Below are positions 1 to 64,000 of a stretch of DNA of 64,000 nt, piece by piece. Position 1 is the stretch's first letter, and every line of letters starts with the position of its first letter. The stretch lies in contig NZ_FNNN01000010.1 in the NCBI RefSeq assembly GCF_900106755.1, forward strand, positions 62,001 through 126,000. The letters are read 5' to 3'. The translations under genes were made by a program, and so were the position numbers. This DNA is from Bacteroides faecis MAJ27 (lineage in GTDB: Bacteria; Bacteroidota; Bacteroidia; Bacteroidales; Bacteroidaceae). Below the pieces are notes generated by a model, which was given only the letters and a program-made list of their open reading frames with translations, searched no databases and was not told the DNA's origin.

Positions 1-1
1 A

Positions 2-2989
2 CTGCCGGGAGTTACAGTTTTGATACTCGGAAAAGAGAGAAACATCGGAACCATGACAGATGCAGACGGTGCCTTTTCATTGGGACTCCCTGACGGAGAC
101 GCTACGATTCGTCTTTCTTTTGTGGGTATGCAATCTTTGGAAATACATACAGGTAAGTTGAATCTCGATAAAGTTCATACCTTTAAGTTGAAACCGGATT
201 CCAAGCAGCTGGAAGAGGTGGTGGTAACCGGATATGCGAAAATTAGCAAGAATAGCTTTACGGGTACTTCAGTGACGGTTACGGCAGATCAGTTGATGTC
301 GGTTTCCAAAACGAATGTATTGGGAGCTTTGCAAACGTTCGACCCCTCTTTTCGTATTGCAGAGAATAATTTAGCCGGGTCGAATCCGAATAATGTTCCA
401 GAGTTATATATTCGTGGACGTTCAGGCATCGGAACCACTCAGTTGGATGCTCAAAGTCTTTCTAAAACATCATTGAAGAATAATCCTAACCTTCCGACTT
501 TTATAATGGATGGTTTTGAGATCAGTGTGCAGAAATTGTATGATATGGACCCTAGCCGTATTGCAAGTATTACAATTTTGAAAGATGCTGCCGCTACTGC
601 TATGTATGGTTCTCGTGCAGCAAATGGTGTAGTTATTATTACAACAGTTACTCCGAAAGCTGGTAAGGTTAATATTGATTATAATTTTACTGGAACGTTG
701 GAATATCCTGATTTGACTGATTATAATATGATGAATGCGCGGGAAAAGCTTGAAACGGAGGTTGCAGCTGGTTTATTTAAGGCGGATTCAGAACAGGATT
801 TTAATGAACAAAGTCGTTTGGATGCACTTTATAACCAAAAACTGAACAATGTAGTTCGTGGTGTTGATACTTATTGGTTATCCAAACCCCTTCGTACAGT
901 ATTCAATCACAAACATAGTTTGTATCTAGATGGCGGTACGGAGGATTTGCGCTGGGGAGCAGACTTTTCTTATAATAGTGGAGAAGGCGTTATGAAAGGT
1001 TCTTATCGCGATCGTATGGCTGGTGGGCTGTCTTTATCTTATCGGCTTGGAGCTTTTCAGGTAAGAAACTATTTCTCATATACTTATACTAAATCTCAGG
1101 AGTCTCCTTATGGAAGCTTTTCCGACTATACTTCAAAATTGCCATATGATGAATATATGGATGAGAATGGAAGATATTTGGAGACAACTTATCCTTGGAC
1201 TGGAGGTTCAGGAGAAGTAAATCCTTTGTATGAAGCTACATTGAAGAATTATGATCGTAGTAAGTCTTGGGAATTGATTAATAATACAGAATTGTTGTGG
1301 AATATCGACAGTTACTGGTTATTAAAAGGACAATTTAGTGTTACGAAGTCAAATTCGGATGCACGTACTTTTCTTGATCCGCGTTCAAAGAAGAATGATG
1401 ATTTGTTAGGTTTAAATAATGTGGTTTCAGGACAATTGGATATTGTTACTTCCAATAGTCTAAGTTGGGATGCTACTGCTACTTTATCTTATAATAGAAA
1501 TATAAAGAAGCACAATCTGAATTTTTTGGTAGGTATTAATGCTACTTCAAGTACTGGTGATAGCTTTGGTATTACTTACAAAGGATTTCCTTCTGGCGAA
1601 TTGTCTTCTCCAGGCTATGGTAATAAAGTCTCTGGATTGCCTTCAAATTCGGATAGTAAAAGTCGTCTTTTTGGTGCATTAGGGACATTCAATTATTCAT
1701 TTGATAATATTTATTTGGCGGACGTTTCTGTACGCTTCGACGGAAACTCAGAGTTTGGTGCTGATCAACGTTTTGCACCTTTCTTTTCTGGTGGTCTTGG
1801 TTTGAACTTGCATAATTATAAGTTCATGAAACAGTTTGATTGGATGGACCGTCTAAAGATTCGTGGAACTTACGGTATTACTGGTAAGGTTGACTTCTCT
1901 CCCTATGAAGCGCAGACTATTTATAAAGTGGTAACAGATAACTGGTTTAAAACAGGTCTAGGAGCTTCATTGATGGCATTGGGAAATAATGGATTGGGTT
2001 GGGAAAAGACTCATAACATGGATTTAGGTCTAGATGTTGATATGTTTAAAGGACTACTCCAGATGAATTTTTCATATTATCGTAAGAAAACGGTGGACTT
2101 GGTTAATAGTGTTACATTACCTAGTTCTACAGGTTTTACTTCTTATAAAGATAATATCGGTGAGGTGATGAATAAGGGTGTTGAGATTCAATTGAGAAGT
2201 AATATATTGAATACTAAGGATTGGTTTGTTGCAGTTTTTGCGAATATGGCTCATAATGAGAATAAAATAACTAAGATCTCAGATAGTCTGAAAGAATACA
2301 ATAAGCGCGTACAAGAAAAGTATGCGAAATATGATTCAGGAAAAGGAGATTCAAAATATAGTGAGACTTACTTGCAGTATGTAGAAGGTGGTTCGCTGAC
2401 ATCTATTTTTGGTGTTAGATCATTAGGCATCAATCCTGCAGATGGTAAGGAAATTTATCTTCGTCCTGACGGTACAATAACATATGATTGGAATGCGGCT
2501 GACCAAGTTGTAGTTGGAAACGAAGAGCCAAAACTCCAGGGTACTTTTGGATTTAACCTTCGTTGGAAGCAATTTTCTCTTTATTCTACCTTTATGTATG
2601 AATTTGGTGGACAACGTTATAATTCTACATTGGTAAGTAAAGTTGAGAATGCACATATTCAAAGTAGTAATGTAGACCGTCGTGTATTAACAGGGCGCTG
2701 GCAAAAGCCTGGAGATTGTACTCCTTATGGACGTTTGCAGACTGATGGGGTAGTTGCAGTAACTCGTCCTACTAGTCGTTTTATTCAGGATTATAATGTA
2801 TTGACATTTAACTCTCTTACTTTAGGATATGATTTTAATGCTGAATGGTTGAAGAAAGCACATATCGGTCTGTTACGTGTAGAACTTTCAGGAAATGATT
2901 TATTCCGTGTTGCTACTGTACGTGCTGAACGTGGATTGGACTATCCGTATTCACGGTCTTTTGCAGCTTCGGTGAAAATGAGTTTTTAA
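2..2989 (+). CDS. SusC/RagA-type TonB-dependent outer-membrane transporter (5' end outside window)
   Basis: The reading frame is open from the first bases of the window (Leu-Pro-Gly-Val-Thr-Val...), so the signal peptide and the start of the protein are missing; the apparent TTG at base 20 is not a start. What remains begins inside a carboxypeptidase-D-regulatory-like domain (TDADGAFSL), followed by the TonB-box/plug junction (LEEVVVTGYAK), a plug with the typical ILKDAAATAMYGSRAANGVV segment, and a long beta-barrel ending in an aromatic residue (KMSF). About 990 residues are visible, the usual size of a SusC without an STN domain. By family it imports large nutrients across the outer membrane using TonB energy, with the SusD encoded 13 bases downstream as its lid. 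The accompanying metalloproteases suggest peptides as cargo, but this is inference. Base composition is visibly AT-rich. Confidence 0.95.
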   Translation: MPGVTVLILGKERNIGTMTDADGAFSLGLPDGDATIRLSFVGMQSLEIHTGKLNLDKVHTFKLKPDSKQLEEVVVTGYAKISKNSFTGTSVTVTADQLMSVSKTNVLGALQTFDPSFRIAENNLAGSNPNNVPELYIRGRSGIGTTQLDAQSLSKTSLKNNPNLPTFIMDGFEISVQKLYDMDPSRIASITILKDAAATAMYGSRAANGVVIITTVTPKAGKVNIDYNFTGTLEYPDLTDYNMMNAREKLETEVAAGLFKADSEQDFNEQSRLDALYNQKLNNVVRGVDTYWLSKPLRTVFNHKHSLYLDGGTEDLRWGADFSYNSGEGVMKGSYRDRMAGGLSLSYRLGAFQVRNYFSYTYTKSQESPYGSFSDYTSKLPYDEYMDENGRYLETTYPWTGGSGEVNPLYEATLKNYDRSKSWELINNTELLWNIDSYWLLKGQFSVTKSNSDARTFLDPRSKKNDDLLGLNNVVSGQLDIVTSNSLSWDATATLSYNRNIKKHNLNFLVGINATSSTGDSFGITYKGFPSGELSSPGYGNKVSGLPSNSDSKSRLFGALGTFNYSFDNIYLADVSVRFDGNSEFGADQRFAPFFSGGLGLNLHNYKFMKQFDWMDRLKIRGTYGITGKVDFSPYEAQTIYKVVTDNWFKTGLGASLMALGNNGLGWEKTHNMDLGLDVDMFKGLLQMNFSYYRKKTVDLVNSVTLPSSTGFTSYKDNIGEVMNKGVEIQLRSNILNTKDWFVAVFANMAHNENKITKISDSLKEYNKRVQEKYAKYDSGKGDSKYSETYLQYVEGGSLTSIFGVRSLGINPADGKEIYLRPDGTITYDWNAADQVVVGNEEPKLQGTFGFNLRWKQFSLYSTFMYEFGGQRYNSTLVSKVENAHIQSSNVDRRVLTGRWQKPGDCTPYGRLQTDGVVAVTRPTSRFIQDYNVLTFNSLTLGYDFNAEWLKKAHIGLLRVELSGNDLFRVATVRAERGLDYPYSRSFAASVKMSF

Positions 2990-3002
2990 CAGTTTAAAGT
3001 AG

Positions 3003-4469
3003 ATGAATAATATGAAGAAATTATATACGATATTACTGTTGGCTACAAGCCTGTTTACTACAAGTTGTAGTGATTGGCTGGATGTAGCACCGAGTAATCA
3101 GGTGAATGGGGATAAGCTTTTTGAAGTAGGAGATGGATATCGAAATGCTTTGAATGGAATATATTTGAATTTGGGGACTTCTTCCATGTATGGACGAGCA
3201 ATGTCATGGGGATTTATGGATGCTATTGCTCAATATTATCAAACAGATAATAATTTTATACCTAAAAATTCAGCTTATTATAAATCGGCTAAGTTTCAAT
3301 TTGATGATTCGGATGTGAAAACTTTTATTTCCAATATATGGTCTATTGGTTATAATAATATAGCTAATTGTAATAATTTGATTCTCAATGTTAGCAAAGC
3401 TAGTCCTTCTGTTTTCAAAGAGGGAGAATTTGAGAAAAATATGATTTGGGGAGAAGCATTGGCACTACGAGCTTTTATACATTTTGATTTACTTCGTTTA
3501 TTTGCTCCCGCCATATCGAAAGATGATGGAAAGTCTTATATTCCCTATGTAGAGGTATATCCTACCATTATTCCTCCATATGAGAGTAGTAGAGAGATTC
3601 TTTCTAAAATAATTAGAGATTTAAAAGCTGCGAAAGAGATGTTAGCTAAATGTGATATAACTGATGAACATAAAATTTGGATGAGCACAAGTTATCGTAT
3701 GTTGGCATCAAGCATGCTTTCTAACGATATAGCTTCTAGTGATGTATTCTTCGCTTATAGAGGATATCGTATGAATTATTATGCTATAGTAGCGACATTA
3801 GCACGTGTATATTATTGGGAAGGAGAATATGAACAGGCTTATAAAGAAGCAAAAGAGGTTGTAGAAGCGACTTATCCATATGGAAGCAAGCCTGAATCCT
3901 GTTTTAATTTTGTGGAATATTCAAGTTTAGGTACGAATCTCAAAGACTATAATAGCATTATTATGTGTTTTTTTAATAAAACATTACAAGAAGATTATAT
4001 ACCTTATATAACAAGAGGAAATCAAACACTGTTTATCCTTGACAGTGATAATATCTTTGCTGATAATAAAGAACAGGATCGTCGTTTCCTTCTACAGACA
4101 GGTTCTTATAATTCTAATGCATATTCCTTAAAATATGATATTAAGTTGGGACAGGATGGTTCAGATATGGTTCCAGGTATACGCTTGAGTGAGATGTATT
4201 ATATCATGGGTGAGTACTTTGCTCGTAAAGGTGAATATTCTCAAGCTGGCAAAATGCTGGATGAAGTACGTTATGCGAGAGGAATTCTGACTACTAATAT
4301 GGAGAACAGTATTGGGTCATTGGAAGGATTTCATACAGAGTTATTGAAGGATATGCGTAAGGAATTTGTAGGAGAAGGACAAATGTTTTTTCAATACAAA
4401 CGTATGGATAAGAAACCGGTAGATAATGCAATTTTTGTATTTGATAAACCGGATAATGAGGATATTTAA
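3003..4469 (+). CDS. RagB/SusD-type nutrient-binding outer-membrane lipoprotein
   Basis: A 488-residue protein with a lipoprotein signal peptide (LLATSLFTTSC, lipobox Cys near residue 22) followed by SDWLDVAPSNQ, a typical SusD mature N-terminus. The TPR-like helical body includes the motif around WGEALALRAFIHFDLLRLFA, and the C-terminus contains the usual ARKGEYSQAGKMLDEVR and LLKDMRKEFVGEGQ segments. It lies 13 bases behind the SusC gene and overlaps the next gene's earliest possible start by one base, so the genes are co-transcribed. The family sits on the cell surface over the SusC barrel and captures substrate. Two in-frame ATGs (3003 and 3012) could both start it; the second also leaves a normal signal peptide. 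The substrate cannot be read from the sequence. Confidence 0.95.
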   Translation: MNNMKKLYTILLLATSLFTTSCSDWLDVAPSNQVNGDKLFEVGDGYRNALNGIYLNLGTSSMYGRAMSWGFMDAIAQYYQTDNNFIPKNSAYYKSAKFQFDDSDVKTFISNIWSIGYNNIANCNNLILNVSKASPSVFKEGEFEKNMIWGEALALRAFIHFDLLRLFAPAISKDDGKSYIPYVEVYPTIIPPYESSREILSKIIRDLKAAKEMLAKCDITDEHKIWMSTSYRMLASSMLSNDIASSDVFFAYRGYRMNYYAIVATLARVYYWEGEYEQAYKEAKEVVEATYPYGSKPESCFNFVEYSSLGTNLKDYNSIIMCFFNKTLQEDYIPYITRGNQTLFILDSDNIFADNKEQDRRFLLQTGSYNSNAYSLKYDIKLGQDGSDMVPGIRLSEMYYIMGEYFARKGEYSQAGKMLDEVRYARGILTTNMENSIGSLEGFHTELLKDMRKEFVGEGQMFFQYKRMDKKPVDNAIFVFDKPDNEDI

Positions 4470-4495
4470 TGTGTGATAATCAACGAAAAAGAAAG

Positions 4496-5206
4496 ATGAA
4501 AAAAAATATTCTATTTGCTTTAATATCTCTTTGTTTTTGGGGATGTTCGGAAGATGAGATAAAACCCTATCATGGTGGACAATATCTTTATTTTAGCCAA
4601 TTGAAGGAATTTGGTGATGAGGATTTCGAAGTATCTTTCAATAACTATCCTACTAGTGATGCTATTATTGTGAAGATTGGTCTGGGGCTAGTCGGAAAAC
4701 CGTTTTCAACAGATACACCTTACGAAGTAAGTGTGGTTGCGGAAGATGAGAGTGAAGATAAGATAAAGAATGCTGATCAGAAAAATTATCATTTGCCTGA
4801 TAATCCAATGTTTAAAGCTGGATTATCTAATGATACATTGGAGGTTGTGTTGTTAAAAACGGAAGATTTGAAAGAGAATGTGAAGTTGTGTTTGAAAATT
4901 CTTCCAAATGAGTATTTCGAAGGATCAATACCGGAATACGAACAAATTAAAATTGTATTTAATAATATTATTAGTAAACCTTTATGGTGGACCAATGATG
5001 TCACGAAGTTGTATTTAGGTACATATTCTAGAAAGAAATATGAAGAGTTTGTAAAATGCACTAATATCTCAGATTTTGGAAAACTAAGTACTGCCGAAAA
5101 ACGGCAATATGCATTGACATTCAAGTATTACATTGCAGTAAACAATGTAATGGATAAAAATGATACAACTGGTGAGGAGTTTCCGATGACTGTACCTATT
5201 AACTAA
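4496..5206 (+). CDS. DUF4843-type surface lipoprotein
   Basis: About 236 residues. I place the start at the second ATG (4496), because it gives a clean lipoprotein signal (MKKNILFALISLCFWGCSEDE). The earlier ATG at 4469 overlaps the SusD stop by one base and would add nine charged residues before the signal. The mature part (YHGGQYLYFSQ..., a beta-rich region with LEVVLLKTEDLKENVKLCLKILPNEYF) resembles the DUF4843 lipoproteins that often follow SusD in Bacteroides loci without sugar-cleaving enzymes. Its place in the operon is that of SusE/SusF-like accessory binding proteins at the cell surface. No catalytic motif is visible. The family name rests on recall of sequence style and gene order, and the function is inferred. 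Confidence 0.75.
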   Translation: MKKNILFALISLCFWGCSEDEIKPYHGGQYLYFSQLKEFGDEDFEVSFNNYPTSDAIIVKIGLGLVGKPFSTDTPYEVSVVAEDESEDKIKNADQKNYHLPDNPMFKAGLSNDTLEVVLLKTEDLKENVKLCLKILPNEYFEGSIPEYEQIKIVFNNIISKPLWWTNDVTKLYLGTYSRKKYEEFVKCTNISDFGKLSTAEKRQYALTFKYYIAVNNVMDKNDTTGEEFPMTVPIN

Positions 5207-5225
5207 TTAGAATAGAAATTGAAAT

Positions 5226-6857
5226 ATGAAAATGAAGATATTATTTGTTGTAATGTTCCTTTTGATCATCACGTCTTGTTATGAGGATAAGGGAAATTAT
5301 GATTATAGAGAAATGAACGATATCGAGATTTCTGTAGAGACTGAAAGTTCTTCGTATGCGTTAGGAGATAAAGTGATATCAAAACCAAAATTAGTTTTCA
5401 CTTTAGGAAAAGAACCTTCTGATTTATCATATGAATGGACGTTTGATGGACATGTCATAGCTGATACTAGAGACCTGGAGTGGATAGCGGATACAATTGC
5501 TAGTACTAAAGAACTTCGGTTGGCTGTGATGGATAATAACACAGGAGTTACCTATTTTGGTTCTACGTACATTTCTGTTTCTTCTGCTTATGCCTCTAAC
5601 GGCTGGGTAGTACTCTCCGAGAAAGAAGGTATCAGTACTTTAGCTTTTTTGAGAGAACAGACTGAAGAGGGAATATTAAAACCTGTTGTTACACGTGATA
5701 TTTATCAAATGATTAATGGTGTACCGATGGGAACACAGCCTGTTTCTATGTATCCTCACTGGACAGAACGCTGGGATGGAGAAGATAAAACCAGTTGGCT
5801 ATGGGTAGCACAGAAGGGTGGCCAAGGAGCTATTGATATATCAGGTAGCAGTTATAAGCAGGAAGGGATATTGTCTCAAATGTTCCTTAGTAAATCATAT
5901 CCAGAAGGATTTGTTCCGGTAGGTGTTATTGATATGCAGTTTCTTACAATGGCAATTGGTGAAGATGGAATTATTTATACCCGCGTTAAAGATAGCAATT
6001 TATTGTTTAACTCTAGTAATTTCCTTGACCGACCATTAACATCAGATGAAGAAGGTAAAATAAAGGTGGATGGTAGCATGATTGCTTATGCTCCTTTTGA
6101 TGAACATGGAGGTATGGTTCTTTATGATAAAAATTCTTCGCAATATTTGCATATTGCTGATTATAAGAGTTGGCAAGGTTATAACTATTCTGGCAAGGTG
6201 CTACCTTTGAAGGTGGAGGAGTATGAGTATGGTCCTTCTGATGCTAGGCTAGATAACATGAAGGATTATTCTGTATACTTTGTAGGTGCTAGTTTGGTTG
6301 ACTGGGGAGATGTCTCTTATATGTCTATTATTAAAGATAAGGCTGGCAAGTTCTATATACAGAAATTTACGGTAGAAGCTTATGGAGGGGGTAGTTCTGT
6401 CACCAAAGTTGGCGCTAGTTTTACATCTCAAAGTGAGATTGAGGGGCTAAGTTCAGTAATTGACGGAACGTCCAAAAACTGTTTTTATCTTTGTCGGAAT
6501 CAGGATAAAGCTCCTTATCTGTTTATAAGTAAAGGGGAGACTCTCTATTTTTATTATACAGATGGGAATAAGTTATACACATGTGCTCAATTTGATTCTC
6601 CTATTGCTTCTATTGATGCCGAATGCTTTAATAATAAATATATTATAGTAGGTTTGGAAAATGGAGATGTCTATATTCTGAAAGGGGATGATGATAATTC
6701 GGATTATACTCTTAAGAAATATGTAATCCAACAGAATAAGGTAATTCAGGTGAATGATGCTGAAAATAAATTTGTATTGTTCCATGAAAAAGATTTTGGG
6801 CGGATTATTCAGGTTCGTTATAAATGGAAAGAATCTTGGAATGAATCATTTAGTTAA
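5226..6857 (+). CDS. PKD-like family surface lipoprotein
   Basis: A 543-residue lipoprotein (MKMKILFVVMFLLIITSCYEDKGNYDY). After the lipidated Cys comes a PKD-like beta-sandwich (about residues 30-115: SYEWTFDGHVI, a typical PKD strand) and then a long beta-rich region with repeated short strands (GWVVLSEKEG, YIIVGLENGDVYIL) that may form a propeller. Proteins with this layout commonly follow SusC-SusD-DUF4843 in Bacteroides and are thought to be surface glycan- or peptide-binding components. No enzyme motif is visible. It is 19 bases behind the DUF4843 gene and 20 bases ahead of the metalloprotease, so it belongs to the same operon. Codon use is AT-rich like the upstream genes and clearly unlike the protease genes that follow. 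Confidence 0.75.
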   Translation: MKMKILFVVMFLLIITSCYEDKGNYDYREMNDIEISVETESSSYALGDKVISKPKLVFTLGKEPSDLSYEWTFDGHVIADTRDLEWIADTIASTKELRLAVMDNNTGVTYFGSTYISVSSAYASNGWVVLSEKEGISTLAFLREQTEEGILKPVVTRDIYQMINGVPMGTQPVSMYPHWTERWDGEDKTSWLWVAQKGGQGAIDISGSSYKQEGILSQMFLSKSYPEGFVPVGVIDMQFLTMAIGEDGIIYTRVKDSNLLFNSSNFLDRPLTSDEEGKIKVDGSMIAYAPFDEHGGMVLYDKNSSQYLHIADYKSWQGYNYSGKVLPLKVEEYEYGPSDARLDNMKDYSVYFVGASLVDWGDVSYMSIIKDKAGKFYIQKFTVEAYGGGSSVTKVGASFTSQSEIEGLSSVIDGTSKNCFYLCRNQDKAPYLFISKGETLYFYYTDGNKLYTCAQFDSPIASIDAECFNNKYIIVGLENGDVYILKGDDDNSDYTLKKYVIQQNKVIQVNDAENKFVLFHEKDFGRIIQVRYKWKESWNESFS

Positions 6858-6877
6858 AACTTAAAAACGATAAAACT

Positions 6878-9505
6878 TTGAAAAAACTGTATTTACTTCT
6901 TCTAGTCGTACTATGCGGGGCTATGACTAACCCCGCTGTGGCTAAGAAGAAAAACAAGAAGAAAGCTTCTACCGAAGCGACTACGAAGAAAGAGAAGAAG
7001 GAAACCAAGTATGACAAACTGTTTAAAGACAAGAAGGTCACCACAGCTAAAGGTTTCATCACTCTTCATAAGTTGGACAATAAGATCTATTTTGAGTTAC
7101 CGATTAAGGTGATGAATCGGGATATCCTGCTCGGTTCTACTATTGCTGAAACTACCGATAACCAGTTCGGTTGTGTAGGAGAGAAGTCCGGTGATCCGTT
7201 CCTGATCCGTTTCGTACAGCGTGATTCTACTATTACGTTGCGCCGCGTGCAGGCAGGACAGTTTTCTGAGGACCGTGAGATCAAGAAACGGTTGACAAGC
7301 AGTACAATGCCGGCTATCGCCGAAACATTCGAAATTAAGGCTTATAACAATGATAGCACAGCAGTCGTATTCGATATGACAGACTACTTGTTGAGCGACC
7401 AGAAACTTCTTTCTCCTTTCTCTCCTTATTCAATGATGGAGATGATGGGAGCGGATATCGATAAAGATTTCGAGAAAGAAAGTTCCTTTATCCAAGGAAT
7501 CAAAGGATTTGAAGATAATATCAGCGTACGTTCTTTGCTGACCTATAAAATCAGTGTAGGGGTGAAAGGAAACTACGCCGTGAAGAAAATGCCGTTTACA
7601 GCAGTCATGAACCGTAGTTTCATTCTGTTGCCCGAGCAGCCGATGCGTCCTCGCTATGCTGATCCACGTATCGGTATTTTCGAGCATTCGGTAGTGGAGT
7701 TTGCTTCCGAAGGACGTGGATTACGCACTCGTCACATTGCTCACAGATGGAATCTGGAGCCATCTGACTCTGCTGCTTATCTTCGTGGTGAACTGGTGGA
7801 GCCCAAGAAGCCCATCGTTTTCTATATTGATGATGCGTTCCCTTTGAACTGGAACAAATATATCCACAAAGGAGTTGAAGTATGGCAGAAAGCATTCGAA
7901 AAGATTGGTTTCAAGAATGCTATTGTAGCTAAAGACTTCCCGAAAGACGACCCGAATTTTGATCCCGAGAATATTAAGTATTCTTGTATCCGTTACGCAC
8001 CGTCTACGGTAGCCAATGCGATGGGACCATCCTGGATTGATCCGCGTTCCGGAGAGATTATCAATGCATCTGTGACTGTATTCCACAACATCGTGCAACT
8101 CGTTCAGTACTGGCGCTTCTTGCAGACTGCCCCTGCTGATAAAGATGTTCGCGATATCGTATTGCGTGAGGACTTGTTGGGCGATTGCATCGCTTACGTA
8201 CTTTCTCATGAAGTAGGTCATACATTGTCATTGATGCACAATATGGCCGGTTCTTCCTCTATTCCTGTAGAGTCATTGCGTGATCCGAAGTTTACTCAGG
8301 AGTTCGGAACTACTTATTCTATCATGGACTATGCACGTAATAACTATGTAGCGCAACCGGGTGATAAAGAGAAAGGCGTACGTCTGACTCCGCCGGAATT
8401 GGGAGCTTATGATTACTATGCTATTGCCTGGCTGTACACCCCGATATTTGAGGCTAAAACAGCTGAAGAAGAAATTCCTATACTGGACAAATGGATCAGC
8501 GAAAAGTCAGGAGATGATAAATATCGTTATGGTAAACAACAATTCAAACGCCGCTTTGACCCGAGTTCTGTAGAAGAGGATTTGGGAGACGATCCGGTGA
8601 AAGCTTCTGAATACGGACGCCGTAACCTGCAATATCTGCTGAAACATATCAACGACTGGGTAGCAGATAAGGATAAGGATTTTGAGTTCCGTAGTGCGGT
8701 TTATGACGAAGTGGTGTATGCTTATGTACGTTATCTGAGTTTCGTATTGGGAGATATCGGTGGTATCTATTTGAATGAACGCTATGACGGTGACCAGCGT
8801 CCGAGCTATAAAACGGTATCTAAGCAACAGCAGAAGAAGGCACTGAACTTCCTGTTGAACGAGTTGAAAGACCTTTCCTGGCTGGATGCCCGCGAGACAT
8901 TGAAAGAGTTCCCGATTCGTACTTCTGTTGCTATGCAGATGGAAGATGCTATTATAGATGGTATTCTGTCCCGTTGTGGTGCAGTAGCTATTTGTTCGGA
9001 CAAAGCTACATCGTCTCCTTACACTCAGAAAGAATATCTGGCTGATATCGAACGTTTCGTATGGGCTCCTACACGTGCCGGCAGAAATCTGACTGAAACG
9101 GAAATGCGCTTGCAGATGAATTACCTGACTAAATTGATTGAAGGTTCGGTAGCCGGAGTTACCAAGAATGCCAGCCGCAGAGGAATTGCAGATATGTATG
9201 CTTACATTGAAGTTCCCGAATGGTTGAAATCGGCTTCCCGCGAACGTTTCGGTATTATTTCGGAAGAGTTTATGGGATGTTTCAATAACAAACCTCGTGA
9301 AATGCAGGCTGCCCGTCTCGAAGAGATCAGCGGTTTTGATGATGATGTGGATTTGAAAGCACCGATTGAACCGATGGAACACGTTTACTACGGTGAGTTG
9401 AAGAAAGTTCGTAGCCTGGTTGCGGCCAATGCTTCTACTGGCTCTGCTGATACCCAGCGCCACTACCGCTTATTGTTGTACAAGATTGATCAGGCATTAA
9501 AATGA
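6878..9505 (+). CDS. Zinc-dependent metalloprotease (DUF5117/DUF5118 type), active-site motif intact
   Basis: An 875-residue secreted protein. The start is TTG at 6878: the next Met lies inside the signal peptide, while TTG gives a complete one (MKKLYLLLLVVLCGAMTNPAVA) cut before a Lys-rich run. The zinc motif HEVGHTLSLMH places ligands at His444, His448 and His454 with Glu445 as catalytic base, the metzincin-like HExxHxxxxxH pattern, followed by a candidate Met-turn (YSIMDYARNN). The DUF5118-like N-terminal part (about 40-85) and DUF5117-like part (about 85-280) precede the catalytic region. The product probably acts in the periplasm or outside the cell. It is 20 bases behind the PKD-like gene and overlaps the next protease gene by four bases (ATGA). 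It is visibly richer in G+C than the SusCD genes upstream. Its protein substrate is unknown. Confidence 0.9.
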   Translation: MKKLYLLLLVVLCGAMTNPAVAKKKNKKKASTEATTKKEKKETKYDKLFKDKKVTTAKGFITLHKLDNKIYFELPIKVMNRDILLGSTIAETTDNQFGCVGEKSGDPFLIRFVQRDSTITLRRVQAGQFSEDREIKKRLTSSTMPAIAETFEIKAYNNDSTAVVFDMTDYLLSDQKLLSPFSPYSMMEMMGADIDKDFEKESSFIQGIKGFEDNISVRSLLTYKISVGVKGNYAVKKMPFTAVMNRSFILLPEQPMRPRYADPRIGIFEHSVVEFASEGRGLRTRHIAHRWNLEPSDSAAYLRGELVEPKKPIVFYIDDAFPLNWNKYIHKGVEVWQKAFEKIGFKNAIVAKDFPKDDPNFDPENIKYSCIRYAPSTVANAMGPSWIDPRSGEIINASVTVFHNIVQLVQYWRFLQTAPADKDVRDIVLREDLLGDCIAYVLSHEVGHTLSLMHNMAGSSSIPVESLRDPKFTQEFGTTYSIMDYARNNYVAQPGDKEKGVRLTPPELGAYDYYAIAWLYTPIFEAKTAEEEIPILDKWISEKSGDDKYRYGKQQFKRRFDPSSVEEDLGDDPVKASEYGRRNLQYLLKHINDWVADKDKDFEFRSAVYDEVVYAYVRYLSFVLGDIGGIYLNERYDGDQRPSYKTVSKQQQKKALNFLLNELKDLSWLDARETLKEFPIRTSVAMQMEDAIIDGILSRCGAVAICSDKATSSPYTQKEYLADIERFVWAPTRAGRNLTETEMRLQMNYLTKLIEGSVAGVTKNASRRGIADMYAYIEVPEWLKSASRERFGIISEEFMGCFNNKPREMQAARLEEISGFDDDVDLKAPIEPMEHVYYGELKKVRSLVAANASTGSADTQRHYRLLLYKIDQALK

Positions 9506-12120
9506 TAGGAAGTATGAGAAATAGATATAGTAAGATACTTTGTTTATTACTTCTTTTTGCCTGTTGCCTGCCACAGGAAGGAAATGCTTTCTGGCCTTTT
9601 AAAAAGAAGAAAAAAGAAGATAAGAAGGAAAACCTGACACCTTACCAGAAGTTGTTCAAGAACAAAAAGGTGCAGACAGCACATGGCCTGATGACCATTC
9701 ACAAAGTGGAAGGAAAGATATATGTGGAATTTCCGATCGATATGTTAGGACGCGAAATGCTGTTTACTTCTTCTATCGAGAATACAAGCGACGGCGGTGA
9801 GGGTGCTCCGGGACAGCTGGGCGGTACGGATGTACGTTTCCGCTTTGAGATGATCGACTCTACACTGGTGGCACGTATGCCCTTGCTGAGCAAACCGGTG
9901 AATACGAGCGGTGACAGTTATATCGCCCGTGCACTGGACAATTCGCACAATCCGGGTATTTTCAAAAGCTTTAAAGTACTGGCTTGTACACCGGACAGTT
10001 CTGCGCTTGTAGTGGATATGAAGGGACTGTTTATGGAAGGATCTGCATTTACCAAGCCTTTCCCTTCTACTTCTGCCAACGGTTATTACGGATTCGTTTC
10101 ACGTGATCACTCCCTGCAGTCTGATAAGTCGGCTATCCTTGGAGTATCGGCTACAGAGAATAATATAGCTGTACGTGAAGAACTGTCTTACAAGGTTGAC
10201 CACACACTGATGGGCGCTTACAGCATGTATAAGGATGTGCCTCTGACAGCTGTGGTCAATAAAATGTTGTGCATCTTGCCGGAGGAACCGATGGCTCCCC
10301 GTCTGGCTGATTCGCGCTTGGGAATGACAACGCAGCTGAAAAGTGACTTTGCGGGAGCTACTCAGGAAGTGAAAAGCATACGTTATGCAAAGCGCTGGCG
10401 TATCGAACCGTCTGACTCTGCTGCTCATCGTCGTGGAGAATTGGTTCAACCTAAAAAGCAGCTGGTCTTTTATATCGACAGCCTGATGCCTGCAAAATGG
10501 AATCCATATATCAAAGCCGGTGCAGAATCATGGAATAAGGCGTTTGAGAAGATAGGATTTAAAGATGTTATCTGTGTGAAGGAGTTTCCGAAGAACGATA
10601 CATTGTTCAATGCAAACAGTCTTGATTGTATGACCGTACGTTATTCTGCTTCCTGGATGAATTCCGCGCAGACTACGATACACTCTGATTCACGTACAGG
10701 TGAGATTCTGAATGCTTCTATCCTGATCAATGCAAACATGATCAGTGTGCAGTATGCTGACCGTGTCGGAGCAACTGTAGCTATCGACCCTCGTGTACGT
10801 ACTACTGTTTTCCCGGAAGATATACAAGGTGAGTTGATCGAGGCTGCTATCGCTCAGGCGGTAGGTACCGGTCTGGGATTGACTATGAACTGGGGGGCTT
10901 CCTGTGCTTATCCGGTAGATTCGTTGCGTTCGGTAGGCTTTACACAGAAGTACGGACTGGCTTCTTCCGTTATGGGAGGAGTAGTGATCAATGATGTGGC
11001 TACGGAAGACGATGTACGCAAAGGAGTATGCCTGGTTAATACCAAGCCCGGTCCTTACGACGAACTGGTGATTAAATATTTATATCAGCCTATTTATGCT
11101 TCTTCATTGCAGGAAGAGAAAGATACGCTGGACAGCTGGATTCGTGAACATACAGGAGATCCGCATTATGCCTATATCCGCAATCAGTCCCGTTTCGATT
11201 CCGATCCCCGTAACAGCCGTGGAAGTTTGGGAGATGATCATTTGAAATCATTCGACTATATGCTTCCCAATGTCCGCAAAGGATTTGAGAACTATTATAA
11301 CTGGTTTGCCAAGGATGACCGTGATTTCTTAATGCGCAGACGTGTACACTCTGCCCTAAGTGAAAGGCTGAGCGGACGTATTTACGCTGTTCTGAGTTAT
11401 ATTGGGGGTATTTACCTGAATGATATTCGTGAGAAGGATGCGATACCGAGCTACTCAATGGTAGATCGGGAGAAGCAGAAAGCAGCATTGGATAAGGCAC
11501 TGGAACTGGCGAAGAATTTGGAGTGGGTGGATGATGATGCTCATGCCAAGGAATTCGAGATTGCAGATGAGAAGGCAGATCGTCTTCGTCTGGATATCTT
11601 CAATGGAATTTTCGGACGTCTGCCTTATGTCGAAGTTTGTACGGAACGTTTCCCCGATGCGGCTTACACGGCTTCGGAATATCTGGATGATATTTACGGA
11701 GTTGTCTGGGAAGGCGTATTGAAACACCGTCCGTTGAAAGACTTTGAAAGAGCTTTGCAGACTGCATTCCTGGAAAGTATCATTTCGACATCGACAGCCA
11801 CTTCGCCTGTCGGTAGTTTCAAAGCTTCTAAAACTGCATTTGCAGCTTCCGGCAAGCCGGAGATTAATCTGGCTGCTCTGAGAAACGGAGAAAGAGTGGA
11901 TATGAAGATGCAACTCCTGCAGAATCCGGAAGAGATAGCAGGTTTTTCTTCAGTACCGCCGATCTACACTAATCAGACGAAAATTGCTGCGTATTATTTC
12001 GACTTGTTGATGAAGACGAAAGATATGCTCGAAAAAGCTGTATCAGCAGCTCCCGAAGCAGATCGTTCTCATTACGACTTGTTGATCTACCGCATCAAGA
12101 AGGCTATAGAAATTGAATAA
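9502..12120 (+). CDS. Metalloprotease paralogue (DUF5117 type) lacking zinc ligands, probable pseudoenzyme
   Basis: An 872-residue paralogue of the preceding gene, translationally coupled to it through an ATGA overlap; an alternative ATG at 9514 gives a tighter signal peptide. After the signal comes a Lys-rich run (FKKKKKEDKK), then the same domain order. The position of the zinc motif is clear from the flanks (GELIEAAIAQ... and YPVDSLRSVGFTQKYG), but it reads QAVGTGLGLTM. All three His ligands (His to Gln452, Thr456 and Met462) and the catalytic Glu (to Ala453) are replaced. The Met-turn region is also changed (SSVMGGVVIN). The frame is otherwise full length with no frameshift, so the gene looks maintained rather than decaying. 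A binding, chaperone or regulatory role beside the active paralogue is my inference. Confidence 0.85.
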   Translation: MIGSMRNRYSKILCLLLLFACCLPQEGNAFWPFKKKKKEDKKENLTPYQKLFKNKKVQTAHGLMTIHKVEGKIYVEFPIDMLGREMLFTSSIENTSDGGEGAPGQLGGTDVRFRFEMIDSTLVARMPLLSKPVNTSGDSYIARALDNSHNPGIFKSFKVLACTPDSSALVVDMKGLFMEGSAFTKPFPSTSANGYYGFVSRDHSLQSDKSAILGVSATENNIAVREELSYKVDHTLMGAYSMYKDVPLTAVVNKMLCILPEEPMAPRLADSRLGMTTQLKSDFAGATQEVKSIRYAKRWRIEPSDSAAHRRGELVQPKKQLVFYIDSLMPAKWNPYIKAGAESWNKAFEKIGFKDVICVKEFPKNDTLFNANSLDCMTVRYSASWMNSAQTTIHSDSRTGEILNASILINANMISVQYADRVGATVAIDPRVRTTVFPEDIQGELIEAAIAQAVGTGLGLTMNWGASCAYPVDSLRSVGFTQKYGLASSVMGGVVINDVATEDDVRKGVCLVNTKPGPYDELVIKYLYQPIYASSLQEEKDTLDSWIREHTGDPHYAYIRNQSRFDSDPRNSRGSLGDDHLKSFDYMLPNVRKGFENYYNWFAKDDRDFLMRRRVHSALSERLSGRIYAVLSYIGGIYLNDIREKDAIPSYSMVDREKQKAALDKALELAKNLEWVDDDAHAKEFEIADEKADRLRLDIFNGIFGRLPYVEVCTERFPDAAYTASEYLDDIYGVVWEGVLKHRPLKDFERALQTAFLESIISTSTATSPVGSFKASKTAFAASGKPEINLAALRNGERVDMKMQLLQNPEEIAGFSSVPPIYTNQTKIAAYYFDLLMKTKDMLEKAVSAAPEADRSHYDLLIYRIKKAIEIE

Positions 12121-12220
12121 ATCTCTATTACATAAACTCTCTCTTAATTAATTTGTCTCTATGAAAACAATATTGTAAGAGGTATTTTTAAGGATTTCTT
12201 CTATGCAATATTGAGCATTT

Positions 12221-12260
12221 TTCACCTGGGTTTACATTGTCGAATGTAAATCCGGGTGAA
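12221..12260 (+). terminator. Rho-independent terminator after protease locus 1
   Basis: An 18-base-pair stem (two G-T wobbles) with a four-base loop, 12221-12238 pairing with 12243-12260, followed by TCTTTTAT. It stands 100 bases behind the second protease gene and before the sigma-factor gene. It therefore separates the two operons. The rest of 12121-12382 shows only AT-rich sequence and the promoter element below. Confidence 0.8.
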
Positions 12261-12358
12261 TCTTTTATAGGCGGATATCTTTTGGAAAGTACCATACAAC
12301 TAGATTGTCCGAGAGAAAAATATCAGTCTTTCTGTATAGAACATTATTATTTAATTTG

Positions 12359-12366
12359 TATTTTTG
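12359..12366 (+). promoter_or_regulatory. Bacteroidetes -7 promoter box for the sigma-factor gene
   Basis: TATTTTTG fits the Bacteroidetes TAnnTTTG -7 consensus. Transcription would start around 12371-12374, only about ten bases before ATG 12383, which argues against the upstream in-frame start at 12305. No convincing -33 TTTG box is seen, so confidence is moderate. Confidence 0.45.
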
Positions 12367-12382
12367 GCGCAAAACTCCCGAA

Positions 12383-12952
12383 ATGACTAACAATGAGATT
12401 TCCATAGAACAAATTAATAAGTTGGATGCGGCTGCTTTCCGACTGCTTTATAAGAATTATTATAAAGCATTGGTTTGCTATGCAATAACAATTGTCGGAG
12501 ATTCAGAATCTGCAGAAGATATTGTCCAGGAGTTATTCTCCACTATTTGGGAGAAGAAGATGCTTTTCCGGTCTCTGGCTTCATTTAGGGCTTATCTGTA
12601 TAATTCTGTCAGAAATGCTTCCCTGGATTATTTGAAACATAAGGATGTGGAAGGTAGCTATCTTCAGAAGATGCTTGATAGCCACTCCACTACATTTAGG
12701 ATGGAAGAAGAGGAAGAAGGGTTCTTTAGTGAAGAAGTCTATCGCCAGTTACTTCAGACAATTGATGCTTTGCCAGATCGATGCCGGGAAGTTTTTTTGA
12801 TGTATATGGAAGGTAAGAAGAACGAGGAGATTGCTACTGCACTCCATGTTTCTCTTGAAACTGTGAAGACTCAAAAGAAGAGAGCAATGTCCTTCCTTAG
12901 AAAAAAATTAGGCTCCTATCATTTTCTATTATTGCAAATGTTACTTCCCTAA
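12383..12952 (+). CDS. ECF RNA polymerase sigma-70 factor (Bacteroidetes type)
   Basis: A 189-residue protein from ATG 12383. An upstream in-frame start (12305) would add 26 residues with no homology and lies before the putative -7 box. Region 2 is seen at AAAFRLLYKNYYKALVCYA and the segment ESAEDIVQELFSTIWEK; region 4 at LPDRCREVFLMYMEGKKNEEIA with the helix-turn-helix HVSLETVKTQKKRAMSFLRKK. This is the cytoplasmic half of the sigma/anti-sigma system that in Bacteroides switches on a neighbouring SusC with an STN domain when that transporter binds its ligand. The FecR gene follows after 198 bases and the STN-SusC after that, which matches the classical order exactly. The gene's targets are most likely the genes from 14369 to 22867. 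Confidence 0.93.
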   Translation: MTNNEISIEQINKLDAAAFRLLYKNYYKALVCYAITIVGDSESAEDIVQELFSTIWEKKMLFRSLASFRAYLYNSVRNASLDYLKHKDVEGSYLQKMLDSHSTTFRMEEEEEGFFSEEVYRQLLQTIDALPDRCREVFLMYMEGKKNEEIATALHVSLETVKTQKKRAMSFLRKKLGSYHFLLLQMLLP

Positions 12953-13150
12953 AAAGAAGCATAACACTCAATCCACTTTACTTGTTAACACCTGTTTGCA
13001 ATGAACAAAATGTTCGTTGTTTTTCTTGATTATTGTACAAAAAGAACGGTCTTCTAAATAAATAAAGTATCTTTTGAATAAAAAAACTTCAGAATCCTGT
13101 CCCCCATTTCTTCTTCTTAGTCGTCTTTACTATAAATAACCTGAAATAAT

Positions 13151-14335
13151 ATGATAAAGCGTAAAAGAAGTATAAATTCTATCATCCATGATCAGTTGCT
13201 GGGATACGCTTCGGAAGAAGATAAAAAACAGTTGCAGTCATGGCTTGATAGTTCTCAAGAAAATAGAGAGAACTATGATCGTCTGATGCGTGAGGCTTGT
13301 TTGATTGACAGGTATAAACAGTTTGCCCAGGTAGATGAAGAACGTGCTTGGGAAAGGTTTCAGAAAAAGCATTTCTCTATTCGCTCTGCTCGTTGGGTCA
13401 AAATAGGACGCTATGCTGCAATCTTCTTATTGCCGATAATCGGTTTTGCAATATGGTTTTGGACTTTGCGGCTGATGGATTCTCAGCCGGTGATTTCGGA
13501 TGAAGTTCGTATTGCTATGATCCGGTCGGAGAAGATGGGTAAACAAAAGGCAACACTGGTTCTGGCAAATGGACAGAAGATGGATTTAAAATCAGTGCCT
13601 GCTAAGCCATTACAGGATTCGGTGGAACAAGTTCCTGTTGCTCAGCCGTCAGTTCCTAAGACTGATATGAATGAATCGGAAGAGGTCTCTGTTGTAGAAA
13701 ATAATAAGTTGAGTACTTATGATGACAGTGAATTCTGGATGACGTTTGAAGACGGGACCAGGGTGCATCTGAATTATAATACGACATTGAAATATCCACC
13801 ACATTTCGGTACTACCACTCGCACGGTCTATTTGGATGGGGAGGCTTATTTTCAGGTAGCCAAGGATAGCAAACGCCCTTTCCGTGTCATTACGGCGAAT
13901 GGAGTGGTCAAGCAGTACGGGACAACTTTCAATGTAAATACACATGTGCCCGGAATAACGAAAGTAGTGCTGGTGAAAGGTTCTGTAAGTGTGCTTCCTA
14001 ATCAGGGAGGGGAATATAAAATAAAACCGGGGGAATTGGCGGTTCTTCAGGCTGATACGCAAGATGTACAAATTAGCGTAGTGGATATCGAGCCGTATAT
14101 CGCATGGAACAGTGGACGCTTCGTTTTTGATAACTGTTCTTTGGAGAGTCTGATGAATGTAATATCACGTTGGTACAACAAAGATATCGTATTCGAATCG
14201 GAAGATACCAAGAAGATACGTTTTACAGGAGATATTGATCGCTACGGCTCAATAGAGCCCATATTGAAAGCGATACAGCGGGTGACTCATCTGGAAATGG
14301 AAATACAGGGGAAGACCATAATTATAAAGAAATAA
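13151..14335 (+). CDS. FecR-family anti-sigma factor
   Basis: A 394-residue inner-membrane protein. The cytoplasmic N-terminal part (about 1-85) would bind the sigma factor. One transmembrane helix lies near residues 86-108 (YAAIFLLPIIGFAIWFW). A linker rich in Pro, Val and Ser is followed by the FecR domain (about 190-290: TFEDGTRVHLNYNTTL, VYLDGEAYFQVAKD) and a C-terminal DUF4974-like domain (about 315-394: FVFDNCSLESLMNVISRWY). The periplasmic part is expected to contact the STN domain of the SusC encoded 33 bases downstream. The upstream gap (12953-13150) holds a weak GAACA/TGTTC hairpin followed by T-rich sequence near 13003, possibly an attenuating terminator after the sigma gene. Confidence 0.93.
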   Translation: MIKRKRSINSIIHDQLLGYASEEDKKQLQSWLDSSQENRENYDRLMREACLIDRYKQFAQVDEERAWERFQKKHFSIRSARWVKIGRYAAIFLLPIIGFAIWFWTLRLMDSQPVISDEVRIAMIRSEKMGKQKATLVLANGQKMDLKSVPAKPLQDSVEQVPVAQPSVPKTDMNESEEVSVVENNKLSTYDDSEFWMTFEDGTRVHLNYNTTLKYPPHFGTTTRTVYLDGEAYFQVAKDSKRPFRVITANGVVKQYGTTFNVNTHVPGITKVVLVKGSVSVLPNQGGEYKIKPGELAVLQADTQDVQISVVDIEPYIAWNSGRFVFDNCSLESLMNVISRWYNKDIVFESEDTKKIRFTGDIDRYGSIEPILKAIQRVTHLEMEIQGKTIIIKK

Positions 14336-14355
14336 ACATATTAACTACTATTAAA

Positions 14356-14363
14356 AAAGGAGG
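14356..14363 (+). promoter_or_regulatory. Unusually strong Shine-Dalgarno sequence before the STN-SusC gene
   Basis: AAAGGAGG lies five bases before ATG 14369. It is complementary to the canonical 16S 3' end. Bacteroidetes messages generally show weak or no Shine-Dalgarno signal, and I see nothing comparable before the other SusC genes in this window. Confidence 0.6.
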
Positions 14364-14368
14364 ACGAC

Positions 14369-17300
14369 ATGCAAAAAAAGAGAGCTCGAGAACGCATTAT
14401 CATGTTTCTCTGTATTATTTCCTTGTTGTTTACACCGGTGTTGGCTGCATCGCAATCTAATGCAATGAGGGTATCCTTAGATCTTAAATCTGCAACAGTT
14501 AAAGAATTTTTTGATGCTGTAAAAGTACAGACTGGCCTGAACTTTATTTATAGTACGGAGCAAGTGAAGAATATGCCTCGTATCACTATTCAGAGCAATA
14601 GTCAGCCTATCAGTGAGGTGTTGAACAAAGTGCTGGCAAATACCGGATACAGTTATGAAATAGAAGGAAATATTGTAACCATTGTATATCAGCAACCTAA
14701 AGAGAATGTCCGCACGGCTACGGGCGTTGTGGTTGATGAGGGAGGGTTGCCCTTGCCGGGAGCTTATATAAAACTCTCTAAAACGGAACATTCGACGATA
14801 ACTGATAATGAAGGTAAGTTTTCTATTAATTTATTCCGTCAGAAAGAGCCTGTCCTGATTGTCTCGTATTTGGGAATGATTGTACAGGAAGTAAAAGTTG
14901 CCGGTACTAAACCTATGACAATCGTGATGAAATCGGATGTGAAGTCAATCGATGAAGTTGTAGTGACAGGTTATCAGGAGATTGACAGACGCAAGTTGGC
15001 AAGCTCCATATCCTCTATAAAGGGAGCTGATCTGATTGGTGGGGAGTATCTGTCTATCGACAAAATGTTGCAGGGACGCCTGCCGGGTGTTGCTGTGATG
15101 AATATGTCATCTACTCCGGGAGCTGCTCCTAAGATTAGAATTAGGGGATCTTCCTCTATTACAGGAAATAGAGAACCGGTATGGGTAGTCGATGGGATTA
15201 TTCTGGAAGAACCTGTCAATATCTCTACAGAAGAGTTGAATAGTCCGGATAAGATAAACTTGATCGGAAATGCCATCGGTTCGGTCAATCCGGAAGATAT
15301 TGAACGTGTGGATATTCTGAAAGATGCCAGCGCTACTGCTATCTATGGCATCAAAGCGGCCAATGGAGTTATTGTGGTCACTACCAAGCAAGGAAAAAAA
15401 CAGAAACCGAGTATCACGTATACCGCTACATTGGGGATAACAGCTCCTCCTACTTACGATAAAATGTTTCGGATGAATTCTGCCGACAGAATTGATATGT
15501 CTATCGAAATGCAGGAGAGGGGATTATCTTTCGGAAGTTACAAACCTTCGGATATTGGCTATGAAGGAGCATTGCAACATCTGTGGAATAAAGATATTAC
15601 CTATCAGGAATTCTTAAACCAAGTAAAGATATTGAAAGGACTGAATACCGATTGGTATGACTTGCTGTTCCGTACAGCATTTACACATCAGCATTCGGTA
15701 TCCATTACAGGTGGAAATGAGCGGAGCAATTATTATATGTCCATAGGATATGCGAATAATAACAGTGTGACTACCAAGGAAGGACTGGAGCGCTATAACG
15801 TACTGGCTAAAATAAATACTAGAATCAACCGGAATATACATTTGGGACTGAAGGTAAGCGGCTCTCTTTCTAAAGCAGAACATCCTCATACTTCCATTGA
15901 TGTGTATGAATATGCTTATAATACTTCACGAGCTATTCCTTTGCGGACGGCTTCTGATGAGTTGTATTTTTATGCGAATGAGGCAGGACACAATGGGATT
16001 CTGCCTTATAATATTATGAATGAACTGAACCATACAGGTAACAAAAATGATAATTCTTCGATAGATGTAGCTATAAACTTAGATTGGAATGTGGCTTCAT
16101 GGATAAAATTCTCATCGATATTGGGAGCATCTAGAAGTAACGTAACGCAGGAGAACTGGGCGGATGAACAATCATATTATATTTCATCTATGCGGCAAAG
16201 CCCTTATGGAAAGAAACTACCGGATCTAACGGAAGATCCCAAATTTGTAGAAGAATACTGTCTACTTCCATTTGGAGGAGAATTAGCGACGACCAATACC
16301 CGTAACACTTCTTATACCTGGAGAAATAGTCTGGCTTTGATGCAAAGTTTTGGAAAACATGAAATCTCAGGAAGTATTGGACAGGAAGTCAGATCTTCCA
16401 AATATGATGGATTAAAATCCACACAATATGGATATTTGCCGGAAAGAGGTAAAAAGTTTGTAGATATTGATCCGACGATATGGAAAAGGTATGCCGCTTT
16501 GGTTAAGAATCATCCGGATGTAGTGACCGATACAAAGAATAATGTGATTTCGTTGTACGCTACTGCTTCTTATGTGTATGATAGCCGATATATTCTGAAC
16601 TTTAATATACGAACTGATGGTTCCAATAAATTCGGTCAGAGCAAGAGCGTGCGTTTTCTGCCGATATGGTCTGTATCTACCCGATGGAATGTTATCAATG
16701 AGAAATTTATGAAAAACGTCAGTTTCCTGAATGATTTGGCAATCCGTGCTTCATACGGTATACAAGGTAACGTACATCCGGACCAGACTCCTAATCTGAT
16801 TGCCAGTCTGGGAACGCTGGAATCGTTGCCACAGGAATATGTGTCAACTCTTTATAAATTGCCGAATAATAAGCTGAAATGGGAAAAGACCAACTCTTAC
16901 AATATTGCAATTGACTGGGCATTTTGGAATAACAGAGTTTATGGCTCTCTCGATGTGTATTACAAAAAGGGCGTTGATCAGGTTGTTACGAAAAACGTAG
17001 CTCCTTCTACGGGAGCATCGAGTGTTTCTATTAATGATGGAGATGTTGAAAATAGAGGCTGGGATTTGGCTGTATCTTTTGTTCCTGTCCAGACTCGGAA
17101 CTGGATGTGGAGTATATCATTTAATACAGGTAAGAACTATAATAAAGTATTGAATGCTGGAAACTCGGCTGTTACCTGGCAAGATTATATTGCAGGAACA
17201 TTGGTGAGTAATGGTAATGCGATTAACAGTTTCTATTCTTACAAGTTTGATAAACTGGATGCACAGGGATATCCTACCTTTAAGGATGTTAACGAGAAGG

Positions 17301-17917
17301 ATGAAGAGGGTAATGCTGTCGTTCATTCGCAGCAAGAGATGTATGACCGTGCCTTTGTCCTTTCCGGAAAACGTGAGCCGGACCTGACGGGCGGATTCTC
17401 TACTTATTTGAAATACAAGAATATTACATTCAATGCATTGTTCTCGTTTAGTTTTGGCAATAAGATACGTTTGAACGATTTGTATGAGTCATCTGGACAA
17501 CGGCTTCCTTATCCAGACCAGAACATGTCCAGTGAGTTCGTGAATCGTTGGAGAGAACCGGGTGACGAGGACAGAACTATTATACCGGTTTTGTCGGATA
17601 AAAGTTTGCAGATCAATGATAAGGCTGTGACTTATCGTATTGCAGATAATGGATGGGATATGTATAATAAAAGTGATATTCGGGTAGTTTCAGGTAGTTT
17701 TCTCAGATGCCGTTCGATGTCTGTCCGTTATGATTTCAAATGTGAATGGTTGAAACCGATCTATCTCAAAGGAGCTAGTGTCAGTTTTGATGCTGGTAAT
17801 GTTTTTGTCATCAAAGATAAAAGTTTGAAAGGGAGAGATCCTGAACAAATCGGATTTGGTTCGAGAAGCATACCGCCACAGCGTTCTTATTCGCTTCGCT
17901 TTAGTCTTACTCTTTAA
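14369..17917 (+). CDS. SusC/RagA TonB-dependent transporter with N-terminal STN signalling domain
   Basis: A 1182-residue outer-membrane transporter. The signal peptide (LCIISLLFTPVLAASQS) is followed by an STN domain (about 33-110: SATVKEFFDAVKVQTGLNFIY and the segment SEVLNKVLANTGYSYEI). Then come a carboxypeptidase-regulatory-like domain (about 115-195), the TonB-box junction DEVVVTGYQE, a plug (VWVVDGIIL, ILKDASATAIYGIKAANGVI) and a beta-barrel. The STN domain marks it as a transporter that signals through the FecR and ECF sigma factor encoded just upstream, so ligand binding should induce its own operon. The SusD gene follows after two bases. The downstream peptidase genes point to peptide or protein-derived cargo, which is inference. 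Confidence 0.95.
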   Translation: MQKKRARERIIMFLCIISLLFTPVLAASQSNAMRVSLDLKSATVKEFFDAVKVQTGLNFIYSTEQVKNMPRITIQSNSQPISEVLNKVLANTGYSYEIEGNIVTIVYQQPKENVRTATGVVVDEGGLPLPGAYIKLSKTEHSTITDNEGKFSINLFRQKEPVLIVSYLGMIVQEVKVAGTKPMTIVMKSDVKSIDEVVVTGYQEIDRRKLASSISSIKGADLIGGEYLSIDKMLQGRLPGVAVMNMSSTPGAAPKIRIRGSSSITGNREPVWVVDGIILEEPVNISTEELNSPDKINLIGNAIGSVNPEDIERVDILKDASATAIYGIKAANGVIVVTTKQGKKQKPSITYTATLGITAPPTYDKMFRMNSADRIDMSIEMQERGLSFGSYKPSDIGYEGALQHLWNKDITYQEFLNQVKILKGLNTDWYDLLFRTAFTHQHSVSITGGNERSNYYMSIGYANNNSVTTKEGLERYNVLAKINTRINRNIHLGLKVSGSLSKAEHPHTSIDVYEYAYNTSRAIPLRTASDELYFYANEAGHNGILPYNIMNELNHTGNKNDNSSIDVAINLDWNVASWIKFSSILGASRSNVTQENWADEQSYYISSMRQSPYGKKLPDLTEDPKFVEEYCLLPFGGELATTNTRNTSYTWRNSLALMQSFGKHEISGSIGQEVRSSKYDGLKSTQYGYLPERGKKFVDIDPTIWKRYAALVKNHPDVVTDTKNNVISLYATASYVYDSRYILNFNIRTDGSNKFGQSKSVRFLPIWSVSTRWNVINEKFMKNVSFLNDLAIRASYGIQGNVHPDQTPNLIASLGTLESLPQEYVSTLYKLPNNKLKWEKTNSYNIAIDWAFWNNRVYGSLDVYYKKGVDQVVTKNVAPSTGASSVSINDGDVENRGWDLAVSFVPVQTRNWMWSISFNTGKNYNKVLNAGNSAVTWQDYIAGTLVSNGNAINSFYSYKFDKLDAQGYPTFKDVNEKDEEGNAVVHSQQEMYDRAFVLSGKREPDLTGGFSTYLKYKNITFNALFSFSFGNKIRLNDLYESSGQRLPYPDQNMSSEFVNRWREPGDEDRTIIPVLSDKSLQINDKAVTYRIADNGWDMYNKSDIRVVSGSFLRCRSMSVRYDFKCEWLKPIYLKGASVSFDAGNVFVIKDKSLKGRDPEQIGFGSRSIPPQRSYSLRFSLTL

Positions 17918-17919
17918 TA

Positions 17920-19392
17920 ATGAAAATGACGATGAAAAAGTATAATTTATATCTCTTATTGCTAATAGTCATATTGTCATCATGTAGTGACTTCCTGGAG
18001 GAAAGTTCGCAGGATTTGATGATCCCGAAGTCGGTTAAAGACTATAAAGAATTACTCTTCGGTGAAATATTGAAGAATGGTGAAGTTTTACATCCTTATC
18101 TGGAGTATATGACAGATGATGTGAAAGACCAGTGCTATTACGGAACTAATCCGGGTGTAATCTCGAATGATTTTAGGGAAAGTGTATGGGCGTATTATAC
18201 TTGGCAGGCTAATCCTGAAGTCGGAAAACTGAATGAATTTACTGCTGATAATGCATGGGTTTCTTATTTCCATAAGATTTTGATGACTAATATTATTTTG
18301 GATAACCTACCTAAAATGACGGGAACAGATATCGAACGTCAGGATTTGGCTGGAGAAGCCTATTTCATGCGTGCTTTTTCGTACTTTATGCTTGCAAACC
18401 TCTATGGGCAGCCTTATCATCCCGCTACTGCTGACCAGGATCTCTGTGTGCCGGTAAATAATGAGATCAGTCTGTCGGACAAAATGATGAGGCGAGCTAC
18501 TAATTCTGTGGTTTATGCACAAATGGAAAAAGATATAAATCGGGCTATCCAATGTTTTAAAATGGTAGGGGGAGAAAAGAGTATTTACCGTCCGAATTTG
18601 CCTGGCGCCTATTTATTAGCATCGCGTATTGCTCTTTTTCAGGAGAAATATGATCAAACGATTTTGTATTGTGATTCGGTATTTAAAGTGTCTTCCCATG
18701 CTCTTTATAAGCTAAAAGAGAAAGACGATAATTATTTCTTTTCTCTTGCCAATAAAGAAATATTGTTTTCTTATGGAACTACAACCCTTGAATCATACAT
18801 GAGGGAAGACTTCAGATATGCAGGCGAATTGGTTGTATCTGATGATCTACTGAAACAGTATTCTGCAGACGATTTGCGAGTGACTAACTTCTTTAAGCAT
18901 ACGAAAGGTTCGCAGAGGAGGCCTGTCGCGAAAGAATATAATATCTATACCCCTATTAAATGGAGTAGGAATTCTGCTACTGTTTATTCCAATGCTTTCC
19001 GTATTTCGGAAGCTTATCTGAATCGTGCTGAGGCTTTTGCTGAACTTGGCAATACGAACAAGGCTCTTGCTGACTTAAATGAGCTCCGTGAAAATCGTAT
19101 GAAACCGGGAACTCCGCCGTTAGCTGTCGATGAAGACGGAATTGTAGCAACCGTACGTAAGGAACGCCGTAGAGAACTGGCATTTGAAGGATTCCGCTGG
19201 TTTGATTTGCGCAGGTATGGCTGCCCTCCTTTGAAGCATACTTACAGTTCAAAGGAGAACGAAGGAGCAGGGGATGTCTTCGAACTGAAAGAGAAAGGCT
19301 CATACGTGTTGCCGATTCCTAAGAGCGAAAGAGAGAGAAATACGGAAATAGAAATATTCGACCGTCCGAATAGTGAACCTGTTAATAATTGA
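17920..19392 (+). CDS. RagB/SusD-type nutrient-binding lipoprotein
   Basis: A 490-residue lipoprotein partner of the preceding SusC, starting two bases after its stop. The signal is MKKYNLYLLLLIVILSSC with the Cys followed by SDFLEESSQD. Typical SusD segments are seen: LAGEAYFMRAFSYFMLANLYGQPY near residues 145-165, AYLNRAEAFAELGNTNKALADLN and VRKERRRELAFEGFRWFDLRRYG in the C-terminal third. In-frame ATGs at 17920, 17926 and 17932 could all start it. It should act on the cell surface as the substrate-binding lid of the STN-SusC. Substrate not evident. Confidence 0.95.
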   Translation: MKMTMKKYNLYLLLLIVILSSCSDFLEESSQDLMIPKSVKDYKELLFGEILKNGEVLHPYLEYMTDDVKDQCYYGTNPGVISNDFRESVWAYYTWQANPEVGKLNEFTADNAWVSYFHKILMTNIILDNLPKMTGTDIERQDLAGEAYFMRAFSYFMLANLYGQPYHPATADQDLCVPVNNEISLSDKMMRRATNSVVYAQMEKDINRAIQCFKMVGGEKSIYRPNLPGAYLLASRIALFQEKYDQTILYCDSVFKVSSHALYKLKEKDDNYFFSLANKEILFSYGTTTLESYMREDFRYAGELVVSDDLLKQYSADDLRVTNFFKHTKGSQRRPVAKEYNIYTPIKWSRNSATVYSNAFRISEAYLNRAEAFAELGNTNKALADLNELRENRMKPGTPPLAVDEDGIVATVRKERRRELAFEGFRWFDLRRYGCPPLKHTYSSKENEGAGDVFELKEKGSYVLPIPKSERERNTEIEIFDRPNSEPVNN

Positions 19393-19398
19393 TCGATT

Positions 19399-20298
19399 AT
19401 GAAGAAACTTATATTATTAATTTGTATGCTGGCAGGTATGTCTTCTTGTTATCATGAAGATGCGTTAATCGTTCCTGATCAACCGGATAAGTATAACATT
19501 CTGACAGATGACCTGTCAGATCCGACACAGCATTTTATATACCAGTTTTATCAGAAATATCAGACTGTGATTATAACCAATCCGACTGAGGCTGATTATA
19601 AATTCAACTTTACGGCGAATAACGGAATTAAAATAACTGCTCCCGAACAAAAGCAGGAGATTATTGATGAAGGGATTGAGTTTTTGCAAAAGGTATTATT
19701 GAATTTGTATTCGGATAGTTTTTTAAAGAAGAATTTACCTTTTTCTATATTGTTATCTGAAGAGGTCCGGATGGCCTCTTATGGTGAGACAACCATCATG
19801 AATTGCTATGCTAGTAGCAGCTTTATAGCCTTAGGTAATGTATCATCTTCTCTGAAAACAATGACCGATGAGGAGTTTGTGAAAATCAGAGCAGATGTGA
19901 ATGCCAGCTTTTGGGCAAAGTATATGTCGGAAGTCAGAGGATTGTTTACTATTTCAGATGCTTTTTATGAAGCTAGTGAAGAAGTTGAACCGAAATTGTA
20001 CGACCCGAACTGGTATCGTTTTAAAGGAACGGACCCTAATGAAATCGATTTTTATAAGTATGGGGTGATTACTTATTCTGAGAACTCCTATATTGATGAA
20101 GATTGGCCGGATTTTAATTCCATTTATGCTCCTTTAAAGAGTGAAGACCTTGCGCAATGGATGAATTTCGTCTTTGAGAAAACTCCTGCCGAGATTCAGG
20201 AAATCTGCGATAAATATCCGGTAATGAAGAAGAAGTATGATGTGATTCGGGAAGCTATGCTTGAAAACGGATTCGATCTGTCCAAACTGGAACTATAG
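19399..20298 (+). CDS. Mx1-type putative zinc-binding metallopeptidase homologue with lost HExxH
   Basis: A 299-residue lipoprotein (LLICMLAGMSSCYHEDAL). It follows the SusD by six bases, the normal place for the 'putative zinc-binding metallopeptidase' (Peptidase_Mx1) family. Its N-terminal part (FIYQFYQKYQTVI and the segment FLQKVLLNLYSDSFLKKNLP) and C-terminal part (DLAQWMNFVFEKTPAE, MKKKYDVIREAMLENG) match what I know of that family. However, no HExxH occurs anywhere in the protein. The corresponding stretch (about residues 160-180) reads EFVKIRADVNASFWAKYM. If the assignment is right it is a second inactive peptidase homologue in this region. Family assignment is from memory of the family pattern and should be tested by profile search; a substrate-binding role is a guess. 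Confidence 0.65.
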   Translation: MKKLILLICMLAGMSSCYHEDALIVPDQPDKYNILTDDLSDPTQHFIYQFYQKYQTVIITNPTEADYKFNFTANNGIKITAPEQKQEIIDEGIEFLQKVLLNLYSDSFLKKNLPFSILLSEEVRMASYGETTIMNCYASSSFIALGNVSSSLKTMTDEEFVKIRADVNASFWAKYMSEVRGLFTISDAFYEASEEVEPKLYDPNWYRFKGTDPNEIDFYKYGVITYSENSYIDEDWPDFNSIYAPLKSEDLAQWMNFVFEKTPAEIQEICDKYPVMKKKYDVIREAMLENGFDLSKLEL

Positions 20299-20317
20299 AA
20301 CTTAAAAACAACATGAT

Positions 20318-22867
20318 ATGAACAAAATTTTCACTTTATTACTTGTAGGAGCATTAACTGCCGGAGCGGTAACTGCTAATGCCGAAAGTCAGATTTTTAA
20401 AAAGAAAAAAAAGAAAGCAAAAGCGGAAACAGAGCAGTCGGCGGCAAAAGATTCCACGAAGAGTAGTATGACCGAATACAAAAAACTGCTGAAAGGAGCC
20501 AAGACGATTGATGGTATGTTTAAGATACACATCGTTAAGGATAAGTATTATTTCGAAATACCTAAAGACTTGATGGGGCGGGATTTTATGATTGCGTCCA
20601 GAGTATCGAGTACCAGTAATAATAAAGATATAGCTGCCGGACAAATGCCCCGAAATCCGGTACTGGTAACCTTCTCAGCAGATAAAAAGAAAATCTACAT
20701 GCACAAAAAGATGGTGCGCAATTTGTGTGACACTACTTCCAATATGTACGCTGCTTTTCAGCGCAACTTCTCGGATCCTATTTGGGAAGCATATAAGATA
20801 GAAAGTCTTTCACCGGACTCTTCGGCATATGTCATCGATATGAGTTCGCTTTTTATAACGGATGTACCGGAATTCAGCCCATTTCGTTCGGAGAATATAA
20901 TGGATGTATTGATGAAGAGAAAAGCATTGAAGGGAAGTCTTGTTTCTTCCAAGTCGGCTATCCTGGGAATGAAGTCTTTTCCGTTGAATATAAACATCAA
21001 GACGCTGATGAGTTATACTGTTGACGGAGGACCGTTCACTGTAACTATGACGCGTAATATTATTTTGCTGCCGGAGGAAATTATGCGTCCCCGTTATGGA
21101 GACTCGCGTATCGGTTATTTTGATGAAAGCAAGAGGTTTTATACTGAAAAGAAAGATGGTTTGCAAGAACTTACTTACATCAACCGATGGGATTTGCAAC
21201 CAAAACCAGAAGATTTGGAACGTTATAAGCAAGGTGAGTTGGTGGAACCTCAGAAGCCGATTGTATATTACGTTGATACTGCTATCCCTGACAAGTGGAG
21301 AGATTACATAAAGAAAGGAATAGAAGACTGGCAGGTTGCGTTTGAGGAAATTGGATTTAAGAATGCGATTGTAGCGAAAGACTATCCGAAGGATGATCCG
21401 AACTTTGATCCGGATGATATTCGTTATAGCTGCTACCGAATGATTACCACTCCGATACAAAATTCAATGGGACCTTCCTGTGCCGATCCTCGTTCGGGTG
21501 AAATCATTCAGGGAGACGTCTTGTTTTATTCAAATATCATTAAGCTGTTGCATAACTGGCGGTTTGTTCAGACTGCTACTGTTGACCCCAAAGTACGCAA
21601 GGCAGTGTTTGATGACGAGACGATGGGAAGTTCGTTACGTTATGTAGCAGCGCACGAGATCGGACATACCCTGGGACTGATGCATAACTTCGGTGCATCT
21701 TATTCGTATCCGGTGGACTCGCTCCGTTCGGCCACTTTCACTCAGAAGTATGGTACAACTCCGTCCATCATGGACTATACGCGCTATAATTATGTAGCTC
21801 AGCCGGAAGACAAAGGAGTTGCTCTGACTCCTCCGCTTTTGGGTGTATATGATAAGTTTGCCATCAAATGGGGATATAAACCTATATTTGATGCGGCATC
21901 TCCTGAAGATGAGAAAGCTACTTTGAACAAGTGGATCAAAGAGAAAGAGAATGATCCGATGTACAAATACGGTCCGCAGCCTTTTATTAATGAGGTCGAT
22001 CCTTCTTGTAAATCTGAGGATTTGGGTGATAATGCCGTGAAGGCAGGAAGATATGGCTTAAAGAATCTGAAACTTATCATGAAAAACCTGCCGGAATGGA
22101 CCTGTGAAGATGATCATCAATATGAACGCCTGACAGAATCATATCAGGAAGTGATTATGCAGATGCAACGCTACTTACTGCATGCCATGGTGTCCATCGG
22201 TGGAATTTATTTTGATGAGCCGAGACGGGACAGCGAAAAGCCTGTTATCCGTTTTGTGTCGAAAGCAGAACAGAAGGAGGCATTGAAGTTTGTTATGGAA
22301 ACCATGATGGAACTCCCCGAATGGGTACTTGACAAGAAGGTGATTGAGTATACCGGTCCGACTTATTCGCCAAGTACTTTGCAGTCAATCATTATGAATC
22401 GTTTGTTCTTCACATACATTACATCCAGTCTTGTTTTGTACGAGGAGTTATATCCCAAACAGGCTTATACTTTTGCTGAGTATATGGATGATATTTATGA
22501 TTTTGTGTGGAAGAAAACTATATCCGGTGCCCGGTTGAATATGTACGACCGTAACCTGCAAATTACTTATGTGGAAAAGTTGTTGAAAGAAGGAGGAATG
22601 CTGAAACAAAAATCTTCTCCATTCTCATTTAAAGACTTGAATGAAGTGGAGAAACAACTGCTTACGGATAATGTCGATTGGACGAAAGCCGGCTTTGAAC
22701 TCAACCCGCTCGGAAGTGTGGATATGGTTAAGAATCCGGCTATTCATCAGAAGGTAATGGATAGCTATAGTTTGCTGCGAAGCAAAGTAAATACGGGTGA
22801 TGCTACTACCCGGGCACATTATCAAAGTCTTGTCTTTAAAATAAAGCAAGCGTTAACGGAACAATAA
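20318..22867 (+). CDS. Zinc-dependent metalloprotease (DUF5117/DUF5118 type), active-site motif intact
   Basis: An 849-residue secreted paralogue of the protease at 6878. The signal peptide ends at TANA, followed by a Lys-rich run (FKKKKKKAKAE). Zinc motif HEIGHTLGLMH gives His446, Glu447, His450 and His456, with a Met-turn-like SIMDYTRYNYVAQP after it. It is closer in motif regions to the first paralogue (AIVAKDYPKDDPNFDPDDI against AIVAKDFPKDDPNFDPENI) than to the inactive second one. It is the last gene of locus 2, 19 bases after the Mx1-like gene, and is followed by a terminator. It likely cleaves proteins or peptides outside the cell or in the periplasm for the upstream SusCD. Confidence 0.9.
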   Translation: MNKIFTLLLVGALTAGAVTANAESQIFKKKKKKAKAETEQSAAKDSTKSSMTEYKKLLKGAKTIDGMFKIHIVKDKYYFEIPKDLMGRDFMIASRVSSTSNNKDIAAGQMPRNPVLVTFSADKKKIYMHKKMVRNLCDTTSNMYAAFQRNFSDPIWEAYKIESLSPDSSAYVIDMSSLFITDVPEFSPFRSENIMDVLMKRKALKGSLVSSKSAILGMKSFPLNINIKTLMSYTVDGGPFTVTMTRNIILLPEEIMRPRYGDSRIGYFDESKRFYTEKKDGLQELTYINRWDLQPKPEDLERYKQGELVEPQKPIVYYVDTAIPDKWRDYIKKGIEDWQVAFEEIGFKNAIVAKDYPKDDPNFDPDDIRYSCYRMITTPIQNSMGPSCADPRSGEIIQGDVLFYSNIIKLLHNWRFVQTATVDPKVRKAVFDDETMGSSLRYVAAHEIGHTLGLMHNFGASYSYPVDSLRSATFTQKYGTTPSIMDYTRYNYVAQPEDKGVALTPPLLGVYDKFAIKWGYKPIFDAASPEDEKATLNKWIKEKENDPMYKYGPQPFINEVDPSCKSEDLGDNAVKAGRYGLKNLKLIMKNLPEWTCEDDHQYERLTESYQEVIMQMQRYLLHAMVSIGGIYFDEPRRDSEKPVIRFVSKAEQKEALKFVMETMMELPEWVLDKKVIEYTGPTYSPSTLQSIIMNRLFFTYITSSLVLYEELYPKQAYTFAEYMDDIYDFVWKKTISGARLNMYDRNLQITYVEKLLKEGGMLKQKSSPFSFKDLNEVEKQLLTDNVDWTKAGFELNPLGSVDMVKNPAIHQKVMDSYSLLRSKVNTGDATTRAHYQSLVFKIKQALTEQ

Positions 22868-22890
22868 CTATCTCTCTTAGATACTTGGGG

Positions 22891-22921
22891 GCACCTCGTC
22901 GCAGTGATTGTGGCGGGGTGC
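22891..22921 (+). terminator. Terminator between protease locus 2 and ybeY
   Basis: A 12-base-pair stem with wobble and one mismatch, 22891-22902 pairing with 22910-22921 around a seven-base loop, then TAGTTTT. It lies between convergent genes and may serve both strands. Confidence 0.7.
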
Positions 22922-22960
22922 TAGTTTTATCCGGTCAATGGCTTTTTATTGCATCGCCAA

Positions 22961-23374
22961 CTATCGCATTGCCAACGCCTTATTCTCCGCCTCTTCCATG
23001 ATTTCCCTTTCCCCGGGACCTTTGTCATTGATACCGCAGAGATGAAGAATACCGTGAATAATAACCCGGTGTAGTTCATCATCATAAGCTGCCCCGAATT
23101 GCTCGGCATTGGTGCGTATCGTATCCAGACTGATGAACAGGTCGCCCGACAGACGATCACCTTCGCAATAATCGAAAGTAATGATATCCGTGTAATAATC
23201 GTGTTGCAGATATTGTCGGTTTACCTCCAGAATCTTTTCATCGGAGCAGAAGATATAAGCGATTTCACCGAGTCTTTTTCCATAAGAGGCAGCTACATTC
23301 TTTATCCATTCTGTAGTTTCCCGTTTTTTGATATCAGGCATCTTGACGCCTTCGGTTTGATAAGTTACAGCCAT
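22961..23374 (-). CDS. ybeY: Endoribonuclease YbeY (rRNA maturation)
   Basis: A 137-residue single-domain metalloenzyme that trims 16S rRNA 3' ends and takes part in ribosome quality control. The body shows the family segments HDYYTDIITFDY and LSGDLFISLDTI, and the zinc site HGILHLCGIND. The third ligand position carries Asp where E. coli has His; as far as I know this replacement is usual for Bacteroidetes YbeY and is not a defect. The length is normal for the phylum. The SpmA/SpmB-like gene lies 15 bases upstream on the same strand, so the two are probably co-transcribed. Confidence 0.95.
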   Translation of the reverse strand: MAVTYQTEGVKMPDIKKRETTEWIKNVAASYGKRLGEIAYIFCSDEKILEVNRQYLQHDYYTDIITFDYCEGDRLSGDLFISLDTIRTNAEQFGAAYDDELHRVIIHGILHLCGINDKGPGEREIMEEAENKALAMR

Positions 23375-23389
23375 AATTGAGTCTATGCT

Positions 23390-24622
23390 TTAAAAGAAAA
23401 ATAAATAACTGATTAAGATGGCGGCTATAATACCGGAGAAATCCGCTATTAAGCCGCAGGTCACTGCATTCCGGGTTTTACTGATCCCAACGCTGCCGAA
23501 GTAAACGGCAAGGATATAGAAGGTAGTATCCGAAGCTCCGCGTACAACACAGCTCATTCGTCCTACAAATGAGTCGGGGCCCATCTCTTTCATTGTGTCG
23601 ATCATCAGGCCGTTGGCACCACTGCCGCTGAGAGACTTCATCAGCGCTGTCGGCAATGCTCCCACAAAACTGGTATCCACTCCGCACAGACCGACTACAT
23701 AACCAATGCCCCCCACAAGGAAATCCATCGCTCCCGAAGTACGGAATACGGCAATGCCTACAAGGAAGGCAACCAAGTACGGAATGATTCGTACGGCTGT
23801 CGTGAAGCCTTCTTTGGCACCTTCTACAAAAGAATCATATACGTTAATCTTCTTCCGGACTCCTGTCAGAATAAACAGGATGATCACCCCGAACAGAAGA
23901 ATATTTGCTATCAGCGTAGAGTAAGTACCCATTTCCTCACGCGAAATATTCAGAAACAGATAAATCAATCCGGAGAAGAAAAGGCAGATAACGCCCATCA
24001 ATATCAGGATAGGCTTGTTGATCAGATTGATCTTCTGGGCGATACTGACAGCTATGACGCCGACCAGAGTCGAGATAAAAGTACTCAGCAGGATAGGGAT
24101 AAACACATCCGTAGGTTGGGCAGCCCCCATCTGCGCACGGTATACCATGATACTGATCGGGATAATGATGAGCCCGGAGGTGTTGATTACTAGAAACATG
24201 ATCATCGGATTGGAAGCCGTATCTTTCTTCGGGTTCAGTTCCTGCAGTTCTTTCATTGCTTTGAGCCCCAATGGGGTGGCAGCATTGTCGAGTCCGAGCA
24301 TGTTGGCGGACATATTCATAAAGATGGAACCCAATACCGGATGCCCTTTGGGAATGTCCGGAAACAGGCGGCAGAGTACCGGACTCAGAAAGCGGGCGAG
24401 TGCATTAATCAGTCCGCTATTCTCGCCGATTTTCATGATACCCAGCCAAAGAGCTAATACTCCGGTCAGTCCCAGAGATATCTCGAAAGCGGTTTTCGAA
24501 GAGTCGAAAGTTGAGTTCATGATAGCTGTAAATATCTCCGTGTCTCCCAGAAAAATTACTTTTATCAGGGCGATAACGAAGGCGATGATGAAGAATGCTA
24601 TCCAGATGTAATTTAGAACCAT
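23390..24622 (-). CDS. Nucleoside-recognition (Gate) domain membrane protein, SpmA-SpmB-like fusion
   Basis: A 410-residue integral membrane protein. The first half (FDSSKTAFEISLGLTGVLALWLGIMKIGE, NMSANMLGLDNAATPLGLKAM) resembles SpmA and the second half (SFVEGAKEGFTTAVRIIPYLVAFLVG, ALPTALMKSLSGSGANGLM) resembles SpmB. In spore formers these are two spore-maturation proteins; in the non-sporulating Bacteroides the fused form has no settled role, and the Gate domain suggests transport of a small molecule. About nine or ten hydrophobic segments are visible. It heads a two-gene unit with ybeY and has its own -7 box upstream. Confidence 0.9.
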   Translation of the reverse strand: MVLNYIWIAFFIIAFVIALIKVIFLGDTEIFTAIMNSTFDSSKTAFEISLGLTGVLALWLGIMKIGENSGLINALARFLSPVLCRLFPDIPKGHPVLGSIFMNMSANMLGLDNAATPLGLKAMKELQELNPKKDTASNPMIMFLVINTSGLIIIPISIMVYRAQMGAAQPTDVFIPILLSTFISTLVGVIAVSIAQKINLINKPILILMGVICLFFSGLIYLFLNISREEMGTYSTLIANILLFGVIILFILTGVRKKINVYDSFVEGAKEGFTTAVRIIPYLVAFLVGIAVFRTSGAMDFLVGGIGYVVGLCGVDTSFVGALPTALMKSLSGSGANGLMIDTMKEMGPDSFVGRMSCVVRGASDTTFYILAVYFGSVGISKTRNAVTCGLIADFSGIIAAILISYLFFF

Positions 24623-24648
24623 AGTCGATGATGTGTATATAGATGATG

Positions 24649-24656
24649 CAAAAGTA
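24649..24656 (-). promoter_or_regulatory. -7 box for the SpmA/SpmB-ybeY unit
   Basis: On the minus strand this reads TACTTTTG, a match to the Bacteroidetes TAnnTTTG -7 box, 27 bases before the start codon at 24622. A -33 element is not clear. Confidence 0.5.
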
Positions 24657-24711
24657 GTTATTACGTTTTAAATAAACCTCCTTTCTTATGCTGAAAATAA
24701 AGGTAATTCTC

Positions 24712-24719
24712 TATCTTTG
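24712..24719 (+). promoter_or_regulatory. -7 box for ruvB
   Basis: TATCTTTG, the best form of the Bacteroidetes -7 consensus, ends 22 bases before ATG 24742. Its position rules against the longer in-frame start at 24688 and supports 24742. Confidence 0.6.
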
Positions 24720-24741
24720 TCTCCTACTTTTCAAGAAGAAA

Positions 24742-25773
24742 ATGGAACAAGAAGATTTTAACATACGCGAACATCAGCTGACTTCAAGGGAGCGGGATTT
24801 CGAAAATGCGCTCCGTCCGTTAAGCTTTGAAGACTTTAGCGGGCAGGATAAGGTGGTGGAAAACCTTCGCATCTTTGTGAAGGCGGCACGGTTACGTGGC
24901 GAAGCGCTCGACCACGTTCTGCTGCACGGACCTCCGGGATTGGGTAAAACAACGCTTTCAAATATTATAGCTAACGAATTGGGAGTAGGCTTTAAAGTAA
25001 CCTCCGGTCCGGTGCTCGACAAACCGGGCGATCTGGCAGGAGTTTTGACCAGCCTCGAACCGAACGATGTGCTCTTTATCGATGAAATTCACCGTTTATC
25101 GCCGGTGGTAGAAGAATATCTCTATTCGGCCATGGAAGATTACCGGATAGATATCATGATTGATAAGGGACCTTCGGCACGTAGCATTCAGATTGACCTG
25201 AATCCGTTTACGCTGGTCGGTGCAACTACCCGTAGCGGATTGCTGACGGCTCCACTTCGTGCCCGTTTTGGTATTAATCTGCATTTAGAGTACTATGACG
25301 ATGATATTCTGAGTAATATCATCCGACGTTCAGCATCCATACTGGACGTGCCTTGTTCGGTGCGGGCGGCATCGGAGATTGCATCCCGAAGTCGTGGTAC
25401 GCCCCGTATTGCCAATGCTTTGCTTCGTCGCGTACGCGATTTTGCGCAGGTGAAAGGTTCCGGCTCTATCGATACGGAAATAGCTCAGTTTGCACTGGAA
25501 GCGTTGAATATCGACAGGTATGGTTTGGATGAGATAGACAACAAGATACTTTGCACCATCATAGACAAGTTTAAAGGCGGTCCTGTCGGTTTGACAACCA
25601 TTGCTACCTCTTTGGGCGAAGATGCGGGCACTATTGAGGAAGTGTATGAACCTTTCCTGATCAAAGAAGGTTTTATGAAACGGACTCCTCGTGGACGTGA
25701 AGTGACGGAGCTTGCCTATAAGCATTTGGGAAGGAGCCTCTATAGCAGTCAGAAAACCTTGTTTAATGACTGA
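24742..25773 (+). CDS. ruvB: Holliday junction branch-migration helicase RuvB
   Basis: A 343-residue AAA+ ATPase from ATG 24742. An upstream start at 24688 exists, but it would begin ahead of the -7 box and add unrelated residues. The N-terminus has the RuvB signature [18 protein letters not shown]. Walker A is [10 protein letters not shown], Walker [10 protein letters not shown], sensor 1 [11 protein letters not shown], and the arginine-finger region follows (APLRARFGI). The C-terminal winged helix includes [16 protein letters not shown] and ends [20 protein letters not shown]. RuvB drives branch migration of Holliday junctions with RuvA and RuvC in recombination repair. It may be read through into the esterase gene 106 bases downstream. 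Confidence 0.98.
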
Positions 25774-25879
25774 TAGTTTGATCTGGTGGCTGTCGGAATG
25801 GAGAGTGTTGGCGACAATTAAAAGCAGGCTTTTTGAGGAACGTTTAAACAGATAACTGATTTTATTGAATGATTGGAGT

Positions 25880-26647
25880 ATGAAGCAGTGGAGTATCTTA
25901 CTTGTATTTCTCTCTTTGAGTCTGTCATTATCAGCTCAACAAGGTTATGAGAAGGACGTATTTGTCTCTTCCACAGGAGATTCTTTGCCTTATCGGATGA
26001 TTCGTCCCGAGCCAATGAAGGCGGGGAAGAAATATCCGCTGGTCCTGTTCCTGCATGGAGCCGGTGAGCGTGGAAATGACAATGAAAGACAACTGACGCA
26101 TGGCGGACAGATGTTTCTGAATCCTGTCAACAGAGAGAAGTATCCGGCTTTCGTACTTGTTCCTCAATGTCCGGCAGGTAGCTACTGGGCTTATACGGAA
26201 CGTCCGAAATCACTGTTTCCGGCAGATATGCCTGCAGGACAGGAGATGAGTTCTCTTATCCGGACTCTCAAACAATTGTTGGACACTTATCTGGTCATGC
26301 CCGAAGTCGATAAAAAACGGATATATATTGTCGGATTGTCAATGGGAGCGATGGGGACGTATGATTTGGTGGTCCGTTATCCGGAGATTTTTGCGGCTGC
26401 CGTTCCCATTTGCGGATCGGTGAATCCGGACCGTTTGCCGGCTGCCAAAGAAGTGAAGTTCCGTATATTTCATGGGGATGCCGATGATGTGGTAACAGTT
26501 GAAGGGTCGCGTGAAGCGTACAAAGCACTGAAAGCTGCCGGAGCAAAGGTGGAATATATCGAATTCCCCGGTTGCAATCATGGCAGCTGGAATCCTGCAT
26601 TCAATTATCCGGGCTTCATGGAGTGGCTGTTCAAACAAAAGAAATAA
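25880..26647 (+). CDS. Secreted alpha/beta-hydrolase esterase (dienelactone-hydrolase / prolyl-oligopeptidase-like)
   Basis: A 255-residue protein from ATG 25880. The longer TTG start at 25865 only adds five residues before a clean signal peptide (MKQWSILLVFLSLSLSLSAQQ). The oxyanion region LVLFLHGAGERG, the nucleophile elbow GLSMGAMG, an acidic residue in FHGDADDVV, and the final His in FPGCNHGSW form a complete Ser-Asp-His triad. The family includes carboxylesterases, feruloyl-esterase-like enzymes and small peptidases, and it is exported to the periplasm or beyond. The substrate cannot be told from the sequence. Neighbours are unrelated housekeeping and membrane genes. Confidence 0.85.
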   Translation: MKQWSILLVFLSLSLSLSAQQGYEKDVFVSSTGDSLPYRMIRPEPMKAGKKYPLVLFLHGAGERGNDNERQLTHGGQMFLNPVNREKYPAFVLVPQCPAGSYWAYTERPKSLFPADMPAGQEMSSLIRTLKQLLDTYLVMPEVDKKRIYIVGLSMGAMGTYDLVVRYPEIFAAAVPICGSVNPDRLPAAKEVKFRIFHGDADDVVTVEGSREAYKALKAAGAKVEYIEFPGCNHGSWNPAFNYPGFMEWLFKQKK

Positions 26648-26682
26648 TATTATTCATTGATAATAAAGAGATCTAAATAAAC

Positions 26683-28134
26683 ATGGCAGAATTAAAGTCA
26701 TTGGCAAAGGACACTGCGATTTATGGTGCCAGCAGTATTATTGGTAAGTTTCTGAATTATTTTCTGGTACCGATTTATACTTTTTCGCTTCCTGCTGCTT
26801 CCGGAGGATACGGAGTGATCACCAAGATGTATGCTATTGTGGCGTTATTGCTTGTGGTGCTTACCTTCGGAATGGAAACCGGCTTTTTCCGTTTTGCCAA
26901 TAAAGGAGATGACGATCCGAAGAAAGTATATTCTGTTTCGTTATTGATGGTCGGGGGCGTATCGCTCATATTCTTGCTGTTGTGTCTGGTCTTCCTCAAT
27001 CCTATTGCGGGATTAATGGGTTATGGTGAACATCCATGGTATTTGGGTATGATGCTGATTGTATTGGCTATGGATGCCATTCAGGCTATTCCGTTTGCTT
27101 ATCTTCGTTATAAGAAACGCCCTATCAAGTTTGCCGGACTGAAACTCTTATTCATATTTGTCAGTATCCTGCTGAATATCCTCTATTTTGTGGTCATGAA
27201 AGGTGATGATGTGGGAGTGGCTTTTCTTATTAATCTGATCTGTTCTTTTGTTGTAATGCTCGGACTGATACCTGAGTTCCGTGAATTCCGCTATTGTCCT
27301 GACCGTTTATTGATGAAGCGGATGTTATATTATTCATTTCCTATTCTGATATTGGGGGTGGCAGGCATTGTGAATCAGGTCGGGGATAAGATTATTTTCC
27401 CTTTTGTATACCCTAATAAGGTGGAAGCGGATGTACAGTTAGGTATTTACAGTGCGGCTACTAAGATAGCGATGATTATGGCAATGATCACGCAGGCTTT
27501 CCGTTTTGCTTATGAACCTTTTGTCTTTGGTAAAAGTAAGGATAAGGATAACAAGCAAATCTATGCGCAGGCAATGAAGTTTTTCATTATCTTTACGCTG
27601 CTGGCTTTTCTGGCAGTCATGTTTTATCTGGATATTCTGCGTTATATCATTGCCAAGGATTATTGGGAAGGACTTAGGGTAGTCCCCATCGTGATGATTG
27701 CAGAGATGTTTATGGGAATCTATTTTAATCTTTCTTTTTGGTATAAACTGACGGATGACACGAAATGGGGAGCTTATTTTTCGATAATAGCCTGTCTGAT
27801 TGTTGTTCTGATGAATATCTTCCTGATTCCTGTATATGGGTATGTAGCTTGCGCATGGGCAGGTTTTACCGGCTATGCCATCGCTATGTTACTATCTTAT
27901 TTGGTAGGTCAGAAGAAGTATCCTATTGCTTATGATTTGCGTGGAATAGGTTGTTATGTAGGATTAGCCATTATTCTGTATCTGATTGGTGAATGGATGC
28001 CGATTCATAACACAGTTTTGCTTCTGGCCTTACGTACAGTGCTTCTGTTGCTGTTTGTTGCCTATATTATCAAACGGGATTTGCCATTGCAGCAGATTCC
28101 TGTTATTAACCGAATTATAAAAAAGAAGAAATGA
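26683..28134 (+). CDS. MOP-superfamily polysaccharide flippase (Wzx/MATE-like membrane protein)
   Basis: A 483-residue integral membrane protein with about 12-14 hydrophobic helices. The N-terminal stretch LAKDTAIYGASSIIGKFLNYFLVPIYT is typical of oligosaccharide flippases of the Wzx type, and the second half repeats the pattern (YSFPILILGVAGIVNQVGDKIIFPF). Such proteins move lipid-linked sugars across the inner membrane. No glycosyltransferases are next to it, so the substrate is open. It overlaps the next gene by four bases (ATGA), which implies translational coupling with the DUF389 protein. Confidence 0.85.
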   Translation: MAELKSLAKDTAIYGASSIIGKFLNYFLVPIYTFSLPAASGGYGVITKMYAIVALLLVVLTFGMETGFFRFANKGDDDPKKVYSVSLLMVGGVSLIFLLLCLVFLNPIAGLMGYGEHPWYLGMMLIVLAMDAIQAIPFAYLRYKKRPIKFAGLKLLFIFVSILLNILYFVVMKGDDVGVAFLINLICSFVVMLGLIPEFREFRYCPDRLLMKRMLYYSFPILILGVAGIVNQVGDKIIFPFVYPNKVEADVQLGIYSAATKIAMIMAMITQAFRFAYEPFVFGKSKDKDNKQIYAQAMKFFIIFTLLAFLAVMFYLDILRYIIAKDYWEGLRVVPIVMIAEMFMGIYFNLSFWYKLTDDTKWGAYFSIIACLIVVLMNIFLIPVYGYVACAWAGFTGYAIAMLLSYLVGQKKYPIAYDLRGIGCYVGLAIILYLIGEWMPIHNTVLLLALRTVLLLLFVAYIIKRDLPLQQIPVINRIIKKKK

Positions 28135-29492
28135 CTATGAAGACAGATGAACGTAATAAGTTTGCTATCAAGTCGTTCTTAGGTGAATACCTGGACTTGA
28201 AAAAGGATAAAGACAACGAACTGGAAACAGTAGATTCTATCCGTAAAGGAGTGGAATTCAAAGGAGCCAATTTGTGGATTCTTATTTTTGCCATCTTCAT
28301 GGCGTCACTTGGATTGAATGTCAACTCTACAGCGGTTATTATCGGTGCCATGTTGATTTCTCCATTAATGGGACCTATCATGGGCGTCGGTTTATCTGTC
28401 GGTCTGAATGACTTTGAACTGATGAAACGTTCGTTGAAGAGCTTTCTGATAACGACTGCTTTCAGTGTGACAACGGCCACTATATTTTTTCTTTTTACTC
28501 CTATTGCAGAAGCGCAATCAGAATTGCTGGCACGAACTTCACCAACGATTTATGACGTATTCATCGCACTCTTCGGTGGTTTGGCAGGCGTTGTCGCTCT
28601 TTCTACCAAGGAGAAAGGAAATGTGATTCCGGGAGTTGCCATTGCTACGGCGTTGATGCCTCCGCTTTGTACGGCAGGCTATGGATTGGCTTCGGGCAAT
28701 CTGGTTTACTTTTTGGGTGCTTTCTATCTCTATTTCATCAACTCCGTATTTATCAGTCTGGCTACTTTTATCGGTGTGCGGGTGATGCATTTTCAACGTA
28801 AAGAATTTGTTGATAAGGCACGTGAGAAGATGGTGCGTAAATATATCATTCTGATTGTTGTACTAACGATGTGTCCGGCTGTTTATCTGACATTTGGTAT
28901 TATTAAAAGTACTTTTTACGAGACAGCAGCCAACCGGTTTATCAACGAGCAGCTGAACTTTGAAAATACGCAGGTACTTGATAAGAAGATCAGCTATGAA
29001 CATAAAGATATCCGTGTGGTTCTGATTGGTCCTGAAGTGCCGGATGCTTCTATCTCCATTGCTCGTAGCAAACTGAAAGAATATAAGTTGGAAGAAACAA
29101 AGCTGACAGTGCTGCAAGGAATGAATAATGAGGCGGTGGACGTTTCCTCCATTCGTGCTATGGTGATGGAAGACTTTTATAAAAACAGTGAACAACGCTT
29201 GCAGGAACAGCAGAAAAAGATCACCCGACTGGAAGAAAATCTTGCTCAATATAAAGAGTACGATACGATGGGACGTACATTAGTGCCTGAGTTGAAGGTA
29301 CTTTATCCTTCTATCACTTCGCTTTCAATTGCTCACTCGCTGGAAACACGGGTAGACTCGATGAAGACGGATACAGTGACGCTGGCTGTTTTGAAATTTG
29401 GCAAACACCCGTCAGTTGCCGAGAAGGAGAAAATCAGTGCATGGCTGAAAGCACGGGTGGGAGCGAAGAAGTTGAGGCTCATTACCGAATAA
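28131..29492 (+). CDS. DUF389 / TIGR00341-type membrane protein
   Basis: A 453-residue protein coupled to the flippase gene by an ATGA overlap; a second ATG at 28137 is equally possible. After about 45 polar residues it shows the DUF389 core of several helices (LWILIFAIFMASLGLNVNSTAVIIGAMLISPLMGPIMG, GLAGVVALSTKEKGNVIPGVAIATALMPPLCTAGYG; roughly residues 45-270). A long soluble C-terminal part follows with a predicted coiled coil (about 350-385: EQRLQEQQKKITRLEENLAQY). DUF389 proteins are widespread in Bacteroidetes and have no established biochemical function. Confidence 0.9.
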   Translation: MTMKTDERNKFAIKSFLGEYLDLKKDKDNELETVDSIRKGVEFKGANLWILIFAIFMASLGLNVNSTAVIIGAMLISPLMGPIMGVGLSVGLNDFELMKRSLKSFLITTAFSVTTATIFFLFTPIAEAQSELLARTSPTIYDVFIALFGGLAGVVALSTKEKGNVIPGVAIATALMPPLCTAGYGLASGNLVYFLGAFYLYFINSVFISLATFIGVRVMHFQRKEFVDKAREKMVRKYIILIVVLTMCPAVYLTFGIIKSTFYETAANRFINEQLNFENTQVLDKKISYEHKDIRVVLIGPEVPDASISIARSKLKEYKLEETKLTVLQGMNNEAVDVSSIRAMVMEDFYKNSEQRLQEQQKKITRLEENLAQYKEYDTMGRTLVPELKVLYPSITSLSIAHSLETRVDSMKTDTVTLAVLKFGKHPSVAEKEKISAWLKARVGAKKLRLITE

Positions 29493-29530
29493 TGAGTCCG
29501 GATTGAACATATAAATCTAAAAATAATAGC

Positions 29531-31672
29531 ATGAAACTCAGACTAACCGCAATGATTCTCCTCTCTTTTTGTCTGTCGCAGGCATTTGCTGACGAGGGAA
29601 TGTGGCTATTGGGGAACCTTCGCAAGAACAAACAGGCAGAACGGGTGATGAAGGAACTCGGTTTGCAGATGCCTGTAAGCAAATTATATAATCCGAAGAA
29701 ACCGGCTTTGGCAAATGCTGTTGTCAGCTTCGGAGGATTCTGTTCGGGAGTGGTGGTTTCCGAAGATGGTCTGGTATTTACCAATCATCACTGTGGTTTC
29801 AGCAGTATCCAGCAGCATTCTTCCGTAGAACATGATTATCTGAAAGATGGTTTTGTTGCCCGTAACCTAGATGAAGAACTGCCGAATCCCGAATTATATG
29901 TCCGCTTCCTCCTTCGTACGGAGGATGTGACCAAGCGCGTACTTTCGGCTGCCAAGCATGTTCGCACAGAAAGTGAGCGTCGGGTAGTTGTTGACTCTAT
30001 CATGAATGTAATTGGCATGGAGGTATCGGAAAAGGATTCTACGTTGACGGGAATTGTCGATGCTTATTATGCCGGAAATGAGTTCTGGCTTTCTGTCTAT
30101 CGTGATTATAACGATGTCCGGCTGGTTTTTGCTCCTCCTTCTTCTGTCGGTAAGTTCGGATGGGATACGGATAACTGGATGTGGCCTCGCCATACAGGTG
30201 ATTTCAGTGTTTTTCGTATTTATGCCAACAAACAGAATGGCCCGGCGGATTATTCACCTGAAAATGTCCCTTATCGCCCTGAATACGTGGTTCCTATTTC
30301 GCTGGACGGATACAAGGAAGGCTCTTTTTGTATGACTTTGGGTTATCCGGGCAGTACGGAGCGTTATCTCTCTTCTTATGGTATCGAAGAAATGATGAAC
30401 GGAATTAACCGGGCAATGATTGATGTACGTGGGGTAAAGCAGGCTATCTGGAAACGGGAGATGGACCGTCGTCCCGATATTCGTATTAAATACGCTTCTA
30501 AGTACGATGAAAGCTCCAATTACTGGAAGAACAGTATCGGAACTAATAAAGCTATCCAGCATTTGAAAGTCTTGGAAAAGAAGCGTGTCGCGGAAGCTGC
30601 ACTTCGTGAATGGATTCAGGCTAATCCGGAGGAAAGAGAGAAACTGATTCGCTTGTTTTCGTCTCTGGAGCTGAATTATAATAATCGCAGTGAAACTAAC
30701 CATGCATTGGCTTACTTCGGTGAGTCGTTTATCAACGGTCCCGAGCTTGTACAGCTTGCACTGGAAATTCTGAACTTTGATTTTGAAGCCGAAGAGAAGC
30801 AGGTGGTTACCCGAATGAAAAAGTTATTGGAGAAATACGATAATCTTGATTTAAATATTGATAAGGAAGTATTTGCCGCTATGTTGAAGGAATATCAGAC
30901 GAAAGTTGACAAGAAATATCTTCCGGCGATGTATGCCCAGATAGACACCTTGTATAATGGTAATATTCAAGCTTATGTGGATTCTTTGTATGCAACGTCT
31001 CATATTACTTCTCCAAGGGGGCTTAAACGTTTCCTGGAACGGGATACGACTTATAATCTGATTGAAGATCCTGCTATTTCTCTCAGCCTCGATCTGATAG
31101 TGAAATATTATGAAATGAATCAGAGCATTTCAGAGGCTTCCGAACAAATAGAGCAGGATGAGCGCTTGTTCAATGCAGCTATGCGTCGCATGTATGCAGA
31201 TCGTAATTTCTATCCCGATGCTAACTCTACGATGCGTCTTAGCTTCGGAACTATTTGTGGTTATTCTCCTTTCGATGGAGCTGTTTATGACTATTTTACG
31301 ACTGCAAAAGGAATTTTTGAGAAGGTGAAAGAACATGACGGGGATATTGATTTTGCTGTTCAGCCGGAGCTTTTAAATATACTTTCCTCCGGTGACTTCG
31401 GCAGATATGCCAATGAAGAAGGAGATATGAGTGTTTGTTTTATCTCGAACAATGACATTACGGGAGGAAACTCCGGGAGTGCCATGTTCAATGCAAAGGG
31501 AGAACTTCTTGGACTGGCTTTCGACGGCAATTGGGAAGCAATGAGCAGCGATATTGTCTTTGAACCCGAATTACAACGTTGTATCGGGGTGGATATCCGC
31601 TACGTACTTTTTATCATGGAAAAGTACGGAAAGGCTGCTAACCTGATTGAAGAACTGAAGATAAACCGATGA
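29531..31672 (+). CDS. S46-family dipeptidyl-peptidase, DPP7 type
   Basis: A 713-residue periplasmic serine exopeptidase with a signal peptide (LLSFCLSQAFADEG). The catalytic His is in TNHHCGF (residues 84-90), the Asp region is in DTDNWMWPRHTGDFS, and the nucleophile is Ser648 in GGNSGSAMF. The residue 18 positions after the nucleophile is Gly (FDGNWEAMS). In this family Gly at that position marks DPP7 (cleaving after hydrophobic residues at P1), while Arg marks the acidic-specific DPP11. Full length and intact. It releases dipeptides from peptides in the periplasm. It has its own short leader and is followed by the convergent EamA gene. Confidence 0.95.
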   Translation: MKLRLTAMILLSFCLSQAFADEGMWLLGNLRKNKQAERVMKELGLQMPVSKLYNPKKPALANAVVSFGGFCSGVVVSEDGLVFTNHHCGFSSIQQHSSVEHDYLKDGFVARNLDEELPNPELYVRFLLRTEDVTKRVLSAAKHVRTESERRVVVDSIMNVIGMEVSEKDSTLTGIVDAYYAGNEFWLSVYRDYNDVRLVFAPPSSVGKFGWDTDNWMWPRHTGDFSVFRIYANKQNGPADYSPENVPYRPEYVVPISLDGYKEGSFCMTLGYPGSTERYLSSYGIEEMMNGINRAMIDVRGVKQAIWKREMDRRPDIRIKYASKYDESSNYWKNSIGTNKAIQHLKVLEKKRVAEAALREWIQANPEEREKLIRLFSSLELNYNNRSETNHALAYFGESFINGPELVQLALEILNFDFEAEEKQVVTRMKKLLEKYDNLDLNIDKEVFAAMLKEYQTKVDKKYLPAMYAQIDTLYNGNIQAYVDSLYATSHITSPRGLKRFLERDTTYNLIEDPAISLSLDLIVKYYEMNQSISEASEQIEQDERLFNAAMRRMYADRNFYPDANSTMRLSFGTICGYSPFDGAVYDYFTTAKGIFEKVKEHDGDIDFAVQPELLNILSSGDFGRYANEEGDMSVCFISNNDITGGNSGSAMFNAKGELLGLAFDGNWEAMSSDIVFEPELQRCIGVDIRYVLFIMEKYGKAANLIEELKINR

Positions 31673-31683
31673 AAAGGCTGATT

Positions 31684-32556
31684 TTATCGTTTTAATATAA
31701 TAACCATTACCGCAGCAATAATCAGTGCGATACCTACACCGATACTGGTGGTAAAAGCTTCTCCGAAAAGGAAGATACCTACACATACGGCAGTTACCGG
31801 CTCCATAGCTCCCAGCACAGAGGCGAGTGTGGAGCCGATGCTTTTTACGGCTCTCACCAGTGCAAGGTTGGAGACAACCGTAGGGATAAGTGCCAGTAAT
31901 ATCAGGTTGCCGGCAGTATGCCATTCGCTGATAGGTTGCAGTTGGCTGACTGTTCCTATTCCGATGAAAAGGAGGATACCCCCGAAGAGGAATACATAGA
32001 AAGTAAGCAGTAATCCCTTCATTCGTCCTATCTTTAGCTGACTCATTGTGACAAGATAGAGTGCATAACCAAGTGCTGACAGCAGGACAATGAAAAGACC
32101 GGAAAACGAGATACTTCCAGTTTCCGTATTTCCGCCGGACAAGAAGTAGACACCGGTTATGGCAGATACGATGGCAGCCATTCTCCAACCGGACTTTTTT
32201 TCTTTAAAGAAAAGCATCATGATTAAAGTAGTGAGCACCGGATACATAAAATGAATCGTAGTAGCAACTCCGCTTGCCATGAACTTATATCCCCAGAATA
32301 AAAAGACGGCAGACATCAGATAAAGGAGAGCGAGAAGGAGCAGTGAAGGTATATCCCGTCGGCTGATCCGGAAAGATTGACCGTCAATCAGCAGAATTCC
32401 ACCCAATGCCATACATGCAAACATGAAACGATAGAAAAGTATCGATTCGAAATGCATACCCGCCTGCATGGCAGGGATGGTAAAAAGGGGAATAAGCCCA
32501 AAAGAGGCTGATGAAAGCAGCCCATACAGGAAACCATTAACTTTATTCATAGTCAA
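31684..32556 (-). CDS. EamA/DMT-family inner-membrane transporter
   Basis: A 290-residue protein with ten hydrophobic helices in two repeats (GLLSSASFGLIPLFTIPAMQAG... and ALGYALYLVTMSQLKIG...), each an EamA domain. The family exports or imports small metabolites such as amino acids; the substrate is unknown. The C-terminal segment SIGSTLASVLGAMEPVTAVCVGIFLFGE is the typical end of the second EamA domain. It is convergent with the S46 peptidase gene, with 11 bases between stops, and has its own -7 box upstream. Confidence 0.9.
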   Translation of the reverse strand: MTMNKVNGFLYGLLSSASFGLIPLFTIPAMQAGMHFESILFYRFMFACMALGGILLIDGQSFRISRRDIPSLLLLALLYLMSAVFLFWGYKFMASGVATTIHFMYPVLTTLIMMLFFKEKKSGWRMAAIVSAITGVYFLSGGNTETGSISFSGLFIVLLSALGYALYLVTMSQLKIGRMKGLLLTFYVFLFGGILLFIGIGTVSQLQPISEWHTAGNLILLALIPTVVSNLALVRAVKSIGSTLASVLGAMEPVTAVCVGIFLFGEAFTTSIGVGIALIIAAVMVIILKR

Positions 32557-32572
32557 GTATATATTCGGAGTG

Positions 32573-32580
32573 CAAAGATA
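32573..32580 (-). promoter_or_regulatory. -7 box for the EamA transporter gene
   Basis: TATCTTTG on the minus strand, 16 bases before the start codon, so the leader would be only about ten bases. Good match to the Bacteroidetes -7 consensus. Confidence 0.5.
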
Positions 32581-32675
32581 CAGTTTTTTGAGCTATTTAC
32601 CGAAGAATGTCGGTTAACGTCGTATATGGGTATAATAATGTCACGAATAAATGAGGAATAATCATTGAAACGCAC

Positions 32676-32683
32676 TATTTTTG
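32676..32683 (+). promoter_or_regulatory. -7 box for the GH2 gene
   Basis: TATTTTTG fits TAnnTTTG and lies 70 bases before ATG 32754. A -33 box is not certain. Confidence 0.45.
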
Positions 32684-32753
32684 TAAGCGAAAGTTGACAG
32701 AACTATTATTACGAGAAAACATGGAATTACCTAATAACTAACTAATCCTATTT

Positions 32754-35700
32754 ATGAGAAGAAAAATCATGCCCGGTGTAATGGCGGCATTTCTGTTTGT
32801 GCCATTATCCGCTTTTACTCAAACGACAGAACAACCCGAATGGTGCAATGAGTATGTATCGGGAGTAAACAAGGAACAAGCCTGCCAGATAGCTATTCCT
32901 TTTGCTGATGAACAGCAGGCAATGAATTTGGCGATTGAAGAATCCACTTATTACAAAACGTTGAACGGTACATGGAAGTTCCATTGGGTACCCGATCCGA
33001 AAGACCGGCCCCAGGATTTCTGCAAACCCGAATATGATGTAAGCCAGTGGGATGATATCAAGGTTCCTGCCACGTGGCAGATTGAGGCGGTACGTCACCA
33101 CAAGAACTGGGACAAACCATTGTATTGCAATGTTATTTATCCTTTCTGCGAATGGGATTGGAAAAAGATACAGTGGCCGAATGTGATTCAGCCACGTCCC
33201 TCCAATTATACCTTTGCAACAATGCCTAATCCTGTAGGAAGTTATCGCCGGGAGTTTACCATCCCCGAATCGTGGAAGGGGCGCGACGTCTTTATTCGTT
33301 TCAACGGAGTGGAGGCTGGATTCTATATCTGGCTAAACGGCAAGAAGGTAGGTTACTCGGAAGATAGTTACCTGCCTGCTGAGTTCAACCTGACTCCCTA
33401 TTTGCAAGCGGGGAAGAACGTACTTGCAGTTGAGGTCTATCGTTTCACGGACGGCAGTTTCCTGGAGTGTCAGGACTTCTGGCGGTTCAGTGGTATATTC
33501 AGGGATGTTTTTCTGTGGTCGGCTCCCAAAACGCAGATCAGAGATTTCTTCTTTCGTACGGACTTGGATGGAGAGTATAAAAATGCATCTGTTTCTTTGG
33601 ACGTAGAAGTTACGGGAAAGAAGAGTAACTGTGAGATACAGGCAAGGTTGACAGACCTGGAAGGTAATGAAGTCGGTACACAAAGCATGCGTGCCCAGAT
33701 GGGTGCGAATAATCTCCAGTTTGAAGTGATGAATCCTTTGAAATGGACAGCAGAGACTCCTGATCTTTATAATCTGACTGTTGTATTGAAACAGAAAGGG
33801 AAAACTGTAGATATTCGTAGCGTAAAGGTTGGTTTTCGTAAGATTGAGCTTGCCAAAGATGGCAGAATGCTGGTTAACGGAAAATCTACTTTATTTAAAG
33901 GGGTAGACAGACACGATCACAGCTCGCTGAATGGACGTACGGTATCCAAGGAAGAAATGGAAAAAGATGTGCAACTGATGAAGTTGCTGAACATAAATGC
34001 TGTACGTACTTCTCACTATCCTAATAATCCTTATTTCTATGATTTATGTGATAGATACGGTATCTATGTGCTTTCTGAGGCCAACGTGGAATGTCACGGA
34101 CTGATGGCGTTATCCAACGAGCCTTCGTGGGTGAAAGCATTTACGGAACGTAGCGAGAATATGGTAAGACGTTATAAAAATCATCCTTCTATTGTAATGT
34201 GGTCATTGGGAAATGAGTCTGGTAATGGCATTAACTTTAAGTCAGCAGCAGAGGCTGTTAAGAAACTCGACAATACCCGTCCTACTCATTATGAAGGAAA
34301 TAGCTCTTATTGTGATGTAACCAGCTCTATGTATCCCGATGTGCAGTGGTTGGAGAGTGTAGGTAAGGAACGGTTGCAGAAATCGCAGAATGGAGAAACT
34401 GTGAAACCTCATGTAGTCTGTGAGTATGCCCATGCAATGGGAAATGCAATTGGAAACTTTAAGGAATATTGGGAGACTTATGAACGTTATCCGGCACTTG
34501 TCGGCGGTTTTATCTGGGATTGGGTAGATCAAAGTATTAAGATGCCTACTCCGGACGGTTCCGATTATTATATGGCCTTCGGAGGAGATTTCGGCGATAC
34601 TCCGAATGACGGCAACTTCTGCACGAATGGTGTTATATTCTCCGACCGTACGTATTCTGCCAAGGCTTATGAAGTAAAGAAAATGCATCAGCCTGTATGG
34701 GTTGAGGCTATGGGAAGTGGAAAATATAAGCTGACTAATAAAAGATTCCATGCAGGGCTGGATGACCTCTATGGAAGATATGAGATTGAAGAGGACGGAA
34801 GAGTCGTGTTCTCGGGCAATTTGGAAGAATTGTCACTGGATGCGCAAAGCAGTAAGGTTATTACTATAGATGATAGCCGGATAAAGAGACTTCCCGGAGC
34901 CGAATACTTCATTAAGTTCAGCTTCTGCCAGAAGCAAGATACTGAATGGGCAGAGGCAGGGTATGAAGTAGCATCGGAACAATTTAAGCTCTCTGATAGT
35001 GCGAAGCCAATTTTTAAATCAGAAAAAGGCAGTATTGAACTGGTGGAAACCAGTGACGCATATCTGGTAAAAGGATTACAGTTTGAAGCAACCTTCTCAA
35101 AGCAGGAAGGTACTATTTCTGCTTATACATTGAACGAAGTGCCGATGATAAGCAAGGGACTGGAATTGAACGTTTTCCGTGCTCCTACCGACAATGACAA
35201 ACAAGTGGACGGAGACTGGTTCCAAAATGGACTGAATCGTATGCTTCTTGAAGCCGGACACTGGGAGGTGCATAAAGAAGACGGTAAAGTGAGATTGCAG
35301 ATAGAAAATCTGTATCGGGGACAATCAGGTTTCGATTATCGGACGAATATAGAATATACAGTTGGTGCAGATGGCTCTATCATGGTGAATAGTACCATAA
35401 TTCCCGGAACAAAGGGAGCGGTTATCCCTCGTGTGGGGTATCGCATGGAAATGCCGGAAGGATTTGAACGGATGCGCTGGTATGGACGTGGTCCATGGGA
35501 GAATTATGTAGATCGTAAAGATGCTACGTATGTAGGCGTCTATGATGATTTGGTGTCTAATCAGTGGGTGAATTATGTGAGAGCTCAGGAGATGGGCAAT
35601 CATGAAGATGTACGTTGGATTTCAATAACCAACCCCGATGGTATAGGCTTTGTTTTTGTTGCAGGAGATAAGATGTCTGCCTCAGCATTGCATGCTAGGG

Positions 35701-37019
35701 CACAGGATATGGTTGATCCTGCTAATCGTCGTAGATTGCTTCATAAATATGAAGTGCCGATGCGAAAAGAAACTGTTCTTTGTTTGGATGCACAGGTGCG
35801 CCCACTTGGTAATGCAAGCTGTGGACCTGGTCCGATGCAAAAGTATGAACTTCGTTCACAGCCTACTGTTTTCAGCTTTATCATGCTGCCTTTGGAGAGA
35901 AGTTATTCAAAAGAGGAACTTGTAAAGAAAGCACGGGTACAGATGCCTGTATGTATGCCTGTACTGATAGAAAGAGATAACAACGGCTACCTGAATTTGC
36001 AGACTAGTACCCCGGGAGCGACTATTCATTATAGCTTGAATGGCGGAGAAGATAAAATATATGACGGGCCATTTGAATTAATTTCTGGTGGTAACGTAGA
36101 AGCATATGCTATTTCAGAACAATTGGCGAAAAGCGTAAAGTCTTCTGCTAAGTTACCGATCTATGTAGATCGTTCTACCTGGAAGATTGTTTCAGTTAGT
36201 AGTGAGAATGGAGGTGAAGAAGCCCGGAATGCAATCGACGGAGACTTGAATACGATCTGGCACAGCCGTTGGAACGATCCGGTGGCAAAACATCCGCATG
36301 AGATAGTAGTGGATATGTCTTCTTTGCTTGAAATAGATAAGTTTATCTATCAGCCGCGTAATTCTGAAAATGGACGCATCAAGGATTATGAACTTTATTT
36401 TAGCCAGGATGGAAAGAACTGGGGGAATAAGATGAAAGGTAGCTTTGAAAATTCGGCTTCTGCACAGTTCGTTACATTGGAAAAGCCTATTGTAACCCGC
36501 TATTTCAAACTGATAGCTTTGTCTGAGATTTATGGCAGAGATTGGGCTTCGGCTGCTGAACTTAATGTAAACGCCATACGGAATTTGTCAGGTGTGTCCG
36601 GAGGCAGACAAAAAGTGGTGTATGTAGACAGTGATGCAGACGGAAGTATGAAATTGGCTGCTGATGGTGATATGAATACATATTGGCATACGGTACATAA
36701 TCAGTTCTATCTGGCACCTTATCCTCATGAAATACAAATAGGCTTAACCAAAGAAACGGTAGTAAAGGGAATCAAATATACTCCCCGACAGGATGCTGCC
36801 GAAGGTCGGATAGCTAAATATGAAGTGTATGTCAGTCGTGATGGAAAAGAGTGGGGAAAGGCAGTAACCTCCGGTACGTTCGCTGATTCCAAAGAAGTGC
36901 AGACGATTGAATTTACTCCGTGCAAGGCACGCTATGTGAAACTTCAGGCTTTGTCTTCCGTCGTGAAGGATGGTAAAATGGCTGCTGTAGCAGAGTTGGA
37001 GGTACTTTTAGATGAATAG
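32754..37019 (+). CDS. GH2 beta-galactosidase-like enzyme with chitobiase-like and two F5/8-type C domains
   Basis: A 1421-residue secreted glycosidase. After the signal peptide come the GH2 sugar-binding jelly roll (about 60-235), an Ig-like domain (about 270-370) and a TIM barrel carrying the acid/base Glu488 in SLGNESGNG and the nucleophile Glu557 in CEYAHAMGN. The LacZ-like C-terminal beta domains follow (about 680-1055: APTDNDKQ, YGRGPWENY). The extra C-terminus holds a CHB_HEX_C-like domain (about 1065-1120: TPGATIHYSLNGG) and two discoidin/F5-8C carbohydrate-binding domains (about 1140-1270 and 1285-1420). The LacZ-like barrel suggests beta-galactosidase, but GH2 also has other activities. 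It stands alone with its own promoter, convergent with the mannan operon, so a role in that system is not shown. Confidence 0.93.
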   Translation: MRRKIMPGVMAAFLFVPLSAFTQTTEQPEWCNEYVSGVNKEQACQIAIPFADEQQAMNLAIEESTYYKTLNGTWKFHWVPDPKDRPQDFCKPEYDVSQWDDIKVPATWQIEAVRHHKNWDKPLYCNVIYPFCEWDWKKIQWPNVIQPRPSNYTFATMPNPVGSYRREFTIPESWKGRDVFIRFNGVEAGFYIWLNGKKVGYSEDSYLPAEFNLTPYLQAGKNVLAVEVYRFTDGSFLECQDFWRFSGIFRDVFLWSAPKTQIRDFFFRTDLDGEYKNASVSLDVEVTGKKSNCEIQARLTDLEGNEVGTQSMRAQMGANNLQFEVMNPLKWTAETPDLYNLTVVLKQKGKTVDIRSVKVGFRKIELAKDGRMLVNGKSTLFKGVDRHDHSSLNGRTVSKEEMEKDVQLMKLLNINAVRTSHYPNNPYFYDLCDRYGIYVLSEANVECHGLMALSNEPSWVKAFTERSENMVRRYKNHPSIVMWSLGNESGNGINFKSAAEAVKKLDNTRPTHYEGNSSYCDVTSSMYPDVQWLESVGKERLQKSQNGETVKPHVVCEYAHAMGNAIGNFKEYWETYERYPALVGGFIWDWVDQSIKMPTPDGSDYYMAFGGDFGDTPNDGNFCTNGVIFSDRTYSAKAYEVKKMHQPVWVEAMGSGKYKLTNKRFHAGLDDLYGRYEIEEDGRVVFSGNLEELSLDAQSSKVITIDDSRIKRLPGAEYFIKFSFCQKQDTEWAEAGYEVASEQFKLSDSAKPIFKSEKGSIELVETSDAYLVKGLQFEATFSKQEGTISAYTLNEVPMISKGLELNVFRAPTDNDKQVDGDWFQNGLNRMLLEAGHWEVHKEDGKVRLQIENLYRGQSGFDYRTNIEYTVGADGSIMVNSTIIPGTKGAVIPRVGYRMEMPEGFERMRWYGRGPWENYVDRKDATYVGVYDDLVSNQWVNYVRAQEMGNHEDVRWISITNPDGIGFVFVAGDKMSASALHARAQDMVDPANRRRLLHKYEVPMRKETVLCLDAQVRPLGNASCGPGPMQKYELRSQPTVFSFIMLPLERSYSKEELVKKARVQMPVCMPVLIERDNNGYLNLQTSTPGATIHYSLNGGEDKIYDGPFELISGGNVEAYAISEQLAKSVKSSAKLPIYVDRSTWKIVSVSSENGGEEARNAIDGDLNTIWHSRWNDPVAKHPHEIVVDMSSLLEIDKFIYQPRNSENGRIKDYELYFSQDGKNWGNKMKGSFENSASAQFVTLEKPIVTRYFKLIALSEIYGRDWASAAELNVNAIRNLSGVSGGRQKVVYVDSDADGSMKLAADGDMNTYWHTVHNQFYLAPYPHEIQIGLTKETVVKGIKYTPRQDAAEGRIAKYEVYVSRDGKEWGKAVTSGTFADSKEVQTIEFTPCKARYVKLQALSSVVKDGKMAAVAELEVLLDE

Positions 37020-37046
37020 GAGCTTGTAAGGTTTTCAATAAAAAGG

Positions 37047-37074
37047 ACTGTCCCAACTACAAGAGTGGGGCAGT
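37047..37074 (+). terminator. Terminator after the GH2 gene
   Basis: A nine-base-pair stem with one wobble, 37047-37055 pairing with 37066-37074, followed by TTCTCTTTG. It is 27 bases after the GH2 stop. A weaker seven-base-pair hairpin (37098-37104 with 37115-37121) followed by a T run lies behind it. Confidence 0.65.
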
Positions 37075-37142
37075 TTCTCTTTGAAAATAAGCATTGATCC
37101 TATAAAAGAGTAAATATAGGAGGTGCTTTTTTGATGGTTGTG

Positions 37143-37202
37143 AAAATAAATAATCTACTCATCAACATTCTTTTTAAAGTTGATGAGTAGATTATTTATT
37201 TT
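37143..37202. terminator. Perfect 24-bp hairpin between convergent operons, probable two-way terminator
   Basis: Arms 37143-37166 and 37179-37202 are perfect reverse complements of each other, with a 12-base loop. The outer ends are A/T-rich, so transcripts from either strand would end in a U-rich tract. The hairpin lies 16 bases past the stop codon of the minus-strand GH92 gene, and is the probable end of the 16-kb mannan operon. Confidence 0.8.
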
Positions 37203-37218
37203 AAACGAATTAGTTGAA

Positions 37219-39462
37219 TTATCGTTTTTCGGACATAGATGGAGGGAGTTCTCCTTCTTTTGACCATTTTGAAGGTTTAGGTCCCATTACAAATTCTAAT
37301 ATACCTCCTTCACATATGTCTTTATGACGGAACCAGTTTTTGTTAAGTGGTTTGCCATTTAAGGTAGCTGATTGAATGTAGATGTTTTTATCGTTATTCT
37401 TTTTTGCTATAACCTTCAAGGTTTTACCATTTTCAAGATGTATAGTAACTGTATTAAACACAGGGCTTGAGATAAGATATGTATCCTGTCCTGCATTAGG
37501 GTAGAATCCTATAGAATGGAAAATATACCAGGCAGACATAGAACCGGAATCATCGTTACCCGGGATACCGTCACGTGTTGTTTTATATCTATTTTTTAAA
37601 ATATACCGTACAATCTCGGCTGTTTTGTCTTGTCTGTTTACATAATTGTATAATGACGGAATTAAGAAACCTGGTTCATTGGCTATTTGAAATAATCCTA
37701 TATGATAACGTTGATCCCATATCTTGTGAGTAAAAAAGGTATCTAGTCTCTGCGTAAAAATATCTTCTCCACCGCATTTTTGGATTAAACTTTTCATATC
37801 ATGTGGTACATAGAATGACAACTCAAAAGAGAAGGTCTCATAAGTAGGCTCTCCCCAATTACCGCCTTTCAAGGTGCTGAAATGCTCTTTATCCCAGTAC
37901 TTACCTTCTTCGTTTCTTGGCCATGCAAAGCCCGAAAATCCCAAACTTGTTATCTTATCATTCCATGTATTTTGCCAGTTAGATGCATTTTTATAGTATT
38001 TGTTGGCAATATCTTGTTTCCCTAAACGATCGGCTACTGTAGCAATAGCGAAATCACAATTAGAGTATTCAAAAGTACGTGTCAAGCATCTTTCATAAGC
38101 TGATGAAACATAACCTAATGAATTATAGTCTGCTAAACCTCCACGGCCTTCTTTTCTTTCATTTCCTCCAGGAGCTACTTCTGCATTCTTCAACATAGCT
38201 TGTAAGCCTGCTTCATAATCAATTCCTTGCAGATTCTTTACCATTGCATCGGCAATCAGAATATCACAATTACTTCCTCCTTGAACCCGGCCATTATCAT
38301 TTCCACTACGTGCATCAGGCATGTATCCTTCATTGCGATAAATGTCAATGAGTGAACGTATCATGTTCGACTGGACGGAAGGGGTAAGCAAAGTAAATAA
38401 TGGATGGGTAGCACGGAATGTATCCCAAATGGCATAGAAATCATCAAAGTTCGGTTCTGTTGATATCCATTTCGGATTTTCTCCGGTTTTGTCTACTGGC
38501 TGAAGATAACAATGATATAAAGCTGTATATAGTTTAATTTTGTCTTCTTCATTTCCTGCGACTTCAATTTTATCTAAGATATTATTCCATTCAGACACAG
38601 CTTGAGTATGTACTTTGTTGAAGTCCCAGGTTGTTATCTGCTTCAGATTTTCTTTAGCTTTGCCGCAACTGATATAGGAGATGCCGACACGTACGTTTAT
38701 TTTTTGGTTTTCAGAAGTCGAATAACTCAAATAAGCACCTGTTTTTTCGCCTGAATCGAATTGTTCGTTAGTATTCGGCATTAAAGTATTTCCCTTCCAT
38801 GTACCGAAGCTTTCTGCTGGTGTATCTGTTTCTGCATAGAAATAGACTGTATAGGCTTCTCCTTCATTCCAGCCTCCGCGTACACGGGTATATCCTTCTA
38901 TTGTTGAGTTGGAAAGTATGCGTACTTCCGAACCTACAATCGTTTGAGTTTCGCATACTTGTAGGGCTAGGCAACTACCTAAATCAAAAAGAATTTTGGA
39001 GTCTTTGCCGGAAGGGAAAGTATATTCATGAAAACCGGTTTTGCTTAATGCTGTCAGTCGGGCTGCGGTGTGGTAGCGCGGCAACTCAACTTTGTATTCG
39101 CCTAAAACGATTTTTTCGTTGGCACGGGGGGAAGAATAGTCTTCCAGATGTATATCTCCGGTCAGAGGTAGCATCAATACATTGCCATATTTGCATCCTC
39201 CGCCTGTTCCGCTTACATGGGTATGGCTGAAACCGTGTATATTGCCGTCGGGATTCCATCCGGCATTCCAATCTTTATTGCCACAATCGGGACCTAATTT
39301 TACCATTCCAAATGGAGTACATACTCCCGGAAAGACATTGCCACCTCCGTCTACGCCAATGAAAGGATCTACATAGCGAGCGTTGCCTGTCACGATTTGG
39401 GCTCCGGCACTTGTTACTGCCATCCATGCAGCAATACAAATTAAAAATTTTGTTTTTAACAT
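37219..39462 (-). CDS. GH92 exo-alpha-mannosidase
   Basis: A 747-residue secreted enzyme with a signal peptide (CIAAWMAVTSAGAQ). The N-terminal beta-sandwich starts with the GH92 hallmark YVDPFIGVDGGGNVFPG and continues with HGFSHTHVSGTGGGCKYG. The (alpha/alpha)6 domain contains YAIWDTFRATHPLF, the motif FQIANEPGFLIPSLYNYV and GNDDSGSMSAWYIFHSIGFYP with paired Asp. GH92 enzymes are calcium-dependent inverting alpha-mannosidases, mostly removing side-chain mannose from yeast mannan or N-glycans. The linkage cannot be assigned from what I see; the motif ANEP differs from the GNEP I expect in many alpha-1,2 members. Last gene of the mannan operon, 27 bases after GH76. Confidence 0.93.
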   Translation of the reverse strand: MLKTKFLICIAAWMAVTSAGAQIVTGNARYVDPFIGVDGGGNVFPGVCTPFGMVKLGPDCGNKDWNAGWNPDGNIHGFSHTHVSGTGGGCKYGNVLMLPLTGDIHLEDYSSPRANEKIVLGEYKVELPRYHTAARLTALSKTGFHEYTFPSGKDSKILFDLGSCLALQVCETQTIVGSEVRILSNSTIEGYTRVRGGWNEGEAYTVYFYAETDTPAESFGTWKGNTLMPNTNEQFDSGEKTGAYLSYSTSENQKINVRVGISYISCGKAKENLKQITTWDFNKVHTQAVSEWNNILDKIEVAGNEEDKIKLYTALYHCYLQPVDKTGENPKWISTEPNFDDFYAIWDTFRATHPLFTLLTPSVQSNMIRSLIDIYRNEGYMPDARSGNDNGRVQGGSNCDILIADAMVKNLQGIDYEAGLQAMLKNAEVAPGGNERKEGRGGLADYNSLGYVSSAYERCLTRTFEYSNCDFAIATVADRLGKQDIANKYYKNASNWQNTWNDKITSLGFSGFAWPRNEEGKYWDKEHFSTLKGGNWGEPTYETFSFELSFYVPHDMKSLIQKCGGEDIFTQRLDTFFTHKIWDQRYHIGLFQIANEPGFLIPSLYNYVNRQDKTAEIVRYILKNRYKTTRDGIPGNDDSGSMSAWYIFHSIGFYPNAGQDTYLISSPVFNTVTIHLENGKTLKVIAKKNNDKNIYIQSATLNGKPLNKNWFRHKDICEGGILEFVMGPKPSKWSKEGELPPSMSEKR

Positions 39463-39489
39463 ATCTTTTCGCTTTTGATTATACTCAAA

Positions 39490-41034
39490 TTATAATAAGT
39501 CAGCCTGGTCTTTGCCAGACTCCCAAGTAGCCAAAAGGGCATATAACTCAACGAGTGCTCCTTGTTTCAGAATCTGCCATTTGTTCATCGAAACGGCTCC
39601 GCTTAAGTCCTCGTCATTGATTAAACCACTGATGTGATGTGCCTTGCCAAACCATGCGTGTAACATTGTGTTGCGCACGTCTTCCAGATATGAAGGATTC
39701 TTATCAATAGAATAGAGTTCAAAGAATCCGCGACACATGACAGTGTTGAACCAAGCATCTCCTGGTGCCAGAATATTAAAGTCACGTTGCAGAACTTCTG
39801 AATGATAGGAAGTGAACCACTTTTTGTGACAGGCTTCCGCAATTTGATGTGCTGCTGCCAAATACGACTCATTCTTGGTTATTTTATAAAGAAGACAGGC
39901 TAATTGCAATGGTTGTCCCGAATTATAAGAATATTTATTCGTCTCCATACGTCCTGGTTGGGTGGGATCTTCTGTATCAGGAGAAACATTGTCGTAATAC
40001 AGATGGTCGCTAGGGTCCTGCATATAGGTTTGCAGCCAGTTGAAGCATTCAATAGCTTTATCCAGATATTTCTGCTCATGGGTTAGTTGGTATAGTTTAC
40101 AACTCAGTACACCCGTTGGGGCGGTGGAACAAGTATGTTTTGACTTGCTTGGTTCATTCAGTTCTTTCCAATGAACTCCGCCGCCACAGGTATTGTCCCA
40201 TCCATACTGTGACAGATAGTTCCAAACGGCTTTAGCTTGATTTAAATAGCGTATATTTTTAGATATGGCATACCATTTTGCCATATCTAGTCCTATCCAT
40301 ACATTATCATCATAAAAACGGTCATTTCCTGAATCTGGATATACACTATATGCAGTGCGCCCATGATCTGTTACCCAAAAATGCTGGATTCCGTTGAACA
40401 TATCATCTTCTAAAGAACGATAATATTCTTCCTGTTCCGTGTCTACGGATGCTTCTCTCAAGGCAACAAATGCGGATAATCCTCCCCCTTGCCCCCATAC
40501 GACTGCATCTCCGTCCCAATATCCTTGTTCTTTGGGATAATATGTTTGCCAGCATGTTCTGGGTCCTTTATGGTAATAGTATTTTATGACATATGTCATC
40601 ATAGAGTGGGCGCAGTCGAACATACTTGTCTTTACGTACTCGAATGTGCTTGCGATTTGGCTTTTGCTTTCTGAACGTAGCTCATTGGCTCCTATCAAGG
40701 TGATTGCAACCTCATATGTTCCTTCCGCAGGAACTTGCAATAAATAATTTCCTCCATATTTATAGTTGTCACCATTTAGCATAATAGCAGTCCATTCTCC
40801 GGTTTCTTCAGCCCCCATATTCCGATAAGCTATTTCTATCTGTGTGTCTTTCACATAACTTGTTCTTACAAATTTCACCAGAATTTCTTTTTCCCGGTTT
40901 GTTTTGTATACTTCCAATTGTCCCACCGGATCGATCTTCTGGATATCTTTGCTTTCCACAGGGTCATCATTGCAAGATAGTGCTATACATGCCATGGTTA
41001 ATAAAGATATAAAAATGATGTTTAATTTCTTCAT
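39490..41034 (-). CDS. GH76 endo-alpha-1,6-mannanase, lipoprotein with N-terminal beta domain
   Basis: A 514-residue lipoprotein (LLTMACIALSC). An N-terminal Ig- or FN3-like region (about 22-125) precedes an (alpha/alpha)6 catalytic domain with the paired catalytic Asp242-Asp243 in RFYDDNVWIGLD. Other GH76 segments are VVWGQGGGLSAFV and GGGVHWKELN. The lipid anchor and its place behind SusD and the DUF4973-like protein suggest a surface enzyme that cuts the alpha-1,6-mannan backbone into pieces for the SusC; this location is inferred by analogy to B. thetaiotaomicron mannan loci. A second GH76 without the extra domain is encoded at the head of the same operon. Confidence 0.93.
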   Translation of the reverse strand: MKKLNIIFISLLTMACIALSCNDDPVESKDIQKIDPVGQLEVYKTNREKEILVKFVRTSYVKDTQIEIAYRNMGAEETGEWTAIMLNGDNYKYGGNYLLQVPAEGTYEVAITLIGANELRSESKSQIASTFEYVKTSMFDCAHSMMTYVIKYYYHKGPRTCWQTYYPKEQGYWDGDAVVWGQGGGLSAFVALREASVDTEQEEYYRSLEDDMFNGIQHFWVTDHGRTAYSVYPDSGNDRFYDDNVWIGLDMAKWYAISKNIRYLNQAKAVWNYLSQYGWDNTCGGGVHWKELNEPSKSKHTCSTAPTGVLSCKLYQLTHEQKYLDKAIECFNWLQTYMQDPSDHLYYDNVSPDTEDPTQPGRMETNKYSYNSGQPLQLACLLYKITKNESYLAAAHQIAEACHKKWFTSYHSEVLQRDFNILAPGDAWFNTVMCRGFFELYSIDKNPSYLEDVRNTMLHAWFGKAHHISGLINDEDLSGAVSMNKWQILKQGALVELYALLATWESGKDQADLL

Positions 41035-41046
41035 AAACAGATTTTT

Positions 41047-42051
41047 TTACCATAGGATTGCCTGGTCCTGATCTGGTATTGTTATATTAATCTTACGTTC
41101 CATAGTTAATGAACCTTCCGCTCGATAAGAAGTAGGTACATTTGATGTAGTTATGTCATCATATGTATATTTGATATATAATACATAATAACGATGCATC
41201 AGGTAAGGTTGATTGGTATCCATTTCATCCCAAATCTCGTAGGTAGGATGCTCTGTGAGCTGGAAGTTTATTGAAGAATTTGCTGGCTGTATCGTCAAGC
41301 TTCCTTTCTTTTTAGTTTCAGTAACCTCTGAAGGTTCTTCAAATTTTACATTGATTTTATAAGTTTCTCTATCTATTGCATTGTCTTCTTTTGTACCTGC
41401 ATAGAAGAACACTGTGTTTTCGTCTACGACATGTGCTCGACGATTGTCTACTACCAATGGATCATCGCTCGAATCGGCAAAATAGATATTCATGGCAGTT
41501 GCCGAGTAATTTCCGGAATAATCATTGAATGGCAATACATGAAGCAGGGCTTTCCGCCATCCTTTTCGTTTATTGGTAATGTAAGAGGGATCTTCCTCAA
41601 TTGTCAACGGCAACACCCACTCCTTCGAAAGGTTCATTTCTGAAAATTTAAACTTGATGGGGAATAGTTCCTTCCTCGAACCTGCCGGAATATGGCAGGT
41701 GGTGGAAGGAAATTCGTAATTTTCCTGTGGTAGTAGGTTATACCATAAGTCTTTTCTGAGTTCGTGAAAATTGGCTTCATTCATGGCGTTCAATGTATCC
41801 GGGTCTACAGCGATTCGTACATCAAGATCCTTGTCCAATGGAGTAGAACCGCTGACTAGTACCGGAAGGTTGTAGATAACCTCACCATTAGGCTTGTAGC
41901 GGACGTAGATGTTTGAAACCTCTCCATCATTGATTGGAGCTTTTAGTGAAACCATGTGAACATACAGTTCGTCTTTCCATTCGTCATTGCATGCACTGAA
42001 CGAAAACAATGCGATGAATAATGTGGCTATATAAATATGTCTTCTTTTCAT
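41047..42051 (-). CDS. DUF1735/DUF4973-type surface lipoprotein
   Basis: A 334-residue lipoprotein (LFIALFSFSACNDEWKDELY). The N-terminal DUF1735-like beta domain (about 25-160: LPVLVSGSTPLDKDLDVRIAVD, then YEFPSTTCHIPAGS) and the DUF4973-like C-terminal part (about 170-334: DYSGNYSATAMNIYFA, ending TIPDQDQAILW) match lipoproteins that often follow SusD in Bacteroides loci for mannan and host glycans. No enzyme motif is seen. The likely role is a surface glycan-binding protein helping SusCD. It sits 19 bases after SusD and 12 bases before the GH76 gene. Confidence 0.85.
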   Translation of the reverse strand: MKRRHIYIATLFIALFSFSACNDEWKDELYVHMVSLKAPINDGEVSNIYVRYKPNGEVIYNLPVLVSGSTPLDKDLDVRIAVDPDTLNAMNEANFHELRKDLWYNLLPQENYEFPSTTCHIPAGSRKELFPIKFKFSEMNLSKEWVLPLTIEEDPSYITNKRKGWRKALLHVLPFNDYSGNYSATAMNIYFADSSDDPLVVDNRRAHVVDENTVFFYAGTKEDNAIDRETYKINVKFEEPSEVTETKKKGSLTIQPANSSINFQLTEHPTYEIWDEMDTNQPYLMHRYYVLYIKYTYDDITTSNVPTSYRAEGSLTMERKINITIPDQDQAILW

Positions 42052-42070
42052 TTTTATGTATAATTTTAGA

Positions 42071-44101
42071 TTAATCGAAAGTTTCCCATCCCGGAGCTTG
42101 TGTCATTTTACGGTTCCGTTTTAATTCATCTTGTGGCATTGGCCAAAAGTACATCTTACGTGAGAAATTTGCTTGCAGATTTTCTACTCGTATACGTTCA
42201 TAAAAACGATCTTTCTTGCTTTCAGTCATCAGTACATTGTAGCCATAGATTTGTTCGGACTCTTCTACCGGAGCAAGCTTCCAGCGACGAAGGTCGTAGT
42301 AGCGTTGATTTTCGCCCATGAATTCTACCTGACGTTCGTGTATTAGTTTCTTGCGGAACAATGTTTGGTCATTATATGTCTCCTCGTTGTAATCAGGAAC
42401 TCCGGCACGCATTCTGACAGGCAAGACAGCTTTACGGATATCTTCAGTATTTCGCGAAACTGTAATTGGTTCTCCTTCCCAAGTTGTAACTTCGTAGTTA
42501 CTACTTGGAGTCAGCTCGTTTAGGGCTTCCGCATACATCAGCAGGATGTCGGTATAGCGAAGTGGTATGTCTACTTTATCATAGATTCTTCCATTGTTCG
42601 TGTTGCAGTCATTGGGACTGACAAATTTCATGATACCGATTCCTGTAGGAATCCAATAGTCGGAACTATTTTTTCTTCCGTTATCGCTACCTCTGTAGTA
42701 CCATACCTGTTGATTACGCCTATCTCCATCCTGGGCGCTTGCCAATGCCCAAAAAGCACCGTTGAATGCTACGCTGGCATAGAAACGCGGTTCGCGGTTC
42801 GCATATTCTTTCCATACTCTCGGACGTATCTGCGGATAAAGTCCGCGGTTGTGTTCATCTTCCGAGACGAAACGTTTGTCTACCTCACAAGTGTCTAGGA
42901 ATGTATCTAGATTGAAGCTACTTCCGTCTGCCATATCATAGGCATCACATTGTTTGATAGTCAGTCCGTGGCGGTTTCTTCCTCCCGCATTTGTGGGTAA
43001 ATGATCGAGAACGAGATCTCTGACTTGATCATTTAACGCATTGTTTCCTCTCGTAAATATCAATTCGGGATTCTCGGTAGCATACAAGTCTCCATTGAAA
43101 ATAGAGCGATAAGAGGCGAACGGGTCAATATCAGCCCATCCTTCCGGGAAATTTTTGTTGGAGTATACCGGGTGATAGGGAGGTCTTACGGTTGCCGGAT
43201 AAGCGTTATCTCCTTTAGACTGATAAGGAGCAGTGTAGAGTTTGTATACACCAGTTGTATTGGCTAAGTCAATGACATCTTTAGCCGCTGCTGCTGCTCT
43301 GGCCCATTTGCTTTCGTCATACGTCTGAGACATTAGCATGCGTCCTTGCCAATCTGTAAAATCAGAGAACTTATCGGAGTCACCGGGGCGTGGATTATTT
43401 ATCGGGCTTGCAGTATATAATAGTACTTTTGCGCGTACGGCCAAGGCGGCTCCTTTCGTACAGCGGTTGACATTCTGTCTGTCTCTCTTCTCAGGCAGCG
43501 ATTGGGCGGCGAGTACCATTTCCTCACTGATGTAGTTTACTACTTCATCGTAGCTGTTGCGTGGATAGGACATGTCTATATAATCTTCATCAATGCTGAT
43601 TGTTTCTTCAGGAATTAGAGGAACTGGTCCGTATTTTCTTAATAACAACCAATAAAAATAGCTTCTTAAAAAGCGGGCCTGTGCTTTATAGTCTGCTATT
43701 TCTTCTGCTGACAGTTCTTCATTAATATCTACATTGTTGATTAAGATAGAAGCTTGACGGATGCCTTCGTAGCAACGGATATATGAGTTGTTTGTCCAAG
43801 TATTGTCATATTGTCCGAATTTGAAAGCATTGTAAGTTACCGCTCCGTCGCTTTCATTAAAAATCATATCATCTGCAAAATTAGTAGTGGAATAGCCGAT
43901 ACGTGTGATTTCCAAATTTGTTTCTAACAGACAGTTGTAGCATTTGGCTAGCCATTGTTCCGTAAAATTCTTGCTCTTGAAAATTTTCTCTTCACTTTGA
44001 CGATCTTTAAAAAAACGTTCCACGCTCAAATAGTCTGAACAGGAAGAAATTCCCAGCCCGATGACTAAAATGGTTACTACGGATAATATATGTTTTTTCA
44101 T
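42071..44101 (-). CDS. SusD-type mannan-binding lipoprotein
   Basis: A 676-residue lipoprotein, longer than an average SusD, with the signal MKKHILSVVTILVIGLGISSC. Family segments: ADYKAQARFLRSYFYWLLLRKYGPVPLIPEE (about 143-175), IPLRYTDILLMYAEALNEL (near 535) and LIHERQVEFMGENQRYYDLRRWKLAP in the C-terminal region. It is encoded ten bases after SusC and should form the lid of that transporter, binding mannan fragments. The substrate is inferred from the GH76, GH92 and GH125 enzymes in the same operon. Confidence 0.95.
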   Translation of the reverse strand: MKKHILSVVTILVIGLGISSCSDYLSVERFFKDRQSEEKIFKSKNFTEQWLAKCYNCLLETNLEITRIGYSTTNFADDMIFNESDGAVTYNAFKFGQYDNTWTNNSYIRCYEGIRQASILINNVDINEELSAEEIADYKAQARFLRSYFYWLLLRKYGPVPLIPEETISIDEDYIDMSYPRNSYDEVVNYISEEMVLAAQSLPEKRDRQNVNRCTKGAALAVRAKVLLYTASPINNPRPGDSDKFSDFTDWQGRMLMSQTYDESKWARAAAAAKDVIDLANTTGVYKLYTAPYQSKGDNAYPATVRPPYHPVYSNKNFPEGWADIDPFASYRSIFNGDLYATENPELIFTRGNNALNDQVRDLVLDHLPTNAGGRNRHGLTIKQCDAYDMADGSSFNLDTFLDTCEVDKRFVSEDEHNRGLYPQIRPRVWKEYANREPRFYASVAFNGAFWALASAQDGDRRNQQVWYYRGSDNGRKNSSDYWIPTGIGIMKFVSPNDCNTNNGRIYDKVDIPLRYTDILLMYAEALNELTPSSNYEVTTWEGEPITVSRNTEDIRKAVLPVRMRAGVPDYNEETYNDQTLFRKKLIHERQVEFMGENQRYYDLRRWKLAPVEESEQIYGYNVLMTESKKDRFYERIRVENLQANFSRKMYFWPMPQDELKRNRKMTQAPGWETFD

Positions 44102-44111
44102 CTGTTTTAAT

Positions 44112-47100
44112 TTAAATGTTAATTGTAAGTCCTAAGGTATATGATCTTGATAATGGATAAGCCTGACCGTTGGTGCTGCCCAGCTCCGGATCCCATAACT
44201 TAAAATTGGAGAATGTTATCAAGTTAGTTCCCATGAAGTATAAGCGAACATTGTTCAGATGGATCTTATTGATAAGGCTCTTCGGAATATTGTATCCGAT
44301 TTCGAGGTTTTTCAAGCGCAGATAGGAACCGTTACGAAGCCAATATGTGGATGGGCGATAGTTGTTACTGTTGCCTCCGTAGCTTAGACGTGGGTATTCT
44401 GCATTCGGATCTTCATTTTCGCCTAATATCCAGCGATTGGAGTTTGCCATATCGGTGAGAATATTTCCCCAATCACCGTCCTTGAAGGGATATACAGTAG
44501 GACCTTCGATACAAAAAGTTGATTTGCCTGCACCCTGGAAGAGGACGTTGATGTCAAATCCTTTCCATTCTGCGGAAACACCAAAACCATAAATAAGGTT
44601 CGGGCGATTGGTTGCACCGATGGGAACTTCGTCATTTTCATCTATCTTTCCGTCACCGTTGACATCCGCATACTTGATATCACCCGGCATTACGTCACCC
44701 CAGCTCTGTTTAGGACTGTCACGGATGTCATCATAATCTTTGAATAATCCCAGTGAAATAAGTCCGCGGGTTTGATTTACACGGAAACCTTGTTGACTTT
44801 TATAAGGGTAATTACTAAATTCTTCGTCATATTTCAGAATTTCACTCTTACTGTATGTAAAATTACCTCGCAATGTCAGATTGACATCTCCGATACGTTG
44901 TTTATATCCCAAGTTACCGTCGAATCCTTTGGAAACCACCGAACCTATATTGGTAGATAGTTTCATGCCTGTTCCTGTACCATACATTCCAACGGAGAGG
45001 GGGATATAGTTACGTTCTTGGTAAATACCGTCACGTTGTTCGTGAAAGTAGTCAATTGTACCGGTCAGCTTGTCATTGAACAATGAGAAGTCGACGCCTA
45101 CGTCATGCTTGGTTGCTATTTCCCAAGTAACGGCATTAGTTGCGTAGTAAGTATAGGTCAATCCATCGAACTGATAGTTTTGTCCCAGGTCTGCATAGTT
45201 GTAGTTATTGCTTGCTCCGAAAGTAGACAAGTAAGGAAAGCGTCTTTCCATATTGTCATTACCTACCTTACCATAAGAGTAGCGTACTTTAAACATATTG
45301 ATCCATGGTGATTTTTCTTTGATAAAAGACTCTTCTGCCATGTTCCAAGCTATAGAGTAAGCGGGGAAGAAACCGAACTGATGACCTGCTGCAAAATTCT
45401 CGGACCCATTGTAACCAAAGTTAAAGTCAACGAAGTATCGGTACTTCCAACCGTAGGTAAAACGTCCGGAAAGTCCTTGATGGCGTCTGTCAATGCCTTG
45501 CATAATGTCATCTTCCTTTTTTACAGAGGCATTGATGGTCTTATCTTGTGTATATTTCATTACAGCTCCCACCATGTGATTACCAAAGGTACGGTCGTAG
45601 TGCAGCTCTGCTTCTAAATATTCTTTTCGTTCGCCGGTTGAATTGGCTTCTTGTGACATCAATTGTTCATCTCTGATTTTTCTCATCACAAGACTACCGT
45701 CAGAAGCACGATTCTGTTCCGCTCTCCATAATTCTGGTATTTTTTTGCGGTTGATCCACTGGTAATTGTTGGTATCGAATCCATAACGTCCGATGAACTT
45801 TAGACCTTTGGTGATAAAACTGAAGTCTTGCTCGAGAGTGATATTGGTCTGTAATTTATTATTCCATGTTTCTTGATAGCCGGTTTGCGTAGCAATGGTC
45901 CAAGGATTGATTTGTTCATCGTTCGAACCGAAAGCGGGCGTATATCCATTGGAATACATGATTGGTACTGAAACTGGGTTATAATTCATAGCAGAAGCCC
46001 AAATATTGCTTGACATACCCGGCTCGTTCTTTTTGTCCAGCGAACCGGATACACCTACTTTTAGCAGTGTAGTTTTGGTGATATCCATATCCACGTTCAG
46101 ACGGTAGTTCCAGCGACGATAATTGGCATTGGTATTATAGTCTTTTAGTCCTTTGTCTACTTTATACATACCGCCTTCGTCTACATAGCTTGCAGATACA
46201 TAATAGCGTGCCAATGAACCACCGCCATTCATGTTGATAGTGGCACGATAAGTAGGCGCTCCTTTTTTCAAGAGTACATCCATCCAGTCTACATTGGGAT
46301 ATAAGTCCTGATCCAGTCCGTTACGGAGTATATACAATTTGTCTTCAGGGAAGAAAGGTTCTTGGTTGCGAGTAGTACGTGCTTCATTCATCATTGAAGC
46401 ATACGTATATCCGTCAATGAGGTCTGGGGTTATGGTACGTGTGTTGTAGGTTGTTTCTACCTTTGCATCGATTTGTACCTTTCCTCCTTTACCACGTTTA
46501 GTTGTTATCAATACTACACCGTTAGCACCACGCGAACCGTAGATTGCTGTGGCAGAAGCATCTTTTAGTACAGTGAAGGATTCTATATCCTCAATATTGA
46601 GCTCGTTCATACTGCGTTCAAATCCGTCGACCAAAATCAAGGCACTTGAACCGGCTCCGAATGTCGAGATACCGCGAATCCAGAATTCGGATATGTTGTT
46701 GCCGGGCTGTCCGGATGTTTGACGAGCCATTACACCTGCTATGTTACCTGCCAGCGCATTGGTAATGCTTGATGTGGAAGTCTTCAGTGTATTTACATCC
46801 ACATTGGTAACGGCACCGGTCATCGTTATTTTCTTCTGTGCACCGGTACCCGTTACCACTACTTCATCCAAAGCAGTGGCAGTAGCTTCTTTCATAATGA
46901 CCCTGATTGTTTTTTGTTCTTTTATCAGGATCTCCTGATTTTCGAAACCGATGAAGGAGAAAACCAGTCTGTGGTAAGGTTCCATCTTGATTTTGAACTT
47001 ACCGTCTATGTCGGTGATGGCGCCTAACCCCGGGATGTCTTTGATGATTACGTTGACACCAATTAATGGTTCTTTATACTCGTCTGTCACGAGACCTTCA

Positions 47101-47201
47101 ACCTCTATTTTGTTTGTCTGTACCTCTACCGAACTGTTTTGGGCATACAGGCTGAATGTGCAACAGAACAGGAGAAATAAGTTAAAAATATATCTTTTCA
47201 T
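44112..47201 (-). CDS. SusC-type TonB-dependent transporter of the mannan operon
   Basis: A 1029-residue outer-membrane protein with a signal peptide (LFLLFCCTFSLYAQ) and a carboxypeptidase-regulatory-like domain (about 30-115: VEGLVTDEYKEPLIGVNVII). The TonB-box region is ALDEVVVTGTGAQKK, the plug includes NALAGNIAGVMARQTSGQPG and VLKDASATAIYGSRGANGVVLITT, and the barrel ends YTLGLTINI. It has no STN domain, so it is not of the sigma/FecR-controlled type. This fits regulation by the HTCS encoded at 53984. It imports oligosaccharides made at the surface; mannan fragments are the likely cargo. Confidence 0.95.
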   Translation of the reverse strand: MKRYIFNLFLLFCCTFSLYAQNSSVEVQTNKIEVEGLVTDEYKEPLIGVNVIIKDIPGLGAITDIDGKFKIKMEPYHRLVFSFIGFENQEILIKEQKTIRVIMKEATATALDEVVVTGTGAQKKITMTGAVTNVDVNTLKTSTSSITNALAGNIAGVMARQTSGQPGNNISEFWIRGISTFGAGSSALILVDGFERSMNELNIEDIESFTVLKDASATAIYGSRGANGVVLITTKRGKGGKVQIDAKVETTYNTRTITPDLIDGYTYASMMNEARTTRNQEPFFPEDKLYILRNGLDQDLYPNVDWMDVLLKKGAPTYRATINMNGGGSLARYYVSASYVDEGGMYKVDKGLKDYNTNANYRRWNYRLNVDMDITKTTLLKVGVSGSLDKKNEPGMSSNIWASAMNYNPVSVPIMYSNGYTPAFGSNDEQINPWTIATQTGYQETWNNKLQTNITLEQDFSFITKGLKFIGRYGFDTNNYQWINRKKIPELWRAEQNRASDGSLVMRKIRDEQLMSQEANSTGERKEYLEAELHYDRTFGNHMVGAVMKYTQDKTINASVKKEDDIMQGIDRRHQGLSGRFTYGWKYRYFVDFNFGYNGSENFAAGHQFGFFPAYSIAWNMAEESFIKEKSPWINMFKVRYSYGKVGNDNMERRFPYLSTFGASNNYNYADLGQNYQFDGLTYTYYATNAVTWEIATKHDVGVDFSLFNDKLTGTIDYFHEQRDGIYQERNYIPLSVGMYGTGTGMKLSTNIGSVVSKGFDGNLGYKQRIGDVNLTLRGNFTYSKSEILKYDEEFSNYPYKSQQGFRVNQTRGLISLGLFKDYDDIRDSPKQSWGDVMPGDIKYADVNGDGKIDENDEVPIGATNRPNLIYGFGVSAEWKGFDINVLFQGAGKSTFCIEGPTVYPFKDGDWGNILTDMANSNRWILGENEDPNAEYPRLSYGGNSNNYRPSTYWLRNGSYLRLKNLEIGYNIPKSLINKIHLNNVRLYFMGTNLITFSNFKLWDPELGSTNGQAYPLSRSYTLGLTINI

Positions 47202-47221
47202 TCGGAATGCGTTTTTAATAG

Positions 47222-48640
47222 TTATTCTATAGAAATGGTACGGATACTGTGATTTTCTTTATCGGCGATGTAGAAAGTCTGTGTTTCTTCATCATAAGCG
47301 ATACCGCATGGGTTATCAAAACGTGCTTCTGTTTTTAATTCTCCGTCAATATTGCCATGTACCTTGTTGTCGGAAGAGACACTGCCTCTTCCTGCAAAAA
47401 GAGATACGTTACCGTCGGGAGTGATTTTAAAGATACAATGGTTTCCTCTGTCGCATATATAATAATCATAAATGTTTCCGTCCGGACGAGGATTTTTTAT
47501 GTATTCTTCATTTTTTACAAACGTACCCTGGTAAGGTTCCTGAAAACGGGCGCTTGGACCGGGGGATGGGCTGTAGCCGGGTTCTCCTTCTCTACCGGCA
47601 AATGTGGTCGGCTTCTGAAATTCATTGGTTGCTTTATTATATTGGGATACCAAGATACAGTTACGTCCTGTGATATACATAAATCTTCCGTCCGGATGGA
47701 TACACATAAAAGTACCGGAATCGCTGTTTTCGTATACACCAAATAATTCTACTCCTTTTTTACCGCCGGTTGCAGGATCGTGGACAGCCTTTTGAAGTCC
47801 TCCTTTCCAATAAGTGTTGTAGTAAAGTGATTTATTTAGGGCACAGTAAACATTGTTATATCCTGTGCGGTCATAAACATAGGGGTGAGCTTTTCTGAAT
47901 TCTTCAGATCGCAGAATGTAAGCAATTTCACGGTTGTCTTTATTATTTTGTCCATGATCATCTGATACGAAAAGCGTGTCTCCGGTTGTATCAAAAGACA
48001 TGTATTGCATATTTCTAAATCCTCCCTGTCCGTTGGTAAGAAGAGTTGAAACTTCTTTTGTTTCTAGATTGATTCGACGTATAGGACCGCCTTGACCATT
48101 AATAATTAAGCATTTCTCAATACCAAATGTGTCCATTAATAACCATTGAGGATTTCCGAATCTTGCTTTCTCAAAATTCCCGTCTACGTCAGATGAATTT
48201 CCATTTTCATCTTCGCTACCAACAAGCGTACTTACTGAAGGCTGTAGAGTATAATTAAACTTCTTTTCAAATTCATATTCTATAGGAGCGGTTTTCCCGT
48301 CGGCACTTTCGATTGTTATTTTAATATTACCTTCGAAAGCTTTCGGTGGGACTATACAGTAAATTTCGGTGTTGGTACAGCCGATAGTTGTCGTGTATTG
48401 TCCACCTATTGTGATGTGGATTTTAGAGGGATCAGTCCCGAAATTATCTCCATAGATATGGATTTGAGTACGAAGACTCCCATGATCGGGAGTAAAATCT
48501 GAGAAAACAACCGGCTTAGACGGGTCGTATCCATTGGAACTAATTTTGTCGTCCTGACAGCCGATAAGGCATACGGTCAGAATCAACACCAGTGCCTTAT
48601 ACCAATAGAGGCATCTTTTTTCATGTGTTTTTCTTTTCAT
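47222..48640 (-). CDS. IPT/TIG and NHL-repeat surface lipoprotein
   Basis: A 472-residue lipoprotein (LVLILTVCLIGCQDDK). An IPT/TIG Ig-like domain covers about residues 40-130 (FSDFTPDHGSLRTQIHIYGDNFGTD...). It is followed by NHL/SMP-type beta-propeller repeats (FGNPQWLLMD, DYYICDRGNHCIFKITPDGNVSLFAGRG, NPCGIAYDEETQTFYIADKENHSIRTI). No catalytic residues are recognisable. Proteins of this layout occur next to SusC in several Bacteroides polysaccharide loci and are thought to be surface glycan-binding proteins. It lies 72 bases after GH31 and 20 before SusC. The 72-base gap is the longest in the operon and could hold a second promoter, though I see none clearly. Confidence 0.85.
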   Translation of the reverse strand: MKRKTHEKRCLYWYKALVLILTVCLIGCQDDKISSNGYDPSKPVVFSDFTPDHGSLRTQIHIYGDNFGTDPSKIHITIGGQYTTTIGCTNTEIYCIVPPKAFEGNIKITIESADGKTAPIEYEFEKKFNYTLQPSVSTLVGSEDENGNSSDVDGNFEKARFGNPQWLLMDTFGIEKCLIINGQGGPIRRINLETKEVSTLLTNGQGGFRNMQYMSFDTTGDTLFVSDDHGQNNKDNREIAYILRSEEFRKAHPYVYDRTGYNNVYCALNKSLYYNTYWKGGLQKAVHDPATGGKKGVELFGVYENSDSGTFMCIHPDGRFMYITGRNCILVSQYNKATNEFQKPTTFAGREGEPGYSPSPGPSARFQEPYQGTFVKNEEYIKNPRPDGNIYDYYICDRGNHCIFKITPDGNVSLFAGRGSVSSDNKVHGNIDGELKTEARFDNPCGIAYDEETQTFYIADKENHSIRTISIE

Positions 48641-48712
48641 ATAGTTTTTTTAATTAAGAATAAAATATTGATATTTTTTATATTAAGACTTACGCAATGA
48701 GTGCGCGCTAGT

Positions 48713-50866
48713 TTATAATTTCACTTCGATACCTTCCACAAGACTGCCACTAGCTTGGCAAACGCCTTGGTCTGTGATCACTTTGACGATAGCCATATTT
48801 TTGTTTTCTGTTTTAAATTTGCCTTTTTCGCTAGTCAGTTTTACTATAACTTTGTCGCCTTGTTTTTCGGCTTTGAAGACTTGTTGGCTATAATCTCCTT
48901 TCTTGAATGCCCAACCATCTCCTGCATCCCAGTACATTGATCCATCGGCCTTTCCTTGTTCATCCAGACAAACTAGTAATGTAAGCGGGTCTAATGAATT
49001 TTCTGTAGTATTTTGAATGATCTTTCCGGTAGGAATAATCGAACCGCCACGTATCTTTATCTTTGCTTGATATTTCTCACTATTGTCGCCTTTAACAAGT
49101 GACAGTTCTTTCCAAATGCCTTTCGGCAATGCAGGTTGCTTAGCGTATGCCGGTATAATAAGCAGATTATCACCAATCAAGAATGCTTCTTCTTCGGCAC
49201 GCAACGACAAGTCTTTAGGATCGGCGAAAAAAACAGGTCGCATGATGGGCATACCATTTGTTGAGGCTTCGTGCAGCAGCGTATAATAATAGGGGAGAAG
49301 CATGTATCGACGTTCTAATGCTATCCGTGCAGCATTTTCTACTTCTTGTCCAAATGCCCATGGCTCTTTGTTGTTTGTTCCTGCACAAGCGTGACCACGT
49401 GAGAATGGGTAGAAAGCGCCAACACCAATCCAGTTACCGAATAAGTCGGCATCAGCGTTAAATAGAAAGCCGCCGATATCCGAACCGCTAAATGGTTGAC
49501 CGGACAATCCCAAGGTTAAAGACATGGGGATTGACATTTTCAGATGATCCCACCAAGAGCCGTTATCGCCGGTCCATGTGGCCGCATAGCGCTGACCACC
49601 TAAGAAGTTGGAACGAGTAAGAATAAACGGTCGTCTTTCAGGTCGGGCTTCCATTATGCCTTCTCTGGATGCTTTAACCATTAGAAAACCATAAACATTG
49701 TGATATTGCAGATGTGTTCCTGCAGGCAATTTTCCGCCTCCACGATGGAGATTATCTTCCGGCATTGTTTTGTTGGGAGTATCATTGATTTGTGGTTCAT
49801 TTACATCGTTCCAAACGCCGTCTACCCCTTGTGCCATGAAGTCTTTATATAAATTTCTCCACCATTTATTTACTTTAGGACATGTGAAGTCTGGGAACGC
49901 TGCTGCTCCCGGCCAAGCATCACCATGGAAATTCTTACCGTCTGCAGTTTTTACCCAAACGTCATTTTCGGTTCCAGATTTATAAACGAAGTAGTTGGGG
50001 TCAACTTTGGCTCCCGGGTCAATCATCCATGCGGAATGGAAGCCGCGTATATGCAAATCACGATTAACAGCCTTAGGATTGGGGAAATCTTGCGGATTGA
50101 ATGTGAAAATGCGGTATCCGTCCATATAGTCAATGTCCATCCAGATAACATCACACGGTATTCTCTTGTGTCTGAAAGTGTCTGCAATCTCAATCACGCG
50201 GCTGTCTGGTGAATAAGAGAATCGGCTTTGTTGATAACCTAATGCCCAGCGGGGAATCATTGGCATAGTACCTGTTAGTTCCGATAGTCCGCGAACTACA
50301 GCTTGTGGAGATTCTCTGTCAATGATAAACACCCGGAAAGGTGCCCCTTCACTTCTTAGTTCAATCTTTTCATCTGTACTACTTAATTCAGCTTTCCATG
50401 TGGTGTCGAATAAAATACCGAAGGCTGTTCCGTCTTTTCTAACTCCCATCATCCAGGGATGTGATTGATATAGTCGTGTACCATTATCTACACCGTAAGC
50501 ACCAGAATCTGTATTCCAGAGCTTAATTGTTTTACCATTTCTTAGGAGAGAGCCGGTCACTTCTCCTCCTCCATAGATGCTTGTGCCTTCCGGTATTGTC
50601 AGTGATGCATTCGCTTTACCATCTGTGAGGGAGAATTCGGGAATAAGTATCCAATTGGTAGGAAGCGTACCTTTCTCACGTGGTTCTTTTTCAATAGCGA
50701 ATGAAGGTATTTTCTTTGCGTCAAAACCTTCTGGGATAAATTTGGCGATGCCGTCTCCAACCAATACGCTTTGTTTGATGGATACTTTCTGTGTTGCTGC
50801 GTTTGCCAATAGAGGCAAAGCAGTGAGCAAATATATTGCTACTGTTTTAATAAGAGGATATTTCAT
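48713..50866 (-). CDS. GH31 glycosidase (alpha-glucosidase/alpha-xylosidase family)
   Basis: A 717-residue protein with a cleavable signal peptide (LLTALPLLANA). After an N-terminal beta-sandwich (about 25-190) the GH31 barrel starts at MIPRWALGYQQSRFSY. The nucleophile is Asp354 in VWNDVNEP and the acid/base is Asp434 in WTGDNGSWWDHL. Substrate-pocket segments include VIWMDIDYMDGYR and FSGSDIGGF. No lipobox, so it is likely periplasmic. GH31 mostly contains alpha-glucosidases and alpha-xylosidases, but also alpha-galactosidases and others. Its presence between GH125 and SusC in a mannan operon suggests that the natural substrate carries a non-mannose alpha-linked cap; that is inference. Confidence 0.93.
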   Translation of the reverse strand: MKYPLIKTVAIYLLTALPLLANAATQKVSIKQSVLVGDGIAKFIPEGFDAKKIPSFAIEKEPREKGTLPTNWILIPEFSLTDGKANASLTIPEGTSIYGGGEVTGSLLRNGKTIKLWNTDSGAYGVDNGTRLYQSHPWMMGVRKDGTAFGILFDTTWKAELSSTDEKIELRSEGAPFRVFIIDRESPQAVVRGLSELTGTMPMIPRWALGYQQSRFSYSPDSRVIEIADTFRHKRIPCDVIWMDIDYMDGYRIFTFNPQDFPNPKAVNRDLHIRGFHSAWMIDPGAKVDPNYFVYKSGTENDVWVKTADGKNFHGDAWPGAAAFPDFTCPKVNKWWRNLYKDFMAQGVDGVWNDVNEPQINDTPNKTMPEDNLHRGGGKLPAGTHLQYHNVYGFLMVKASREGIMEARPERRPFILTRSNFLGGQRYAATWTGDNGSWWDHLKMSIPMSLTLGLSGQPFSGSDIGGFLFNADADLFGNWIGVGAFYPFSRGHACAGTNNKEPWAFGQEVENAARIALERRYMLLPYYYTLLHEASTNGMPIMRPVFFADPKDLSLRAEEEAFLIGDNLLIIPAYAKQPALPKGIWKELSLVKGDNSEKYQAKIKIRGGSIIPTGKIIQNTTENSLDPLTLLVCLDEQGKADGSMYWDAGDGWAFKKGDYSQQVFKAEKQGDKVIVKLTSEKGKFKTENKNMAIVKVITDQGVCQASGSLVEGIEVKL

Positions 50867-50914
50867 GTTTTAGTGATTTGAATATTAAATGTTTTTTCGG
50901 GAGTAGATGATTGC

Positions 50915-52381
50915 CTACTGAATACTGTTAAGTAACTCTAGTTTTCCTCCGTTAACTAATTTGAGGATAAGTTCTCCGAATAATGTATTCTGCCATGCAA
51001 ACCAGGCGCGTGTGAATTTTTTCGGGTTATCTTTATGAAAAGATTCGTGCATGAACCCTGTATTTGCATCGGTATCAATCAGCATCTTGATGCATTCCTT
51101 TATTTCCTGATCGTCCTGACTCGTAAATGCTTTCATCATAATGCTCATTGGCCATATCATATCATAACCGATATGTGGACCTCCAATACCTTCACCAGCC
51201 TTCCCTTTGAAGAAGTACGGATTGTCTTCACTCCATACGAAGCGACGGGTATTTTGATAAATAGGGTCATTTACGTCTATATCACCGAGATAGGGCATTG
51301 CCAGTAGACTTGGTACATTTGCATCATCCATCAGGAGATGATTGCCGAATCCGTCCACTTCAAATGCATAGATTGTTCCATACTTAGGATGGTTGTAAGT
51401 AGCATATTGTTTCAAGGCAGTCTCTACTTCTTGTGCCAGTTCAGTGCATTGTACCGCAAGTTCGGTCTGTTGATTAACTGTTTTCAGTATTTCAGCTGCT
51501 TTTCTTAGCGAGGTTACTGCGAAGAAATTTGAAGGGACCAGAAATTGCAGGGTAGTAGCGTCGTCTGAAGGACGGAAAGACGAGACGATTAATCCTGTGG
51601 GATTGACAGGAGCACCGAGTCCATCATTGTTTAATGTATCGAGAGCACGTTCCGTTTTTCTCTGGAACTTATAAGGACCGACTCCTTCTTTTCTCTGCTG
51701 TTCTTTGAATGTTTTTAAGATATTGATAATAGCCTGTATCCATTCATTGTCGAAAATGCTAGCATCTCCTGTTTCTTTCCAATATTGGTAAGCCAGGCGG
51801 ATAGGATAACAAAGAGAATCAATTTCCCATTTGCGCTCATGAAGTTCCGGCTTCATATCGGTTAGGTCTGTCATCCAGTCTCCTCCTTTTGCACCATCGT
51901 TGAAAGCATTTGCATAAGGGTCGATATTGATACATTTGAACTGACGGCGAATAACGCCTTCAAGCATTTTTTTTAATTTAGGGTCTTTGAATGCCAGTTG
52001 GACATAAGGCCATACTTGCGCTCCTGAATCACGAAGCCACATAGCATGAATGTCGCCTGTGTAGACAAAAGTATCCGGTTTGCCGTCGATGGTGCGATAA
52101 TGTACAGTAGTTTCCAGCGTATTGGGAAAACAGTTTTCGAACATCCAGGCAAGTTTGCTGTTTGTCAGCAGTTTTTTTACTCTTACGATTTCTGTTTCTA
52201 CTGCTTCGGAAATAAATAATCGTTCTTTTAGAGCAGGACGTTGACTTTTATATTTTTCGGCAACTGATGCTGGGCTGATAATCATTGTATTGTCTTTGGA
52301 ACAGACGAGGTTAAAGGCATTCATGTAACCTCCTCCGATAAGCAATGCTGCTGTAATTGTACAAAGGCGCATATTTTTCAT
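50915..52381 (-). CDS. GH125 exo-alpha-1,6-mannosidase
   Basis: A 488-residue enzyme from ATG at 52381. A longer frame reaching 52486 overlaps the GH76 gene and adds 35 residues before a normal signal peptide (MKNMRLCTITAALLIGG), so I reject it. GH125 segments: TFVYTGDIHAMWLRDSGAQVWPY with the expected Asp, DPYANAFNDGAKGGDW, the segment LLMDDANVPSLLAMPYLG and GYDMIWPMSIMMKA. Known GH125 enzymes are metal-independent inverting exo-alpha-1,6-mannosidases that finish off unbranched backbone fragments. The signal peptide lacks a clear lipobox, so periplasmic location is likely. It is the second gene of the operon, 44 bases after GH76. Confidence 0.95.
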   Translation of the reverse strand: MKNMRLCTITAALLIGGGYMNAFNLVCSKDNTMIISPASVAEKYKSQRPALKERLFISEAVETEIVRVKKLLTNSKLAWMFENCFPNTLETTVHYRTIDGKPDTFVYTGDIHAMWLRDSGAQVWPYVQLAFKDPKLKKMLEGVIRRQFKCINIDPYANAFNDGAKGGDWMTDLTDMKPELHERKWEIDSLCYPIRLAYQYWKETGDASIFDNEWIQAIINILKTFKEQQRKEGVGPYKFQRKTERALDTLNNDGLGAPVNPTGLIVSSFRPSDDATTLQFLVPSNFFAVTSLRKAAEILKTVNQQTELAVQCTELAQEVETALKQYATYNHPKYGTIYAFEVDGFGNHLLMDDANVPSLLAMPYLGDIDVNDPIYQNTRRFVWSEDNPYFFKGKAGEGIGGPHIGYDMIWPMSIMMKAFTSQDDQEIKECIKMLIDTDANTGFMHESFHKDNPKKFTRAWFAWQNTLFGELILKLVNGGKLELLNSIQ

Positions 52382-52425
52382 TATCTTGGTGTTTTTATTT
52401 TTAGTTGTCGTTTTTTCTAATAATA

Positions 52426-53616
52426 TTATTGGATAGTGGCAAGGCGGGCGTACATTTCTACCATGGCAGCTTGTGTCAGCAACCATTTTCTCTCATCTTT
52501 GCTTTTGCCGCTTAAGTCTGTATTGAACAATCCTTTTTCATCGCGTGCATTATCCCATGCATAGGACAAACTCTTGTTAAAAGCATTAATATAAGTTTTA
52601 TCCTTATCTATCTGGTAAAGTTCGATAAATCCTCTCAGCATAACGGCAGTAAACCAGATATCTCCTTTTTTAAGCATTCTGAAAGCCTCTTCATTGGTTG
52701 CAGGGGTAAAGTCTGTAAAGAAATAGTTGAAGCATTCTTTGGCAATATTTTGAGCATCCTTCAGATAGATAGGATTCTTTGTCAACTGATAGAGCAGGGC
52801 AGCCGATTGCATCATTTGCCCGCTGTTATAAGCGAATTTGGCTTTTCCTATTTTACCGTCGAGGCGAATATTATCAAAGTAGAGATAGTCTGCGGAGTCC
52901 TGTAGGTTTCTTTGGGTCCATTCATACAGTTTCTTTCCTTTTTCAAAATAGCTGCTGTCGTTGGTTGCTTTGAATAGTTTGAGTGCCAGAACCGATCCCG
53001 GAGCATTTGAACAAGTATTTTTGGATTCTTTCTTTTGTTCACACCAGTAGATACCACCTCCCAATATACTGTCAGTTCCACTTTCGATAAATTTCCATAT
53101 TAGTTGGGCTTTATCCAGGTACTTTTGTTCTTGGGTCATTTGATATGTATCGGTAAAGTCGATACCTAACCATACATTATCATCGTAAAACCGATCGGAA
53201 GCTGGAGCAGTCCGGATATATGACGAATAGGCATTGGGTACCCGTTGGGTATCGAAATATTCTTCTAATCCCGGTAATACCCGGCTATCTAATAGTTTCT
53301 TATACTTTTTATCATGTGTGGCTTCGAACAGTGCATTGACTGCGGAGAATGTTCCCGAATACGGCCATAAATAAGAGAATTGGTTGGGAATATTAGCCTG
53401 TTCTTCTGATGCCAGATAAGTGACGGTATGTTGTTCGTCGAAGGGATAGTTTTCTCGGAGTAAAGATGAGTTGTCTACAGAATAATTTAGGTAGAGAGAG
53501 TCCAGTGTTTGCCGGGCTCTGTCCAAGTTTGAGTTAGGTTCTACTTGGGCGGAGGATACACAACCTGTTAATGAGGCTATGCAGGTTATACCTAATAAGA
53601 AATGTAATGATTTCAT
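52426..53616 (-). CDS. GH76 endo-alpha-1,6-mannanase, lipoprotein
   Basis: A 396-residue lipoprotein from ATG at 53616, giving MKSLHFLLGITCIASLTGC; an in-frame ATG seven codons earlier adds only NIILYK. The catalytic (alpha/alpha)6 domain fills nearly the whole mature protein. The paired catalytic Asp are residues 145-146 in RFYDDNVWLGID, and LGGGIYWCEQ is another family segment. First gene of the operon, transcribed away from the HTCS gene. It resembles the second GH76 at 39490 but lacks the N-terminal Ig-like region, so the two may act at different places or on different chain lengths. Confidence 0.93.
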   Translation of the reverse strand: MKSLHFLLGITCIASLTGCVSSAQVEPNSNLDRARQTLDSLYLNYSVDNSSLLRENYPFDEQHTVTYLASEEQANIPNQFSYLWPYSGTFSAVNALFEATHDKKYKKLLDSRVLPGLEEYFDTQRVPNAYSSYIRTAPASDRFYDDNVWLGIDFTDTYQMTQEQKYLDKAQLIWKFIESGTDSILGGGIYWCEQKKESKNTCSNAPGSVLALKLFKATNDSSYFEKGKKLYEWTQRNLQDSADYLYFDNIRLDGKIGKAKFAYNSGQMMQSAALLYQLTKNPIYLKDAQNIAKECFNYFFTDFTPATNEEAFRMLKKGDIWFTAVMLRGFIELYQIDKDKTYINAFNKSLSYAWDNARDEKGLFNTDLSGKSKDERKWLLTQAAMVEMYARLATIQ

Positions 53617-53665
53617 TTTATATAGTATTATATTCATTATTAACTAAAACGTTGATCTCCAATTT

Positions 53666-53689
53666 ACAGGTAGCTGGGAAGCTACCTGT
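53666..53689. other. Hairpin in the mannan operon leader, terminator-like on the opposite strand
   Basis: Arms 53666-53674 and 53681-53689 are perfect nine-base complements around a six-base loop. On the plus strand a T run follows directly (TTTTTGGG), as in an intrinsic terminator. On the minus strand, where the operon leader runs, no U tract follows, so there it would only be a 5'-UTR hairpin. Confidence 0.5.
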
Positions 53690-53759
53690 TTTTGGGTTAC
53701 CTATTTCAAACTACCATCCTTTTATTTTGCTTTTTACCTCATTTTGTCGTTTGATGTTA

Positions 53760-53767
53760 CAAAGGTA
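53760..53767 (-). promoter_or_regulatory. -7 box for the mannan operon
   Basis: TACCTTTG on the minus strand fits the Bacteroidetes TAnnTTTG box, 143 bases before the GH76 start at 53616. The -33 region does not show a good TTTG, which would fit a promoter that depends on an activator such as the HTCS. Confidence 0.5.
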
Positions 53768-53983
53768 CCAGGGTTGGTATAAGATTGTGTACGGACTTGT
53801 GTCATTTGTGTCTACTTGTGATGGAATGGCGCAAAAATAGATATATATGTCTTAAATGCGTACTCTTGTTTTGTTAAATTTCAGATGTCTTGAATGTTTT
53901 CTGTGCAGTTCTTGGACGTTTTCCTGATTTTCTATATCTTTCCGTCGATTTTTATGGCGTGATTTAAAATAAAGAAATGCTAT

Positions 53984-56900
53984 ATGGAAAGACACAGTGA
54001 ATGGACGAAAAAAACTTCTTTTCTTAAACGAATCCTATTTCTGATAGCTTCTTGCCTTTTGATAGGGGCAGAGGCAAATGCTTCTTATAGTTTGCGGCAA
54101 TTCTCCAGTAAGAACGGATTGTCCAATAGCGCTATTCTCTCTCTTTGTCAGGATAGACACGGAGTGATATGGATCGGTTCGTGTGACGGGCTGAATGTTT
54201 ATGATGGCAATTATCTGGGATTATACAAACCTACGAATCTTCAGAATAGCTTTTCCGGCAATCTGATAGAACGGATTATTGAAGCCGATAATGATGTACT
54301 TTGGATACAGACTAATTATGGACTTGACCGCTTCGATACACAAAGGCAGACTATACAAAGTTTCAAGGATTTTAAGTATATCAACCGTATGGCGAGAAGT
54401 CCGGAAGACGATTTCTTTATAATAAAGGATGACGGCTATATTTATTATTATCAACCGGAGTTGAAAGAATTCTGCAAACTGGACGTGAAGAAAATACATT
54501 TTGAGGAAGTACAGCAGATGTCTATTGATAATTCCGGCGTTCTCTGGATTTTCTCTTCGGACAATGATAACCGGAGCTATGTGATAGAAAAGAATGAAAA
54601 TCAGATCAAGCTGGTTCCCTGCAATCATTTAAATCATTCGGAAAAGCTTCTGTGGACATTTGTAGATGGAGATTTAATCTATTTTGTAGATAGTACCTAT
54701 GCGTTTTATGAGTACGATCTGAATAGCCATAATAAATATTTTATAGCGGATCTGGAAGAGGAGATTCAGCATCGTGGCGATATCTCATCTATCATTAAGC
54801 AGAAAAACGATTATTATATTGGTTTTAAAAGCAGCGGACTGATTCAGCTGAAATATTTGCCGGATTCGAAGGTGAAGTATGCTATACAGTCCATTAATAT
54901 TCAGTCGGGCATCTTCTGCCTGATGAAAGACCGGTTTCAGGATATTATCTGGGTAGGGGCTGACGGACAAGGCATATATATGTATTTTACGGATGAATTT
55001 TCTATTGAAAATGTGTTGCTGGACGTACCGGAATATCGGGTAAATAACCCTGTCCGGGCATTGTTCCTTGATCATGAACAGACCTTGTGGATAGGCACAA
55101 AGGGGGGAGGCATTCTAAGGATGATGGACTTTCATCCTGACAGGGAGACATTGCCGCAGGCAGAGAGAATTCTGGCGAACAATAGTGCATTGATGGATAA
55201 CTCAGTCTATAGTTTTGCTCCGGGCAGACGAAATTCATTATGGATTGGTACGGAAGACGGACTGAACTATTATTCTTACCTCACGAGAAGGATAGAAGAA
55301 TTTCCGGTTATAGCGGATGGTAAAAAAGTGAAGTATGTGCATTCCATCTGTGAGACGAATGATAGTACATTATGGGTTGTTTCGGCAGGTGAGGGCATTG
55401 TGAAAATCACTTTAGAGGCTTCTTCGTCCTTGCCGAAAGTGAAGTCGGCACAACGTTTTACTTTGGATGGAGGAAAGAGAAACTCTAATTATTTCTTTGT
55501 CTCCTATCAGGAGAATGATTCGACTATCTGGTTTGGTAATCGCGGATATGGTGCATATAAGATGAATACACGCACCAATCAACTAACCCCTTGCCGCATT
55601 GACGATGTGGTGAAGAATCAGACGGTGAATGATATTTTTGCCATTCATAAAAATGACGAAGGATACTGGTTTGGCACGAGCTTCGGATTAACCCGGCTTT
55701 ATCAGGGTGAATACAGGGTATATAACGAGACTGACGGCTTCCCCAACAATACGATTCATGGTATATTGGAAGGAAGGGATAATAATTTGTGGCTCAGTAC
55801 CAATCAGGGGATGGTGCGGTTCAATGTTCGCGAGAATACAGTACAGACCTACCGCCAGCAAGGTGACCTAGAAGTGATTGAGTTCAGTGATGGTGCTTTC
55901 TTTAAGGACCAGCAGACAGGTACGCTATTCTTTGGCGGGACAAACGGATTCATTACAATTACCGAGAACGATCATATGTCAGAAGAATATATGCCTCCTT
56001 TGCATTTCAACCGTTTGTCTATTTTTGGTAAAGAATGTAATATCTATGATTTCCTGCAAGGACCCAAGCAAGAGACTCTGGTGCTTGACTATAGCCAGAA
56101 CTTCTTCAATCTGTCTTTTCTGGCAGTCGATTATATCAATGGCAATAATTATACTTACTCTTATAAGATAGATGGATTGAGTGACAGCTGGATTGAGAAC
56201 GGACTTTCTACAGTAGCTGTTTTTTCCAATCTGTCACCGGGAGAATACACCTTACTGGTGAAATACCGGAGCAATATAACCGGACAGGAGAGTGAACCTT
56301 TTTCATTGCTCATTCGTATCATTCCCCCCTGGTATATGACTACCTGGGCCTACGCTTTTTATTTCCTGCTGTTTATTCTGTTGATTCTCGAGTCTGTCTG
56401 GATGATAATAAGGCATTATCGTAGAAAGCGGAATGTGATGATTGAACAGATGAACCGCCAGCAACGCGAGGAGTTGTACGAATCAAAACTACGCTTCTTT
56501 ACGAACATAACACATGAATTCTGTACCCCACTGACATTAATTAATGGTCCGTGTGAAAAGATTCTTTCCTATAGCAGGGTAGATGGTTATGTGCGTAAGT
56601 ATGCTACGATGATTCAGCAGAATGCATTGAAACTGAATGCGCTGATTCTGGAACTGATCGAATTCCGTCGGCTGGAAACGGGAAATAAAGTCCTGAAGAT
56701 TAAGCCGGTTCCTGTCACAGAACAGATACGCACCATTGCGGAATCATTCGGAGAACTGGCTGAAAGCCGGAAACTGAATTATCGTTTGCAGATTGAGAAC
56801 GGAGTGTATTGGAATACAGACATCAGCTGTCTGAGCAAGATTGTCAATAACCTGATTTCTAATGCTTTCAAGTATACTCCGGAAAATGGTACCATAACGG

Positions 56901-58072
56901 TGATGCAGACAGTGGAGAATGACCGGCTTTGCATTCGCGTGTCTAACACCGGAAAAGGTATCAAGGCGGCTGATCTTACAAAGATATTTGACCGCTACAA
57001 GATTCTGGATAATTTCGAAGTACAAAACAAAGATGGCATTGCTCCGCGAAATGGTTTAGGGCTGGCTATTTGTCACAGTATGGTGAATTTATTGAATGGT
57101 CAGATTCATGTTTCCAGCACTCCTAATGAGATAACTACGTTTGAAGTGTTGCTTCCCACGATGGAGGTTACGGTCGATAATGAAGACGAAAAAGTGGTGG
57201 AAGAGTTACCGCCGGTACCGGACGAGCGGTCTGTTGAACTCCGGAACTCATCGACCGAATATGATAAAAACAAGCAAACGATAATGATCATTGACGATGA
57301 TCCTTCTATGCTATGGTTTGTGACGGAAATTTTTGTGGGACCCTATAATGTGGTGCCATTGAGTAGTGCGGAGGAGGCTTTAAAACAATTGGGCATTCAA
57401 TTGCCCGATTTGATTATTTCGGATGTGATGATGCCCGGAATGGATGGAATGTCATTTGCCAAGAAGATCAAATCAGATAAGCTGTTGAGCCGTATTCCCC
57501 TTATCCTGCTTTCTGCTCTGAATAATATCGATGAGCAGACAAGAGGAATTGAGTCCGGAGCAGAGGCGTATATTACCAAACCGTTTAACGTGGAATATCT
57601 GGAGAAGGTAGTGAGAAGGCTGTTGCAACGTGAGGAAGACCTGAAAGAGTATTATAGTTCTGTTCTGAGCGCTTTTGAACTGGATGACGGGCATTTCCTG
57701 CATAAAGAAGATAAATCTTTCTTTGAGAAGATGATGCAGATTATCGATAGTCATATTCAGGATACGGAGTTGTCTGTTGAATTGTTGAGTAATTCACTTG
57801 GATATAGTACCCGCCAGTTCTATCGAAAACTGAAGAATATCACGGACAAGACTCCTGCCGACATTATCAGGGAATATCGTCTGACTATTGTCGAGCGTTT
57901 GCTGCTGACAACACAGCTTTCAATCGAAGAGATCATGGATAAAACCGGATTCTCGAACAGAGGAACTTTCTATAAGGCATTTGCACAGCGGTTTGAAATG
58001 ACGCCTAAACAGTATAGAAAGATAAAAGCGAAGGACGTGCAGGAGAGTTCCGAAGAAGGAGCCCCCGAATAA
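53984..58072 (+). CDS. Hybrid two-component system (HTCS) sensor-regulator, likely mannan operon activator
   Basis: A 1362-residue inner-membrane protein that joins sensor and regulator. A signal/anchor (about 15-35) is followed by periplasmic Reg_prop propeller repeats (LSLCQDRHGVIWIGSCDGLNVYD, LDHEQTLWIGTKGGGIL and others, about 40-680) and a Y_Y_Y domain (about 700-775). One transmembrane helix lies near 782-808. The HisKA phospho-acceptor is His844 in ITHEFCTPLT; the HATPase has NNLISNAFKYTPENG and NGLGLAICHSMV. The receiver carries Asp1147 in ISDVMMPGMDG, and the C-terminal AraC-type DNA-binding domain reads YSTRQFYRKLKNITDKTPA. HTCS proteins sense an oligosaccharide in the periplasm and switch on the adjacent locus. 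The divergent mannan operon is the obvious target; a manno-oligosaccharide signal is inferred. Confidence 0.96.
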   Translation: MERHSEWTKKTSFLKRILFLIASCLLIGAEANASYSLRQFSSKNGLSNSAILSLCQDRHGVIWIGSCDGLNVYDGNYLGLYKPTNLQNSFSGNLIERIIEADNDVLWIQTNYGLDRFDTQRQTIQSFKDFKYINRMARSPEDDFFIIKDDGYIYYYQPELKEFCKLDVKKIHFEEVQQMSIDNSGVLWIFSSDNDNRSYVIEKNENQIKLVPCNHLNHSEKLLWTFVDGDLIYFVDSTYAFYEYDLNSHNKYFIADLEEEIQHRGDISSIIKQKNDYYIGFKSSGLIQLKYLPDSKVKYAIQSINIQSGIFCLMKDRFQDIIWVGADGQGIYMYFTDEFSIENVLLDVPEYRVNNPVRALFLDHEQTLWIGTKGGGILRMMDFHPDRETLPQAERILANNSALMDNSVYSFAPGRRNSLWIGTEDGLNYYSYLTRRIEEFPVIADGKKVKYVHSICETNDSTLWVVSAGEGIVKITLEASSSLPKVKSAQRFTLDGGKRNSNYFFVSYQENDSTIWFGNRGYGAYKMNTRTNQLTPCRIDDVVKNQTVNDIFAIHKNDEGYWFGTSFGLTRLYQGEYRVYNETDGFPNNTIHGILEGRDNNLWLSTNQGMVRFNVRENTVQTYRQQGDLEVIEFSDGAFFKDQQTGTLFFGGTNGFITITENDHMSEEYMPPLHFNRLSIFGKECNIYDFLQGPKQETLVLDYSQNFFNLSFLAVDYINGNNYTYSYKIDGLSDSWIENGLSTVAVFSNLSPGEYTLLVKYRSNITGQESEPFSLLIRIIPPWYMTTWAYAFYFLLFILLILESVWMIIRHYRRKRNVMIEQMNRQQREELYESKLRFFTNITHEFCTPLTLINGPCEKILSYSRVDGYVRKYATMIQQNALKLNALILELIEFRRLETGNKVLKIKPVPVTEQIRTIAESFGELAESRKLNYRLQIENGVYWNTDISCLSKIVNNLISNAFKYTPENGTITVMQTVENDRLCIRVSNTGKGIKAADLTKIFDRYKILDNFEVQNKDGIAPRNGLGLAICHSMVNLLNGQIHVSSTPNEITTFEVLLPTMEVTVDNEDEKVVEELPPVPDERSVELRNSSTEYDKNKQTIMIIDDDPSMLWFVTEIFVGPYNVVPLSSAEEALKQLGIQLPDLIISDVMMPGMDGMSFAKKIKSDKLLSRIPLILLSALNNIDEQTRGIESGAEAYITKPFNVEYLEKVVRRLLQREEDLKEYYSSVLSAFELDDGHFLHKEDKSFFEKMMQIIDSHIQDTELSVELLSNSLGYSTRQFYRKLKNITDKTPADIIREYRLTIVERLLLTTQLSIEEIMDKTGFSNRGTFYKAFAQRFEMTPKQYRKIKAKDVQESSEEGAPE

Positions 58073-58138
58073 ATGCCGGAATACCTTGGGAGATAACAAT
58101 CGTTCGTTTCCGATAAGACATGGGTTAATAATTCTTTT

Positions 58139-58213
58139 TTTAGACATAAGAACAAAAGAACAAATAAGTTATAAAAGCTATAGGAAATATGTTCTTTTGT
58201 TCTTATGTCTAAA
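58139..58213 (+). terminator. Perfect 24-bp hairpin after the HTCS gene
   Basis: Arms 58139-58162 and 58190-58213 are exact reverse complements of each other with a 27-base loop, 66 bases behind the HTCS stop. The U tract on the plus-strand side is poor, so it is a terminator by position and stem strength only; it may also stabilise the message 3' end. Confidence 0.55.
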
Positions 58214-58260
58214 GTTGATTCAAAACCGTACGGAAATGAATTAAATTATAAATTAAGGAT

Positions 58261-58346
58261 TAGGCACGGATTACACGGATTTCACGGTTTTAGTGCTATG
58301 ATTAATTACGTAAAACAACCGTGTTCATCCGTGTAATCCGTGCCTA
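58261..58346 (+). repeat. REP-like palindromic hairpin element, copy 1
   Basis: An 86-base imperfect palindrome. The outer arms (TAGGCACGGATTACACGGAT and its complement) enclose an asymmetric loop. A relative with a changed but still paired stem lies at 59698-59777 with the loop in the opposite orientation. It is intergenic and noncoding. Sequences of this kind are, from memory, dispersed in many Bacteroides genomes; copy number needs a search. Confidence 0.8.
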
Positions 58347-58449
58347 AATATATTCTTTTCGGTACAGTATGGAGCTTAAACTCGGTTTTCGGACTGACCC
58401 AGTAATTCTTCATTTCAAACTTCTTCATAATGATTAAAACAGATGTTTT

Positions 58450-58988
58450 ATTGTCATCTGTCAGCTTTTAGTAGGCAAACTGTTTATAATGAGATAATTA
58501 TCTCCTGACAATACACCCTGATAATACAGCTGACAATAGCAATCGTCCATTCTATTGTCAGCCGTATCATGCTGTTATTCCAGTTTGACTATTTGATAAA
58601 GAGTCCCTTGGTAAGTATGCTTTGCTCGTGCCACGCCTTTGGCATGCTTGTGCCACGCCTTTGGCACGACTGTGCCATCGCAGTGGCACAAGCATGCCAA
58701 AGGCGTGGCACGAGCATTTCAGAGGTTGGGCACAATCGTTTCCATAGGTGGCACAACTGTTCTGATAGCTTGTCACAAACCGTATGGATACTTGAACGGG
58801 AAACGACGAAAGGAGAGATGTTGGTGACAGTATGAAATGAAGGCTGATATATCGGAAGCTTCCCTCACTCCATAAGCTGACAGTAAAATGGAATTTTTGC
58901 TATTATCAGCTTATTGTCAGGGCTTATTGTCATGAGGTAATCTGTTTGTTATGAGGTTATTATATATGAAAAGCTGACAGATGACAAT
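58450..58988. repeat. 539-bp nested inverted repeat
   Basis: The outermost arms (58450-58469 and 58969-58988) are a perfect 20-base inverted repeat. A second pair (58506-58562 and 58876-58932) is about four-fifths identical in reverse complement with small gaps. The words CTGACAAT and GCTGACA recur many times inside the arms. In the centre is the 34-bp perfect palindrome and 22-bp tandem array described separately. No open frame of substance occurs on either strand, and I recognise no transposon ends or target duplication. Confidence 0.75.
58623..58786. repeat. 22-bp tandem repeat array with a 34-bp perfect palindrome
   Basis: Units of 22 bases with a core like GTGGCACAAGCAT follow each other about eight times. 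The first three units run on the minus strand and the next five on the plus strand. At the switch point this creates a perfect 34-bp inverted repeat (58623-58656 with 58683-58716, 26-base loop). The last units (58724-58786) are increasingly diverged (TGGGCACAATCGT, TGGCACAACTGT, TGTCACAAACCGT). Small open frames across it on both strands are by-products of the repeats. Confidence 0.75.
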
Positions 58989-59069
58989 AGAAATCGATAT
59001 TTAATCATTATGTAGAAAATGCGGGAAAATTATTTCTCCGGTCATTTCCTGTTTATATTTGAAAAATAG

Positions 59070-59077
59070 TATCTTTG
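59070..59077 (+). promoter_or_regulatory. -7 box for the candidate structured RNA
   Basis: TATCTTTG is the optimal Bacteroidetes -7 box. Transcription should begin near 59081, exactly where the outer stem of the RNA begins. The -33 region has no clean TTTG at normal spacing. Confidence 0.6.
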
Positions 59078-59080
59078 CAG

Positions 59081-59254
59081 TGACTATCATTTTTTCACTA
59101 AGACGCAGGGAATCCTGCTTTTGACGAGTTGCAGGCATTTTTGCCTGTGGCTCTTCTCATAGGCGGTTTCGTACCCCCGTGGGGAGTATATAATGTACCT
59201 CCAGCGTCTTAGTGATGTGATAGTCAACGGGAAAGGCGAAACCGTTCTTTTTTT
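59081..59254 (+). ncRNA. Candidate structured small RNA or leader RNA (about 174 nt)
   Basis: The predicted 5' end (59081-59089) pairs perfectly over nine bases with 59218-59226. Directly inside, 59095-59106 pairs perfectly over twelve bases with 59204-59215. The enclosed part forms further hairpins: 59105-59118 (GCAGG/CCTGC) and a twelve-pair hairpin with G-U pairs around a TTTT loop, about 59126-59153. It ends with a short AACGG/CCGTT stem followed by seven T (59226-59254), like an intrinsic terminator. A -7 box lies just upstream and a small gene starts 26 bases downstream. It could be a free small RNA; its size and paired ends recall 6S RNA or the Bacteroidales-1 motif. It could also be a cis-acting leader of that gene. 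I cannot assign a family. Confidence 0.55.
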
Positions 59255-59279
59255 GCCCCTTTATTAATACTTTTATCTT

Positions 59280-59687
59280 ATGGAAACTGAAAACGCTTTG
59301 ACTATCGCGGAAGAAAGTCTCAATGAACTCTTTTTTGAAGAAGAAGCCCGTCTTTGGGCAGAGGTGTACGGCAAGCAATCTGATAAGCCGGACCTTGAAT
59401 CTCTTCAACGCATGTTGGAGAATATGAACCATTTGCTGCTTAGCTTAGAACTTCCGTGGGAACGCTTTATCCCTATCCTGTACCGAAGTTTTGCTCTTTA
59501 CATGCGTCATCCGGACGAAAATACCAATAACCGGAAAACTTATCAGCTTTCTGCCCAACTCATGGACGCTGTTGTCTTTCTGTCGAAGAATACGAGCTTC
59601 ATTCATTCTGTGCACCTTTTCTGTAACGTGCAGATTGCTGCGTTTAAAAAGCTACAGGATAAAGAAGCAGAAGTGAACTCAATTTAA
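59280..59687 (+). CDS. Hypothetical protein, 135 residues
   Basis: I do not recognise a family. The protein is acidic at the N-terminus (EEEARLWAEVYG), mostly helical in appearance, has no signal peptide, no membrane helix and no obvious metal or catalytic motif, so it is probably cytosolic. The ATG at 59280 follows the terminator-like end of the candidate RNA by 26 bases, so it either depends on read-through (an attenuator-like arrangement) or has a promoter I cannot see. Codon use looks normal for Bacteroides, and the reading frame is clean, which supports a real gene. It stands alone amid repeats and is followed at once by a REP-like hairpin. Confidence 0.75.
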   Translation: METENALTIAEESLNELFFEEEARLWAEVYGKQSDKPDLESLQRMLENMNHLLLSLELPWERFIPILYRSFALYMRHPDENTNNRKTYQLSAQLMDAVVFLSKNTSFIHSVHLFCNVQIAAFKKLQDKEAEVNSI

Positions 59688-59697
59688 ATAAAGGATC

Positions 59698-59777
59698 AGG
59701 CACGGATGACGCGGATTAACACGGTTGTTTTATGTAATCATAGCATTAAAACCGTGAAATCCGCGTCATCCGTGCCT
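59698..59777 (-). repeat. REP-like palindromic hairpin element, copy 2
   Basis: An 80-base palindrome related to 58261-58346. The stem differs from copy 1 at several places, but each change is matched on the other arm. Flanks (AAGGAT on the left, AATATATTC on the right) are shared with copy 1 in the same direction, while the loop is reversed. It begins ten bases after the small gene's stop and may also act as its transcript end. Confidence 0.8.
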
Positions 59778-59890
59778 GAATATATTCAAATCCGTTCGGG
59801 ATTAAGCCTGACGAGGAAATAAACCGAAGGTTATGGGAGGGAGTTAAGTTTGCTGTGATTGCTGCATAAAAGTTAATTGAATGTTCTTGT

Positions 59891-60039
59891 GAGGGTGTGT
59901 TAAAACCCTTATAAATAAAAAATCATCCTCGCTACAACTATCTGAACTGCACTCCTAAAGTTTTGTGTCCAACTTTTGGGGTGCAGTTCAATCTGTAGCG
60001 AGGGTGATTTGGTTGAAAGGGGAGTTTTGACACATCCCC
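59891..60039. mobile_element. MITE-like palindromic element
   Basis: About 149 bases forming an imperfect palindrome over nearly the whole length. The ends read GAGGGTGTGTTAAAAC on the left and, in reverse complement, GGGGATGTGTCAAAAC on the right. Inner pairs are 59921-59936 region with its complement near 59992-60008 (CCTCGCTACA / TGTAGCGAGG), and GAACTGCAC / GTGCAGTTC around an IS3-like core (AAAGTTTTGTGTCCAACTTT). There is no coding capacity and no clear target duplication. It lies between convergent genes (small hypothetical gene and helicase) and could double as a two-way terminator. The link to insertion sequences is inferred from the end sequences. Confidence 0.55.
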
Positions 60040-60092
60040 ATAAATTCGTATAGATACGATCTTGGCAACTTACTGAGTTTCGTAGCCGCTTA

Positions 60093-62042
60093 TTATTTCT
60101 TTTTCGGCTTTCTGCGTGCCCATCCTTCTTCGCTGAAGTCAGGCTCTTTATCTTTGAAGAACTGCTGCCAGTCATCTGTCTTTTTCGGCCCCCGTGCTCC
60201 GTAGCCGCGTTCTTCGCGACTGGGCTTCTCACTTCTTTTTTTCTTGTCGGTCTTGTCATTACCCCCTTTGGATGATCTGTCACTCTTTGTTCCTCTTTCT
60301 GACTTTTCAGAACGTGAGCCGCGACCATTGTCGCTACGTCTCTCCGAAGAAGTACCGAAAGGACGTTTACCACCCCGACGTTCGGATGAGCCACCATTTC
60401 TGCGACCTTCTCCGTTTTCTTCACCGGCAATCTCAACAGATACCTTGCGTCCGTTCCAATTGGCCCGGTTCAACGCTTTAACAACGTTCTGCACCTCTTT
60501 TTCTTCTACTTCGAAGAAAGAGAAGTTCTTCATCAGGTCAATGCGTCCCAGCTCAATGCGTCCGCGTGTATTGTTATTCAGTAGAGTAATTAGCTCACTA
60601 GGGAAGAAACCGTCCATCTTTCCCAGGTTGATAAACAGGCGGGTAAAGCCCGGTGCGGCCTTCCGGACGCCTCTTTCACGGCTGTCGCGTGTGTTGCGTT
60701 CTCCACGGCTGTCGGTAGGAACTTCAATTTCTTCGCGATCACGGTAGTAATCCAGAAAGCGGTTAAACTCATGAGATACCATGCGTTTGATCAGGTCCTC
60801 TTTGCTCAACCATTCCAGTTTACGGTAAATCTCGGGCATGAAGTCAGTGATTTCTTCCTCGTTTACCTTCACCTTTTCCAGTTCGTCGATCACTTTGATA
60901 AGCTGTTTCTCGCAGATCTGCTTGCCTGTCGGCATCTCTCCGGGGATGAACTTCTTGCCGATAATGCGTTCGATTTCGCGCAGCTTGCCTTTTTCTCTCA
61001 GGTTGATGATGGCGATGGAAGTACCTGTCTTTCCTGCACGTCCGGTACGTCCGCTGCGGTGCGTATAGCTTTCCGTATCATCCGGCAAACCGTAGTTGAT
61101 TACATGCGTCAGATCGTCTACGTCGAGCCCGCGTGCGGCAACATCCGTAGCTACGAGCAATTGCAGGTTGCGGATGCGGAACTTCTGCATCACTGCATCA
61201 CGTTGGGCTTGTGACAATTCTCCGTGAAGTGAATCGGCGTTATAGCCTTCCTGCATCAGTTTATCGGCAATCTCCTGTGTCTCTTTACGGGTACGGCAGA
61301 AGATGATACCATATATCTGTGGGTAATAGTCGACGATGCGTTTCAGTGCAGCATATTTGTCTTTTGCCTGCACCGTATAAGCTACGTGTTTTACGTTGCT
61401 TGTGCTTTCGTTCTTGCGTCCGATGGTTATTTCTTTGGCATTGTTCAGGTAGTTCTTGGAAATGCGTGAAATCTCCGGGCTCATCGTTGCCGAGAAGAGC
61501 AATGTATTGCGTTCTTTGGGTACATCGGCCAAAATAGCATTGATGCTATCGGTGAATCCCATATTCAGCATTTCATCTGCTTCGTCCATCACGATGTTGT
61601 GGATGGTTGAGAGGGAAACCGTTTTGCGTTCCATCAGGTCGAGCAGACGTCCCGGGGTAGCAACGATGATATGTACACCGCGTTTCAGGCTGCGTATCTG
61701 ACTGTCGATTGAGGAACCGCCATAAACGGGCAGCACTTTCAATCCGTCAATGTATTTCGAGTAATCATTCAAATCGCCCGCTATCTGGAGACAAAGCTCG
61801 CGTGTGGGGCAAAGGATAAGCGACTGGGGAACCCGGTTCTTTACGTCAATCTGTTGGAGCAGGGGCAGACCGAATGCGGCTGTTTTACCTGTGCCAGTTT
61901 GTGCAAGAGCTACTACATCATTATTTTCTCCTAAAAGGTACGGAATCACTTCCTCTTGTACCGGCATGGGATTCTCATATCCCATCTCTTCAATTGCTCT
62001 ACGTATCTCCGGAGAAACGCCAAGCTCTTCAAATGTCTTCAT
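60093..62042 (-). CDS. DEAD-box RNA helicase (DeaD/CsdA-like) with DbpA-type domain and basic tail
   Basis: A 649-residue cytosolic ATP-dependent RNA helicase. Motifs in order: Q-motif region (FEELGVSPEIRRAIEEMGYENPMPVQ), AQTGTGKT, PTRELCLQ, ATPGR, DEAD, SATMSP, then in domain 2 GLDVDDLTHVINYGLP and HRSGRTGRAG. A DbpA-like RNA-binding domain covers about 470-545 (FTRLFINLGKMDGFFPSELITLLNN). The C-terminal 100 residues are rich in Arg, Gly, Ser and Lys and disordered in appearance, ending WARRKPKKK. Such helicases help ribosome assembly and RNA turnover, especially in the cold. A -7 box lies just upstream. The tail gives rise to spurious open frames on the other strand. Confidence 0.96.
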   Translation of the reverse strand: MKTFEELGVSPEIRRAIEEMGYENPMPVQEEVIPYLLGENNDVVALAQTGTGKTAAFGLPLLQQIDVKNRVPQSLILCPTRELCLQIAGDLNDYSKYIDGLKVLPVYGGSSIDSQIRSLKRGVHIIVATPGRLLDLMERKTVSLSTIHNIVMDEADEMLNMGFTDSINAILADVPKERNTLLFSATMSPEISRISKNYLNNAKEITIGRKNESTSNVKHVAYTVQAKDKYAALKRIVDYYPQIYGIIFCRTRKETQEIADKLMQEGYNADSLHGELSQAQRDAVMQKFRIRNLQLLVATDVAARGLDVDDLTHVINYGLPDDTESYTHRSGRTGRAGKTGTSIAIINLREKGKLREIERIIGKKFIPGEMPTGKQICEKQLIKVIDELEKVKVNEEEITDFMPEIYRKLEWLSKEDLIKRMVSHEFNRFLDYYRDREEIEVPTDSRGERNTRDSRERGVRKAAPGFTRLFINLGKMDGFFPSELITLLNNNTRGRIELGRIDLMKNFSFFEVEEKEVQNVVKALNRANWNGRKVSVEIAGEENGEGRRNGGSSERRGGKRPFGTSSERRSDNGRGSRSEKSERGTKSDRSSKGGNDKTDKKKRSEKPSREERGYGARGPKKTDDWQQFFKDKEPDFSEEGWARRKPKKK

Positions 62043-62072
62043 TAAATCTCTGTATATCTTTTATTTCGGCTG

Positions 62073-62080
62073 CAAAGATA
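62073..62080 (-). promoter_or_regulatory. -7 box for the DEAD-box helicase
   Basis: TATCTTTG on the minus strand, 30 bases before the start codon at 62042. It follows directly on the hairpin that ends the upstream phosphatase gene. Confidence 0.6.
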
Positions 62081-62088
62081 GAGAAAAA

Positions 62089-62170
62089 TAATGGATAATG
62101 AATAATGGAAAAAGGATAATTATTGCTGCCTGCATGGCATTATCCATTTTCCATTATTCATTATCCATTA
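62089..62170. repeat. 32-bp inverted repeat overlapping the phosphatase 3' end
   Basis: Arms 62089-62120 and 62139-62170 are reverse complements with one mismatch, around an 18-base loop. Each arm is itself built of short repeats of the type TGGATAATG and AATAATGG. The right arm covers the last codons and stop of the minus-strand phosphatase gene (62154). On that strand the hairpin is followed by ATTTTTCTC, so it probably acts as its terminator before the helicase promoter. Confidence 0.8.
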
Positions 62171-63224
62171 ATAAAATGCTGCGGAGCTGTTCTATTTCTT
62201 CTGCAGAGAGTCCGAGACCTTTCTTCAGATATGCCTGTACGCTGCCGTACTCCGCTTCTATCTGCTCTTTGGCGGCATTCAGAAAATCTTCTTTGGCAGA
62301 GTAAATCGTGGTAATCGCCTCTTGCGAGTTGATGGGTAATTTATAAGCATATTTAGATGCTTTGGGGATATTGAAGTAATCATTGCTCAGTCGGTAATCT
62401 TCCATGATAACTTCTTCATTGACTCCCAGGGCCGCCAGCACCAATGCCGAAGCGATTCCCGTACGTCCTTTGCCTGAGGTGCAGTGGATGACGGCGGGAT
62501 AGTTGTTACGGTCGAGCAAGATTGTGAAAAGCTCCTTAAATTCTTTCGTGTAGTCGCTGACCAGCTTGCGGTTCATTTCCTCCACCAGCCGGTAGACTGT
62601 ATCTGTTTTTATCTTTTCCTCCTGTATTTTTTGCAGGATGGATTCCATGTTTCCGGTAGGGATGGAGATATGCACGATGTTGAACGCGTCATCATGGAGT
62701 TGAGGATAATTGTGGCGCTCTTCTTCCGAACGCATGTCGATAATGGTCCGTATGCCTATGTTCTTCAGTTCCCGGCGAGAGCAGAAAGGAATACTGTCAA
62801 TCTGTGCGGAACGATATAACATTCCCCAGCGGGTTACCTTTCCTGTTTCGCTGGATTTGTATCCTCCCAGGTCACGGAAGTTCTGTATACCGGGGATATT
62901 AACGTTGCGTGCCGCTACCTTGACCCGGTATTTGTTGTTGAATACCATCAGATAGTAGTACCGTTGACTGGGATCATCGGTGACGATTGTTTTCTTTCCT
63001 TTGGAAATGTTGATGATGTCCACAGGGTTGTCTTCCGGGATAAAGTCGTGGGCGGTAGAAGCATATATCTTTACCTGTCCTTTCAGTATCGGGGCTGTTT
63101 CCCATTTGATAATGCAGTTGCCCACATTATTCTCCTCGCATACCACAGAAATAGTAGGAGAGGTGCCGGAACAGGACGGGAGCACCAGTAGGATGGTAAG
63201 CCAGCTTAACAGGTTCTTGTACAT
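62154..63224 (-). CDS. Lipoprotein tyrosine-protein phosphatase (Y_phosphatase3 type)
   Basis: A 356-residue lipoprotein from ATG at 63224 (MYKNLLSWLTILLVLPSCSG). A longer frame to 63257 begins at the -7 box and is rejected. An N-terminal Ig- or FN3-like part (about 20-115) precedes a phosphatase domain beginning NFRDLGGYKSSETGKVTRWGMLYRSA. The signature is HCTSGKGRTG, a CX5R P-loop with Cys nucleophile and Arg, and a DMRSEEERH segment lies upstream. Members of this family act on phosphotyrosine and sometimes on phosphoinositides. The lipid anchor puts it at the periplasmic or outer face, where its substrate is unknown. Its last codons lie inside an inverted repeat. Confidence 0.9.
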   Translation of the reverse strand: MYKNLLSWLTILLVLPSCSGTSPTISVVCEENNVGNCIIKWETAPILKGQVKIYASTAHDFIPEDNPVDIINISKGKKTIVTDDPSQRYYYLMVFNNKYRVKVAARNVNIPGIQNFRDLGGYKSSETGKVTRWGMLYRSAQIDSIPFCSRRELKNIGIRTIIDMRSEEERHNYPQLHDDAFNIVHISIPTGNMESILQKIQEEKIKTDTVYRLVEEMNRKLVSDYTKEFKELFTILLDRNNYPAVIHCTSGKGRTGIASALVLAALGVNEEVIMEDYRLSNDYFNIPKASKYAYKLPINSQEAITTIYSAKEDFLNAAKEQIEAEYGSVQAYLKKGLGLSAEEIEQLRSILLMDNE

Positions 63225-63254
63225 AGTTTCTTTGTCTGAGTGAATCATGTACTG

Positions 63255-63262
63255 CAAAGATA
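63255..63262 (-). promoter_or_regulatory. -7 box for the phosphatase gene
   Basis: TATCTTTG on the minus strand, 31 bases before the chosen start at 63224. It overlaps the alternative start at 63257, which supports the shorter protein. Confidence 0.6.
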
Positions 63263-63349
63263 AGAATTACCCGCAGATGTGATCATTCCTTTGCGATAAT
63301 TAGCCAAAGTTAATAGTAATTTACGGGTAGGAGAGTACCCGTAAACAGC

Positions 63350-64000
63350 CTATTTGGTATAATTTCGGGCAAACTCTACCGGAACCGAATTGCTGAAGCT
63401 GCGACAGACTTCTGCTGCAAAGTCTTTTCCGCACTGAATGACTTTGTCCCATATTTCCTCGTTCAAGTTGTTCAGGTCACGGTAGCGGACATCGTATTTG
63501 AGCAGCCCGTAGATCAATCCGGCATTGAAGTTATCTCCGGCTCCGATGGTGCTGACTGCATCCAACGGCTCTATCGGATATTCTTTGCTCACTTGATTGG
63601 TACGGAGCGATACTTTATCGCCGCCTGCCGTGCAGATAAATCGGGGACAATAGAACTTGATCTTGTCCTTATAGATTTTGTCTGCATCCTGCATTCCGTA
63701 CATATAGAAGAAGTCCTCCAGTGATCCGCGTACAATATCCGCATACTCCAGATTCTCGATGATTGTAGGAGCAAGTTTCATTGCTTCGTTCTTATGAGAG
63801 GAACGGAAGTTCGGGTCATAATAGATAATTGCCTTTTTGTCCCGTGCCTGATCAAGCAGTTCCAGTATCTTTTCCCGGAGTACAGGATTCAGTGCATAGT
63901 AAGAGCCTACCATGACAATATCATCCTCTTCCAGTTTGGGGAACAGAACATCCAGACGTTGCTTGGGGTAATCTTTATAAAAGATATACTCGGCGTCACT
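63350..64000 (-). CDS. PfkB-family carbohydrate kinase (5' end outside window)
   Basis: The frame stays open to the last base of the window, so the N-terminal part is missing; about 217 residues are visible. The C-terminal half of the ribokinase fold is seen: a segment reading EEDDIVMVGSYYALN, then IIYYDPNFRSSHKNEA, the stretch ADIVRGSLEDFFYMYG, and the PfkB signature 2 STIGAGDNFNAGLIYGLL with the catalytic Asp in GAGD. These enzymes phosphorylate sugars such as fructose, ribose or 2-keto-3-deoxy sugars. The substrate cannot be fixed from the visible part. The stop is 93 bases upstream of the phosphatase -7 box, and the gene has no clear link to it. Confidence 0.92.
   Translation of the reverse strand, partial: SDAEYIFYKDYPKQRLDVLFPKLEEDDIVMVGSYYALNPVLREKILELLDQARDKKAIIYYDPNFRSSHKNEAMKLAPTIIENLEYADIVRGSLEDFFYMYGMQDADKIYKDKIKFYCPRFICTAGGDKVSLRTNQVSKEYPIEPLDAVSTIGAGDNFNAGLIYGLLKYDVRYRDLNNLNEEIWDKVIQCGKDFAAEVCRSFSNSVPVEFARNYTK

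Follow-up and report, generated by a model that had tools for sequence, protein, structure and literature searches.

The window analysed here, a stretch of 64,000 nucleotides from Bacteroides faecis MAJ27, begins with a run of plus-strand genes (20-12120) that closes with two tandem members of one metalloprotease family, referred to below as A and B. The run consists of a SusC-type TonB-dependent transporter (20..2989, counted from the first start codon within the window, although the gene may begin upstream of it), a SusD-type protein (3003..4469), a DUF4843 protein (4469..5206), a PKD_2 (PKD-like) protein (5226..6857), A (6878..9505) and B (9502..12120). On its 3' side lie genes for an ECF factor of the sigma-70 type and for a FecR-type protein, and then another SusC-SusD run ending in a third family member, C (20318..22867, plus strand), which stands alone and has an intact motif, HEIGHTLGLMH. 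The fourth family member in this genome, on contig C34, also has an intact motif.

A is a Met-zincin paralogue of 875 residues with the architecture DUF5118-DUF5117-DUF4953, as judged from the ORF list and Pfam profiles. Its zinc-binding motif, HEVGHTLSLMH (residues 444-454; 8207..8239), is located both by motif scan (HEVGH at residues 444-448) and in an alignment of 174 family members, and the Met-turn SIMDY follows at residues 481-485 (8318..8332). Given this intact motif, A is presumably an active protease. B has an intact frame of 872 residues and contains the complete Met-zincin architecture, PF17162-PF17148-PF16313, in the correct order and above gathering scores: DUF5118 at residues 46-95 (9637..9786; 56.4 bits, gathering score 27), DUF5117 at 104-304 (9811..10413; 145.2 bits, 27) and the DUF4953 Met-zincin region at 435-739 (10804..11718; 232.5 bits, 24.2), for which A scores 334.8 bits. 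The two genes overlap by the four bases ATGA (9502..9505), common to the stop codon of A and the start codon of B, and are thus probably translationally coupled; both the frame and this junction are as an earlier sequence-only reading of the window had described them.

The same reading had taken B for a paralogue in which the residues of the zinc site are replaced, and this is confirmed by the alignments. A and B are 35% identical over 841 columns, and the segment of B aligned under HEVGHTLSLMH is QAVGTGLGLTM (residues 452-462; 10855..10887), a register that is identical in the alignment of 174 relatives. All three His ligands and the catalytic Glu are replaced, such that the pattern HExxHxxGxxH is lacking, and a scan of the whole protein detected neither HExxH nor HxxEH anywhere in B, leaving no second site of the kind that might have undone this assignment. 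The Met-turn, which had been called altered, is so only in part: the Asp-Tyr after the Met is lost (SIMDY in A, SVMGG in B; residues 489-493, 10966..10980) but the Met itself is kept (M491, corresponding to M483 of A). Despite its Met-zincin Pfam domain, then, B is very unlikely to be a zinc protease, as far as its residues can tell. Read by eye, the N-termini of both A and B carry Sec-type signal sequences, so both proteins are probably periplasmic; a Cys pair near the end of the signal of B leaves room for a lipoprotein form.

We compared AF2 models of A (pLDDT 88.2, pTM 0.88, 74 sequences) and B (pLDDT 86.2, pTM 0.86, 88 sequences), both of them confident, with solved structures. Residues 265-524 of A align with the catalytic domain of karilysin (2xs4) at a modest VIA-align Z of 9.7 (3.4 A over 149 residues, 16% identity in the aligned rows), and residues 273-530 of B at a modest Z of 9.1 (3.1 A over 146 residues, 13% identity). 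The next VIA-align rows were matrix metalloproteases, in agreement with the Met-zincin HMM. Both models may thus resemble the catalytic domain of karilysin and the matrix metalloproteases, B without the zinc ligands, but unlike these enzymes A and B carry large additional N- and C-terminal regions. Helical proteins matched the C-terminal half at similar Z and were taken as uninformative; Foldseek, queried with the model of B, yielded nothing at E <= 0.001, and sequence searches for solved relatives gave none convincing for B and none for A.

Close orthologues of B are present in 3 of the 157 other genomes of the genus, at 82, 83 and 73% identity. All three lie directly behind an A orthologue with the identical 4-base overlap, and homologues of SusC, SusD, DUF4843 and PKD_2 are found upstream in identical order at all three loci. 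In these genomes the zinc site of B reads QAVGTGLGLAA, QAVGTGLGLAP and QAVGTGLGLTV, a recurrence that rules out sequencing error as the source of the substitutions. The first nine residues of the motif are invariant in the four genomes, with drift confined to the position of the third ligand and the residue next to it (TM, AA, AP, TV). A more distant pair in Sanguibacteroides (L005; 57% identity for A and 44% for B, with 75 bases between the genes) has SusC/SusD downstream on the other strand, and its B is also inactive (QIVGKCLGLTE). An intact HExxH at the same locus had been named as the mark of strain-specific decay, and none of the three close orthologues or the one distant orthologue has it. 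Intact second genes occur only in much remoter pairs (L018, L007).

Under a one-ratio GY codon model for the four genomes, omega was 0.065 for B and 0.033 for A. Two further sets of pairs gave 0.070 and 0.094 for the inactive member versus 0.039 and 0.059 for the active one, and a third, which was saturated, gave 0.024 versus 0.020. B is therefore kept under purifying selection. With orthologues in three genomes and this omega, strain-specific decay of B is ruled out, and the frame, intact in four genomes, speaks in the same way against a pseudogene. The description of B as a maintained pseudoprotease beside an active partner is thus supported by the conserved locus structure, by omega and by the family neighbours found in the wider survey.

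We surveyed 79 named loci (from the best 80 of 491 related stretches) together with loci from further genomes, the survey genomes being scored for up to four candidates each. The 220 hits were reduced to 193 after family ORFs of <700 aa were dropped and to 174 distinct members after duplicates were dropped, and a neighbour was defined as a further family ORF lying no more than 500 bases away and on the same strand. Among the matches listed, the full motif is present in 137 of these members and HExxH is absent from 35; the other 2 retain HExxH but carry Asn in place of the third His. A family neighbour is present for all 37 copies that lack HExxH or the third His, whereas 78 of the 137 intact copies listed stand alone, and none of the stand-alone members of the 174-member sample (0 of 78) is inactive. 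The direct neighbour has HExxH for 32 of the 35 inactive copies, again among the matches listed. In two triplets (L131, L140) the third gene adjoins a second gene that is likewise inactive, the intact copy lying one gene further on, and at L048 the HExxH neighbour is frame-broken (407 + 473 aa, with HExxH in the second fragment). In two Prevotellaceae loci (L058, L059) the inactive copy itself is broken or short; these two and L048 are draft genomes, and the breaks reflect either decay or sequence error.

Because the sample was deliberately enriched in tandem loci (twenty regions were included mostly for being tandem), the named loci alone and a census of genomes from the window's taxonomic family give fairer counts. 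The named loci (best 80 of 491) hold 12 inactive and 2 partial copies, all in tandem, and no inactive copy among the 55 stand-alone members of this subset. The census covered the matches listed in 201 sampled genomes, 95 of which had any, and counted full-length ORFs only, with fragments of <650 aa and the member on contig C34 left out. Among these matches are 97 intact stand-alone copies, 18 intact tandem copies, 15 inactive tandem copies and 3 further tandem copies without a readable motif; of the full-length stand-alone copies listed, 0 of 97 are inactive. Fisher's test of tandem versus stand-alone gives 6e-11, a value that ignores kinship and overstates the association because the species are related and the pattern was counted after being seen. 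The census also yielded the same pattern in remote subfamilies (L194, L214, L235, L238). Within the sample, then, inactive copies occur only in tandem. Most intact members stand alone, which indicates that the active protein needs no partner in general.

Zinc-site loss in this family is widespread and recurrent. We built two trees, in both cases after removing the motif columns. The FastTree topology for 174 rows implies 7 changes of state, and starred branches force 6 of these; a mixture-model tree of 61 chosen rows implies 8, again with 6 forced. These changes are losses provided that the zinc site was never regained. The inactive lineages are the Bacteroidales second genes (B included), the Prevotellaceae first genes, L047, the second and third genes of a triplet present at L131 and L140, both from genomes of the window's genus, the middle gene of one Butyricimonas triplet (L008, with intact homologues in L006 and L009) and Fodinibius. 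The replacements at the zinc site vary by clade (QA..T, KA..L, RH..H, RN..H, RE..F, CE..R). In AU tests, for which the groups were named after the tree had been seen and with long branches flagged in both trees, a single origin for the inactive rows of the 61-row tree, 17 in number, was rejected (p 0.00017), as was a common loss in ten Bacteroidales second genes and the first gene of Fodinibius that is inactive (p 0.0008). A clade joining the same ten second genes to those of L007 and L018, which are active, withstood the test (p 0.379), though the trees do not fix where at the base of the group the window pair branches.

To see which residues went with the motif, we used 108 of the 137 intact rows as reference, leaving out 29 rows of remote subfamilies; 74 columns are at least 97% conserved in these 108 members. 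Averaged over the 35 inactive rows, loss is 80% at the four catalytic positions and 13% at the remaining 55 columns, and it reaches 84% in a set of 15 residues (in A numbering F268, P363, C370, N380, G383, Y440, T478, T479, I482, Y485, R487, P505, P506, Q554 and E567). This set was selected once the inactive rows had been inspected, and only the rows from L012, L015, L029 and L263 are semi-independent tests of it. One set of residues has thus been lost selectively while the rest was kept. Much of the set is close in sequence to the motif and the Met-turn, and the set may therefore line the cleft. B has lost all 4 catalytic positions and all 15 residues of the set, none of which is lost in 104 of the 108 intact rows. 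Among the four B orthologues 6 of the 15 set residues vary, compared with 281 of 833 for the whole protein and 8 of 55 for the other conserved sites. The third gene of a Butyricimonas triplet (L012) keeps the four catalytic residues and has lost 9 of the 15; its relatives in L015 and L029 have lost 12 of 15 and the third His, and L131 and L140 have lost 12 of 15 and three of the four catalytic positions. In these alignments, the rows look like stages of a graded loss that starts in the surroundings of the site.

In two pairs opposite members are inactivated. Fodinibius salsisoli (L007) combines an inactive first gene (RQVGFRLGFKP) with an intact second one (HEVGHTLGLMH), whereas genome G1057 (L263), which has the same genus code (g294), shows the reverse, with an intact site in the first gene (HEIGHTLGFMH) and an inactive one in the second (RQVGQTLGLTR; the start of this second ORF is uncertain). 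First genes are 45% identical to each other and second genes 49%, against 37-40% for the cross pairs, and the trees place the first genes as sisters (99/97) and the second genes as sisters (98/94), which makes the orthology clear. In Pseudoflavitalea (L018), next to L007 and L263 in both clades, both genes are intact. Loss in these orthologous pairs has thus been reciprocal, as established from two genomes and one with both sites intact, and the parsimonious reading of the sequences would be an ancestral pair with two sites, one or the other of which was later lost. At only 45-49% identity within one genus, the two loci may have been acquired separately. The gene run in G1057 includes FecR, SusC and SusD homologues, DUF4843 (66.6 bits) and a PKD_2 match of 36.4 bits, just under the cut-off of 39.2. 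Such pairs are rare: a match of >41% identity to the second gene of the Fodinibius type occurs, of 395 genomes of the phylum, only in G920 (the same Fodinibius contig as L007 and counted once), and matches to the first gene well above the rest occur, of 116 genomes of the order, only in G920 and G1057.

We consider it probable that A and B together make up a heteromeric metalloprotease, with A as the catalytic and B as a non-catalytic subunit. A and B would be co-translated from a SusC/SusD-type import operon, exported via their Sec signals and associated, probably in the periplasm, through their common DUF5118-DUF5117-Met-zincin scaffold. The zinc site of A would do the cutting, probably on imported peptides or proteins, and B would contribute structure, stability or the geometry of the cleft. 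Catalysis would then belong to the complex and to neither subunit as such: once the gene had duplicated, a single site might suffice and the second erode, the eroding member differing by lineage. A physical complex of A and B, its periplasmic place and its peptide substrate are what we infer from these data. Copies can be adjacent for no other reason than tandem duplication, and adjacency as such does not amount to assembly. A heteromer for which one site is sufficient would fit the occurrence of inactive copies only in tandem, the kept scaffold and, most of all, the reciprocal loss. Among the roles that the sequence-only reading had offered for B (substrate binder, inhibitor or assembly partner), assembly partner fits best, because the surroundings of the old site, which a binder should retain, are lost and because either member can be the one inactivated.

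Alternatively, B might regulate A, as a substrate-presenting factor, a chaperone of folding or export, or an inhibitor that guards against periplasmic proteolysis. Close coupling and occurrence only in tandem would suit any role that depends on A, and pseudoenzymes in some cases act as regulators of their active relatives or as scaffolds for complexes, according to a review of such proteins (PMC11266112). Reciprocal loss in orthologous pairs nevertheless suits symmetric subunits better, the replacement of the co-lost residues and their variability among B orthologues (6 of 15) argue against binding in the old cleft, and the 97 intact stand-alone copies listed in the census have no such family neighbour. 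We therefore regard a regulatory B as rather unlikely.

It is improbable that B has a new function of its own, such as another chemistry or the binding of a ligand or glycan, and is tied to A by operon membership only. An omega about twice that of A and the long branch of B in the trees are what such a function might leave behind; however, no inactive copy without a family neighbour is among the matches listed, and the zinc-site substitutions differ between clades, from which it follows that no single new active site has been selected. That B is a decaying gene heading for loss is barely credible: its catalytic residues are fully lost and inactive copies are broken or short in the two Prevotellaceae drafts, but the intact frame and low omega in four genomes of the genus, the retention down to 73% identity (44% with Sanguibacteroides) and the conservation of most other conserved residues all contradict it. 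Equally hard to credit is zinc binding or catalysis by B through an unusual site, for which the 14 His and 10 Cys left in the protein would offer ligands and which a pseudoenzyme call made from the sequence could miss, since B has neither HExxH nor HxxEH and has lost the Met-turn Tyr along with the four catalytic positions.

A broader proposition may be entertained, which we advance tentatively and with somewhat more doubt than belief: SusC/SusD-linked Met-zincins might be obligate heteromers in which one site is enough and either paralogous subunit can carry it, with pseudo-subunits arising recurrently, reciprocally even within a genus, and with erosion that can precede the loss of ligands. 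Were erosion to start around the site, some copies that bear HExxH, such as the third gene of L012, would be pseudo-subunits that a motif search calls active. Were A and B one enzyme, work on family members purified one by one would fail to capture the functional unit. The question of why complexes tolerate or favour dead subunits is usually studied via one frozen example at a time; orthologous pairs with opposite members dead, together with the graded triplets, would provide a natural series.

Active/inactive pairs of metallopeptidases are of an already known kind. M16 proteases have a fold that differs from the Met-zincin fold, and the M16-family motif HxxEH is absent from both A and B, whose Pfam matches are to Met-zincin. 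In the mitochondrial processing peptidase (MPP, M16B), as described in PMC11266112, an inactive alpha subunit is paired with an active beta subunit and a single site suffices, the alpha subunit is essential and helps to form a clamshell active centre, the M16 motif is HxxEH, and two-gene operons of prokaryotic M16B proteins mirror MPP. Like these systems, A and B are homologous, lie in a two-gene arrangement and include one member without the zinc motif; unlike MPP, they belong to a Met-zincin family with SusC/SusD linkage and many losses that hit either member, and their assembly is what we infer. A search of the open-licence PMC literature found nothing on DUF5117, DUF5118, DUF4953 or this pair, and a Met-zincin pair with a SusC/SusD link, at least six changes of state and opposite losses is, as far as our searches of that literature go, undescribed.

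Degenerate zinc motifs of a similar kind occur elsewhere. The NCBIfam model NF041938, 'MYXO-CTERM-anchored inactivated metalloprotease' (RSIGE_not_HEIGH), also describes one, and B, at 13.3 bits and thus far under its cut-off of 375, belongs outside that family, whose match record makes no mention of a tandem partner. Chloroplast FtsH is an ATP-dependent membrane protease of plastids, and its FtsHi pseudo-subunits belong to heteromeric complexes. These resemble B in having a degenerate HExxH, though their family is unrelated. In FtsHi1 of the chloroplast FtsH (M41), the corresponding residues are TEVGV, as listed in Table 2 of PMC11266112.

A second SusC/SusD run (window 12305-22867) directly follows the first, has a sigma factor gene and a FecR-type regulator gene ahead of it, and ends with C, the intact, stand-alone third member of the Met-zincin family in the window. 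Immediately preceding C is a protein with a lipoprotein-like N-terminus (19399-20298), for which a Pfam search returned nothing above threshold. Remote homologues occupy the equivalent position at three loci in other genomes (L024, L045 and L036) and score 23.6-26.1 bits against Peptidase_Mx1, with only the L024 homologue reaching the cut-off of 25.6 bits. HExxH is absent from all six aligned sequences. Judged from these sequences, the protein upstream of C is perhaps a second type of pseudo-metallopeptidase adjoining a Met-zincin.

The inactive middle gene of a Butyricimonas triplet (L008:8974-11490) reads QKMGNCLGLMN at the zinc-site segment, and its homologues in L006 and L009 retain the motif; loss of the site in this gene appears to be recent.

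Third genes of Met-zincin triplets display graded stages of loss, from an intact zinc site whose surroundings have lost 9 of the 15 residues kept by active copies (L012:11599-14214), through replacement of the third His by Asn (L015:8887-11493 and L029:8986-11598), to loss of three of the four catalytic positions (L131:4155-6767 and L140:4777-7389).

Three Prevotellaceae draft genomes carry frame-broken or short family members, the affected member being the HExxH-bearing copy in L048 and the inactive copy in L058 and L059; these frames may reflect either decay or sequence error.

Among the best 80 of 491 related stretches, Butyricimonas genomes hold numerous Met-zincin family members (loci L006, L008, L012, L014, L015 and others in Butyricimonas sp. 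Marseille-P3923), and their tandem arrays contain at most three copies among the matches listed.
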